From: Eunapius fragilis
Taxonomy: Eukaryota; Porifera; Demospongiae; Spongillida; Spongillidae
NCBI GenBank assembly: GCA_963681505.1
Contig: OY811985.1
Location: forward strand, 6,368,073 to 6,432,072
DNA length: 64,000 nt
Reading direction: 5' to 3'
Part shown: piece by piece, positions 1 to 64,000 of the stretch
How the letters are laid out: the number at the start of each line of letters is the position of its first letter
How positions within the stretch are numbered: the stretch's first letter is position 1
Notes under the pieces: model-generated
The model's database searches: none
Seen by the model: only the letters and a program-made list of their open reading frames with translations
Told to the model about the DNA's origin: nothing
Made by a program: the position numbers and the translations under genes

Positions 1-992
1 CTGCGTACGTTCGCATATTTGTCAGTATTTTCTAGTTTACTGGTGATTATGCGGAGAAATACTGGTTTGCCCCCCCAACCACCTCGCCACTGATGAACAC
101 ACCACCCTTACAACTATACCATCTCCTAGGTATCACAACTGGCCATTATAAAGAAGCCAGCTGAAACACAGTCATTCTCATTTGAATTGGCTGTCATTGG
201 TGAACAGAGAACAGTCAAATTAAGGGTAGGTTGGCACCACCTGTATGAATACTATCTCCTTCCTCATAACCTCCACCTCCTCCCACCACTACCAACCCCC
301 TCCCATCACAACCACCACCTCCTTCCTCCCATCACAACCACCACCACCTCCCATCACAACCTCCACCTCCTCCCACCACAACCTCCACATTAACCTGTTT
401 CCATCAATTCTTCTACAGGCTCCTACCAAGGAAGCAAGGGATCTGTGGTTAATGGAGATCAAACGACTACTTCAGCTTCAGATCAGCCTTGCAGAAGGTA
501 TGGACTTCCATCCTGTACCCTCACTTTATCACATCACACTCACCATCACTCACCCAACCCCATAGGGTCTATCACCACAGTGTTCCTAGACACTGAAGAT
601 GACGGTCAAACCACGGAGTATTATGAGCCATTGGTGGGTAGGGGTTGGGGGGGGGGGGGGGGGTCATGCTTAGTGATGAAGAAGCATCATAGGTTCCACT
701 GCCCCAACCCCACCCCCTCTCCCAAATCTGCAGGTATCTGGAGTAAGGAGCACATATGTAGCCACCTGTGACTATGTACCCGACTCTGACACTGATGAGA
801 ACGTCGTCCTTAGGGTCGGGCAGGTGGTCGAGGTGATAGGTGTGAACCAGGAGGGTTGGTGGTGGGTTAAAACTGATGGCTACGGGTCACAAGGGTGCAG
901 AGAGGGCTGGGTACCTGCAAGCTATCTGATGGCATACAAGGAGGACATGCCTCAGACTGATGTCGAGTCATCTGCTTCTTCCATTTGACCAA
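1..992 (+). CDS. Duplicate of the 3' end of RhoGEF 1 (partial; likely assembly copy)
   Basis: The stretch repeats 11201-12190 base for base. The only differences I found are one extra G in the poly-G run near 647-663 and one extra C near 713. It holds the last four exons of the RhoGEF: 130-225 and 419-497 (end of the PH domain), 566-633, and 734-988 (SH3 domain, stop at 986-988). The sequence begins inside the small hAT-like MITE of the real locus and stops at a 200-N gap. Such near-identity fits an overlapping contig end or retained haplotype better than an old paralogue. A true recent tandem duplication cannot be excluded, because the region to the left is outside the window. Confidence 0.85.
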
Positions 993-1192
993 NNNNNNNN
1001 NNNNNNNNNNNNNNNNNNNNNNNNNNNNNNNNNNNNNNNNNNNNNNNNNNNNNNNNNNNNNNNNNNNNNNNNNNNNNNNNNNNNNNNNNNNNNNNNNNNN
1101 NNNNNNNNNNNNNNNNNNNNNNNNNNNNNNNNNNNNNNNNNNNNNNNNNNNNNNNNNNNNNNNNNNNNNNNNNNNNNNNNNNNNNNNNNNNN
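993..1192. other. Assembly gap of 200 N
   Basis: Exactly 200 N separate the duplicated RhoGEF tail from unrelated sequence. A fixed round length is a scaffolding placeholder, so order, orientation and distance across it are inferred rather than sequenced. Confidence 0.98.
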
Positions 1193-1302
1193 CCAGTAAA
1201 GGGTAAGGCTTTATGTGTGTCGTCCAGTAAAGGGTAAGGCTTTGCGTGTGTCGTCCAGTAAAGGGTAAGGTTTTATGTGTGTCGTCCGGTAAAGGGTAAG
1301 GC
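1193..1302. repeat. 31-bp minisatellite at the gap edge
   Basis: About three and a half units of roughly 31 bp beginning CCAGTAAAGGGTAAGG. The array starts at the first base after the gap, so its length is unknown and it probably caused the contig break. The following 1303-2019 is AT-rich and I see no coding sequence in it. Confidence 0.8.
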
Positions 1303-2019
1303 TAGAGCTATTAAGCCACTAAGTATCTGTCCACACACAATGCTCAATGAAAATAATATTAAAATGTATATCACAATTGCATTATTAATTATTAATGACA
1401 TCATTTGGGGCTTGAAGACAAATTGCCTAAGACAAAGTAAATTGCCCTACCAAACATCCATGGCAAATTGAACCATGCATTTGTTTGACCTAATGCAAGG
1501 GGGTTCCTTGCAGGCACAGAGGCATCTGACATCATTAATTTAACTCTTCATTGTGTATGTATATAACCGTACATGAGAGATAAAAATACACAGGAAAACA
1601 TTCTGCAATATTATTAACCAACTGTACTACAATTAATTAACTAGAGTAACTCTGCTTAGTTGGAAAGCCTTTGCTCTGACCAGCGCCATGTTCAATCTTA
1701 TATATATATATATGCTGGACTTTACTTGTGCAATAAGTGTAGCCTGTATTATAATATAACCTTGTATTTTATACTAAGACATAATAACAATCAATGACAT
1801 CATAAATTTGTCTTCTTTGTATTTGGTTTATCAAGGATGTGGCTGATAAATCTAGCATAATCAAAATCAGGAATACAGAGTGAGCAACTTGCTAAGACGG
1901 TGACTTAAAATAAAAATAACGAGGTTTTTATGATTTCATGATAATACGTCCCTGCCTGTATGCACGCACGCTAATGAAGTGCACGGTGAATTAAAAGTAA
2001 TATTGAACAAACAGCTCAC

Positions 2020-2273
2020 CTTTCCGTTTACAGGACACCCAGAACTTAACGCCTTCTTGCCTACATAAGCAAGACGCAGTCTCAAAAATTTAATATATGT
2101 AGGACTATTTTGCTCCTGTCCTCTACGTATACGGGAAGTGAACAAACAACGTAAAATCCCACCTCCCTCCCCACTGGCACGTGCACACACGGACGAACTC
2201 ACCTGACTACTTCGTCCCAGTTGCACTGTACATCCATCAGCGGAGCGCTGAAATGTGCCACAGGATCCGCCAT
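2020..2273 (-). CDS. First two coding exons of an unidentified gene (cut by the gap)
   Basis: Minus-strand exon 2203-2273 starts with ATG and reads MADPVAHFSAPLMDVQ, ending with donor GTGAGT in phase 2. Exon 2020-2060 follows an acceptor TTATGTAG, continues in frame (QEGVKFWVSCKRK) and ends with donor GTGAGC in phase 1. Phases agree, so a 37-residue N-terminus is supported. No further exon is obvious before the gap at 1192, so the gene continues to the left. I do not recognise the protein. It is head-to-head with RhoGEF 1 (ATG at 3051), leaving about 780 bp that probably hold both promoters. Confidence 0.6.
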
Positions 2274-3050
2274 AGCTGGAAGAGAGTATCGGTATCATTA
2301 AAAGTATTTAACCCGGCCAATGAGGCCCGTGGCATGCCAGCGATAAATACCACTTCAGCACGCGTACCGTGGTAGCCCTGGGTCCCAAGCTTTAAGTGTA
2401 AACAAGGTATCAGATATTACTACAGCTTTATGTTGGACAGTGGCTACAAAAAGGGTCCTAACGCTTTACAAAAAAAAAAAAAATTTTTTCAAGATTTCAA
2501 GGTTTTTGATATTTGATTTTGAACTCCGGATGTGACATCACCTAGTTTTAAAAACATTGTATGTGTAATTGAAGATATTGTTTCATGATTTTCATGATTG
2601 ATTTATTAGCAAACGAAACATATGCGAGTTGGACTGGACCAAGCGGACCAAGCGGACCACTGAAAGGCCAATACTCCCGAATGCTATTAAAGGCGTCATC
2701 CTTTCACACTCCTCCTCCCCCCCCATCTCGATCATGTGATTATTGTGCCACGCCTACATCCCGCTTTGCATGTCGAATTAAATTTCAAGGGGGAAATCCG
2801 AAGTACCTGCAGCGTAACTAGAGCTAGCTACATCAGCGTTTCTTGTGCAAGAGGGAAAGACGCGAGGTAATTGAGTATTTAATATTAGGAGACACAGATG
2901 CGCCCCGCAGGTGCTTAATCGTGTCAGTTCGCAGCAAATTACGTTGTGCGATACGTCCTACTTTACTGACGGTCTCCCGCTCCCAGCATCACTGCATCAA
3001 ATAGATAAGGGAGCGACACACGGTCAACTGGTCGTGCCTACTGCAAAGGA
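2274..3050. promoter_or_regulatory. Intergenic region between divergent genes
   Basis: This interval separates the minus-strand ATG at 2273 from the plus-strand ATG at 3051. It contains an A-run followed by a T-run near 2470-2486 and no convincing coding exon. A shared promoter is inferred from position only; I found no defined promoter element. Confidence 0.4.
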
Positions 3051-3210
3051 ATGCAGGCCAAGGAGGTCCAGCACGTGCTGACGAAGCAGCTGGCATTTCT
3101 GACGGGTACGTGATTTTGGGCTATGCGCCTTGGTTGTATAGCAGTAACTGGTCGCATGCACTTTCATAGGTTACGCACGCATGTAAAAATAAATTCTAGT
3201 TGTACGGTAT

Positions 3211-3257
<47 letters not shown>

Positions 3258-6200
3258 CACTAACACATTCACATGCACACACATGCGTATGCCAACAAGT
3301 CTACACACCACAACACATCACATACACTATACACATACTAACACCCTCATTGACATCTACTACACCCTCATCAACACCTTCTACACCCTCATGAATATCT
3401 TGTTCCCTTACTACACAGGGGGCATGGATGGACCACACCCAATCTTAGTCATTCCAAAGGTAGGGCTCAAACTTCTCCAGTCTGGCTCTGCAGTGCTGGG
3501 TGAACTAATGCTAACATTAAAGTACTTTAGAGCCATCATGAGGTAGGTGTGTCACCTAGATAGGGAGAATGATCTACTCACATGTGATATTTGTTTTTAT
3601 CCCTGCCTCACTCCATCAATCTCCCTCCTTCCCTCCCTCCCTTCCTCCCTCCCACCCACCCTCCCTCCCTCCCTCCCTCCCTCCCTCCCTCCCTCCCTCC
3701 CTCCCTCCCTCCCTCCTCTCCATCTCTGGTGTTTAAAAGGGATGACCATGCCAACAATGGACTCATTGTGTTGGTGGATTCTACCAGCTCCAGTACTGGG
3801 GGTGTGGCCAATGCTGTCCTAGAGATGATGGCTGTGAGTTGATGATGAATGTCAATTGATTGCAGTGTTACAATACGTACAAATCTCTTCATGGAAAAGA
3901 ATGTACTACTGGAAGTACTAACATCTTGTTTCTTCATTCTTTAGTCTCCAGACAGTGACTTTGCATATCACACTGTTTATGTCCTTACCAAGACGAAACT
4001 GTTTAGTGGGAAGTCTAAATCACTCATCAATGTTTCTGCTGATGTCATGAAAAAGCTACATGTAAGCATTCTACTCCTTATCAACTGTTCCCCTCCCTGA
4101 CCCCTCCCATGTCCCCTCCCATGTCCTCTCCCATATCACCTCCCTGTCCCCTCCCCCTGTCCCCTCCCATGTTCCTCTCCTATGTTACCTCCCTGTCCCC
4201 TCCCATTTCCCTCTCTAACCACTCCCATGTCCCTCCTTGTCCCCTCCCATTTCCCTCTCTGACCCCTCCTATGGTCCCTTCCCATGTTCCCTCCTTTGTT
4301 GCCTCTTTGACCATTCCTATCACCTGTCCATCTTTCTGACCATGTCCCTTCCTGGCCCAACCCCTCCTGTCTTCATCTTGCCTCAACTGCATTCCTTGCA
4401 GGTCAGGTTCCTAACAGCTAGTGAGTTATCCCAATTGGACATCACCCAGATACCAAAAGAGATGGGAGGTCTGATGGCATACAGCCACCAGGGCTGGACA
4501 CAGAACAGACTGGTACGTGCCTCAGCGCCACTATTGCCCAGCTTGCCATTAATCAAGCATAGCTTTGACGTTGAAAATGATCTCCAGTTAACACACTGTG
4601 ATTGTGGGTTCTTTCCTATTGCAGCTGTAGGGGGACATTTCTAATCTTTTAATCATTACCATAAATATTTATATTGTCATTAGTATTATTAAAATTATTG
4701 TAATGGATATTGCTGTACAATTTTTCACTGGTTGTTTAGGAATATGAACGGATATTGTCAACATGGCGGCATGCCAAGGAAGTCACCTCCAGCATGAAGA
4801 CGTCCCTAGACCACCTCGACCTTCCATGCAGTGTGTCGGGAGCCGAGTTCCTCTTACAAGACAGTCTCCAGAGGAAGGAGGTGTGGCTTGGGGTGATTGA
4901 CGAGCTAAGAGACCCCATCCGCACCTTCCTTGAACGCCTCAACCACCCGAGTGAAGAGGAGATGGGGACAGCCATGACCAAGGACTACAACTCCATGATA
5001 GCCTCCCTCAATGGGCTGCTGGAAGAGCTGGACTCTGAGACAGGCCTAGCCAATGCTTTCTGGGTTCTCCACAAGGCACGTCTTGATCACATTATTAAAG
5101 TGTGCCAGTTCAGGAAGTCAGCTGACAAGGTACAAGGAGAGGAGTGGAGTATGAGTATGGAGTGTGGAGTGTGGGGTGGAGGAGGGGAGCATGGGGTGTG
5201 GGGTGGTGAGGTGGACTGGATGGGAGAGGTGGGGTGGTGAGGTGGAGTGGGGGTGGGAGAGGTGGGGTGGGAGGTGGAGTGGGGGTGGGAGAGGTGAAGT
5301 GGGGGTGGGAGAGGTGGAGTGGGGGTGGGAGGTGGAGTGGGGGTGGGAGAGGTGGGGTGGGAGGTGGAGTGGGAGGTGGTGTGTGGGTGGGAGTGGGAGG
5401 TAGAATGTGGGAGTGTGGGGGTGGAGTCTGGAGTGGGGAGGTGGATGGGAGGTGTTGTGGTTAGTGGGATGGGGAGGTGGGAGGGAAAGGAGAAAAGTGG
5501 TTAGTAGGTGAGGGTGAGTATGTGATGGTGAGGGTGTGGTATGCGACGTGAGGGTAGGGTATGAGATATATGATGTGAGGAAGAGGTATGAGATGGTGAA
5601 GGTGGTGGTGAGATGTGAGGGTGTGGTATGGGACGGGTTGGTCGCATATATCCGTAAGGTATTGCTTATAAGCCCCTCCACCCCAATGGGGAAAAAATGG
5701 CTTGTGTTTAAACGTCAGTATATTCATAATTGGGAACACTTCTGTATATCACCATGTACAGGTATCATTTTATTTCCTGTAAGGTTTGCGTTACATAGAT
5801 GGGCACATTTAAACATGTCAGCCATTTTTGGGCGCAGGGGCGGGCAGTACCTTAAATTTGTTCATTACAAATGGCTAATTGCACATATCCACACACATCT
5901 ACACACGCTCACATATGTGCCTCATTGAACAAAGATTCAAGATATTCTGAAAGAATATTCCAATATTCTTACAGCTAACCTGGTTATTGAGATAAATAAG
6001 GAGACAGCCACTGAGCTTGGACAGAAGCACAGTGTCTTCGTGGCGAAATGCAGAGAGGTAAGAATTGTGGCAGCCAGAGGCCAGAATCTTTAGCCCACAT
6101 GCAAAATAATGTATTGTGTGGGGGAGGAGGTGGGGCATGTTGTGCATATGGCAATGGTGTCAATATGTGTATGGGTGTATGGTGTCAGCATGTGTATGGT

Positions 6201-9132
6201 GTCAACATGTGTATGGTGTCAACACGTGTATGGTGTCAACACGTGTATGATGTCAGCATGTGTATGGTGTCAACACGTGTATGGGTATGTTATTGTGACG
6301 TGCTCATGTCTCTGTTTGACGAGGGAGAAAGGGGAAATGGGTGTCTGGTGGTAATGGGAGGGTACGGACACACTAACCTTCTATCCCATACCACACCCTC
6401 AGGTTATGGACGCTCACATGACCAGCATGAAGGAGGAAAGTTTAGCTCTGTACAGCCCGGACTTCCTGTCAGGCGAAAATATTGCCATCCACCCCTCCAC
6501 GCAGAAGGCCATAGACCTTGTCCTAAGCACTCTTCAGGAGGTGGCTCAGGGGTACCGAACATTTCTAGTGGTGTGCGGCCAAAAGAGGGATTTCTTCACC
6601 GTGACAATTAAATTCCATCTCAAAATGGAAGAGGTGAATGTGATGGTGTGGTGTGTGAAGTGATGATGTGAGGTGGTATAGAGAATGGTGTGGTGTGTGA
6701 AGTGATGATGTGAGGTGGTATAGAGAATGGTGTGATGTGTGAAGTGATGATGTGAGGTGGTATAGAGAATGGTGTGGTGTGTGAAGTGATGATGTGAGGT
6801 GGTATAGAGAATGGTGTGGGTATGGACTACTGTAAAATCCCACTTAAACGCCGCAGCGTCTGTTTAATGTTTGCGTAGAAGATCTGGATACTCATCATAG
6901 AAATACCAGCACTGTTGTAAGGGTGGTTGAAGGTTGCACACATGCTTGGACAATCGATGATTGCAACCCAAAAACCTGGTGATGCCAGGGTATGTTGTTA
7001 TGGTGGTGCTGATGTTTTTGTGGGGGGTATTCATGTTTGTCGTCCCAAATAGACACCGCGGCGTTTAATTGGGATTTTACGGTAATGTATAAGATTTGAT
7101 TGATGGTGTGTGGAGGTGATTTATTTGTGCAAGGTACAATGCTTGGGGGGGTGGGGGTGGGGGGGTCTGTAGATGCTGCAAATGTCTTACCTCTGCTCCT
7201 ATAGAGATAAGGTTTTCAATGAAAATTTGGCGTGTATCGATGCATTCTGGTTGTAGAAGCCTGTCTCAGTTTTTGTAATGTGGCTGTACCTTCAGGTGGA
7301 GAAGATGTCTCAAGAGGCCCTGGAATTCCTGGCTAGCCAACCATTGGACAGCATCACACCTGCCTCTGCCAGTGCCCTCATGGCAACAGTCGATGACCAT
7401 CTTGCAAAGCTACAGCCCCAGTTAGCAAAGAATGTACGCAAAATGGCTAAAGCACTTCCCGGGAGGTACTTCAGAAGACTGGGGAAGAGGGCAGCCAAAA
7501 AGTAAGCTTCTTTATATATTACATGCATTCCTGGACCTATGGGGTGTGGTCTGGATTTAAACCTATTGATTCATGTCTCCTCAGCTATGGGCCTCAATAT
7601 TTGTTCTCCACAGGCGGGGGGGGGGGGGGGGGGGGGAATGGGGTATCATTGTACACTCACTGAGCACAATATTTCGGCTCAATACAGGCTAATTCACACC
7701 CGGGATTTGCTGGACAGTCGCAAGACTGGGCTGCTCAAGATCATTGCAGTGTCATTGCAGCCTCCTCCCCAGCCCCCATCTTCACTCCCTCCTCCACCTC
7801 CACCTCCTCAACCTGTTGATCCTACCCCTACATCACCGCCCCCCACAGACCAAGGTCATGCCAATGGTTTCAAAGACGCTCTGGATGGAGTGAAACTATC
7901 TGTAAGTCCACACATACGTGCACATAGGAATACTGTAGGACTGGGCACCCCACATTTTCCTTACTAAGTTTTGACATACACTTTCTATTCAGCAACTTGT
8001 CATCAGGTTCATGACCATGGGACCCCCAGGTATCATGTTCCGCTGTACACCATAGGACCCCCTGTCATCATGTTCCCCTGTGGACCATGGGACCCCCTGT
8101 CATCATGTTCCCCTGTGGACCATGGGACCCCCTGTCATCATGTTCCCCTGTGGACCATTGTACCCCCTGTCATCATGTTCCCCTGTGGACCATGGGACCG
8201 CCTGTCATCATGTTCCCCTGTGGACCATGGGACCCCCTGTCATCATGTTCCCCTGTGGACCATGGGACCCCCTGTCATCATGTTCCCCTGTGGACCATGG
8301 GACCCCCTGTCATCATGTTCCCCTGTGGACCACGGGATCCCCTGTCATCATGTTCCCCTGTGGACCATGGAACCCCCTGTCATCATGTTCCCCTGTGGAC
8401 CACGGGATCCCCTGTCATCATGTTCCCCTGTGGACCATGGGACCCCCTGTCATCATGTTCCCCTGTGGACCATGGGACCCCCTGTCATCATGTTCCCCTA
8501 TGGACTATGGGACCCCTTGTCGTCATGGACCATGCTATGTCTCTATGTCTCTTGCCGGTCCTTTCCATATGCAGGAAGAGACAGAAATCGAATCTGAAGA
8601 GGTGAAAGCTTGTCGGAAAATCTACCAAGAGCTTGTTTCAACTGAGAAGGAGTACATTGAAGACTTGCACCATGTTGTCTCTGTGAGTGATAGAAGGTCT
8701 CTTACAGGAGGTCCTTTGATAGAAGGTTTCCCACTGTCCACATTGTGCCATACAATAACACTACTACATGTGTGCATTGCACCGTGAGATTGTTAAGGGA
8801 CTTCCCCAGTGCTGTTAAGGGACTTCCCCTAGTATCATTGGCAACATATCTCTGTTCCTACTTGCAGTCTTACTACGAGGCTCTGGATGATGAAGGGACA
8901 ACCTTACCAGTCAGGCTGCGAGGGAAGAGAAACGTTGTATTTGGAAACATTGTAGACATTCATAAGTTTCATAGCAGGTAATTAACTATTCATCATAGGT
9001 AATCAACCATAGGTAACTAACCATTCACCTTAGGTAATTAACTATTCACCATAGGTAACTAACCATTGGATAATGTAAGGTTTGTGTTTTGGGATTGAGC
9101 ATTATTGGGATTGAGCATTATCCCCTCTGAGA

Positions 9133-9202
<70 letters not shown>

Positions 9203-11094
9203 ATGCATAAATATGTGTGCTGTTATTTCACTTTTGTATTCCCTACCTATAGTAAGTTTTTCAGTGCCCTTTTGTTATGGGAACAACAGCCTGAGAGGAT
9301 AGGACAATCCTTCCTGCAGTATGTGAGTGGACCAACATTTTTAAAAGCATTGTTGTTATACATGTGCATGCATGTGTATACATGTTATACATGTGTATAC
9401 ATGTTATACATCTACATGCATGCTATACATGTGCATGTGTGTACTCTCTCCCTCCTCCCCAGGCATCAGAACTGCACAGCCTTTATCCAAGCTACTGCAG
9501 GAATAACGCCCACTCAGAAGCCATTGTGTCAGACAGTGCCGAGTGTGAAGCCTTCTTCCGGGTACTAAATGACATCATTAGCCTTCTACACTGATCCACC
9601 AATACATACTTGGTTTGCAGGAATTCCAGCTTAAGTTGAGTGACAAGCGTCCCTTGTGTTACTATCTCATTAAGCCAGTACAGAGGATCACCAAATACCG
9701 TCTCTTACTGAAGGTAACTTGGATTGTCCCACTCTGTCAATGGCCCCCATCTTGTCTTAACCCCCCCAATCACCCCTTCCCTAATTTGGTGTATGTTCCA
9801 ATATGGAGACCACACCTATGGGACCTAGTTATGTACATGAGGGACCTAGTTATGTCTAGTTATTATGTGAGGGACCTAGTTATGTACATGAGGGACCACT
9901 TTATGTGTCATGCATGATGTGGGCCTGTTGCAGGACATGATTAGATGTGCAGCTGAACATACTTCACAAAGAATTCAGAATGAGCTCAAAGTAGCACTGG
10001 ACAAGATCCTTGACATATTGCAGGCTTCAAATGACTCTTTGTCCCTTTTGGGCCTGAGGGGTTACCCTGTGAGTACTACACTGATCATTCGAATTCAGTT
10101 ATCATATTTAATCCCCCTCACACATTCACATGCTCCTCCCCTCACACATTCCCTGCCCCTCCCCTCACACCTTCCCCTGCCCTCCTCTTGCCCCTCCCCT
10201 TACACCTTCACCATCCCTCACACCTTCCCCTTCCACTCACACCTTCCCCTTCCACTCACACCTTCCCCTCCCCTCACACCTTCCCCTCCCCTCACACTTT
10301 CCCCTTCCACTCACACCTTCCCCTCCCCTCACACCTTCCCTCCCCTCACACCTTCCCCTTCCACTCACAACTTCCCCTCCCCTCACACCTTCCCCTCCCC
10401 TCACACCTTCCCCTTCCCCAACATGTTTAGGAGACATTGAATAACAGAGGAAAACTTCTGTTACAGGTAAAGAGATGACATTCCGTGTCCTCACAATGTT
10501 CACACACTCCACTTCCTCACAATGCTCCACACTTGCATTCCACTCATACACATAATAGCAGTAAGAATGAACACGCAATTGTATTCTTCAACAAATACTC
10601 ACATACACCCATGCACACACACAACACATGCATGCACACATGTATGTATACCTTACTTGTGGTGGGGTTCTTTAGTGGCGCCTCTGCAAAAAGTGGGCAT
10701 GAGGTTGCATATTAAAATCTGTGCTGGGTAGGCCTTCTGTATGCTGTGTAGCAAGGTGATGTGTTGAGATAATTGTAAAGGAGCTGTGATCAGTTGGTGA
10801 GGGTTTGGCATGTGACTAGTTTGTGTAAGGCAGACGTGTACTGGCTTTGTGCTGTGGGATTCATGGCAGCTTATCTCTCAACTTATAAGGATTCGTTGAA
10901 AGTATGGGACGGCCCAGAACGGAGGTTCTTCAGTGGCAAAGACAGACAAGTATTCCTCTTTGAGAAGGTGCTGGTGTTTAGCAAGAAGGTTGGACCAGAT
11001 GGACTGAAGAAACTTGACAATACCTACTCTTATAAATATCACCTTCAGGTACACATGATGAAAGCACCATGCCCATATACACACACACGCACAC

Positions 11095-11167
<73 letters not shown>

Positions 11168-12186
11168 AACACCAGTGGCGAGGTGGCTGGGGGGGCAAAC
11201 CTGCGTACGTTCGCATATTTGTCAGTATTTTCTAGTTTACTGGTGATTATGCGGAGAAATACTGGTTTGCCCCCCCAACCACCTCGCCACTGATGAACAC
11301 ACCACCCTTACAACTATACCATCTCCTAGGTATCACAACTGGCCATTATAAAGAAGCCAGCTGAAACACAGTCATTCTCATTTGAATTGGCTGTCATTGG
11401 TGAACAGAGAACAGTCAAATTAAGGGTAGGTTGGCACCACCTGTATGAATACTATCTCCTTCCTCATAACCTCCACCTCCTCCCACCACTACCAACCCCC
11501 TCCCATCACAACCACCACCTCCTTCCTCCCATCACAACCACCACCACCTCCCATCACAACCTCCACCTCCTCCCACCACAACCTCCACATTAACCTGTTT
11601 CCATCAATTCTTCTACAGGCTCCTACCAAGGAAGCAAGGGATCTGTGGTTAATGGAGATCAAACGACTACTTCAGCTTCAGATCAGCCTTGCAGAAGGTA
11701 TGGACTTCCATCCTGTACCCTCACTTTATCACATCACACTCACCATCACTCACCCAACCCCATAGGGTCTATCACCACAGTGTTCCTAGACACTGAAGAT
11801 GACGGTCAAACCACGGAGTATTATGAGCCATTGGTGGGTAGGGGTTGGGGGGGGGGGGGGGGTCATGCTTAGTGATGAAGAAGCATCATAGGTTCCACTG
11901 CCCCAACCCCACCCCTCTCCCAAATCTGCAGGTATCTGGAGTAAGGAGCACATATGTAGCCACCTGTGACTATGTACCCGACTCTGACACTGATGAGAAC
12001 GTCGTCCTTAGGGTCGGGCAGGTGGTCGAGGTGATAGGTGTGAACCAGGAGGGTTGGTGGTGGGTTAAAACTGATGGCTACGGGTCACAAGGGTGCAGAG
12101 AGGGCTGGGTACCTGCAAGCTATCTGATGGCATACAAGGAGGACATGCCTCAGACTGATGTCGAGTCATCTGCTTCTTCCATTTGA
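3051..12186 (+). CDS. MCF2L: Dbs/MCF2L-like Rho guanine-nucleotide exchange factor 1
   Basis: Exchange factor that would load GTP onto Rho/Cdc42 GTPases at membranes. Exons: 3051-3105, 3419-3542, 3740-3833, 3945-4061, 4402-4512, 4740-5129, 5935-6057, 6403-6633, 7296-7501, 7688-7901, 8575-8682, 8868-8977, 9253-9322, 9463-9561, 9621-9713, 9934-10068, 10431-10466, 10890-11048, 11330-11425, 11619-11697, 11766-11833, 11932-12186. All phases agree, giving 990 aa. Domains: CRAL-TRIO/Sec14 about 10-167 (LIVLVDSTSSS strand), spectrin-like helices 168-500, a proline-rich linker near 520-545, DH 565-760 with the conserved YLIKPVQRITKYRLLLK helix, PH 775-885 split by introns, and SH3 912-972 (GWWWVK, EGWVPASYL). 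The order Sec14-spectrin-DH-PH-SH3 is that of Dbs. The start is the first ATG (MQAKEVQHVL) and aligns with RhoGEF 2, but an upstream exon like that of RhoGEF 2 may be missing. Confidence 0.93.
3209..3280. repeat. (CA)n microsatellite, intron 1 of RhoGEF 1
   Basis: Long CA dinucleotide run with minor interruptions inside the first intron. It gives spurious Thr-His reading frames that are not coding. Confidence 0.9.
3615..3717. repeat. (CCCT)n tract next to an acceptor
   Basis: A nearly pure CCCT repeat just upstream of the acceptor for exon 3740-3833. It extends the pyrimidine tract of that 3' splice site. Confidence 0.9.
5135..5480. repeat. G-rich degenerate minisatellite
   Basis: Imperfect GGTGGGAGGTGGAGTGGG-type units fill the start of the intron after the large spectrin exon (4740-5129). 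The long reading frames over it on both strands are by-products of low complexity. Confidence 0.85.
6637..6812. repeat. About 42-bp minisatellite, four copies
   Basis: Units containing GTGTGAAGTGATGATG begin a few bases after the donor of exon 6403-6633. Copies are nearly identical, implying recent expansion. Confidence 0.85.
8037..8535. repeat. 35-bp minisatellite, about 14 copies
   Basis: Units of 35 bp containing CCATGGGACCCCCTGTC fill the intron before the first DH exon (8575). Reading frames across it are artefacts of repetition. Confidence 0.9.
8971..9066 (+). repeat. Short tandem repeat carrying copies of a 5' splice site
   Basis: Directly at the end of exon 8868-8977, which ends CATAGCAG followed by GTAATTAACTATTCA, the motif CATAG/GTAAYYAACYATTCA recurs about five times. 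Each copy looks like the exon end plus donor, though the copies have CATAG rather than CATAGCAG. Use of a later copy would bring in TAA at once, because the first donor is in phase 2. Confidence 0.6.
9134..9200. repeat. (TG)n microsatellite
   Basis: About 33 TG dinucleotides in the intron before exon 9253-9322 of RhoGEF 1. Confidence 0.95.
10110..10428. repeat. Pyrimidine-rich minisatellite
   Basis: Repeats of CACACCTTCCCCTCCCCT type run up to the acceptor of the tiny 36-bp exon 10431-10466. The array may act as a very long pyrimidine tract for that micro-exon. Confidence 0.85.
11080..11164. repeat. (CA)n microsatellite
   Basis: Pure CA run in the PH-domain intron, ending at the target-site duplication of the MITE at 11173. 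Confidence 0.95.
11173..11292. mobile_element. hAT-like MITE, 120 bp
   Basis: The ends form an inverted repeat of nearly 28 bp starting CAGTGGCGAGGTGG and ending in its complement. Both sides carry the same 8-bp duplication ATGAACAC (11165-11172 and 11293-11300). An 8-bp duplication with a CAGTGGCG terminus is typical of the hAT superfamily. At 120 bp it has no coding capacity. It lies in an intron that splits the PH domain of RhoGEF 1. Confidence 0.9.
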
Positions 12187-12547
12187 CCAACTCAACCTGC
12201 TGACCTTCTTCGCGGTCAAGACATGTTTGTGTTATGTGTTTGGTAATTTACTCATGGAATATAAGCTTAACTGCATTGGCACGGTAGGCCAGTAAATATA
12301 CTGTGTTGTGAGGACAAATAGTAGGGGGGGGGGGGGGGGGGGGGGGGGGATGGGGGGTACTAACAATAAGCAAGTTGCATGGCAAACCTGAAAGTAAAAG
12401 CAATGAATATGGGCTCCAAAATAGTATTCACATTGGTGGTGAAATACCTGTTTCACATAGGCACACACAGTACACACATCACGTGTATAAAATGCACACA
12501 CACAAATTCCACATAAAACAAATGGATACACACAACACAAAGGGGTG
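12187..12547. other. Intergenic region between convergent genes
   Basis: Holds the 3' ends of RhoGEF 1 (+) and the carrier gene (-). It contains a poly-G run of about 23 bases near 12327-12349. No gene seen. Confidence 0.6.
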
Positions 12548-13381
12548 CTAGTCTCTAAGCCCCCATTGGGTCACTTTTCTCTGAGCGTAATGCATGACAA
12601 GCATGCTGGCGCCATTGGCAATGAAGCTTCTTATGATTCCAGGGGCAAGCCCGCGGTATAGTCCAAAAAAACCCCGCTCCTTCATGACCAGCCTCATCCT
12701 GCCCACAATGGACGTCTCAGGCCCATAATGTCCCTGGACCTGTGACTTGATGAACTCAAGTGGCCAGATGATCAACCAAGCCATTGTGGAGGCCAAGCCG
12801 CCAGTCACGAAGGGTCCAAGGAATGGGGACGCGAACAGCTCTTTGGCATTTCGCTTGCCCGTGTCCACCATAATAAAGAAGGTTGTGAGAAGGGCTACGC
12901 TCCTGAGGCACGTGATTCCGTAACCGCGGTAAAGGTCCTTGACTTTCCAGTTCTGCTGCAGTTGTCGGCTTATCTTGGCATACTCCAGCGGGGTTTCGAT
13001 CGTCGCTCTCGCGATTCCTCCGCAAAACCCGCCAATGATGACCCGTAGCTGCAAGCCTCCAGACAGGGGCAGTGCACACCGTCCGAAGTCGTTGTCCAGG
13101 TACGTGTAGGCTGCCTCGTAAGCTCCGAACTGCACGGATCTAAAGAGCATGGAGCCGTACAGTGGAGGCAGCGCGCCACGATACAACCCGCCGATGCCCT
13201 GCTCTCGAAATGTTTTCGCAAACGTTCTGAACATTCCCGCGTCTTCGAACCCTTTCTGGGCCTGCATCTTGGTCTTGACCGTGTCCCAAGGGTGCCCCAC
13301 GGTGACGCTAGTGAGGCCATACAATACCCCCGTACCCAGACCTACGTAAGCAGAGATGGAAGGTGAGGCACAGCTGCGCAA
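12548..13381 (-). CDS. Mitochondrial carrier (SLC25) family protein; 5' exon not resolved
   Basis: Inner-membrane solute carrier. One large exon encodes the three tandem carrier repeats, each with its PX[DE]XX[KR] signature after the first helix: GHPWDTVKTKMQ, ETPLEYAKISRQL and WPLEFIKSQVQ. About 270 residues cover the whole fold. The stop is TAG at 12548-12550. The open frame has no upstream ATG before MQAQ, so a short 5' exon must lie to the right. The acceptor could be at about 13375, 13367 or 13340; a candidate start exon (MAPPPQHPHDERE) lies near 13650-13690, but I could not settle the join. The substrate cannot be told from the sequence. The gene sits between the converging ends of the two RhoGEFs. 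Confidence 0.88.
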   Translation of the reverse strand: MRSCASPSISAYVGLGTGVLYGLTSVTVGHPWDTVKTKMQAQKGFEDAGMFRTFAKTFREQGIGGLYRGALPPLYGSMLFRSVQFGAYEAAYTYLDNDFGRCALPLSGGLQLRVIIGGFCGGIARATIETPLEYAKISRQLQQNWKVKDLYRGYGITCLRSVALLTTFFIMVDTGKRNAKELFASPFLGPFVTGGLASTMAWLIIWPLEFIKSQVQGHYGPETSIVGRMRLVMKERGFFGLYRGLAPGIIRSFIANGASMLVMHYAQRKVTQWGLRD

Positions 13382-13858
13382 CGCAAAAGTGTTCTAGTCA
13401 CTACCGTGCAGATAAAAAAAGGTACGCATTTTGGTGGTCAGGGATAATTAATGTGAGGGCAAAAGCGATATGTAGCTGGGTGGCAGAACTTTGCTTACCG
13501 AAGAGACCTTCCTTCCACCACAATGTCCTCTTCTCGTTGTGGGTCATAGTGCAGCGAGGGTACTGTACTAAGTGTAAGAACGTAGTGTTGGTTCTTACCC
13601 TTACCAGTATACATGAGGTGACACAAGGCCGGAAGGGGGTGGGCCAATTTACCTCCCTTTCGTCATGCGGATGTTGTGGAGGCGGAGCCATACTACAATA
13701 ACGTGCGGTACATGTGCCACACGTGCCCTTTACCATGGTAATGAATATCTCTGGGAATCCCATCTCTGAACTTAGTGAGACGAGCCGTCCAGAATTAATC
13801 GTTTGAATACGAAACTGAACACACATGCAACACACGGAGAGCATGAATTATTATAATC
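13382..13858. other. Region upstream of the carrier exon and downstream of RhoGEF 2
   Basis: Probably contains the 5' exon and promoter of the carrier gene (candidate ATG with donor GTAAAT near 13650-13690, minus strand) and the 3' end of RhoGEF 2, whose stop is at 13859-13861. No other gene is seen. Confidence 0.4.
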
Positions 13859-16800
13859 TTATGATTTCTTGACATAGGTCTCCTTGGATACCTGTAGATA
13901 GCTGGCGGGTACCCATCCTTCTTTTGTATTGTCATTGTCATGTTGGAGCAGCCTAACCCACCACCACCCATATTGGTTGATACCAATGACCTCCACAGTC
14001 TGCCCTGTCTGTAGGCTGATACCATTCTCAGCAGCGCTAGACGAGTAGTCACATATTGCCTTGTATATCCGTGGGACTCCTGGTGCCTGCATTGGAGAGG
14101 AAGGGGAGGAGGAAGATGACATCATACATAGACTAATATGGCACTAATTGACTAGTAATGATTGCAGATAACTAAGAGGGGTGGGTGTATGCGTCACGTT
14201 ATTTTGCAACAAGGTGGACATACCAGTGACTCATACTGGTCTTCTGTTGCTAGGATACTTTCATCCTCATCATTGTCAACGATAGAACACTCCTCATCGC
14301 TTGAGAAGCTATCAGCTGTTCAAAGGTAGGAGAGGGTAGGAGAGGGGAGGAGAGGGTAGGAGAGGGGAGGAGAGGGTAGGAGAGGGGAGGAGAGGGTAGG
14401 AGAGGGGAGGAGAGGGGAGGAGAGGGGAGGAGAGGAATTCGGTAATATGAGGTTTCTACCACATGAACGGTCTCTGACACACCACTTGTATCAGGCGACT
14501 TGTTACGAGATATCTGAAGACTGGTCTCTGGGCTGGGTGTGGCTTTGTTTCTCGTGAGAACAAGACTACTGGTAATGTCCAACTTAGATGACTTCACACC
14601 GGGTGCGGTCTCTTCTTGGCTCTTCTTGGCACTGGACTTCAAGAGGTTCCTGTATATGACAGAGGTGTGCAAAGGGGAGGAGTAGAAGTGTAGGGTGGAA
14701 GGGGAGGTGTGCAAAGGGGAGGAGTAGAAGTGTAGGGTGGAAGGGGAGGTGTGCAAAGGGGAGGAGTAGAAGTGTAGGGTGGAAGGGGAGGTGTGCAAAA
14801 GGGAGGAGTGGAGAAGAGAAGTTAGCATTAGGTTAGCAGAGGAGGCTACTTGATGTATACTTGTAGTTGTCCTGCCCCACCCACTGGTGACACCAGACCT
14901 CACCTGATACCCCTCTGTTTGGACTGCTTGCCACAAGACTCTGTCACAGCAAGCTTGGTGTTAACAGCTGCAACACAAGACATCTTGAAGTCAAGGCTTA
15001 GAAGGGGCCATAAGTATATGGGCCACAAGTATAGGGGGCTATAAGTATGGGGGGCCACAAGTATTGGGGGGCCATAAGTATGGGGGGCCACAAGTATAGG
15101 GGGCTATAAGTATGGGGGGCCACAAGTATTGGGGGCCATAAGTATGGGGGGCCACAAGTATAGGGGGTCATAAGTATGGGGGGCCACAAGTATAGGGGGC
15201 TATAAGTACAAGGGGGTCATAAGTATAGGGGCCACAAGTATAGGGGGCTATAAGTGCAAGGGGGTCATAAGTATAGGGGCCACAAGTACAGGGGGCTATA
15301 AGTACAAGGGGGTCATAAGTATAGGGGCCACAAGTATAGGGGGCTATAAGTACAAGGGGGTCATAAGTATAGCTTTGTATGATAATTATATTTCATGAGT
15401 TGTTGGTCCACGTTAAAATGCACACATCCACACACTTGTTTTCTCACCTTCTTTAGCTTTGCCCTTATAAACCTTCCTGTCCAGGGTACCTGACTTGACC
15501 ACCATGTCTGAAAATGCAAGTAACAATCATATTCACTTTCCACTTTCTTGCACTGTCATGACCCCACAACACACTATCCCATGCCACATGTATGCCCTCA
15601 CTCACCCGTCACCTCAGTCATATGCCCCTCACACTGTCACCTCACTCATTTGCCCCTCACACTGTCACCTCACTCATTTGCCCCTCACACTGACTGCCAT
15701 ACTAGCATACCCCCCCCCCCCCCAACAAGGCTTACTGCGTGCCCCCTCTCCCCATATTACAAACCTTTCATGAGGGAAAACTGAAGCTGCAGTAACCGCC
15801 TCATCTCTGATATCCATAGCTCTTTGATTTCCTTGCTGGATGCCTAAGGAGTGTAGGAGAGGGAGAGGGTGAGGGGAATGGTTTGGGGAAGGGAGTGAGA
15901 AAACATCAAAGTGCTTGCCTGAAATCTTATCAGTCTCTGTTGCCCATGGACCATCACCTCAAAGTTGAGTGTGTGGTCTCCAACTTGCTCCCTGATTGCT
16001 ATCTCTGCCATCTGCAAAATTAGGGTGTATGTGTAATATGGATGACCAACATTAGGGTGTAATATGGATGACCAACATTAGGGTGTAATATGGATGACCA
16101 ACATTAGGGTGTAATATGGATGACCAACATTAGGGTGTAATATGGATGACCAACATTAGGGTGTAATATGGATGACCAACATTAGGGTGTAATATGGATG
16201 ACCAACATTAGGGTGTAATATGGATGACCAACATTAGGGTATAATATGGATGACCAACATTAGGGTGTAATATGGATGATCAACATTAGGGTGTAATATG
16301 GATGACCAACATTAGGGTGTAATATGGATGACCAACATTAGGGTATAATATGGATGACCAACATTAGGGTATAATATGGATGACCAACATTAGGGTGTAA
16401 TATGGATGACCAACATTAGGGTATAATATGGATGACCAACATTAGGGTATAATATGGATGACCAACATTAGGGTATAATATGGATGACCAACATTAGGGT
16501 ATAATATGGATGACCAACATTAGGGTATAATATGGATGACCAACATTAGGGTATAATATGGATGACCAACATTAGGGTGTAATATGGATGACCAACAGGG
16601 TGTAATATGGATGACCAACATTAGGGTGTAATATGGATGACCAACATTAGGGTGTAATATGGATGACCAACATTAGGGTGTAATATGGATGACCAACATT
16701 AGGGTATAATATGGATGACCAACATTAGGGTGTAATATGGATGACCAACATTAGGGTATATTGTAATGTGAAGTGTATAAAATAATGTTGGTTCATGTTT

Positions 16801-19800
16801 TTAGGCAGCATGTGATGTGGTAACATGACTGGGCAACATGTCTGCCCCTGATGTGGCCAGTATGTCTGCCTACACTGTAGTGGGCACTGGCCACCATTCA
16901 ACTTGTCTGGTCATTGCCTTGCATGACAATAGTTACCTGGATGTGATCCTTGTAGATATATGCCTCAGACTTCTTTCCTTTCTTCTGGCTCTCCTCAACC
17001 TCCATCTTCTTACTGCATAGCAACACTTTTTCAAACAGGAAGACATGCCTGTCTTTTCCTCGAGAGAATTTCTTATCTGTGCTTTCAAAAACTCGAAACC
17101 TGTCCTGTAAAGGAGAGGAGGGAGAAGAGGAGAGGAGAGGGGAGGAGGAGAGGAGAGAGGAGGAGGAGAGGAGAGGGGAGGAGGAGAGGGAAGGAGGAGA
17201 GGAGAGGGAGGAGGAGAGGAGAGGGAGGAGGAGAGGAGAGGGGAGGAGGAGAGGAGAGGAGGAGAGGAGAGGGAGGAGGAGAGGAGGAGAGGAGAGGGAG
17301 GAGGAGAGGAAAGGGGAGGAGGAGCGGAAAGGGAGGAGGAAAAGATCACGTGATTAACCCTTAGTTGCATGTGTAATACTCACTTGGAGAAGCAGTTTTC
17401 CCTGTTCAGCTAGTGTACCCTGAAGATAAAAGGAGATTTCAAGGTATGAATAGATGAAACACAGTACTACACAAAGAAGTAATTAAGTCCAGAACACAAG
17501 TCTGTTGTGGTGGTGACTAAAAGCAAGCAAATCCTGGTAATGCCTACAGTATAATGTCTATGGTACATATTGTATCTATATAGACACCTGGCAAGATATT
17601 GGAAGTGATCAAACAATTTGATCACACCAGCTTCCCACACAGACAAACACACACACACACACACACCTTTATACCAATGTCAAGTGGTCGTATGTACTGC
17701 GACAGCAGAGCATTTTTGCTGTTATGATACTTTTACATGGTTGGTACAAATGTCAGGGCTTGTACATGTAGCTAATTGGAAGACATACCACATATCATGC
17801 TCCATTACACCCTTAAGTGCTCCATTACACCCTTAAGTGCTCCATTACACCCTTAAGTGCTCCACTACACCCTTAAGCCCTCCATTACACCCTTAAGTGC
17901 TCCATTACACCCTTAAGTGCTCCATTACACCCTTAAGTGCTCCACTACACCCTTAAGCCCTCCATTACACCTTAAGCCCTCCATTACACCTTAAGTCCCT
18001 CCATTACACCATTAAGCCCTCCTTAAACCCTCCATTACACCCTTAAGTCCTCCTCCATTACACCATTAAGTCCTCCATTACACCCTTAAGTCCTCCATTA
18101 CACCCTTAAGTCCTCCATTACACCATTAAGCCCTCCATTACACCATTAAGTCCTCCTTCATTACACCTTAAGCCCTTCATTACACCAATAAGTCCTCCTT
18201 CATTACACCTTAAGCCTTCCATTACACCATTAAGTCCTCCATTGCACTTACTGGATATCCCTTAAGCCCCACAGCCTTCAAGGAATCGTTTAGGGTCTGG
18301 AGAACTTTCAGCATCTTGTCCAGAGCCATTTTGAGATCAGCTTGTGCCCTGGTGGCTTTAGCTGTGTGCTTTATCAAGTCCTAAGGGGCAAAGTATTAAC
18401 AATGAACCATACAGAAGGTACACACTTCCTCCCCCTCCTCTCACAAGATACAAGTCTAGCTATTAAAAACATGGTCATCAACTTGAGGGTCAATAGAGCA
18501 GTACCCTTACGTAATGAACCATAGCTATGTGGGTCATCAGAGTACCCTTACATAATGGGTGGGTCATCAGAGTACCCTTACATAATGGACCATAGCTATG
18601 AGGGTCATCAGAGTACCCTTACGTAATGGACAATAGCTATGAGGGTCATCAGCACACCCTTACATAATGGACCATAGCTATGAGGGTCATCAGCACACCC
18701 TTACATAATGGACCATAGCTATGAGGGTCATCAGCACACCCTTACATAATGGACCATAGCTATGAGAGTCATCAGCACACCCTTACATAATGGACCATAG
18801 CTATGAGAGTCATCAGCACACCCTTACATAATGGACCATAGCTATGAGGGTCATCAGCACACCCTTACATAATGGGCCATAGCTATGAGGGTCGTCAGCA
18901 CACCCTTACATAATGGGCCATAGCTATGAGGGTCATCAGAGTACCCTTCGCGAAGTGGGTCACCTGACCTTCAATAGCAGCTGGTACTTTGTTATTCTCT
19001 GAACAGGTTTGATGAGGTAGGAGTTTAGAGGCAGTTTGTCGTTCAATCTCACTTGGAGCTCCTGGTGAGAGGGAATGCTTACCAGCAAACAACAAAGGGA
19101 AACAAACATTCATGTGGCATGCAGCCCCCATGATGAGAGAATTTGATTAACACTCATGCAGATCTTTATCCTAAAGAAGGCCTCATACTTACCCTAAAGT
19201 AAGCCTCATATTTGACCAATCCTTACCCTAAAGATGGCCACATATTTGACCAATCCTTACCCTAAAGATGGCCACATATTTGACCAATCCTTACCCTAAA
19301 GATGGCCACATATTTGACCAATCCTTACCCTCATATTTGACCAATCCTTACCCTCATATTTGACCAATCCTTACCCTCATATTTGACCAATCCTTACCCT
19401 CATATTTGACCAATCCTTACCCTAAAGATGGCCACATATTTGACCAATCCTTACCCTCATATTTGACCAATCCTTACCCTAAAGATGGCCACATATTTGA
19501 CCAATCCTTACCCTCATATTTGACCAATCCTTACCTAAAGATGGCCTCATATTTGACCAATCCTTACCCTCATATTTGACCAATCCTTACCCTCATATTT
19601 GACCAATCCTTACCCTCATATTTGACCAATCCTTACCCTAAAGAAAGCCTCATATTTGACCAATCCTTACCCTCATATTTGACCAATCCTTACCCTAAAG
19701 ATGGCTTCATATTTGACCAATCCTTACCCTAAAGAAGGCCTCACATTCAGCACTCTCTGACATAACAGCTTCTGAATGAGCCTTGTTCTTACAATAGACA

Positions 19801-19881
19801 GAGTAGAGGTCTTGAAAGGCAGCGGCCTGAGAGAGATAGCAATGTACCAGTAATGCACATCAATCATAGGGTTGAATGTGT

Positions 19882-19934
<53 letters not shown>

Positions 19935-20557
19935 TGTGTGCAAGTCATGTCAGTGGTAGCAGGTCCTTACATGTTGAAGGAAAGATTCTCCCACTCTTAT
20001 TGGGTTTGCTTCCCATGACTGCAAAGCTCCAAGAAATGTGCTGTTTGCAGTACAGTGTGAGAGAAGGTATGGGGTATGTGGGGTCATTTAGCTACACTAT
20101 GATGGGGTATGTGGGGTCATTTAGCTACACTATGATGGGGTATGTGGGGTCATTTAGCTACACTATGATGGGGTATGTGGAGTCATTTAGCTACACTATG
20201 ATGGGGTATGTGGGGTCATTTAGCTACACTATGATGGGGTCTGTGTGGTGATTTTGGATAGTTAAAGTTTCAGTAATTTAAGACTAAATAAAAGAGCGAA
20301 GCCTTATCGTAGCAAAAATTTGAAAAAACTGCCCCCCCCCCCCCTCCCCTTTGTCTACACCTTGAAGGTTCTAGGTACATAAATAGACCTTCCAGCTAAG
20401 GCACTTGAGTTATTTTCAGTCATACATTTGTTTGTACTCTCAATGCCTTGTGTGGCATGACCCAAAATGCTTCATCACACACACACACACACACACACAG
20501 TCACACACACACATGCACACACACATGCACACACACATACACACACATGCACACACG

Positions 20558-20596
<39 letters not shown>

Positions 20597-23500
20597 ATTC
20601 CACACACATCATACCTGCTGTGAAAGTTGTGTATTTCAGTGATGTTGCAGAACACATCATTTCTCTTCCCTCTCAGCCTGGCTGGTAGGGCCACTATCTC
20701 TGGGCTCATTTCATCATAGTAGCTCTATAATGGAGGTTGGGATGAGGGCAGGTGGGGTGGGGAGGGATGGTGGGGAGAGTGGGATGAGTTGGGCAGAGTG
20801 GGGTGAATGGGGAAGGGTGAGGAGGGATGGTGAGGAGATGGGAGGGTGGGGTGAGCTGGGGAGGGGGGAGCCTATGGCAATGAAGGATCACGTACCGATA
20901 TAACATGCTGCATGTCAGTAACGTAGTCGCTCTCCGTTGTAACCAGTTCCTCGTAGATGTTCTGACGAGTCCTCAGCTCTTTTGGATCTACCTCTGTGTC
21001 TGTGTACTCTTGACCTGTTTCCTAGAGGAGGAAGGGGAGGAGTAAGGGAAGAGACAGGAAGGGGAGGAGTAAGGGGAGAGACAGGAAGGGGAGGAGTAAG
21101 GGAAGAGACAGGAAGGGGAGGAGTAAGGGGGGAGACAGGAAGGGGAGGAGTAAGGGAAGAGACAGGAAGGGGAGGAGTAAGGGGAGAGACAGGAAGGGGA
21201 GGAGTAAGGGGAGAGACAGGAAGGGGAGGAGTAAGGGGAGAGACAGGAAGGGGAGGAGTAAGGGGAGAGACAGGAAGGGGAGGAGTAAGGGGAGAGACAG
21301 GAAGGGGAGGAGTAAGGGGAGAGACAGGAAGGGGAGGAGTAAGGGGAGAGACAGGAAGGGGAGGGTAAGGGGAGAGACAGGAAGGGGAGGGTAAGGGGAC
21401 AGACAGGAAGGGGAGGAGTAAGGGGACAGACAGGAAGGGGAGGGTAATGGGAGGAGTAAGGGGTGAGACAGGAAGGAGAGTGGAGGTAAGGCATGGGGGA
21501 GGTGCACATTAAGGAAAGAGCAAGGAGAGAGGTGTGTACACATAGGATGCCCATGGGGGAAGCTAAGAGAACACAGACATCGAAGGCTTACAAGTATCAC
21601 TGTGTCAGATTGGCAGGAAGTGATGGGTGTGGTAAACTGGATGCTCTGGACAACAGATATGTCCTGGAGGGAAGAAGAGAAGTCGTTAGGAGAGAGAGTA
21701 AGCAGATGGAGATGCAAGGGTCACGTGTATGCCCATTGACACTGAAGATTACAATGTAGCACTGCCCCCAGGAGCTTGTCACTATACAACTATACACATC
21801 TCTTATATAGAGATACCCGCCCACTCATTTGCCACGCCTGCAGTGGGCTTACATTGTTCCCCCCCCCCCCCCCCCCTCCCCCTTACCTTTTTCTGGGTCC
21901 GCGTGCTAGCCACAGCTTGTGGTTTGGGGGGAGGCTGTAGGGATGCAGCCACAATTTTAAGTAGACCTGTCTTGCGGTTCTCCAACAATTCCCGAGCATG
22001 TTCAAGTCTGTCCAGTAGGAAGCCACATTCATGAGAGGCCGGGGGGGGGGGGGGGGGGGGGGTGTCCAAAGGACGCACCACTGCTGCTCACATCATTATG
22101 AACATGTATGCTGTACCCAATATTATTTACACATTGGGCTATTGTGGGACCATCTCTTTATAAATATTTTTTGCTTTGTACCATTTCGGTTTAGTGGTCC
22201 CTGTCCAATAGAGACTAGGTCAGGCCAATATGGTCCCTATCCAATACAGACTAACACACCTTGGGTCAGGCCAATATGGTCCCTGTCCAATACAGACTAA
22301 CACACCCACCTTGGGTCAGGCCAATATGGTCCCTGTCCAAGACAGACTAACACACCACGGTGAACTACATAGCTTACTTCTGTGCAGTCTTTTCTGCTGA
22401 CTTTTTCAGCTGTTTGTCTGGAAGGACTTTGGCCATCTCCTTAAGGACCTGGACCTGGGAAGTGCTTAGCTTTGTCAGGAAGTCATCCACTTTGGCGACA
22501 AGAGTGTTGGCAGTGTAGAAAGTGATGGTCTCCAACGATTGGCTTGCTAGGAACTCCAGTGACTGCTGTGACCATTGCTCAATCTATGGGGAACACCATT
22601 ACACAGCCCTTGAACAAACAACCATCTATTCAGTTAAGAACATGCATGGTAATTATACATGTGAAGGATGCAGTCAGTCCAAAGAGGCAATATGATTATT
22701 TAGTGGTAGCCACTTCACACGGTTGAATTAAGAATGTCTGGACAGCCTACCTGCCTCGTGCTTAGATGGAATTTAACTGTGACGATAAAAAGGTCTCTTT
22801 TTTGATTGCAGGTGGTGAAGAGAGTGTCGTAGGTTTGGGTCAGGTCTAGCAAGGTGCTTTGAACAAGTGATATTGCCTTCAGAGTGCAAGCGTGCATTGC
22901 TGGGTCAATGCCATCCTGGGATGGGAAGTGCGGGATGCAGAGGTCTTGCCCCTCCTCCTTCATACGGCTCATGTGATCATCCATCGTCTGTTGAAGGGAA
23001 GGGGGGCAGGGCTTTAAGAGGTGGAGAGGGTAACAAAACGATGTGAGGGTGCAGGGGGACAGCAAACAGTCGGGAGGAGGGGATGGTGGCTGGAAGGGTG
23101 TGGTGGGTAAGTACACATGACGTGGGTGATGCTTAAATGTCCTCAAAAAGGCGAATTCAGTATATGAACAATAGGCATAGATACTGCCCTTGAAATGCTT
23201 CTGATGTGAATGATATTTGTGTTCTTACCCAAATCACCTTTTAAAGTTACAGTGGTGTGCTTCTAATTAGTCCCCATGTGTACCTCTTTGCACTTGATAA
23301 CAAAGTTCTCATGCTTCTCTCCCAGTTCAAGGGCAGCTTCCAGGGTGTCCCCTATCACAACCTCACCAGTGACATCCTTCTGATGCTCTTCCATTAAGTA
23401 CTTTACCTGTGAGCGTGATTATGTGGTGAGTGCGTGTAGCACACAAAAAAGATAAGTATGTTATGAACACACGCACATGAACACACACACACACACACGT

Positions 23501-26500
23501 GCACATATGTGGTCACACAGTGTGGTTTGAACGCTGTAGTACTCTTCTCTTAATGATTACACACAATGGGTAAGAAAGCAAAGTTACTGCTGTTTTCAAA
23601 TCACTTCCTCAAATCCTTATAGCCACATAACAGATTCCATACAACTGATTCACCTGTGACCAATAGACAGCTTCTCTCCTCACTGGGTTTCCCTTTTCCC
23701 AATCGTCTCACCTTATTAGCTGACTTCTTGAAATGGCAGATCCTAAGGAAGTGGTCGATCCGTGCCTTGTGTATGCTCCAGAACGCGTTGCTGTCCTTCT
23801 CTGTCACTTTGAGCTCTTCCAGCAGCCCATTGAGGGAGGCTATCATGGAGTTGTAGTCCTTGGTCATGGCTGTCCCCATCTCCTCCTCACTCGGGTGGTT
23901 GAGGTGTTTGAGGAAGGTGTGGATGGGCATCTCTGCCTCAGTGAGCAGTGTGAACATCCTCTCTCTCTTCATCAGGCTATCCTGCATCATCTTCTCAGCT
24001 CCTCTGACGTCATCTGGCATCTCGACTGAGTCAAGGGACATCTTGATCCTTGGAACCTCGTCTCTCACTGTTGCACACAGGTTGCAGATGTGCTCGTATT
24101 CCTAATTAGAGCACGTGCAAGATGTCAGGGTCTGGGTTTAAAAGGTAAGGCGTGCAAAGTACCAGTCTGTTCTGTGTCCATCTCTGGTGATTATATGCCA
24201 TCAGGCCTCCCATCTCCTTTGGTATCTGGGTTGGATCAAGCTGAGGCAGGTCTTTGCCTATGTTATAGAAGTACGATAACTATTACATTAAAGGGATGTG
24301 TGGGGAGAGGGAGGTCATAGTGCAGGGAGGGGGCAGTATGGGGGTGTGAGGAGGGGGCAGTATGGGGGTGTGAGGAGGGGGCAGTATGGGGGTGTGAGGA
24401 GGGGGCAGTATGGGGTGAGAGGAGGGGGCAGTATGGGGTGCGAGGAGGGGGCAGTATGGGGTGAGAGGAGGGGGCAGTATGGGGTGCGAGGAGTGGGCAG
24501 TATGGGGTGAGAGGAGGGGGCAGTATGGGGTGAGAGGAGGGGGCAGTATGGGGTGAGAGGAGGGGGCAGTATGGGGTGAGAGGAGGGGGCAGTATGGGGT
24601 GAGAGGAGGGGGCAGTATGGGGTGAGAGGAGGGGGCAGTATGGGGTGAGAGGAGGGGGCAGTATGGGGTGAGAGGAGGGGGCAGTATGGGGTGAGAGGAG
24701 GGGGCAGTATGGGGTGAGAGGAGGGGGCAGTATGGGGTGTGAGAGGAGGGGGCAGTATGGGGTGAGAGGAGGGGGCAGTATGGGGTGAGAGGAGGGGGCA
24801 GTATGGGGTGTGAGAGGAGGGGGCAGTATGGGGTGAGAGGAGGGGGCAGTATGGGGTGAGAGGAGGGGGCAGTATGGGGTGAGAGGAGGGGGCAGTATGG
24901 GGTGAGAGGAGGGGGCAGTATGGGGTGAGGGGAGGGGGCAGTATGGGGTGAGAGGAGGGGGCAGTATGGGGGTGTGAGGAGTGGGCAGTATGGGGTGTGA
25001 GGAGGGGGCAGTATGGGGGTGTGAAGAGGTGGCATTTTGGGGAAATGTGAGGAGGTGGCAGTTGTAAGGGAGTGTGTGGAGGTGGAGATGTGAGATGTTG
25101 TGTTGGACAAAGAAGGCAGTGAGTACAGACTCCCCTCATGGGCACAAACTGGACCTTAAGTTTGTTAGCCAGCTCAGCAGAAACCATTGGTTTGGGCTTC
25201 ACAAATAGAAAAGGCTTGATTAGGACATACATGACATGTGATGTTACAGCGCAGTTCCCAGACTGCAGACGATGGGCAATAAAAAGAACAACGATCAGCA
25301 AGTGGACATGGTGCAAGCATGATGGAACATTGGGTTGGCTTGTTTATGTATGTCAGATACACGAGTGTTAATGTGTTTAGTAGTGTAGGTGTGTGTGTGT
25401 GTGTGTGCACACCCCCCATGGATTTACTATGTATTAATCAAATGTGCAAATGTGTATGTAAATATGGGATATGTGACATTAGAAAATATAAAGCTTTAAT
25501 TTTCTTTAGTGGAAATGTCACACATAAAAATTTACATACACATTTGGACCACATTAAATACATTGTAAATCCAAATTATTAAGCAGTGTATGTGCATGTA
25601 TACCACTTATGGGTGAAGGGACTCACAGCCATCATCTCTAGGACAGCATTGACCACACCCCTAGTACTGGAGCTGGTAGCATCCACCAACACAGTGACCT
25701 GGTCATCACTTGGAGAATGGCAGAGGGGGAGGAGGGGGGGAGGGGGAGGAGGGGGGGAGGGGGAGGAGGGGGGAGAGGGGGAGGAGGGGGGAGAGGGGGA
25801 GGGGGGGAGTAATATTCTATAATGCAAAGTTGGATCTTAATAGCGATGTACATATTCATTTAAATGTTTTCTTAATCTAATGCCTTCCCAGGGTGGAAGT
25901 GTACATCCAGGGTAGGGGAGAGTAGGGGAGTGTGGGAGTGTGCTTTCAGAGTAGGGGAGTGTGCTCCCAGAGTAGGGGAGTAAGGGAGTGTGGGAGTGTG
26001 CTCCCAGGGTAGGGGAGTAGGGGAGTGTGGGAGTGTGCTCCCAGGGTAGGGGAGTAGGGGAGTGTGGGAGTGTGCTCCCAGGGTAGGGGAGTAGGGGAGT
26101 GTGGGAGTGTGCTCCCAGGGTAGGGGAGTAGGGGAGTGTGGGAGTGTGCTCCTAGGGTAGGGGAGTAGGGGAGTGTGGGAGTGTGCTCCCAGGGTAGGGG
26201 AGTAGGGGAGTGTGGGAGTGTGCTCCCAGGGTAGGGGAGTAGGGGAGTGTGGGAGTGTGCTCCCAGGGTAGGGGAGTAGGGGAGTGTGGGAGATACTCAC
26301 ATACCATCTCCTGCTATGCACACATGTACACACCCACGCCCATTGAGCCATGCCTTCAGTCAGTTGTGACACATCAACTAATACCACACCCAGTTAATAT
26401 TAGGTCACATGTGTTAATAAGTTTTCATGCAGCACACTCCCCTACTCCCCTACCCTGGGAGCACAAGTACCAAAGGAGATGAGAGGAAGGAGGAGTGGGG

Positions 26501-28072
26501 AAGGGAGGGGAGGAAGGAGAGGGGGTGAAGAGGGGAGGAAGGAGTGGGGAGGAGAAGAGGAGTGTGGAGGGATCGAATGAGGGAAACACATTAGGTGGAA
26601 CCCAAAAAAGGACTAAAGCCAATTGATTTGTTTGATGTGAACGAGGTGTGGGTGTATTATACATGTCCATACATGTGAACGAGGTGTGGGTGTATTATAC
26701 ATGTCCATACATGTGAACAAGGTGTGGGTGTATTATACATGTCCATACATGTGTTACATCAGGGTAACCACAGCATTTTAGTGAGGGTGTCTCACTTTAA
26801 TAGGCTTCTGAAATACTTGAGGGTAAGGCTGAGATCATCAACTGCTGGACGGTCCGTGTTGAGTGACTTCAGACCAACTTTGGGGATGGTTAAGATAGCA
26901 TAGGGGCCATCCATGCCACCTGATGCAGTGAGGGAGGGAAGGGGGGGGGGGAGAGAGAGGAGGGAAGGGAAGAGGGGGGGATGGGAGGAGGGTTCCAAGG
27001 GAAGAGGGGAGGAGAGGGAGGGTCCCGAGGGGAGGAGAGGGAATGTACAGTTTGTATGTTGTTTGTTGTGTGACACTCACCAGTTAGGTACGCCAGCTGC
27101 TTGTCTAACACATGTTTGATGTCCTTAGCCATCAGTTTGACACCTACATAAGTCCCCCCCCCCCCCAAATAGAGAATGATTTAACCCCTTAGCCTCAGGA
27201 TGCATTATACACCTTAGCTGCATGGTGTGTGTGTGTATGTGTGTGTGTGTGTGTGTGTGTGTTGTGTGTTTGTGCACTTTGCTGATGCCTGTCAGTGCTA
27301 TGTAGGTATGCATGCCAATGGATATGTCTACAACCATAAATATAGCCCCCTAGGTGTGGACAAACACACTGTTGGGTCGTATTGAAGTCGGTGCCAGTGT
27401 GCCTATCTCCACAAATGTACTGCACATCACAGAACTGTATGTATTCCCTTGCCTAGTTCAGTATGATACACAATCACATGTGTAAATGTGACCGTTCAAG
27501 TACATCTGATGTCCCTCTCTCAGCTAATATCCCAGAGTGGACCTACATATAGAGCTAATATTCAATGGTATAAATGCCGCCACTGAAACCAGTGGCGGTT
27601 TCGTGGTCTACTGCGGTCCGGTCCGACGAGACGTTGAGTGGAGTCGCACCAAGGTAGCCGAGTTCGCATACATTAATATACCAATACATGTATAAGCGAC
27701 AGTGCGACGGAAAGAGCATACGACCAGGACTATTTTCTGCGCTAGAATTAAGGTTACTAGTATACCCCCGCGTAGATAAAAGTTGGTACCGCTATGGCCA
27801 AACCAATGCTAACCATACAGTAAGCCCAGCCAAACTTCCAAACAGTACTATTGAGTTGGATTCAAAAACGGCTTAGTGCGGAACTATAAACAATAACTTT
27901 ATCAGTGCTGTGACTTACATTGCGTCGTTGCAACGTTATCTTTTCCTTCGTTGTGTTCAGCCTCTTTTTTTGACAGAAGGGGTTCCTTTGAGGATTCCGC
28001 ACTGGCTGCCATTGTGGGCACTGGATCTTCAACGTCTTGTGCACGTAATTCTGACATGCGCACGGGTTCCAT
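13859..28072 (-). CDS. MCF2L: Dbs/MCF2L-like Rho guanine-nucleotide exchange factor 2 (inverted paralogue)
   Basis: Exons in transcription order: 27919-28072, 27081-27143, 26796-26919, 25627-25708, 25155-25262, 24163-24279, 23712-24101, 23284-23406, 22751-22987, 22378-22583, 21887-22007, 20896-21021, 20615-20724, 19971-20040, 19728-19826, 18969-19061, 18252-18380, 17384-17419, 16937-17104, 15919-16011, 15765-15843, 15448-15507, 14904-14967, 14483-14649, 14224-14315, 13859-14086. Frames close throughout, about 1112 aa. Domains: N-terminal extension 1-55 (starts MEPVRMSELRAQD), CRAL-TRIO 55-216, spectrin-like 217-535, DH 580-784 (YLIKPVQRITKYQLLLK), PH 800-910, SH3 1040-1105 (GWWWVR, EGWVPASYL). 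Exons of 124, 390, 123, 206, 110, 70, 99, 93, 36 and 79 bp match RhoGEF 1 exactly. Three extra exons lie between PH and SH3. The donor at 14483 is the least certain. The intron after 15919 has a GC donor (CAG/GCAAGC). Confidence 0.92.
14320..14436. repeat. Purine-rich short tandem repeat
   Basis: GGAGAGGGTAGGAGAGG-type units directly upstream (in gene sense) of exon 14224-14315 of RhoGEF 2, giving its acceptor a long pyrimidine tract on the minus strand. Confidence 0.85.
14666..14812. repeat. 42-bp minisatellite, about 3.5 copies
   Basis: Units containing AGTAGAAGTGTAGGGTGG, with only scattered changes, in the intron before exon 14483-14649. Confidence 0.85.
15000..15372. repeat. About 32-bp minisatellite
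   Basis: Units alternate GGCCACAAGTATAGGGGG and CTATAAGTATGGGG types. They fill most of the intron between exons 15448-15507 and 14904-14967. Confidence 0.85.
16021..16757. repeat. 26-bp minisatellite, about 28 copies
   Basis: Units of 26 bp contain TTAGGGTGTAATATGG. The array starts ten bases from the acceptor of exon 15919-16011. Variation is almost confined to one G/A site, and one unit carries a deletion near 16595. Confidence 0.92.
17107..17345. repeat. GGAGA-type purine tract
   Basis: About 240 bp of GAGGAGGAGAGG simple repeat adjacent to the PH exon 16937-17104. On the gene strand it is a pure pyrimidine run leading to the acceptor. Confidence 0.9.
17798..18250. repeat. 20-bp minisatellite next to a donor
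   Basis: Units read TCCATTACACCCTTAAGTGC with variants. On the gene strand each contains CTTAAGGG, the sequence just inside the end of exon 18252-18380, followed by GTAATGGA-like intron sequence. It looks derived from the exon end with the splice site itself deleted; that last point is inference. Confidence 0.8.
18520..18962. repeat. 41-bp minisatellite, about 10 copies
   Basis: Units contain GGGTCATCAGCACACCC. The array begins a few bases inside the intron after exon 18969-19061 of RhoGEF 2. Confidence 0.9.
19172..19727 (-). repeat. Exon-end minisatellite with repeated 5' splice sites
   Basis: Exon 19728-19826 ends GAGGCCTTCTTTAGG and its donor is GTAAGGATTGGTCAAAT. The array after it repeats this junction: 34-bp units carry GGCCATCTTTAGG/GTAAGG, the most distal copy keeps the exact 15-bp exon tail, and shorter 23-bp units have lost part of it. 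There are roughly 20 units. Reading past the first donor meets TGA within seven codons, so only the first donor gives a full protein. Confidence 0.85.
20065..20245. repeat. 33-bp minisatellite
   Basis: Five to six units containing TGTGGGGTCATTTAGC, just outside the acceptor of exon 19971-20040. Confidence 0.88.
20476..20597. repeat. (CA)n microsatellite with interruptions
   Basis: CA-rich run with periodic ATGC interruptions, next to the donor side of exon 20615-20724. Confidence 0.9.
21025..21480. repeat. 27-bp purine minisatellite
   Basis: Units AAGGGGAGGAGTAAGGGG plus AGAGACAGG, about 16 copies, adjoining the acceptor of DH exon 20896-21021. As 27 is a multiple of three, long false reading frames appear on both strands. 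Confidence 0.9.
22190..22350. repeat. About 47-bp tandem repeat
   Basis: Three copies containing GGTCAGGCCAATATGGTCCC, close to the donor end of exon 22378-22583. Confidence 0.8.
24315..25045. repeat. 23-bp minisatellite, about 31 copies
   Basis: GGGGGCAGTATGGGGTGAG units fill the intron between exons 25155-25262 and 24163-24279 of RhoGEF 2. Sequence between units is almost uniform, with a few TGTGAG variants at the ends. Confidence 0.92.
25418..25575. mobile_element. Palindromic MITE, copy B
   Basis: The two halves are complementary over most of their length (GGATTTAC at the left, GTAAATCC at the right, internal TATGTGACATT / AATGTCACA). It shares these features with the element at 42098-42308. 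It lies inside an intron of RhoGEF 2. Its outer ends look shorter than in copy A, and I found no clear target duplication. Confidence 0.7.
25722..25809. repeat. GGGGGA-type purine tract
   Basis: G-rich purine run just outside the acceptor of exon 25627-25708. Confidence 0.85.
25905..26290. repeat. 37-bp minisatellite, about 10 copies
   Basis: Units contain GGAGTGTGCTCCCAGGG, itself partly palindromic (GGGAG..CTCCC). A single unit-like fragment is repeated in reverse orientation at 26433-26465, suggesting a local inversion or transfer. Confidence 0.88.
26640..26757. repeat. 38-bp tandem repeat, three copies
   Basis: GTGTGGGTGTATTATACATG units in the intron after exon 26796-26919. Confidence 0.85.
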
Positions 28073-28561
28073 CATCTAGTGGGGGTGTTGCTGGCACGAG
28101 TACTTGGCCAAGTGAGAGACCAACTTAGCACAGAGGTCACTTAAAGTTATGGTTAGGTCCTGGCCTGCAGGAGTATTTGATTACATACACACAACTATTA
28201 TCGTTGATCAAGTGGTTGTCAACAAATAGGATTTACATAACTCCCCAAATCACGTGCAAACGGCGCATAACTTACTCGGCTCCAGACCACCAAAGATACG
28301 GACATATGAATAGAGTTTGTTTATGGGTAGTTTTTACACTATAATAACAACTGAAAGGATTATGTGTTGATATGGATGTAATGTAAGCTTGGATGCATTT
28401 TTAAATGCAAGGTGCGATACTTGGCCAAATCCATAGTGTTTGTGTCGAGTCACTTGGAAACATTATCGGCGCAGATCGAATGTCACGTGAGAAGCCCTGC
28501 TTTAAATCCCCACCGGAACGGTATTTGCGCATTTGCATTTCAAACTAACCTCCGCGTGCTA
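28073..28561. promoter_or_regulatory. Head-to-head intergenic region (RhoGEF 2 / DyP)
   Basis: The 489 bp between the minus-strand ATG at 28072 and the plus-strand ATG at 28562 must hold both 5' ends. I see no TATA box at a fixed distance; a bidirectional promoter is inferred from geometry. Confidence 0.5.
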
Positions 28562-29259
28562 ATGGCGACCTTCTACAAAGCTGCAAGAACCGCCTCCAGG
28601 GGATTTGGAGCTGGCGCTGCCTTCAGTAAGGGCACTGGTAAAAGTATCAAGTTTGTATATATATTTATGCGACGTCGTAGGAGGGAAAGAGCGATGTCGG
28701 TGGGTGGGCGGTCACTTGTATAAGCTGCATCCCTAGCTGTCCCCATCAGAAAAGGCCGAGCCTCATCAAATTTGCGAGATGGGTTGTCCGCAAATCGCCT
28801 AGCGTCATATCATTTGACCTGCACTCATAGCGCTGCGTGGATATCGCATTTGTATGGTCAGTTGTGTAAGCTAACGCGACCCCCTCTGTTCTTGCACCTA
28901 CTTTGTGCAGCAAAAGCCCCCCCCCCCCCCCCCCCCCCCCCCCTGCCCCCAACCGTGTGCTTGTATCGCGTACCGCACCCATGCGCAGAGAGACTCTCCG
29001 TTGTTATGTCACATTATCCAACAACCAATCGTAAATTAGTGGCATGGTCTGAGCTGGGTCGTTGTGCATGAATTTAGTTACATGGCTTATTCTACCCCTT
29101 GCGGTGTGTCACAAATATGGATTGAGATACCATTCTGGTATCAGTTCCCCACACGTGGACAAGGACTATTCATTCAATTGTGCAGCATTTTGTACCGCCA
29201 TTTGAGTTACAAATCGGAGCCAAGTGGTGATTGCAGTTTGTATTGTTCAGTTGTATATA

Positions 29260-29301
<42 letters not shown>

Positions 29302-30769
29302 AATGCTGTGATCACCATCCCCTGCTCATTGCATTAGGACGTGGACTGGCTACAGCCTCCACAGGTACTGCTCGTCGAGCAGGGCTAAGTGTCAGTGCTC
29401 TCTTGGCTGGAGCGGCCCTGGCTTCTGGTGGCTATCGGCTGTACAAGAATGAGGGAGGACTGTCTCTTCTTCCTCATCTAATGGCAGCACCTACAAGTAC
29501 CCCTCAACCCTCAGTAAGTCATCCAATGCTGTATCTGTGTGAGTTATTTTTTGTCATGGCCAAATCAATCAGCAGAAGTCGTGGCCCCAAATCTGTACAG
29601 CGATCCATCATTATGCAACTGGGGGACATACCTAAGCAGCATTAATGGTCTTACAGATTCCATCCTATGTTACATGTACCTTTAGGGGTGGGGGTGGGCC
29701 TTTGGGTTCAACTTTGACAGGCCACCCAAATCTGACATTAAAAATCCCACATGGTTGTTAGAAACACGTGTTCTTCATGGGTGCCTTAAGTACCACTCTT
29801 TATAAATAAAAACTCCTAAGTGCCGTGCAGCAGCATTTCCATGGGTACACCATTTCTTGGAAAGTTATACTGTCTGGTCAACAATAAGTGAAATAGTTTA
29901 CCAAGGCTATGAGAATTAAACTGCACAAGCTTAGAAGAAGGATTGATTGTACAATTATATATAAGAGGAGTGGGGTTGGAATTTACACCTCAAAATAGCA
30001 ATAACTTATAGTGTTTATAATTGGATTGCTTGGATCAACTATTGGTTGCTGTTGCATAATCACTGTCATGCAGGCAGACATATATGCTTAGCTCCAGTGT
30101 GTATACATAGACATCCTCTGTGTGTGTGTGTGTGTGTGTGTTTGTGTGTGTTTGTGTGTACTGTAGTTGAAATGCTTCCACTATAATAAACCAACAAAGG
30201 GGCGATGCATAGAGTGGATCATTAGTGTTATGTGACTAGTCCTGACGGCACACACGTTAGAGTCAACTTTTCATCCTGCTTCCGATTCCACACTCCGATT
30301 GCACTATCTTCTCACTCAAAAACTGCTGAATATGGGTGTCTTTGGCGCCATACAAAACCTTCTGTTAGTGAGAAGGTCCTGCTGCCTCCACTAGAGCACA
30401 CTATGAATTTTTTAGCAAAGTTCTAGTAAACTAATGTTTTACTGAAATATAGTTGGATTCATTACACATTATTGTTGCCAGCCTTAAGAAGGGGCGTTTG
30501 TGACATATGAATGCAATTAAACAGTTGATTATGTTATTTTTTATTATCAAAGCCCTTGCTCCCTGTGCTGTGTGTTGACCATTAGGTTATTGGTGAGGGG
30601 AAGACATTCTCCGTCTACATCTGGATCCATGTGAAGCCTGGAGCCAATGTCAGCGAGTGTGCCAAAGTGGCTGCATCTCTCTCACAGAAGGTCAAGCAGG
30701 TGTCCCCCACTAGTGACAGTGATGATGCAGTCCTAGCAGGAGTGGGATTTGGCCCCGCATTCTATAAGC

Positions 30770-30823
<54 letters not shown>

Positions 30824-31090
30824 CTTACCCCATGTCAACTCTGGGCATAACAGCTACCTCTTGTTGAAAATGCAAATTTTGCTACAAATGCAATCTGTTG
30901 TTTCCTGTTTTCCACTGATAGTAATGGCAAAAAAAAATTCAGTTAGTGGCAAAAAAAATTCAGTTTTGTTTGTCAGATTTAAATGGCTGTTTGTGATAAC
31001 AATGTATCTGAAGGGGTGTAGTCTTTTGTGTATATTTCGAGTTACAATGCTGATGAGTAGGGTTTAGGTAATGTAAAGTACCGCTGTTTG

Positions 31091-31133
<43 letters not shown>

Positions 31134-32301
31134 CTCAGGCCACAGCAGGTACGGGGGCACCACTGAATTTCCATTACCCTTATCGTAAAGGTGTCCATGG
31201 TGAAATGCCGTCTACTGGTAAGGACATTGTTAATACCACACACATACACACACACACACACACACACGCACACACACACACACACAATATGTTTTATGTT
31301 GAGATAGGCTTAGGCAATAGTAATCTCATGTTACTGCATATTACCATTGTGCACACAGCACACTGAAAGACCCTCCACACTGACACCCCCTCCACACACA
31401 CCGGCATACTGACAGATTCTTCCCACCCTCCCAGGTGGTGACATCTTTATCCATGCCAAATCCAACAACTACAGCAAGCTGTTTGAACTTACCCAGGCTG
31501 TGATCCGAAGCTTCCCAGCCGGGTCCATCCAAAAGGCAGAGGACTACTATGGCTGGACATATCAGGAGGGAAGAGACCTGTCTGGATTCATTGATGGTGA
31601 GGAGGGTGGCCTTCAAATGTGGCTGGGGTCTAGTTGGTGTTAGTAGAGGGAGTGGGAGGAGGGGCATTGTTCAAGTAGAGGGAAGGGGAGGAGGGGGTGT
31701 TGTTCACTGTATCTTGCTTCATAATACAGGTACAGAGAATCCAGCAGCAGAGGAAGACAGACTGCGTGCAGCCGTCAACAGTAAGTGTGGAGGCAGCTAC
31801 TGTGTAACCCAGAGATGGATCCACCAGCATGACGTTATCCAGAACACCAAAGGTGGGGTTGCATGGGTTTAACTCATATTTGAGGGGGGGGAATAAATAG
31901 TGGGCATTATTATATAGGAGGGCATTCCATAAATACCCCTCCCTCTGCCCACAGATAAGGTTTTGGAGGGCTACGTTGGGCGTGGTAGGGCAGACAGTGT
32001 GGAGCAACAGAAGAAGAGCATAACCTCCCATGTGGCACGTATGGTTGGCACTACCACGCCGGGACAGCCGAAGCCCTTTGAGCTGGTCCGACACTCCCAG
32101 CCCTATGGCACGGTGTGTGGGGAGTCTGGCCTCTTCTTCATAGGCTACGCCGCCTCACCTGACAACCTTAACTACATGTTGGATCGCATGGTGGGGGCTG
32201 ACAAGGACGGACAGAGTGATGACATCATGAGGCTTACCAAGTGTGTCAGTGGAACATACTGGTACTTCCCATCACAGCAGGACCTCAAGAAGCTGGCTTG
32301 A
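28562..32301 (+). CDS. DyP-type haem peroxidase (YfeX-like) with N-terminal hydrophobic segment
   Basis: Would use H2O2 to oxidise organic substrates through a b-type haem. Exons: 28562-28637, 29338-29513, 30586-30771, 31139-31217, 31435-31596, 31730-31852, 31955-32301; phases agree, 382 aa. The family GXXDG motif is present as GFIDG near residues 223-227, split by a phase-1 intron, with the distal Asp intact. The likely proximal haem ligand is His in SITSHVAR (about 293), and the distal Arg is in ELVRHSQPYG (about 313). The end (GTYWYFPSQQDL) also matches YfeX-type proteins. Residues 1-80 are Ala/Arg-rich with a hydrophobic stretch (LSVSALLAGAALASGG), suggesting mitochondrial targeting or a membrane anchor. 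The first donor could instead be nine bases upstream at GTAAGG. DyPs are mainly bacterial and fungal, so an animal gene with six introns implies an old transfer; that is inference. Confidence 0.92.
30772..30823. repeat. (GT)n microsatellite starting at a splice donor
   Basis: The donor of DyP exon 30586-30771 (AAGCAG/GTGTGT) is the first unit of a GT repeat of about 25 copies. A second GT run (31095-31130) precedes the next acceptor. Confidence 0.9.
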
Positions 32302-32528
32302 GGGTTTTGAAAGTTTGCTGCTTTTGGGAGAACATTTACTATGATGTGCTTTTTGCTTGCATTTTGTCACCATGTGCATAGTGTTTGCTGTTTCATCTTG
32401 TTGTGCAAGTTAGGACATTGTGCGCACTTTTGTTGGTTTTCTATAACTTCTCTCATTGGCTTTATTTGCGTAGAGGAACAATCAGAGCCATCATAGTCTT
32501 GGCATACAGATGCGTACGTGTGTATTTA
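32302..32528. other. 3' flank of the DyP gene
   Basis: T-rich untranslated or intergenic sequence; no coding feature seen. Confidence 0.5.
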
Positions 32529-32760
32529 GGGGGCGTCTCCAAACGATTTTGGAAAAGTTAACATCATTTTGACGTTTGGGGGGGGGGGTTCAGGCTCGTG
32601 ACGTTATCCGATGTACTGACCAAAAAAAAAAAAGTGGGCGGCCGGACTCCCACAACCTTCGATATCAATGACGTTATGAGGGAGGGGGGGGGGGGGGGGG
32701 GGGTTATAATGAAACGTCAAAATGACGTTAACTTTTGCAAAATAGTTTGGAGACGCCCCC
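32529..32760. mobile_element. PIF/Harbinger-like (Tourist-type) MITE, 232 bp
   Basis: Inverted repeats of about 50 bp begin GGGGGCGTCTCCAAAC and include AGTTAAC and TGACGTTT, mirrored at the right end. TTA flanks both sides (32526-32528 and 32761-32763), the 3-bp target duplication typical of PIF/Harbinger elements. It has no coding capacity. It lies between the DyP 3' end and the phosphatase start. Confidence 0.85.
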
Positions 32761-32891
32761 TTAGAAAGTAGTGGTGATGTAATCCTATTATGGGACGAGA
32801 CTACGAGTCTGGAAGGTAGCACTTGAAGAAAAATTCCTAACCCCTACTTGTACATTCCATCTCACGTGATGTGCACTGCAAGAATCCTGCT

Positions 32892-33494
32892 ATGTCTGTG
32901 AGCGCAGACCTGTTGAGACAGGTCCACCTGTCCGGCGAAGTAGAGTGTGTTAAGTTTCAGCCCCATCCAATGAAGGCAAACTTTTGTATAGGCTGTAGTA
33001 AGCTGTTTAACAAGCACTCTCCGGACTCGATAGGCAGCGACGGAATCTTGATCGCTGTGAGTAATTGTTATTTAACGTATTCTTGTGTGAGCAAGCTGTA
33101 AAAATTGCATGCATGATGTCTGAATGAGCATAACGTAACCAGTTTGAGGACTACTGTCATCTCATCGCGCTTCCTCTAGGCGATTGAATACTCGCAGAAG
33201 GGTCAACAGGAGGCAAGCTGCATTCTTGGTAGTAGTGATGGCAACGCTTCTTTGGGCGGACTGTACCTTGGAGGCTTTGGGGCCGTGGTGAACCAAGCAT
33301 TTTTGAAGACAAATAAAATCACGCACGTTTTGAACACTGCAGGAGGACTGGAAATATTTGGCCCCAAATATCCTGTGAGTAGAACAGAATTCAAAACCCT
33401 AACCCCCGTGAACAGCCCACGACTTTTAAAGTGGGGGCACCAATTATTAAAAGTTATAATTTAGTGGGAAATAGGCGTGGGTCACCGAAAGGGT

Positions 33495-33526
<32 letters not shown>

Positions 33527-34224
33527 ATTACATGTAATAGTCCCCCCCCCCCCCCCCCTTTCGGTGACCCACGCCTATTGCGTGACTATCCTGGATCCGC
33601 CACTGATAATATAAAAAACCCCTAGTAAATCTGCTTTATACTCAGTGCAAGTAAGGTTTTGAGAACAGCATCAAGGCATGTCCGCAAGGCTGACATAAAT
33701 CATACATGTGTTTTTAAATGCTTTCGTAACAGAATGCTGTTGCACGTGCCACATCGGAGCTTGGTATAACCTTTCTCCAGTTGAAGTGGAATGATGAGGC
33801 TAGCTTCAGAATACCAGAAGAGGACCTTGAGCAGGCTGTAAGGTTCATTCACCTGGGGAGGATGGAAGGAGGCTCTGTGCTGGTACACTGTGCTCAGGTG
33901 AGGATATATCATTGGTGGTGTGTTTAGGACATCATCAATGGTGTGTTTAGGGGAAGAGACATCATCAATGGTGTGTTGTTTAGGGGAAGTAACTTGTCAA
34001 TGCTTCAAAATCGATCATTTTAGGGGAAGTCCCGATCTGCCACAGCAGTGATAGCATACCTTATGGTTATCCTAAACAAATCGTGTACTGAGGCATTGGT
34101 GACCGTGCAAGACGCAAGAAAGATGGCTGAACCAAATCCAACCTTCTTACAAATGTTGAGACAATTTGAGAGATCTCCATTAATACAACTATTACGCAGA
34201 GAACTCCATTCCCAGCCATCATGA
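32892..34224 (+). CDS. Dual-specificity protein phosphatase
   Basis: Removes phosphate from Tyr and Ser/Thr residues. Exons 32892-33056, 33180-33374, 33733-33897 and 34024-34224 give 241 aa with consistent phase 0 joins. The catalytic loop HCAQGKSRS (about 172-180) satisfies HCX5R and is split by the last intron. The likely general acid is Asp in LKWNDEAS (about 141). The core fold starts near residue 70 (GGLYLGGFGAV, THVLNTAGG). The first 60 residues form an extension with FQPHPMKANFCIGC, which has a CxxC pair and could be a small zinc-binding element; that is inference. The start is the first ATG in good context. It is convergent with the trefoil gene that ends at 34823. Confidence 0.92.
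33470..33605. mobile_element. Foldback palindrome with one hAT-like end
   Basis: AATAGGCGTGGGTCACCG plus a G-run is followed by ACTATTACATGTAATAGT, then a C-run and the exact complement of the left arm ending at 33579. Just outside, CCTGGATCCGCCACTG at 33590-33605 resembles the terminus of the hAT-like MITEs at 45710 and 62775. No matching left terminus is seen, so this may be a broken element. It lies in intron 2 of the phosphatase gene. Confidence 0.65.
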
Positions 34225-34822
34225 TGTATTCGGTGTATATAATTATTACTTTTTAAATTACTTTCTTTCAAATGCACATAAAAAGTGCTGTAAGGTTCAA
34301 TTACAATGACAAGACACTAAATCAGGCACACGTTAAGGTACTTGTAACCAACCACTCTTGTAACTTTATTACAATGATTGGTGACTTTGTAACTATCAAG
34401 ATAGACCCATTCCTGAAAGGTAGGTACAACACAGGTCACAATGAGAGAGACATCATGGGTAGACGTGGGGTATATTAACCAGTTTGAGAGACCTGGATAT
34501 TAACCATCATTCACATTTCCATGTGTACATGTTCCACAGCTTAAAATGATAGTATAACACACTGTACAAAGACCACATACCATAACATCAAACACAGTCA
34601 TTAGTTCAGGTAGCTGGCAGCCTTGCAGGGAGTCACTGCCCCTTGGCAAGGACTTACTTGCTACATTGTAGTTGTATCAGAGCTGCGAGCATCTTTGGGG
34701 CACAAAAGGAACAATCACATGTGACCATAGTATGTGGGGGTGGGGCACTACACTGGGCATGTCCTGTGGGGCGTGGCAATGGGGGCAGGGCACTACACTG
34801 AGCATGTCATGTGGGCGGGGCA
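34225..34822. other. Region between convergent phosphatase and trefoil genes
   Basis: Untranslated tails of both genes. A possible alternative last exon of the trefoil gene (34661-34692, minus strand, ending DTTTM) lies here. No independent gene seen. Confidence 0.4.
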
Positions 34823-37800
34823 CTACTGGCATGTGATCTTTAGCACAATACACATACCCCAAAATAGCAAGGAAAAAGATGTTACTGGAGACTGCCCTGC
34901 TGGCTGGATAGTGATGTAGCTACCGGGGGAAGACACAGACTCGAAGCACACATTGCCATCAGACCTCTCCTTGAGGTAGAAGTCAGAATGGAAATTTGGC
35001 TCTCCCTAAGAGAAGGTACCACATTTCAACTTTATCATTTTGGATTACATACCAACAATGACACAACTGATGGTCGCTTAGCAACAGTTGATCTGATAAC
35101 CCTTACTGTTTACACCTCACCATGGCAACAATAACCCAAACTGATCAAAGCATTTGACTCACCTGACCAACTGTGACAAAGTTCACCACTCTCAACCTGA
35201 AGTTGGGACGTCCGTGAGCAGACAAGGAGTATGTGCCCACACCACGATCACACACCTCAAAGCGAGCTAAAGCGAATGGATTTCAGGGTGCAGTATAAAT
35301 GTTGTGTATGCATCAATCAATATGCATACTAATCTATTACGTTAAGTACACTGGCCTTTGGTACCCTTACTGTGTGGACACTGGCCTTTGGTACCCTTAC
35401 TGTGTGGACACTGTCCGTTGGTACCCTTACTGTGTAGACACTGGCCTTTGGTACCCTTACTGTGTGGACACTGGCCGTTGGTACCCTTACTGTGTGGACA
35501 CTGTCCGTTGGTACCCTTACTGTGTGGACACTGGCCGTTGGTACCCTTACTGTGTAGACACTGTCCGTTGGTACCCTTACTGTGTAGACACTGTCCGTTG
35601 GTACCCTTACTGTGTAGACACTGTCCGTTGGTACCCTTACTGTGTAGACACTGTCCGTTGGTACCCTTACTGTGTAGACACTGTCCGTTGGTACCCTTAC
35701 TGTGTAGACACTGTCCGTTGGTACCCTTACTGTGTGGACACTGGCCGTTGGTACCCTTACTGTGTAGACACTGTCCGTTGGTACCCTTACTGTGTGGACA
35801 CTGGCCTTTGGTACCCTTACTGTGTAGACACTGTCCGTTGGTACCCTTACTGTGTAGACACTGTCCGTTGGTACCCTTACTGTGTGGACACTGGCCTTTG
35901 GTACCCTTACTGTGTGGACACTGGCTGTTGGTACCCTTACTGTGTAGACACTGTCCGTTGGTACCCTTACTGTGTGGACACTGTCCGTTGGTACCCTTAC
36001 TGTGTGGACACTGGCCTTTGGTACCCTTACTGTGTAGACACTGGCCTTTGGTACCCTTACTGTGTGGACACTGTCCGTTGGTACCCTTACTGTGTAGACA
36101 CTGGCCTTTGGTACCCTTACTGTGTGGACACTGGCTGTTGGTACCCTTACTGTGTGGACACTGGCCGTTGGTACCCTTACTGTGTGGACACTGGCCGTTG
36201 GTACCCTTACTGTGTGGACACTGGCCGTTGGTACCCTTACTGTGTGGACACTGGCCTTTGGTACCCTTACTGTGTGGACACTGGCTGTTGGTACCCTTAC
36301 TGTGTAGACACTGTCCGTTGGTACCCTTACTGTGTAGACACTGTCCGTTGGTACCCTTACTGTGTAGACACTGGCCTTTGGTACCCTTACTGTGTGGACA
36401 CTGTCCGTTGGTACCCTTACTGTGTAGACACTGGCCTTTGGTACCCTTACTGTGTGGACACTGGCCGTTGGTACCCTTACTGTGTGGACACTGGCCTTTG
36501 GTACCCTTACTGTGTGGACACTGGCTGTTGGTACCCTTACTGTGTAGACACTGGCCTTTGGTACCCTTACTGTGTGGACACTGGCTGTTGGTACCCTTAC
36601 TGTGTGGACACTGGCCGTTGGTACCCTTACTGTGTGGACCCTGGCCGTTGGTACCCTTACTGTGTGGACACTGGCTGTTGGTACCCTTACTGTGTGGACA
36701 CTGGCCGTTGGTACCCTTACTGTGTGGACACTGGCTGTTGGTATCCTTACTGTGTGGACACTGGCCTTTGGTACCCTTACTGTGTGGACACTGGCTGTTG
36801 GTACCCTTACTGTGTGGACACTGGCCGTTGGTACCCTTACTGTGTGGACACTGGCTGTTGGTACCCTTACTGTGTGGACACTGGCCGTTGGTACCCTTAC
36901 TGTGTGGACACTGGCCGTTGGTACCCTTACTGTGTGGACACTGGCCGTTGGTACCCTTACTGTGTGGACACTGGCTGTTGGTACCCTTACTGTGTGGACA
37001 CTGGCCGTTGGTACCCTTACTGTGTGGACACTGGCTGTTGGTATCCTTACTGTGTGGACACTGGCCTTTGGTACCCTTACTGTGTGGACACTGGCTGTTG
37101 GTACCCTTACTGTGTGGACACTGGCCGTTGGTACCCTTACTGTGTGGACACTGGCTGTTGGTACCCTTACTGTGTGGACACTGGCTGTTGGTACCCTTAC
37201 TGTGTGGACACTGGCCGTTGGTACCCTTACTGTGTGGACACTGGCCGTTGGTACCCTTACTGTGTGGACACTGGCCGTTGGTACCCTTACTGTGTGGACA
37301 CTGGCCGTTGGTACCCTTACTGTGTGGACACTGGCCGTTGGTACCCTTACTGTGTGGACACTGGCCGTTGGTACCCTTACTGTGTGGACACTGGCTGTTG
37401 GTACCCTTACTGTGTGGACACTGGCTGTTGGTACCCTTACTGTGTGGACACTGGCCGTTGGTACCCTTACTGTGTGGACCCTGGCCGTTGGTACCCTTAC
37501 TGTGTGGACACTGGCTGTTGGTACCCTTACTGTGTGGACACTGGCCGTTGGTACCCTTACTGTGTGGACCCTGGCCGTTGGTACCCTTACTGTGTGGACA
37601 CTGGCTGTTGGTACCCTTACTGTGTGGACACTGGCTGTTGGTACCCTTACTGTGTGGACACTGGCCGTTGGTACCCTTACTGTGTGGACACTGGCCGTTG
37701 GTACCCTTACTGTGTGGACACTGGCCGTTGGTACCCTTACTGTGTGGACACTGGCCGTTGGTACCCTTACTGTGTGGACACTGGCCGTTGGTACCCTTAC

Positions 37801-40800
37801 TGTGTGGACACTGGCCGTTGGTACCCTTACTGTGTGGACACTGGCTGTTGGTACCCTTACTGTGTGGACACTGGCCGTTGGTACCCTTACTGTGTGGACA
37901 CTGGCCGTTGGTACCCTTACTGTGTGGACACTGGCCGTTGGTACCCTTACTGTGTGGACACTGGCCGTTGGTACCCTTACTGTGTGGACACTGGCCGTTG
38001 GTACCCTTACTGTGTGGACACTGGCCGTTGGTACCCTTACTGTGTAGACACTGTCCGTTGGTACCCTTACTGTGTGGACACTGGCCGTTGGTACCCTTAC
38101 TGTGTGGACACTGGCTGTTGGTACCCTTACTGTGTGGACCCTGGCCTTTGGTACCCTTACTGTGTGGACACTGGCCGTTGGTACCCTTACTGTGTGGACA
38201 CTGGCCTTTGGTACCCTTACTGTGTGGACACTGGCTGTTGGTTGTGGCGATGACATTTCCATCCTCACTAATGGCAAGGTAGGTGTGGTCCTGTCTCATG
38301 TAGAGCTGCACAACACTCCTATCCCTCATACGGTTCTGCAATTGGCACAAGTGTATCAGGAGAGTGCAGATCTTAGTGTGTGGGATATCATGCACTCTGT
38401 AGCAGAGCACACATAAATACACACCCCCCACACACATACACCATGTTCACAAGCAAAGATGAAAGTGTGTATAACTGTGTAAAACACCATTGTTAAGAAC
38501 ATACAGCGATGGAAGGCCATCCAAAGGGAGTAGTGATGACAGATGAAGGAGAGTACTTTTGCCTCTGCAATGAAAGAAACAACAGCCAATACTAAGACAC
38601 TGCTGCTAGGAATCCAACATGACTAGGTGACTAATGTCCTTCAGATGACTAGGTGACTAATGTCCCTCAGATGACTAGGCGACTAATGTCCTTCAGATGA
38701 CTAGGTGACTAATGTCCTTCAGATGACTAGGTGACTAATGTCCTTCAGATGACTAGATGACTAACGTCCTACAGATGACTAGGTGACTAATGTCCTTCAG
38801 ATGACTAGGTGACTAATGTCCTTCAGGTGACTAGGTGACTAATGTCCTTCAGGTGACTAGGTGACTAATGTCCTTCAGGTGACTAGGTGACTAATGTCCT
38901 TCAGATGACAAGGTAACTAATGCCCTTCAGATGACTAGGTGACTATGCACATCAGATGACTAGGTGACTATGGTCCTTCAGACCAATGTACATCAGATGA
39001 CTAGGTGAATAGCACAGACCAAAACAGCTCATACCTCAATCCGCACAACAAACTGTGTTTCCTCTTCACCAAAGTTGGCAAGACAAGCAATGCTTTCTTT
39101 AGAGATGCTTAGTGAATGACCCCGCCTTGAGCAGGACTCTAGAAAGACACAGTTATCCAAGACCACATGGACAAGGAAGTGACAGGACAGTCCAGGCTGA
39201 TCCTGGGAGGGTAGTGAGAAGAGGAGGTGGAGGGGGAAGAGGAGAGGGGAGGAGGGAAGGGGCAATGTTGTCAAACACCCACAGACAATGCTACAGCAGG
39301 CATGTTACGAGGAAGCTTGCACAGCTACCTGAGAGCAGGCATGTTACGAGGAAGCTGGCACAGCTACCTGACAGCAGGCATGTTACGAGGAAGCTTGCAC
39401 AGCTACCTGATAGCAGGCATGTTACGAGGAAGCTTGCACAGCTACCTGACAGCAGGCATGTTACGAGGAAGCTTGCACAGCTACCTGACAGCAGACATGT
39501 TACAAGAAAGCTGGCACAGCTACCTGACAGCAGGCATGTTACGAGGAAGCTTGCACAGCTACCTGACAGCAGGCATGTTACGGGGAAGCTGGCACAGCTA
39601 CCTGATAGCAGGCATGTTACGAGGAAGCTTGCACAGCTACCTGATAGCAGGCATGTTACGAGGAAGCTTGCACAGCTACCTGACAGCAGGCATGTTACGA
39701 GGAAGCTGGCACAGCTACCTGACAGCTGACATGTTACGAGGAAGCTGGCACACCTACCTGACAGCAAAGTGTTTCATCTTGCACTGAAATGAAGCTCTCC
39801 ATCTCGTCATTGACACTCTTCACCATGACAACATCAGGTGGTGCTTGTGGAGGAACCACCACTACCAGATAAGCTGCAAGAAGAGGCAGTAGCACGAAGA
39901 GATGACACAGCCAACAGGCTGGGACAAATGCTGAAAGCTTACTTACTTTTTGGATTGGAAAAGGCACCATTACCACATATGGTTCCACCTGACATCTGGA
40001 TTGGATATCGGTTAGCACAGGCTACCAGCTGAATGACATTACCCTCACGAAAGGCATCCTGAGTAATTAATTACATATACATGTGATGGATCAATGATGT
40101 GGCATAAAAGTTCGTACAATGAATAGCAATGGCTGACAATCAAATCAACAATCAGCTACAAATAATAGCTACAGGATGGACACATCACTTACCATAATGG
40201 TATAACCTTGAGGAGGTTGAAAGCCATTGGGCGACTGGGGCAAAGGTGTGTAGGGAGGAGGAGGAGGAAGGGAACAGAGGTTGGATTGGGGGAGCTGAAA
40301 TTGAGCTGGATTCCATGAGGGGAGGGGAGGTGGAGGGAGTGGCCACAAACTCTCTACTGTGTCACCATTATCTGAACGCTAAGAGAGAAAAAGCCAGCAG
40401 TGTTGATCAAATGTGCCACACATGTACAGAAGGTTCGAGACTCATACAAGTGATGAAAGGAGGGAGGGGAGGATGGGAGAGAGGGTCCTATTGTTATTCA
40501 CAATAGGGAGATGGAAAGCAGTAGAAGTGACAGGGGAAAATTAGATACAGCTAACACAGTGTGTGTGTGTGTGTGGGAAGGGGGGGGAAGAGAGAGGGAA
40601 ACCACTTACTAGTTTAAACTCCTCCTCAAACTCAAACTGTTGGTTTGCAGAAGTGGGAGATTGAGAAGGCGATGAGACGAGCCGCGTGTTGGGGGCGGGG
40701 CTCCCTCCTTCCACATCAAGCACACAGCCATCCAGCACAGATACAATGAGATTGCCCCTCCTCCTCCATCGCTGACTCTCGTTATAATCATAGTCAGCTA

Positions 40801-41118
40801 CCACAATAGGAGCTCCCTTTTGATGCCCACCACCCTTGATGCTCAGTACTTTCCCATTCAACTTGGAGACAATCAGAATGCTACCATCAGATTGGATGTC
40901 CAAGTACCATAGTTGGCTGTCGGAGGGTGGGTTGCTCTTGGGATGGTTGATGACTTGGGCACAGTCCTCTCTACTACCCCCAGCAATGTCCAGCACATTG
41001 CCACCTAGCTGCCCCTTGATGTAGAAGTAACGTCTCCTCTAAATGTGAGAAGAATAGCATACATTAAGGCACTATGAACTATGTTACATTCTACAGACAC
41101 ACAATAAGGGGTAGGGTG

Positions 41119-41170
<52 letters not shown>

Positions 41171-41650
41171 CGTGTGCGTTTTCATGATTACAGGTGATGC
41201 GGCTTCTTCCAGATCGAACTGCTGGTTGGTTGTACGAAACCACTTGCAAGGCCACGTGATGATCCTGGTGGCCGCGGATCGGCTATTAGCCTCAACATCG
41301 AGCGCTTCGCCAGTGAGTACAGATACGATAAAACACCCTTCCCTCCGCCACCGCTGACTATCCTGGCCATTGCGGTCGTAAACCACGACCGCGTCTTTCC
41401 TGTTCTTCCCACGAGAGTACGTGTCCATCACCTTCCCGTTGAGCTTGGATACGATAAGAAAGCTCTCATCTTTCAGGTGGTCGAATCTCCATAGCTGCTG
41501 GTCCGTTGGAGGGATGTTCCTGGGGTACGTTACGACCTGCGTGCCATCGTCCGGACACCCTCCGACGACTTCAAGAACATAGCCATTGAGATGGCTGCTG
41601 ATGTAAAAGTACTTCTGCTTGCTACGGTACCCGTACCTCTCAGCTGTCAT
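34823..41650 (-). CDS. Multi-trefoil protein: two ricin-type lectin domains, proline linker, about six further trefoil-like repeats
   Basis: Exons: 41192-41650, 40610-41038, 40193-40378, 39947-40058, 39758-39873, 39035-39202, 38221-38335, 35163-35266, 34823-35005; frames close at 623 aa. Residues 1-153 and 154-296 are ricin-type trefoils with QxW-like marks (DQQLWRF, SQRWRRE, NQQFDLE; SQLWYLD, SQRWRRR, NQQFEFE). Residues 297-358 are Pro-rich. Residues 359-623 show about six 40-residue strands-and-turn repeats, such as VVQLYMRQDHTYLAISEDG and CFESVSSPGSYITIQPAG, like an FGF/IL-1/fascin trefoil pair. The start MTAERYGY matches the MT start of the tandem lectins. No signal peptide is seen, so it is probably cytosolic or unconventionally secreted. 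The last exon is read through to TAG at 34823; an alternative splice at GTAGCT (34924) to 34661-34692 is possible. Introns after 39758 and 38221 are exon-end minisatellites. Confidence 0.75.
35347..38220 (-). repeat. 30-bp exon-end minisatellite, about 96 units, each with a 5' splice site
   Basis: The array fills most of the intron after exon 38221-38335. That exon ends ACCAACAGCCAGTGT CCACACA and its donor is GTAAGGGT. Each 30-bp unit is the same 22-base exon tail (with A/G, T/K and similar variants) plus GTAAGGGT. Units stay in exact 30-bp register for 2.87 kb with no indel. I saw no unit with a changed GTAAGG. In the gene frame the repeat has no stop and reads SKGTNGQCPH, and every donor keeps phase 1. 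Units with plus-strand GTCCGTTGG cluster at 35400-36430. A block at 36661-36840 recurs at 36961-37140. The other long open frames on both strands here are by-products. Confidence 0.95.
38600..39012. repeat. 26-bp minisatellite
   Basis: Units GATGACTAGGTGACTAATG plus TCCTTCA lie in the intron after exon 39035-39202. Unlike its neighbours, the unit contains no exon sequence. Confidence 0.9.
39291..39757 (-). repeat. 39-bp exon-end minisatellite, 12 units
   Basis: Exon 39758-39873 ends TGCTGTCAG with donor GTAGGTGTGCCAGC. Each 39-bp unit on the minus strand repeats TGCTGTCAG/GTAGCTGTGC followed by AAGCTTCCTCGTAACATGCC, so the exon tail and a near-donor are copied about twelve times. Reading through from the exon meets TAA in the first unit, so only the first donor gives a full protein. 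Confidence 0.88.
41118..41170. repeat. (TG)n microsatellite
   Basis: TG run in the intron between the two ricin-type trefoil exons of the multi-trefoil gene. Confidence 0.92.
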
Positions 41651-42097
41651 GACGCAATACCTTACATAAACATACACTACGCATGCGCACTAAAACATAA
41701 ATTAGCACTGCGATACGGGACCGGTCTTGTTGAGTACATCTAGACGAGGGACTAGGTATTAATATTAATGTTGATTCCTTAACCCAAAAATTATAAGTAC
41801 ATCATCATGTACATCATCTGCGAATAATAAAAACGCCAAAATATTAAATTTAGGGATAAAGGGTGTATAGAAAATTTATTCAAGATGGTGCAAAAATAAT
41901 CACACACGTTATAAAAGCTATTGGAAGACTGAGGTATGAAAAATTTTCAGTATCTTCTTAATTTATTTTTCAACACAGATGCTATACTATTTATTTTAAT
42001 GAACCTACAGTTCTACCTACAAACACATCTAATCACCCTACAGTTCCACCAACCTACCCTTGGACAGCTTATGATGGCCCTTGCCACAGCTAGCTCA
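41651..42097. other. 5' flank of the multi-trefoil gene
   Basis: AT-rich sequence upstream of the minus-strand ATG at 41650. An in-frame upstream ATG exists at 41677, but the paralogues start with MT, which favours 41650. No further gene seen. Confidence 0.45.
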
Positions 42098-42308
42098 CTG
42101 CATGAAAGTTTGGATTTACAATATATTTACTACTGATCAAGTGTGGTGCAAATGTGTTAGTAAATATGGTATATGTGACATCAACACCGTAGTAAATATA
42201 AAGCTTTCATTTACTATAGCGGAAATGTCACATACACAATATTTGCATTCACATGTGCACCACATTTGAACAGTAGTAAATATATTATAAATCCAAACTT
42301 TCATGCAG
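42098..42308. mobile_element. Palindromic MITE, copy A, 211 bp
   Basis: Inverted repeats of more than 50 bp start CTGCATGAAAGTTTGGATTT and are mirrored at the right end (ATCCAAACTTTCATGCAG). CTCA flanks both sides (42094-42097, 42309-42312). The internal TATGTGACATC / AATGTCACATA arms match copy B at 25418-25575. I cannot assign a superfamily. Confidence 0.8.
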
Positions 42309-42379
42309 CTCACCAGTGACATGTTGAGGTGACCATAGATTTCATTCAGCATTTAGGGTTTGGGGATGGCCTGGCTGAT

Positions 42380-42850
42380 GGAAAGCAGAGAAGCAAGCTG
42401 GGGAAAAAAACACTCTGAGCCTCCTTCCCCCAATTGCCATAAGTTTCCACAGCTAAGGGGATACACAACCATCCTAACTCCTGGCACCTGGAGTCGTTAG
42501 CAGCATGCTTTTGGCATTCAGCAGCATAAGCTGCTGCCCCTCACAGATGCACTGGCATTGTTCAATAAGGGGTGAAGTGACTGTAAAGTCAAAGACGGCT
42601 GGCTTTCCCCTGTCCCAGGATATATGCAGGACAGGAGTTGCTATGGCCCCTAGCTAAGCCATACCCCACTTTGACCCGCACAGAAAGATGGGCCGGATGA
42701 CGGAAGTTGGCAAAAGATATCCTGCAAGCAGTTGAGCAACCACATCCCCACCATGTCTGCAAGAGGATGCATGGTGACCTAGAGGGTCAAGGGGAACAGG
42801 GAGCCTCCAGATGTGTCAAGACCTAACCACTATCTAAGGGTTAGTTTAAA
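42380..42850 (-). mobile_element. Decayed retroelement-like coding fragment
   Basis: On the minus strand short stretches such as ELGWLCIPLAVETYGNWG and KPAVFDFTVTSPL resemble the C-terminal part of proteins associated with non-LTR-type retroelements in invertebrates. The recognition is from memory of that conserved end, so the assignment is tentative. The copy is broken and no complete element or flanking repeat is visible. Confidence 0.45.
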
Positions 42851-43020
42851 TCGATGTTTATTAAAACTGTTTGGGTCTTGAATATGTGGGCGTTGATTTC
42901 AAAATTACAAGGAACCAATTTTAGAACAAGTCAAAAAAATTATGCACGCTGTGTTACAAAAATTGCAACAGTATAGACTATGACTACAAGACATTGTTAA
43001 AAGATACATTTACAGTTCAA

Positions 43021-45574
43021 TTAAGCCTTGGGCACCAACACCATAGCAGCGTTCCTATATAGCCAATACTCCAATGACAGCTGGTTCAAGCCTATTGAAC
43101 AAAAAGTAAAATTAAGGGGGGAGGGAAACCATTGGGATACACTTACTGGTACAAAATCAAACTGCTGGTTACTGGATGTGGGATGGTTTCTGGACCACAG
43201 AAGCACTTTAGCACCAGCTGCCCTGTTGCTACCCTCAATGTCAAACATAAACCCACTCTTGGATACAATGTAGTTCCCTTCCCTCCTCCATCGCTGGTTG
43301 TCTCCACCATGACGGTCCCACACTATAAGCTTGGATCCTTGTGTTTGTCCTCCACAGTCCAGGGCCTTACCATGGAGCTTGGAGATGATCAGGAAGGTTC
43401 CATCTGGTTGGTAGTCTAACTGCCATAGCTGGTTGTCAGTAGGTGGGTTGTTTGCTGGATACATGATAACTTCAACACCGTTATCACGTTTGCTCCCTGG
43501 AATATCCAGCACGTAGCCATTGAGGTGGGATTTGATGTGATGATGCTGGAGAACATATTCAGTGAATAATTACTGTCAACATACACATGCACTGTATTTG
43601 AATGGAAATGTCCTCTGGATGAAAAATGCACACAAATATTTTAATGTCTTTCATCACAAGGGGTACAATTTTATACCCTGTGATTTGTTTGCTGTTCAGC
43701 CCTTGAAGGGACCTAGCTAAATTTAACAGTACTGGCCCATAGTACAAGTCCTTTCAGGGCTGGGCCAAGATAGATAAAGCTTAAACCCTATCGATGCACA
43801 TAAAACAAGCTATGCTACATTTACACATACAGCTCTACTTGAACAGAGTGTTTTACACATATCGGGCTCAGGCCTGGCCCAATCTTGAAAGGAATTGAAC
43901 TACATGTTAAATGCAATTAATTTGACATTAGTGTCAATACTAGCTTCTAGATCATTTTTATATTGCCCTGCATAGTAATGAATTACCATGTATGGCTGAA
44001 TAACAACACAAGCCCTGCTAACATACTTGAGGATAAGCTTGTTGAGGATATCCAGGCTGAGGGGGATATCCATATGCAGGCTGAGGGGGGTATCCAGGTT
44101 GAGGGGGGTATCCAGGTTGAGGGGGGTATCCTGGCTGAGGAGGATATCCGGGCTGGGGGGGATATCCGGGCTGGGGGGGATATCCGGGCTGAGGAGGATA
44201 TCCAGGCTGGGGGGGATATCCAGGCTGGGGGGGATACCCAGGCTGGGGGGGATATCCAGGCTGGGGGGGGTATCCAGGCTGGGGGGGATATCCAGGCTGG
44301 GGGGGATAACTTGAAGGCTGAGGCTGATAACCCTGGAGATGGTGAATACAAAGATCAAATATATTTGCACTATCAAGTCACTTTTCTTCTAAATAATACT
44401 TCTGCAGTAATGGTTATTAAAAGTACTAGCCAAAATCCATATAAGGACATGTTCTACACATGCATCAGCATGCAGAACTTGGTAGGGTGCCTCCTCTCAT
44501 AGGGGGTTAACATCAGTAAGCATTGTGTGTTAATCACTTACATGGGGCTCAAGATCAAACTGCTGGTTACTGGATGTGGGATGGTTCCTGGACCACAGAA
44601 GCACTTTAGCACCAGCTGCCCTGTTGCTACCCTCAATGTCAAACATAAACCCACTCATGGATACAATGTAGTTCCCTTCCCTCCTCCATCGCTGGTTGTT
44701 TCCACCATGACGGTCCCACACTATAAGCTTGGATCCTTGTGTTTGTCCTCCACAGTCCAGGGCCTTACCATGGAGCTTGGAGATGATCAGGAAGGTTCCA
44801 TCTGGTTGGTAGTCTAACTGCCACAACTGGTTGTCAGTAGGTGGGTTGTTCTTGGGATACATGATAACTTCAACACCGTTATCACGTTTGCTCCCTGGAA
44901 TATCCAGCACGTAGCCATTGAGGTGGGATTTGATGTGATGATGCTGGTATTGGCAAACACAATTTATAAATGGTAGTGGTATATACATAATTATCGTTTT
45001 ACACCACACCTAACCTAGTCTGGGGCCCTATTGATTGTTGTGATAGTCCAGACTGATGGTACTACACCTAACCATGACAAATGATCGCTGTTACATCAGG
45101 CAGACGGCCGATTTGCAGACGCGCGCGTTCTATTTATAGCCATTACCTAATTTATCTATTTATAGCTGTAATCTTTTTGGAGTTGCTTAAAAATTCATAC
45201 CTGACCCTGCTTGGATAACAGCATATCCATAAATGGGTAAAATATTACCTTTGGCACCAACAACAGGGCCCGAGGGGCGGTTCATATATTACATCGCAGC
45301 ACTACATGAGCCGAGCAATGGGGCATAAAAAGCGCTTCATTTTCCCTACGCTTGTAACGTAACAGACTTTTGAAGACGTGTGTACTTTACAAAATCTAGG
45401 CGATGGCGTACATCAACCTGAGTAACCAAAAACTCGCTAAAACAAGAGACTGATTTGCAAATTTCAACCCGAGTTGGCACGACTCTTGTAGCCCTTGAGT
45501 ATAAAATGTACGCAGAATGACTCTTGCATCTCCACAGAAAAAGACCTACTATTAATAAAATAACTCACCGTCAT
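43021..45574 (-). CDS. Tandem lectin L2: trefoil - (GYPPQP)n - trefoil
   Basis: Exons 45569-45574 (only ATG ACG), 44542-44943, 44027-44332, 43147-43545 and 43021-43080 are all phase 0 and give 390 aa. Residues 3-136 and 239-371 are ricin-type beta-trefoils, each starting [17 protein letters not shown] and carrying [14 protein letters not shown] and NQQFD. Between them 102 residues are mostly GYPPQP hexapeptides. The last exon adds [20 protein letters not shown]-type trefoils usually bind galactose-type sugars; GYPPQP linkers resemble flexible, self-associating PGYPPQ regions of annexins and similar proteins. No signal peptide is present. The gene is one of three tandem copies on this strand and downstream of the related multi-trefoil gene. 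Confidence 0.88.
43655..43955. repeat. Intronic insertion shared by L2 and L3 but not L4
   Basis: A block of about 290 bp containing CAGCCCTTGAAGGGACC and a mirrored GGTCC/GGGCTGGGCC stretch interrupts the intron between the linker and second trefoil. A similar block lies at 48480-48790 in L3. L4 runs straight through at about 60945. Its ends are not clearly defined, so I call it only an insertion. Confidence 0.55.
44040..44318 (-). repeat. Coding 18-bp repeat (GYPPQP)n of L2
   Basis: About 14 units of 18 bp, GGATATCCCCCCCAGCCT type, in the frame set by both splice sites. Each unit contains the palindrome GGATATCC. Two other frames are also open (PPAWIS and PPSLDI types), but only the GYPPQP frame joins the flanking exons. 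Confidence 0.9.
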
Positions 45575-45700
45575 CTTGGCTTAGCTAGCTGCCTGCGACT
45601 AACCACACCCAATGTCTCACGTGTCTTTCCACATGTAATAGATAAGATTCATGATTTGCATTGCGCAATCTGATTGGTCAATTGCAGGTATCTCAACACA
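45575..45700 (-). promoter_or_regulatory. Conserved 5' flank of lectin L2
   Basis: The sequence upstream of the two-codon first exon (GCTAGCTAAGCCAAG just before ATGACG) is retained in all three lectin copies (50761-50879 and 62641-62760), as is the first intron. Conservation across copies suggests the core promoter moved with each gene. Confidence 0.5.
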
Positions 45701-45709
45701 GTAGAAACC

Positions 45710-45999
45710 CAGAGGCGGATCCAGGGGGTGGGGGGGGGGGGGGGGGAGGGGGGGTTGCAACCCCCCCTTTCAAACCCGTAATGAATGATTATCATTAGTA
45801 ACAATGAAGTAAAGATGGCTGAAATTCGTAATACAACTGCAGCTCTGCGAGCAAACAAACGGCAAGGCAGTATTATGTAGTGTTGTGCGCATGATATAAT
45901 TAAAAAACGTTGGCGGTTGGGGCTCCGCCCCAGACCCCCTCCCCCGCTCATGACATTAATTAGCAATCCCCCTTTTCTGAAATCCTGGATCCGCCCCTG
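45710..45999. mobile_element. hAT-like MITE, copy in unit 1
   Basis: Ends CAGAGGCGGATCCAGG and CCTGGATCCGCCCCTG are inverted repeats. AAACC flanks both sides (45705-45709, 46000-46004). The matching empty site CAGTAGAAACCTCAAG is present in unit 2 near 54098. The terminus is hAT-like, but the duplication is 5-6 bp rather than the usual 8. Confidence 0.82.
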
Positions 46000-46247
46000 A
46001 AACCTCAAGAGGGATTCTAAGAGGAGTAATAGAAAGGGGGGGGGGGGGGGGGGGGGGTATTCTAAAAACATTCGGTATCCATGTTGTTAAGCCATGCAAA
46101 CTTGATTATTAGCCCGCGTACCTGCACATTTTATTATTCATATCATCACGTGACACAATATCGCACGTGCCTTTGGAGAATTGACAAATTGACGAAGTGC
46201 ATGGAAACGAATGACGCTCGTATCAGGACACACAAGACCCATACAAC

Positions 46248-46841
46248 ATGGACAGTCATTCCAATGGATACGGGTCTGACGACTGTTTTCTAAAATTGTC
46301 ACCAGAGCTTGATGTCGATGAAGAATTTTCGTAGACAGGGTTTATATTATAGCCTTACGAAGGATCCGTTAACATTTTGTGGATGAGCAGATGAATACGA
46401 AATGAAGGACACAAAGTATTCAAACCTTCTTGTGTCACTCTTGCCAGATGCATCATCATACATTCTGCATCAGAAAGCGGGAAAATAGTCCCTTTCTTTC
46501 AGTCCAAATGTGCAGCCGCCTATAACAACTCTGCATGGAACAGTAATTCAGTGCAAAGAATGCTATATGTGGCGCTTGGTATTCTTCAAACTAGACTTAG
46601 TTGGTGCACGTAACACCTTCCGGAAGATGTTTCATACACATGTGGAGTATCTTTTGATGATCTTTCTGTTCCTGATGGAGAGCTTATCATCTATGATCAC
46701 AGGTGTGGGAACGTAATTGCAGCATTATATTATCCTGCTGGATTTGAGGACAAATGAGTTTGCTGCAACAACAGTCAAGGTTTCAGAGTCTTCTTACCCT
46801 ATGCGTTCTGCATGCTGCCAAACCAAGGAACCTATCAATAG
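46248..46841 (+). pseudogene. Unknown gene U, copy 1 (probably broken)
   Basis: Starts ATGGACAGTCATTCC and gives an acidic 28-residue frame (SPELDVDEEFS) before a stop. Later blocks read LHGTVIQCKECYMW and a Cys-rich C-terminal frame ending TAG at 46839-46841. That last frame is interrupted here (GACAAATGA) but open in copy 2 at 63294-63880 (GACATATGT). Similar blocks in unit 2 (56031-56340) keep a longer middle part. I do not recognise the family. Exon joins are unresolved. Confidence 0.4.
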
Positions 46842-47843
46842 AAGAAAGTCAACTGTTTCATGACTGGCCCATGGCTATCATTTGTTTGTGGAAGTCTTTT
46901 TTGTATTCATGTCTTTTTTTTTGATAAATGATTGTGAGCTCTGTTTCGAATCATGTTTTGATTTTTACTGAAAGGACTGATTTAAAAATCCTCTGTAAAA
47001 ACCAATTGAACATTAAAATTGGATGCATGTGATTTTTGTGTGATTTTACTTTCAATCACGCAAAGATTCCAAAATGATTCTACGCGTCAGCAAGCTTTAT
47101 ATAAAATGTAATGAAAGGCCACGAATCAAAAATATGTGAATGACTAATTAATTTGTCGTGGCCTTTACATTAAAAAAATTGTTAAAGATGATGTACTTTC
47201 ATTGTCATGCATTTTATACTGCCTGACAGACAGTCAATCGTCTCCGGAGTATGCTTATAGTATGTGTAATATTAATGCATTTTGTTCATAATAAATCATA
47301 CCAGGCAGTGACGATGCAAAGGCTAGAGGTAGATCATGTATTCCTCTAATAGCGTAGACCATACAGTGGTGAGGCCATAAAGCTGCAATGGTTTTAGCCT
47401 ATTAAAGCGAAGAGCAAATCGAGTCTCCATTTGCAATTCGCACATACACACGTCATGTGGTCTTCCACTGTAATGTTTGCAGCTTGTGCCTGTGCACAAG
47501 CGCAATCCAGAAGCTGGCGTCACAAAACCTCACAAAATTGATCAATATTTGGAGAAAAAGTCAACATTGAACTAAAGAAAAGTGTATCTAACTATTCTAC
47601 AGTTCGTTCTTTTTCTACAGCCAAATTTCCACTTCTGAATCAAGCCTGTTGAAGAAAAAAGCATTTAAAATGGTATCCTGAGGTAATAGAACTGGGGAGT
47701 ACACAGGAAGGGGAGACCTTTTTACAACTAAAGGGTGAGGGGGAAGAAACTAGGGGGGTGGGGGGAATACATATTTACGTTAATAAACCAAGGGGGTGAA
47801 GGGATACCTTTAATATAACTATTGGGGGAAACTAGGGGGTAAG
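46842..47843. other. Spacer between unit U1 and lectin L3
   Basis: AT-rich spacer with a conserved block (GACGATGCAAAGGCTAGAGG) that recurs at 57930-57950 in unit 2. Near 47600-47650, minus strand, a possible remade last exon of L3 follows acceptor CTTGATTCAG. No other gene seen. Confidence 0.45.
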
Positions 47844-48011
47844 TTAAGGGATACAACAGGGAGAAAGAGACCTTAATATAGGGGGAAGGGAGATCTTAAT
47901 ACAACTAGGGGGGTCGAGAAGGGTGACCTTTAATAAAGGTATTATTGTAAACTGTCCAATTAGGAAGAATCGGGGGGGGGGGGGGGGGAGAAACCATTGG
48001 GATACACTTAC

Positions 48012-50760
48012 AGGTACAAAATCAAACTGCTGGTTACTGGATGTGGGATGGTTCTTGGACCACAGAAGCACTTTAGCACCAGCTGCCCTGTTGCTACCCT
48101 CAATGTCAAACATAAACCCACTCATGGATACAATGTAGTTCCCATCCCTCCTCCATCGCTGGTTGTTTCCACCATGACGGTCCCACACTATAAGCTTGGA
48201 TCCTTGTGTTTGTCCTCCACAGTCCAGGGCCTTACCATGGAGCTTGGAGATGATCAGGAAGGTTCCATCTGGTTGGTAGTCTAACTGCCATAGCTGGTTG
48301 TCAGTAGGTGGGTGGTTTGCTGGATACATGATAACTTCAACACCGTTATCACGTTTGCTCCCTGGAATATCCAGCACGTAGCCATTGAGGTGGGATTTGA
48401 TGTGATGAGGCTGGAAAACGTATTCAGTGAACAATTACTGTTAACATACACATGCACATCACAAGGGGTACAATTTTATATCCAGTGGTACAGCTAAGAT
48501 TTGTTTGCTGTTCAGCCCTTGAAGGGACCTAGCTATATTTAACAGTACTGGCCCATAGTACAAGTCCTTTCAGGGCTGGGCCAAGATAAATAAGGCTTAA
48601 ACCCTATTGATGCACATAAAACAAGCTATGCTACATTTACGCATACAGCTCTACTTGAACAGAGTGTTTTACACATATCGGGCTCAGGCCTGGCCCAATC
48701 TTATAAGGAGCTGCACTACATGTTAAATGCAATTAGTTCGACATTAGTGACAATACTTGCTCCTATATGTACATCCCAACATTAAATGTGGGCAAGTTTG
48801 AAGACAACACCATCACTCTAAAACATCCTAAAACTGTATTTTGAGGCTAATCACTATCAAACAAATATTTTGAACGACTGATTCCACCATCTTTTAACAA
48901 TATACTTAACCTCCAGTTTGCAGCGAAATTACTGTGCACAGTAACATCGAAGCTGAACTATAATTTTAATGTCTCCCGAAAGATGATCATTTTTATATTG
49001 CCATGCATAGTAATGAATTACCATGTATGACTGCATAATTGTCAATAAAGCCCTGCTACAAATGTTAACCAGTACAACCACATATGAGTACATACTAGTG
49101 GACAGGCTTATTGAGGATATCCTGCCTGAGGGGGACATCCATATGCAGGCTGAGGGAGGTATAGGGGGTTGAGAAGGATATCTTGGCAGGGGAGGATATC
49201 CCTCCCAGCCTTGATATCCCCCTCAGCCTAGATATCCCTCTCAATCTGGATATCCTCAGCTGGATACCCCACTCAGCCTCGATATCACCCCAGCCCAAAT
49301 ATCTTGGGGGGGGGGGAAATAACTTGAAGGCTGGGGTTGATGATGATGAGGATACAAACCATCACCCTACATTTCAATGTGAGCGCTACTTTTCTATTCC
49401 TTGTCCTGGAAAATTAAAAAGTATCACAAGGGTGATTTTGCTGGACACTGCACTATGGAGTGACTTTTCTTCTAAATAATACTTCCGCAGTAATGGTTAT
49501 TAAAAGAAATAGCCAAAATCCATATAAGGACACATGCATCAGCTGCAGCAGTACTTGGTGAATTACAGCAGGGTGGCTCCTCACATAGGGGGTTAATATC
49601 AGTAAGCATTGTGTGTTAATCACTTACTTGGGGCTCAAGATCAAACTGCTGGTTACTGGATATGGGATGGTTCTTGGACCACAGAAGCACTTTAGCACCA
49701 GCTGCCCTGTTGTTACCCTCAATGTCAAACATAAACCCACTCATGGATACAATGTAGTTCCCTTCCCTCCTCCATCGCTGGTTGTTTCCACCATGACGGT
49801 CCCACACTATAAGCTTGGATCCTTGTGTTTGTCCTCCACAGTCCAGAGCCTTACCATGGAGCTTGGAGATGATCAGGAAGGTTCCATCTGGTTGGTAGTC
49901 TAAGTGCCACAACTGGTTGTCAGTAGGTGGGTTGTTCTTGGGATACATGATAACTTCAACACCGTTATCACGTTTGCCCCCTGGAATATCCAGCACGTAG
50001 CCATTGAGGTGGGATTTGATGTGATGATGCTGGTATTGGCAAACACAATTTATAAATGGTAGTGGTATATACATAATCATGATACTAGATGAATTTGTTG
50101 TACACATTTGAATATGCACTGATTATGTCGGCGCGTTATTGCATCTTTCTCTATGTACGTTGACATAATGGAATTGCGTTTAGCCTATTAAGTCATGTAG
50201 GCGTTACATCTATGGCGACGTGACCACAAACCATGAAAGATGCCAATTTGAAGATCATCGTGAACATGCTACCTGCCACAAAAAAACGGTTGTGCCCACA
50301 AGGTTAAATCATCTCTACAAACAAGCCATATTTAGGCATAAATCGATTAAACAACACGTCACGTAGCCACCCACACCTAACCAAGTCCGTGGGCCCGACC
50401 GATTGTTGCCGACTGATGGTTGTACTATAAACACCTTAAAATAACAGCATATCCATAAATGGGTAAAATATTACATTTGGCACCAACAACAGGGCCCGAG
50501 GGGCCGTTCATATATTACATCGCAGAACTACATGAGCCGAGCAATGGGGCATAAAAAGCGCTTTGCTTGTAACGTAACAGACTATTGAAGACGTGTGTAC
50601 TTTACAAAATCTAGGCGATGGCGTACATCAACCTAAGTTAACCAAAAACTCGCTAAAACAAGAGACTCATTTGCAAATTTCAACCCGAGTTGGCACGACT
50701 CTTGTAGCCCTTGAGTATAAAATACATCTCCACAACTATTAATAAAATACTCACCGTCAT
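48012..50760 (-). CDS. Tandem lectin L3: two trefoils, linker exon damaged
   Basis: Exons 50755-50760 (ATG ACG), 49628-50029 (trefoil 1, 134 aa) and 48012-48410 (trefoil 2, 133 aa) are intact and phase 0. The trefoils keep NQLW, NQRWRR and NQQFD, and are highly similar to L2 and L4. The linker exon between them (about 49098-49340) has lost its CTCCAG acceptor, and part of its GYPPQP array (about 49190-49300) is inverted, so in-frame stops appear. The usual last exon (acceptor AACCAG then CTGTCATTGGAG) is not present; a different acceptor near 47640 could supply a new end. Because all exons are phase 0, direct splicing of trefoil 1 to trefoil 2 would still give a lectin. Functional status is uncertain. 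Confidence 0.7.
49098..49345. repeat. Rearranged GYPPQP array of L3
   Basis: The outer parts read the repeat in minus-strand sense, but 49190-49300 reads GGATATCCCTCCCAGCCT-type units in plus sense. The switch points fall on GATATC palindromes, which suggests an inversion between inverted GGATATCC sites. Confidence 0.8.
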
Positions 50761-50879
50761 CTTAGCTTAGCTAGCTGCCTGCAACTAACCACACCAATGT
50801 CGCACGTATTTTTATTTACATGTAGATAAGATTCATGATTTGCGGTGTGATTCGCGCAATCTGATTGGTCAATTGCAGG
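50761..50879 (-). promoter_or_regulatory. Conserved 5' flank of lectin L3
   Basis: Matches the region just upstream of L2 and L4 up to CAATTGCAGGTA, where the unit 2 sequence departs into an insertion. Confidence 0.5.
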
Positions 50880-53800
50880 TACACAACCTTTGCCCTTTAC
50901 GGGTACCGTAATTTTCCTGTTACGGTATGTTATCGTCATACCATACATACTGTAATGATGGCGAATTCATGCCTATATGGTTGCGTCGGGTGCCAGGATT
51001 GTAAGTGCATCGTAACCACCGGGTTTTCTCCGTGCCGTAAACAGATCGTACCGAGGGCGTATAAAGGCTGATATCGGGTTGTATTATATTGCTGCGTGGG
51101 CTGGGCTGATTCTTTTTTAATATTTATATTTCTTTAACTTGACTTGTCGGATTTTATTGTGCACAAAAAAGGTTGTTACAGAAAAGCATACTACCTATAG
51201 TTATGTTCGAAAACAAGCTTGCACATGTTTCTTCTTTCTTTCTTGTTGTGAGCTGTACATTTCTTTCCACAATGGTTCTTCATGGACAAAGAGACTGCTG
51301 CAAGTTAGTATGTTGGTGCTATTCACAGAGAGAATGGTTCGTAGCAATGAGAATAAAGGACAGTCAAACCCGTTCAAAAGTGGTGTTCCCATCGGCCGGA
51401 GCCATTGCTTTGAACCCTCGCACTATAAGCACAAAATTGCACCACTAGATATGTTATCAGGAGTGTAGTGTGGAGTTGACCCTAGTGGTAGATAAAATAC
51501 ATGGAGTATTCTTCATGAACATGATTGTTGTACAGTTGTACCTTGTTCACAGGATGTAGCTATAATCACCTGAGTGGGCGATGCATTGTTGTTAAGAAAC
51601 CACTGCTCTGTAAGAACTGCACAACTGTCTGATAATGTACACAGGCCGAGTTTTTGATTCATTATAAGGAGCTGGCTGTGGGTCAATTATGGATGACAAG
51701 AGTCAAAGAAACATGTACCTTTTTGGAAACCTGTGAAGGGCCTTTTTTCCACAGCCCGAGTGACAAATTCTCTATGCATCATTAAAAACCTTCACGGACA
51801 GTGTTGAAGTATTGTTCAACTGCCATAAAGCTCACTTAGCCTGCTGCCACATCTACCAAAAATAAAAAAATTCAACACGAGCAAAGTGCATACTACTAGG
51901 TAAACTTACACATGTATATATAGTACTGCATAACAGATAAGATGAGATAACTTGCTGCTTCTAAGGCAGTGAGAAGCTGTAGAGGAAATTGACAAGATGT
52001 CATATTTGCAGGAGACAGAACCTGGAAAAAGACAGTGTTTAGTTACTGCAATATAGCTTTTTAAAAACCATACTCTTTTTGGGCGAAAAAAATCTGGGCT
52101 TGAGATTGATTGAACCTGATGGAGGCTTGGTACTTCAACCCTTGCACTACAAAACATTTACACATACATACATCCATAGCACTGAACAAGGACTGAAGAA
52201 AAAGAAGAGCGAACATTACTTGGAAATGGGATATAGCAGTGTGCTGAATGACAGCAAGCCTCCAACCATACTTCATTGTCTATAACCACACACCATTATG
52301 ATAGTATAATGATATGATGTCAATTAGCTCACCTGTTTCAAGTTCCAACAGGGCCTCACATTGTGGCTTCTAGTTTCGAAGGACTCCGCTTTTTTGGAAC
52401 GCATCAGTTTCGTATACAATACATCATCCTATGCAACAAGGAAACAGCATTCACCAACGAGCTATAATAACTAACTTACTTATATCTCTCGCTGCGAATC
52501 AGTATTAGTGTTGGATGGATCATCAGTCGCAATCTCAACGTTAGAATATGTCTTACAAGCCTCCAACTTTGCGTTTGCAGACCGCACGGTGAACATGGTT
52601 CATGCGACACTGTCATACAGTGCTATTGATCACAGTAGGCACTCTTCCAGCCAATTCTGAAGCTATTGGGGAAATTTCCATTCTTTAAATGCGTTCCTAT
52701 CCTGAGTTATGCATGGTCAAGAAGGAGAAGGAGGAGGATAATTCGTAAACATTCAATCTCACTCGTAAACGCCACGTAAATATGTACGTTCTTTCACAGA
52801 TCTATAGTTACCTTGTGACGTACAACGGTTCCGCCGTAACTATAATAAAAACCTGCACGTGATGTGGCTTTGTTGCACCCGTAAAATGGCGCCGATATCT
52901 GGCTTTGTTTTACGTACCGCCTCCGGCCTGTCCACTGCGCTAGTCTACGGGACGTATGAATGTACCACCTTTTTTTGGTCTATGATCTGACTTAAAGAAA
53001 AAGAGCACAATATTGTTGTATTAGGCATTTTAAACTTAATTCTAATTTCTAAGGTGATTTGGGCTTCCATATACTAGTACAAAATCGGGACATACTAGTA
53101 GCAAGATCTCAAAATAAGCATGCAATTCTAATCTATCAACGTGTTAGTATTTATCTACTTTCCGTACACTACATAGTCTACATGTCGTTACGGTAAGGGT
53201 ATCAGCCTACTTCGGGCACGTAACAGCGGCGACGGAAGGAATTAAAAAGTGTAGGCGCCATTATGAAGATTAATTACGGCAGGTTGAATATCACTTTGGC
53301 TAGATCCATTGCCAGAGCCATCCTGGCAAGGGAGCACCAGATCTAGTGACTTGACTTTGTTTGTGTGTGTCATTGCAGTAATGTTGCAGTATAATATAAT
53401 AATAATGTTAATAGTTAGGTTGTACATGGAGTTTACCTTTTTCAGGTGTATCCTATGTATATGTTATTCAATAATAATAATACATTATTATATAATAATA
53501 TGAATATTAATAATATGAATATCGCGTTTGCACTGTAGTACACATCAGTCATTGCAAATAAACTTTCCGAACAAGGTAAGCCAGTGCTCTGGACCGAAAC
53601 TAAAATCGTTACCAATATCGATCAAATTGAGCTTTCGGTCATATTTCTATGCATGTTGTTTGACCTAACATCAAACCAAACAGGAAATCAAACGATTCCA
53701 TACATGCTTTTACGCCTATTATCCTAGATTTCATGCATGTCTGTTTCTTTAACGCATTGCAGCGATTCCTCCCATAGTGTAAACAACACATCATTATTAG

Positions 53801-54088
53801 ACAAAATTCTTCCAAGGCACTCCGCATTGGTGGTCCACCTAGTAGCTTGAAGATGTTTTCTTAAGAAACACAAATCACATAGGAGTAGCAGGTATACAGT
53901 AGCAGCTATAAGCTGAAATGATTATCACTCATATAGTGATGCCTCCTGCAATAGATAATAGAGTAGATACAAGAGGAAACAGGCAGAAAACTATAATTAC
54001 TCTATACGGGTTATAAAATTGACCCGTTACGACATGTTTCGTAGTTACATACCGATAATTCACCGAAAATTTTTGGTTGTGTACTGTA
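50880..54088. mobile_element. About 3.2-kb insertion in lectin unit 2
   Basis: Units 1 and 3 read ATTGCAGGTATCTCAACAC without a break; in unit 2 the two halves lie at 50870-50879 and about 54089. The inserted DNA starts CACAACCTTTGCC and ends GGTTGTGTAC, so short terminal inverted repeats (GTACACAACC / GGTTGTGTAC) are visible. Small open frames occur (for example SCLYGCVGCQDCKC at 50950-51070), but I recognise no transposase. It may be several nested insertions. Family unassigned. Confidence 0.5.
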
Positions 54089-54235
54089 TCTCAACACAGT
54101 AGAAACCTCAAGAGGGATTGTAAGAGGAGGGACAGAAAGGAAAAACATTCAATATCCACGTTAGGCCATGCAAACTTGATTATTAGTTTCTCGTCGCCGT
54201 CCACGTACTTTTTTTAGGACCTCGCACATTTTATT
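54089..54235. other. Unit 2 remnant with empty MITE site
   Basis: TCTCAACACAGTAGAAACC continues directly into TCAAGAGGGATTGTAAGAGG. In units 1 and 3 a hAT-like MITE sits exactly at AAACC. This is therefore the unoccupied form of the insertion site. Confidence 0.85.
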
Positions 54236-54238
54236 TTC

Positions 54239-54529
54239 ACAAGTAAATAAAAAACATTCTCTATGAGAAAGTTGGTGGCATATAGGATTTGAAGACATGG
54301 TGGTGTAAAAAGGAAGGAAACAAGGGTCTAATAATAAGGGAAAATGGAATAGTCCTATATTTAGCACACGAACAACATACTATATCCTACATATAGAAAT
54401 GTGCTAAATATAGGACTATTCCATTTTCCCTTATTATTAGACCCTTGTTTCCTTCCTTTTTACACCACCATGTCTTCAAATCCTATATGCCACCAACTTT
54501 CTCATAGAGAATGTTTTTTATTTACTTGT
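54239..54529. repeat. Perfect 130-bp inverted repeat with 31-bp spacer
   Basis: Left arm 54239-54368 and right arm 54400-54529 are exact reverse complements by my reading, without a mismatch. The arms begin ACAAGTAAATAAAAAACATT. Part of the left arm belongs to the ancestral lectin-unit sequence boundary (CACATTTTATT), where unit 2 departs from units 1 and 3. It could be a very young foldback duplication or a library/assembly hairpin. Confidence 0.9.
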
Positions 54530-54679
54530 TTCATTGATTTTTATTCATACCCGATTATGAGCCGTATAGCATGTTAAGTAATCCATCTTGATATGAGAGG
54601 AAGGAGAGGTTATTAATTGTCGCCCCAGCGCGATCGAACCCACGAACGCATTTTGTATCGGGCCAGACTGAAGCAGACA

Positions 54680-54687
54680 GCACCCTC

Positions 54688-54718
<31 letters not shown>

Positions 54719-54720
54719 TT
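54680..54720. repeat. Poly-C tract of about 30 bases
   Basis: Long homopolymer in otherwise unrecognised sequence. The surrounding 54530-55565 interrupts lectin unit 2 and contains no gene I recognise; 55190-55330 is similar to 52620-52740 (GAGTTATGCRTGGTCAAGAA). Confidence 0.85.
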
Positions 54721-55565
54721 CCTACAGTCTACTAATCGCATCTCGATACCTTGCGCGTCGAGAGGTCCGTTTCTTTTCAGGCTCTGCTCGATATTTTTCA
54801 CGTTGAGAGGCCCGCTTCTTTTCAGGCTCTGCTTTGTAGTTCCGCTCGGGCTGAATCTAATACGTCGACTCTAGTTTTGAGGTACTATGCTCGTCGTCTT
54901 TTCCTGACGTGAAGGCATTTTGAAAAAAAAAAAGAACTTCACTAAGTTACAAAGAGCGTCAAACTTACAACGATCGAATAACAAGAACGATTATAGTACG
55001 CACGTGCACGTTGTTAAAAATACATAATCGCCACAGTTAATTACCACTACGTGTAGTGCCCAGACCGTACACATTTGATTACATGATGTATACTGCTAAT
55101 ACTTCGTATAAAGAGCGAAGTAGGACCTATCCGCGTCGTGTCAGTGCAGTAAGCTTAACTATACGTGATTTGCTAACACAACCACCGATATATGTCATGT
55201 AGCCTCGAGACGTTTTGACCACAGAAGCGAAAATGCCAGCGAATTCTGAAGCCATTGGTGTGATTTTCATTTCTTAAAAGTGTTCCTATCCCGAGTTATG
55301 CGTGGTCAAGAACAAGAAGAAGAAGAAGAAGAAGAAGAACGAGAAATACGTGGGACTGGGTACGAGTTTCGAAAATTGTTTTGTTCTCTACAACCACGCG
55401 GTTCTGTGACATCAAACAAACACGAAACTACTTGTTGTTACCTTCTTGTACGACGACGATAACAAGATAAGCCATCCGCTCGTCGGGAGTCTTGTTAGAA
55501 GCGGGTCGCGTTTTTTTAATGACATTCATAATCGGGGTCAAATCCTATATGAGAGTTACTAACGT

Positions 55566-56340
55566 AACTCTCGATATCATCACGTGACAATATCGCACGT
55601 GCCTTTGGGAACTGACAAAGTGCAAATGGCGGTTATGCCGCTTATAAATTTGTCCGTATCAGGACACACAAGACCCATAGGGTAGCGTAGGTAGTGATCG
55701 CCACCTGCGATAACGTCAGGAGTGTTCGCCAACCCCCTGTTTATTCTACAGAACAACGTTACTTGCGTAACTGTGTATGGTGCTAACAAAGGAGCCTATT
55801 AGGGTTGTTTTAAACTCATATAGAAAGATCCAAACTTATTATTATACGCTATTAAAAGTGCGGGTGGCGACTACTGTAACGTATGTGTTCTGCAATATAT
55901 ACATGCACAACACCACCAATCTGTCAGAATGCATGATACACAATGAACAATTACATGCATAAGTTCCATACGCCACACTACTCCATACTGGCGAACATAC
56001 CTGACGCTATCCAATAACATGGACAGTAATATTGTACATTCTGCATAAAAAATGTGGGCATGAAACTTGTACCATGCATCTGCAAGCTAGCCACTACGGA
56101 TGGACGAAGTAAGCTACTGTTTCTTCCTGATCCACTTATGCAGGAAGACTATTGGCTGTTTGACCAAGCCTTTACTCGCGAAACTTCTGAGCAAGACCGC
56201 CCTTCACTGAAAGGAAAATTAAAGGCAAAGCCCATTTCTTTCAGTCCAAATGTGCAGCACATAACAACTCTGCATGGAACAGTAATTCAGTGCAAAGAAT
56301 GCTACACGTGGCATATATATGCGAGCCTTGCGAGGTAGTT
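55566..56340 (+). pseudogene. Unknown gene U, copy 3 (in unit 2)
   Basis: Begins with the conserved TATCATCACGTGAC flank. An ATGGACAGT start near 56021 is followed quickly by TAA. A separate open frame from about 56060 reads MKLVPCICKLATTDGRSK and continues through EDYWLFDQAF to LHGTVIQCKECYTW, then stops at 56338. The middle part is missing from copies 1 and 2, so this copy best preserves it. The C-terminal Cys-rich block is absent. Function unknown. Confidence 0.4.
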
Positions 56341-57301
56341 ACATTCAGCCTGAACTGTTTCCAAAAGGGGGTAAATAAGCTAGAATTTTTTTTCTGAACA
56401 AGGGAATTGATACAAATCCCTCAGAATAGTATTAGAAGAGCTGAAAGGGACACCAAGACTTAAAAGACCATACGTGACTTAGTGAGTGCCCGGACCTACA
56501 GGAAAGGAACAATAACGGTAGCTATCAGTCTGCACAATCCAAGGGATATGTTGGGAAACCAATTAATGCAATCAACCAACATCACAGGAAAAAGGACCCG
56601 GCCCCTTGGCATCCCTGCTCTCAGGTGGGTGGAAGGAGAGGGTGCATTAATTGGAGTACACAAAAGACCAACTCCATACAGTAATAAAATTTATCATCCA
56701 AAGATATCATCCCATCCGTCAGGTCATGGGTTATTGGAGGAGAGGTGACATGTTTGGTTGGAGCATGTAGGCGAGAGTACGCTATGTATACCCTGTAAGG
56801 TTTAAGTTGCCTAGGTAACCTGCATCCATCCATATACTGGATACCAAAAAACCTACACAGGACACCCACATCTAGTGGTGAACCCCAATTCTAGAAGCAA
56901 AGCTAAGGCATTTCTCACAGAGGACCTTGGCTCTGATGGGTCACATGTACACAGTTCTACATGGGAAGAGGGGAGGGGCTAAAGAGGGGTCACATGTACA
57001 CAGGCCTACATGGGAAGAAGGGAGGGGCCAAAGAGGGGTCACATGTACACAGGGAAGAGGGGAGGGGCCAAAGATGGCGTCACATTACTGTTGTTTAGTA
57101 ATTAACCCTTTGGATGCCACATAAGTATATAGCTCTGTATAGTGTGCCAATAAAACTAAATAGCCTTGAAGTTGCTGACTAATGGTATCTACATGTATAT
57201 ACATGCATGTGTTGGGCACCTGTGGCTACATAATGGTATGGTTTTCTGGTTAATGTACATCCAGCATGTGTCATGTGACTCAAGGGCATAGACAAGGAGG
57301 G

Positions 57302-57343
<42 letters not shown>

Positions 57344-57830
57344 GGGGGGCTTTAGCCCCCCAGATTTTTGCACTTTAGTTATCAAAATTTCTGAAGTCGT
57401 TAATAATCAATTGTAAAGCGCGCGCTATTCAATATATCATAGAGTTGCCCTTCCATATAAGGTACCTCCCCCTCTTCCGCTAAGCAGCCCCCCCCCCCCC
57501 GCCTTTCGTATTGTGCCTGAAGTGTACAGCACCCTCCCCCCCCCCGCTTTTCAAAGGTGATGGGTAGAAGGCTGTCGTCACACCGAAAGAATGAAGAACA
57601 CTCGAAGAATTCTTTGGTCGTGTCTATTAGGCACGAAAATGTCAGTGTTCAAGTATTGTTCTTATTCTTTGAACCAACCAAAAAGCCAACACCATAATAT
57701 AATACAAGCAGATACGCTTGTGGGTTTGATATACCTATATAAGGATTCAAGTACGGAAGGCTCGCGTTAATACGTGATAAGTGGGCTCGTTTCCAATCCC
57801 GTTTTATCTCCAAGCTAATCGCCTCCGGAG
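56341..57830. other. Unit 2 insertion region without recognised genes
   Basis: Contains three tandem copies around 56930-57070 of GGGTCACATGTACACAG plus GGGAAGAGGGGAGGGG, and a poly-G run of over 30 bases at 57306-57340 followed by a GGGGGGGCTTTAGCCCCCC palindrome of hAT-like style. No coding sequence supported. Confidence 0.5.
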
Positions 57831-57868
57831 TATGCGTATAGTATGTGTGTTGTTTTATGTGTTATATT

Positions 57869-57870
57869 AA

Positions 57871-57912
<42 letters not shown>
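57869..57912. repeat. (TA)n microsatellite
   Basis: About 20 TA dinucleotides, inserted into the spacer that is continuous in unit 1 near 47270-47300. Confidence 0.92.
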
Positions 57913-57913
<1 letters not shown>

Positions 57914-57972
57914 AATCATACCAGGCAGCGACGATGCAAAGGCTAGAGGTTGATCAGGTATTCCTCTAATAG

Positions 57973-58101
57973 AGGGTCCTCACCGTGACGTCACAGTCGC
58001 CATCTTGACAGAGCATGCAATATAAAATATATAGAAAACCGTACCCATCTTGAAAGAGAACTACGGCAATGCACGGGTTACCATGATTCTGAGAACCCTC
58101 T
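57973..58101. mobile_element. Small MITE, about 129 bp
   Basis: Relative to unit 1 (CCTCTAATAGCGTAGACC at 47343-47360), unit 2 has an insertion starting AGGGTCCTCACC and ending GAGAACCCTCT, flanked by ATAG on both sides (57969-57972, 58102-58105). The ends are inverted (GAGGGTYCTCA). Removing it with one ATAG restores the unit 1 sequence exactly. Superfamily uncertain. Confidence 0.75.
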
Positions 58102-58142
58102 ATAGCGTAGACCATACAGTGGTGAGGCCATAAAGCTGCTAT

Positions 58143-59783
58143 CAGGGCCCGCGGAGCCGGGGGGGGGGGGGGAGGGGGGGGGGGGGCAAGGGGGGCAGCT
58201 GCCCCCCCCCCCCCCCACACACACCCCTTTTTAGCCGATAATTTAATTTATCGATGCAATAATACATGTAATACGTACATACAAGCATAGCCTTTTTTTC
58301 TTTTGTTATTGTGCAGTGCTTGACCTTGTATCCACCTTATAGTAATTTGATTGTTTGCTTGACGAAGGAAACTCCGAAATTGATTGTGTTAGATAGCCTG
58401 CCAACCAATTGGATTGAAACTCTAATTGCCCAGCCGGTCGCTACATACGCAATAGGCGAATCTCCTTGTAAAAAGCAGTGTAGCATAGCTACGTTCTTCC
58501 AAGTAATCCAACCATGCTTAAAGATATCGGCAGAATCTTTTAATTCGAATAATGAAGCACGTGGTACTGCAGGTGTGCCAAACGAAGATGATGACCGTAT
58601 ATTGGATGGCAATATACTTCACCAGACGAATACCTGCACCCGAAGATAGCCATACATTTCAAAGACTTGGTCAAAGTGAAAAGTGCCTTGTTTCGGAGAT
58701 TGTTACTATTTTTAAACTGATCGGTCAATCCAGCTACTAATGCAGTTAGGGAAAATACAATTTTCTGTCGTTTGAGGAACGAATTAGACACAAAATATGC
58801 TCCCATGGCGTAGCCTACATGCATGCAGTTGTTACGTTCAAGCATGCATGTATAGATGTGTGGGAACTCGGGATGTGAACTACATGGCAGCATATAGACC
58901 TATAAGGATATGGTAGGGTAGGAACAGGGTTCCCAGGTGAGGTAATATCTGTAGACAGGGTCTGTAGCTGTATGCGTGTGCGCAGAAGGTCTGATGACCC
59001 TAACATAGAAAGGTTGGTGAAGTCTAAGTGTATTGTGCACGACCACTGGCAGATCTATAACCCCGCTTTTTTTTTTCACTGTGACTACATGATATGAGAG
59101 TGCTGTTTGGAACCTGACGGTGGCTTAAACAAGTTGACGCACAACAAGACTGATGATGATGTGGTGGCAAGAAAGTCTGCTGCACTTCATGAACAATTTG
59201 AGCGACCTGAACTCGGTTTTTCCCTTTGTAAGGGTTTTTTTTCCAGGAGAAGGTGTGGGCCCACTTCCTCTAAATATAGGCAAAATAGTTGGCCCCTGCT
59301 CATGTGGTGGCAGTATGTGCATGTAGTACATTGTGTACTGAATGTATCGATGGATGAGGCTAGTGCTGATGGCGTGCACTAAATGGACGCAGCATGCACC
59401 AGTTAATATAAAGATATGAGATTGGCATATAGAATGCATGCATGGCGGAGTATATGACGTTGGGAGGATCCTTTTCGACCGCTTGTCGCTTGAAAAACTT
59501 GGCTTCCGTCAAGCATAATCAAATTAGATTCAATAACTTAGCTACTCCGATGATTCACAGCGACAAGAACATTGACCGGACTACGTTCCTCTGAGTTCGC
59601 TTCTAGAAATAATAACCAAAACTAGCGACATTTTGATATATCGATGCATGTATAGATCGATATGAGATAATATTGTACATTTTTGTTTATACTTTATAGG
59701 AGCGTTACTATGAATAACTGCGAAGGAATATTAAGATTACAACCAAACTTAATTGCTAACATGGAGGAGTACAGTACTGAAAT

Positions 59784-59814
<31 letters not shown>

Positions 59815-59841
59815 ACTTTATAATACCCTCCGCGGGCCCTG
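58143..59841. mobile_element. hAT-like element, 1.7 kb, probably non-autonomous
   Basis: Ends share a 14-bp inverted repeat CAGGGCCCGCGGAG, each followed by a poly-G/C tract. Unit 1 is uninterrupted at the same place (AAAGCTGCAATGGTTTT, near 47378-47394). GCTAT flanks it (58138-58142 and 59843-59847, with one extra G before the right copy). Internal frames at 58311-58649 and 59107-59382 have no features I recognise as a transposase. Confidence 0.72.
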
Positions 59842-60296
59842 GGCTATGGTTTTTGCCCACTGATCTGAGCGAAGAGTTAATCGAGTCTCCTTTGCAATCA
59901 GCTGATAAAACATACAGGCGTCAAGTGGTCTTACACTTTAATCTTTGCAGCTTGAGCCTGTGCATAAGCGTATTCCACCAAAAGAAGCTGGCAGCACAAA
60001 ACCTTCACAAAATTGATCAATGTTAGTCAACATTTAACTTAAGGAAAGTGTATCTGCATATTTGTTCTTTTTTCTAGAGCCTAATTTTTGCATCTATCCT
60101 AATTACAATAATGTTTATTTAAACTGTGTAAGGGTCTTGAATATGAGGGTGTTGATTTCTAAATTACAAGGATCCTATATATTAGAAGAACTCATAAAAA
60201 CAACTTGATGCACGCTGTGTTACAAATAGTATGGACTATGACTACAAGACATTAAATTATTATCATTAAAAGATACATTTACAGTTCAAAATAAAA
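59842..60296. other. Spacer and 3' flank of L4
   Basis: Continuation of the unit spacer (AAAATTGATCAATGTTAGTC corresponds to 47530-47560) and then, from about 60117, the start of the block nearly identical to 42853 onward. No gene. Confidence 0.6.
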
Positions 60297-62640
60297 TTAA
60301 GACTTCGGCACCAACACCACAGCAGTGTTTCTATATAGCCAACACTCCAATGACAGCTGGTTCAAGCCTATTGAACAAAAAGAAAAATTAAGGGGGGAAA
60401 CCATTGGGATACACTTACTGGTACAAAATCAAACTGCTGGTTACTGGATGTGGGATGGTTCTTGGACCACAGAAGCACTTTAGCACCAGCTGCCCTGTTG
60501 CTACCCTCAATGTCAAACATAAACCCACTCTTGGATACAATGTAGTTTCCTTCCCTCCTCCATCGCTGGTTGTCTCCACCATGACGGTCCCACACTATAA
60601 GCTTGGATCCTTGTGTTTGTCCTCCACAGTCCAGGGCCTTACCATGGAGCTTGGAGATGATCAGGAAGGTTCCATCTGGTTGGTAGTCTAACTGCCACAA
60701 CTGGTTGTCAGTAGGTGGGTTGTTTGCTGGATACATGATAACTTCAACACCGTTATCACGTTTGCTCCCTGGAATATCCAGCACGTAGCCATTGAGGTGG
60801 GATTTGATGTGATGATGCTGGAAAACATATTTAGTGAACAATTACTGTCAATATACACATGCACTGCATTTGAATGGAAATGTCCTCTGGATGATAAATG
60901 CATGCAAATATTTTAATGTCTTTCATCACTACGGGTACAATTTTATGATCATTTTTATATTGCCATGCATAGTAATTAATTACCCTGCATGGTTGCATAA
61001 CAACACAGAGTGCAATTGTCAATAAAGCCCTGCTAACATACTTGAGGATAAGCTTGTTGTGGCTGAGGGGGATATCCATATGCAGGCTGAGGGGGGTATC
61101 CAGGTTGAGGAGGATATCCTGGCTGAGGAGGATATCCTGGCTGGGGGGGATATCCAGGCTGGGGAGGATATCCTGGCTGAGGGGGGTATCCTGGCTGAGG
61201 ATATCCAGGCTGAGGGGGATATCCAGGCTGGGGGGGATATCCGGGCTGGGGGGGATATCCAGGCTGGGGGGCATATCCAGGCTGGGGGGAATATCCAGGC
61301 TGGGGGGGATATCCAGGCTGGGGGGGATAACTTGAAGGCTGAGGTTGAGGCTGATGATGATGATGATGACCCTGGAGATGGTGAATACAAAGATCAAATA
61401 TATTTGCACTATCAAGTCACTTTTCTTCTAAATAATATAGTATTTCTGCAGTAATGGTTATTAGAAGTACTACCAAAATCCATATAAGGACATGTTTTAC
61501 ACATGCACCAGCATGCAGTACTTGGTGATATGTAGCAGGGTGCCTCCTCTCATAGGGGGTTAATATCAGGAGGCATTGTGTGTTAATCACTTACATGGGG
61601 CTCAAGATCAAACTGCTGGTTACTGGATGTGGGATGGTTCCTGGACCACAGAAGCACTTTAGCACCAGCTGCCCTGTTGCTACCCTCAATGTCAATCATC
61701 AACCCACTCTTGGATACAATGTAGTTCCCTTCCCTCCTCCATCGCTGGTTGTCTCCACCATGACGGTCCCACACTATAAGCTTGGATCCTTGTTTTTGTC
61801 CTCCACAGTCCAGGGCCTTACCATGGAGCTTGGAGATGATCAGGAAGGTTCCATCTGGTTGGTAGTCTAACTGCCACAACTGGTTGTCAGTAGGTGGGTT
61901 GTTCTTGGGATACATGATAACTTCAACACCGTTATCACGTTTGCTCCCTGGAATATCCAGCACGTAGCCATTGAGGTGGGATTTGATGTGATGATGCTGG
62001 TATTGGCAAACACAATTTATAAATGGTAGTGGTATATACATAATTATCATACTAGATTATTGTTTTACACCACACCTAACCTAGTCTGGGGGCCCTATTG
62101 ATTGTTGTGATAGTCCAGACTGATGGTACTACACCTAACCATGACAAATGATCGCTGTTACATCAGGCAGACGGCCGATTTGCAGACGCGCGCGTTCTAT
62201 TTATAGCCATTACCTAATTTATCTATTTATAGCTGTAATCTTTTTGGAGTTGCTTAAAATTCATACTTGACCCTGCTTGGATAACAGCATATCCATAAAT
62301 GGGTAAAATATTACCTTTGGCACCAACAACAGGGCCCGAGGGGCGGTTCATATATTACATCGCAGCACTACATGAGCCGAGCAATGGGGCATAAAAAGCG
62401 CTTCATTTTCCCTACGCTTGTAACGTAACAGACTTTTGAAGACGTGTGTACTTTACAAAATCTAGGCGATGGCGTACATCAACCTGAGTAACCAAAAACT
62501 CGCTAAAACAAGAGACTGATTTGCAAATTTCAACCCGAGTTGGCACGACTCTTGTAGCCCTTGAGTATAAAATGTACGCAGAATGACTCTTGCATCTCCA
62601 CAGAAAAAGACCTACTATTAATAAAATAACTCACCGTCAT
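60297..62640 (-). CDS. Tandem lectin L4: trefoil - (GYPPQP)n - trefoil
   Basis: Exons 62635-62640 (ATG ACG), 61595-61996, 61042-61371, 60419-60817 and 60297-60356, all phase 0, give 398 aa. The layout is that of L2: two ricin-type trefoils of 134 and 133 aa with [14 protein letters not shown] and NQQFD, a 110-residue GYPPQP linker that starts with a short His run (from a GATGAT microsatellite), and a last exon reading [19 protein letters not shown]. The trefoils differ from L2 at only a few residues, while the linker differs in repeat number. Intron and promoter sequences also match L2 closely, so the duplication or conversion is recent. No signal peptide is seen. Confidence 0.9.
61056..61335 (-). 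repeat. Coding 18-bp repeat (GYPPQP)n of L4
   Basis: Units of GGATATCCCCCCCAGCCT type in the splice-defined frame, with one unit shortened (GYPQP at about 61196-61206) and a GYAPQP variant. The repeat count differs from L2. Confidence 0.9.
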
Positions 62641-62760
62641 CTTGGCTTAGCTAGCTGCCTGCGACTAACCACACCCAATGTCTCACGTGTCTTTCCACAT
62701 GTAATAGATAAGTTCATGATTTGCATTGCGCAATCTGATTGGTCAATTGCAGGTATCTCA
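62641..62760 (-). promoter_or_regulatory. Conserved 5' flank of lectin L4
   Basis: Nearly identical to 45575-45695 upstream of L2, one base shorter near 62712. Confidence 0.5.
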
Positions 62761-62774
62761 ACATAGTAGAAACC

Positions 62775-63042
62775 CAGAGGCGGATCCAGGGGGGGGTTTG
62801 CAACCCCCCCTTTCAAACCCGTAATGAATGATTATCATTAGTAACAATGAAGTAAAGATGGCTGAAATTCGTAATACAACTGCAGCTCTGCGAGCAAACA
62901 AACGGCAAGGCAGTATTATGTAGTGTTGTGCGCATGATATAATTAAAAAACGTTGGCGGTTGGGGCTCCGCCCCAGACCCCCTGCCCCGCTCATGAAATT
63001 AATTAGCAACCCCCCTTTTCTGAAATCCTGGATCCGCCCCTG
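62775..63042. mobile_element. hAT-like MITE, copy in unit 3
   Basis: Same insertion site and termini as the element at 45710-45999, so it was duplicated with the unit rather than inserted twice. It is shorter mainly because its internal poly-G run is contracted. Confidence 0.82.
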
Positions 63043-63293
63043 AAACCTCAAGAGGGATTCTAAGAGGAGTAATAGAAAGGGGGAGGGGGGGGGGGGGGGG
63101 TATTCTAAAAACATTCGGTTGTTAAGCCATGCAAACTTGATTATTAGCCCCGCGTACCTGCACATTTTATTATTCATATCATCACGTGACACAATATCGC
63201 ACGTGCCTTTGGAGAATTGACAAATTGACGAAGTGCATGGAAACGAATGACGCTCGTATCAGGACATACAAGACCCATACAACATGGACAGTC

Positions 63294-63880
63294 ATTCCAA
63301 TGGATACGGGTCTGACGACTGTTTTCTAAAATTGTCACCAGAGCTTGATGTCGATGAAGAATTTTCGTAGACAGGGTTTATATTATAGCCTTACGAAGGA
63401 TCCGTTAACATTTTGTGGATGAGCAGATGAATACGAAATGAAGGACACAAAGTATTCAAACCTTCTTGTGTCACTCTTGCCAGATGCATCATCATACATT
63501 CTGCATCAGAAAGCGGGAAAATAGTCCCTTTCTTTCAGTCCAAATGTGCAGCCGCCTCATATAACAACTCTGCATGGAACAGTAATTCAGTGCAAAGAAT
63601 GCTATATGTGGCGCTTGGTATTCTTCAAACTAGACTTAGTTGGTGCACGTAACACCTTTCGGAAGATGTTTCATACACATGTGGAGTATCTTTTGATGAT
63701 CTTTCTGTTCCTGATGGAGAGCTTATCATCTATGATCACAGGTGTGGGAACGTAATTGCAGCATTATATTATCCTGCTGGATTTGAGGACATATGTGTTT
63801 GCTGCAACAACAGTCAAGGTTTCAGAGTCTTCTCACCCTATGCGTTCTGCATGCTGCCAAACCAAGGAACCTATCAATAG
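63294..63880 (+). CDS. Unknown gene U, copy 2
   Basis: Same arrangement as copy 1 at 46248. Short acidic first frame from ATGGACAGT, a middle block with LHGTVIQCKECYMW, then a C-terminal frame (LIIYDHRCGNVIAALYYP, ICVCCNNSQGFRVFSPY) ending TAG at 63878-63880. The C-terminal frame is open here, unlike in copy 1. Candidate splice sites exist (TTTCTTTCAG before the middle block), but I could not join all parts, so this may also be a remnant. Confidence 0.35.
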
Positions 63881-64000
63881 AAGAAAGTCAACTGTTTCAT
63901 GACTGGCCCATGGCTATCATTTGTTTGTGGAAGTCTTTTTTGTATTCATGTCTTTTTTTTTGATAAATGATTGTGAGCTCTGTTTCGAATCATGTTTTGA

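Follow-up and report, generated by a model that had tools for sequence, protein, structure and literature searches.

Introduction

The minisatellite of the human gene IFI6 (6-16) is built of about 26 copies of a 12-bp unit and, as Turri reportedly found in 1995, supplies multiple splice donors. Two of its downstream units act as donors and give rise to further mRNAs (PMC4526556). Mirages, a name coined in cephalochordates, are minisatellite-like tandem duplications of exon–intron boundaries in Adh3, in the globin genes Gb6 and Gb9, and in TnC; they leave regular splicing undisturbed and are unstable in length (PMC3087553, PMC3902484). Internal tandem repeats at exon–intron boundaries have also been reported for human genes in segmental duplications, where units average 30 bp and copies about 4; such repeats can alter splicing and have been discussed as a source of new introns (PMC2812944).

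An earlier note on a 64,000-nucleotide stretch of sponge DNA (the window, whose numbering is used below) singled out an array of this kind and stated that no class of such exon-end minisatellites had been described, which the lancelet mirages and human IFI6 contradict. By anatomy, as far as it can be read from the DNA, the 96-unit array belongs with the mirages, IFI6, and the human boundary repeats. Like the mirages, it is made of tandem units that combine the end of an exon with adjacent intron sequence, many of them with splice signals, with a unit of 30 bp here and of 10–72 bp in lancelet Adh3. Unlike them, it has 96 units, all with the same donor and open in frame, and whereas the units reported for lancelet Gb6 (3 or 6, of 150–160 bp) lie at an acceptor, those found here lie at a donor. 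The array resembles IFI6 in being an exon-end minisatellite that repeats a 5′ splice site; the use of several donors is known there from transcripts, whereas the sponge array is known from genomic sequence alone. With the human segmental-duplication repeats it shares 30-bp boundary units, the difference being that the intron is here older than the array. Copy number, donors identical throughout, and an open frame are the features that, on this reading, set it apart from the known kinds.

Structure of the array

The array occupies positions 35348-38242 of the minus strand as a single block, for which TRF reports a period of 30, 96.5 copies, 95% matches, and 0% indels. A script count on the same strand found CACAGTAAGG 96 times, with all 95 spacings equal to 30 bp (95/95), and the donor CACA/GTAAGG in 96 of 96 units, from 38220 to 35370. 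The unit spans an exon–intron boundary of a coding gene: it joins the final 22 bases of the exon at 38221-38335 (minus strand), ACCAACAGCCAGTGTCCACACA, to the initial 8 bases of the intron, GTAAGGGT. This exon comes from a predictor and is supported by a beta-trefoil match; its tail recurs unaltered, letter for letter, in 21 of 95 units. All 96 donors are identical over nine bases and lie 30 bases apart, and ACA/GTAAGG, which scores 5.7 bits with a generic position-weight matrix, makes a plausible 5′ splice site in 96/96 units. The minisatellite of exon end and donor, put at about 96 copies in the earlier note, is therefore real, with the approximately 97 consecutive donors claimed there coming down to 96 in the script count.

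The exon closes with ...NSQCPH and a single base of the following codon (phase 1), and the 30-bp minisatellite begins directly after it. Translated in the frame of the exon, the units give SKGTNGQCPH and variants thereof, and this frame stays open across all units until a TAA at 35342-35344 (minus strand), just past the last one, so that a transcript retaining the full intron would encode a truncated protein. The first GTAAGG, identified as the original donor by the introns of paralogs, is at 38215-38220, and the last one in the array, which would leave an intron of 104 nt, is at 35365-35370 (both minus strand). Splicing at donor k would add k-1 decapeptides (range 0 to 95), and not k as had been proposed. 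The statement that all units are in phase 1 without a stop or an indel agrees with the 95/95 spacings and with the frame, and the idea that the choice of donor would set the number of decapeptides is supported by anatomy, phase, and open frame.

The units vary, with ten types following one another in irregular order, and the array contains duplicated blocks: a run of nine types appears again 15 units on, and a run of seven types 10 units on. In this one assembly, the block duplications are in keeping with a mirage-like instability of length. We hold it to be very unlikely that the length or uniformity of the array was produced by the assembly and that far fewer units exist in the genome. Near-identical long arrays are hard to assemble, and a single assembly is at hand, but ten unit types in irregular order are not one block copied many times.

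Among units 1-95, six of the 30 positions are variable. Taking all unit positions as equally likely to vary, the chance that no variable position falls within GTAAGG is P = 0.23, and within the nine-base donor 0.09. Five of the six within-unit variants alter the amino acid and one is silent, so the decapeptide is not visibly conserved; the 90 possible single changes in the unit include 3 that create a stop and 18 that are silent. Given these P values and the scarcity of stop-making changes (3/90), neither the open frame nor the constant donors require selection, and selection on the donor was rejected as unneeded. The invariant GTAAGG, in which the earlier note saw either very recent spread or selection, is thus real as a constancy (96/96), with selection unsupported. 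The 0% indels are likewise unremarkable here, because the same value was found for 12 of the 26 large arrays in 179 kb (the 30-bp array included), six of them with periods not divisible by three.

Host gene and age of the intron

The exon that carries the array is preceded by an upstream exon at 39035-39202, which starts at 39202 or 39139, and followed by the next exon at 35163-35266 (RFEVCDRGVGTYSL...) and by a further exon of the trefoil part at 34895-35005, whose 3′ end is not fixed (all on the minus strand). These four exons join in phase. The 110-residue join of the last three matches the FGF and fascin domains with 20.5 bits each, slightly below the Pfam cut-offs of 24 and 23.1 bits, respectively. 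With the 145-residue join, the matches were designed symmetric beta-trefoil proteins, with a best E = 2.6e-8, and FGF10, with E = 0.03; the former value adds up three equal repeats, and the strongest individual stretch is weak (12.7 bits). We take the product of the host gene to be a beta-trefoil protein of the FGF/fascin type. The first-donor product gives an ungapped alignment to the beta-trefoil unit across the junction, and this alignment, together with knowledge of the fold, would place the decapeptide insertion in a turn before a strand, between two strands of the unit.

Searching the same genome with the joined protein turned up paralogs on C10 and C15. Read by eye, two of them share a phase-1 intron at this position: the C15 copy, with the donor AGAA/GTGAGT and the next exon CATACTTTGAGG, and one C10 copy, with CACA/GTATGT and CATTCTTCAGG. 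In a second C10 copy the next exon matches that of the first, and the upstream exon was not found. The cores of the 30-bp unit are absent from L027, L028, L029, and L033. Since two paralogs have the phase-1 intron without the array, the first donor is older and the array younger, and a gain of the intron by tandem duplication was rejected. The homologous intron of a C10 paralog holds an array of its own at L028 7366-7445 (minus strand), with about 4 copies of the 19-bp unit GTCTGTAAGGTATCAGCAT, which lies a few tens of bases beyond the donor and is free of exon sequence.

Elsewhere in the window, positions 40541-62000 (minus strand) contain a cluster of ricin-B-type lectin exons, two stretches of which were tested in Pfam; several exons are nearly identical, and 18-bp arrays lie between some of them. 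One 18-bp array, at 44018-44377 (minus strand), translates in one of its frames to repeated YPPQPG and may itself be an exon.

Other exon-end arrays and the minisatellite background

Reading the flanks of 21 arrays, with the help of a home-made exon predictor, revealed three further arrays in the window that start from the end of an exon, with its donor in the repeats. One of them belongs to the same gene (39293-39766, minus strand): it starts at the end of a predicted exon at 39758-39873 (minus strand) and has 39-bp units with 12 donors CAG/GTAG and an in-frame stop in the unit. Another, at 19188-19747 (minus strand), combines 34-bp with 23-bp units and carries GTAAGG as a donor 19 times, where use of the second would lead to a stop; it starts at the end of a predicted exon (...SAECEAFFR, 19728-19826, minus strand) of a gene that, from a motif, we presume to resemble RhoGEF. 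The last is short and was spotted by eye at 8972-9067 (plus strand), with units mostly of 21 bp, five AGGTAA, and a second donor that also leads to a stop; it starts at the end of a predicted exon (...NIVDIHKFHS, 8868-8977, plus strand) of a gene related to the RhoGEF-like one with the 34/23-bp array.

Judged on the predicted exons, the second donor would bring a stop codon into the message in 3/3 of these arrays, so that a normal protein there needs the first donor. The neutral alternative raised in the earlier note, that the first donor always wins, is favoured by these predicted stops. Comparison with the 39-bp array is imperfect, because its first donor, GTAGGT, is stronger than the GTAGCT of its copies, a difference that the 96-unit array does not have. 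Only the latter is open among the four exon-end arrays, which is about what chance would give: by our own arithmetic, a unit of free length is open and a multiple of three about once in five.

These observations weigh on the possibility that a regulated or stochastic choice among the donors yields proteins whose trefoil loop holds varying numbers of decapeptides, which we regard as unlikely. The chance openness of the unit, the stops that bar three comparable arrays, the non-silent character of 5/6 variants, and a donor constancy within chance all speak against such a choice, which would otherwise fit the phase 1 and the frame open through all 30-bp units, the insertion point placed by alignment between strands of the trefoil unit, and the use of downstream units as donors in IFI6 (PMC4526556).

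Tandem repeats make up 18.4% of the 279 kb examined (the window and its neighbourhood), and 70 of 176 predicted introns hold arrays; one 10-kb sample, L048 (C8:3300001-3310000), consists of 59.5% tandem repeat according to TRF. The 20-mer at the exon end is repeated downstream of 5/208 predicted donors, vs 1, 1, 0, 0, and 0 in swapped introns, and a 20-mer is repeated upstream of 2/219 acceptors, vs 0, 1, 0, 1, and 0. The five donor cases are the 39-bp array, the 34/23-bp array, one predicted exon present in both copies of a duplicated stretch, which was judged overlong from its peptide, and one isolated match farther away; the 96-unit array is missing from this list, its exon having scored below the cut of 18. 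When the cut was set to 14, arrays crossed 6/337 donors vs 1/348 acceptors. Three of these six donor crossings were accepted (96-unit, 39-bp, and 34/23-bp arrays), and the other three were discarded, being the overlong exon just mentioned (twice) and L036 6207, apparently a repeat within coding sequence. Within predicted introns, 14/82 arrays lie across or at most 10 bases from the donor and 3/82 at most 10 from the acceptor, where uniform placement expects 3.9/82 for either end, a count on which we do not build, as some of these arrays are pairs that stem from a single duplication, exon positions are predictions, and free space is required at the acceptor. No further exon-end array was accepted outside the window and its duplicated copy, where few candidates were looked at closely.

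Genome-wide, CAGGTAAG occurring three times with gaps gave 789 matches vs 33 for the reversed word; two permuted words gave 745 (reversed 76) and 1024 (reversed 2), and the looser GTRAGT occurring three times gave 9129 vs 13521 for its reverse. The similar counts of the permuted words mean that a few long arrays determine the CAGGTAAG count, and a genome-wide enrichment of donor-bearing arrays was rejected. Such arrays look like part of a general growth of minisatellites that chanced to start at an exon end.

The window also holds what we take, from their motifs, to be two related RhoGEF-like genes in opposite orientation, at 1-12059 (plus strand) and 12575-28050 (minus strand), many introns of which have an array of their own. 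At some homologous introns the minisatellites of the pair differ in their units, a sign of fast turnover. A RhoGEF-like gene, together with its arrays, is covered by a tandem duplication whose copies are about 11.2 kb apart (130-854 and 11330-12059); the duplication also appears upstream of the window on C15 (C15a 33540-37777 and 44740-48977). Just before position 1193 there is a stretch of about 200 N. Arrays at 14328-14435, 14662-14812, 17111-17340, 21029-21453, 25722-25807, and 26932-27031 stop 6-13 bases short of a predicted acceptor; being mostly rich in C and T on the strand of the gene, they may themselves supply the polypyrimidine tract.

Donor usage

It is likely, on the genomic evidence, that the 96-unit array is an ordinary but very long, nearly neutral array of the mirage type, with a dominant first donor and perhaps minor forms longer by 10 or 20 residues. 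A tandem duplication would have captured the last 22 bases of the exon and the first 8 of the intron, and unequal exchange or slippage would have brought the array to 96 units. Because the copies lie towards the intron, neither the exon nor its original donor would have been lost, and the spliceosome would mostly pick this first donor, beside the normal exon. Later donors would probably be minor, limited to the next one or two, and would add 10 or 20 residues in the beta-trefoil turn. The array would be almost neutral, in a genome rich in intronic minisatellites. Dominance of the first donor is expected because of the ungapped trefoil match, the paralogs, and the three arrays with harmful later donors.

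The lengths of the introns count against this preferred explanation. The first donor gives an intron of 2954 nt, a length reached or exceeded by 4/179 predicted introns, whereas the last one gives 104 nt, and 21/179 are of this length or shorter (median 370); introns of 104 nt are thus usual and those of 2954 nt rare, and intron definition could favour late donors. If donors near the array end were used, with the frame open to its end, the usual protein would contain a decapeptide repeat of up to about 950 residues. We consider this highly improbable, as the exon of about 2965 nt would exceed any confidently predicted one (longest 2438, median 133) and the paralogs have no such insert. Rather improbable, too, although the anatomy would permit it, is a VNTR protein made by splicing, where dozens of identical donors would let transcripts of a single allele differ in the decapeptide count of the trefoil loop, producing a length ladder without any change in the DNA.

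Implications

A search with the Antp homeodomain gave 7 matches, with identities of 44-49%; five fall within about 110 kb of C16. No closer Hox match appeared, which would fit a sponge better than a lancelet. If the host is not a lancelet, arrays of the mirage type are more widespread than their name suggests. Competition between 5′ splice sites is usually studied with few sites, and here there are 96, identical over nine bases, the choice among which would be read out directly by the number of decapeptides per transcript. The three other boundary arrays of the window, with different units and with stops, are ready comparisons. The 96-unit array is unusually long, clean, and readable, and could serve to test how a choice is made among identical splice sites.
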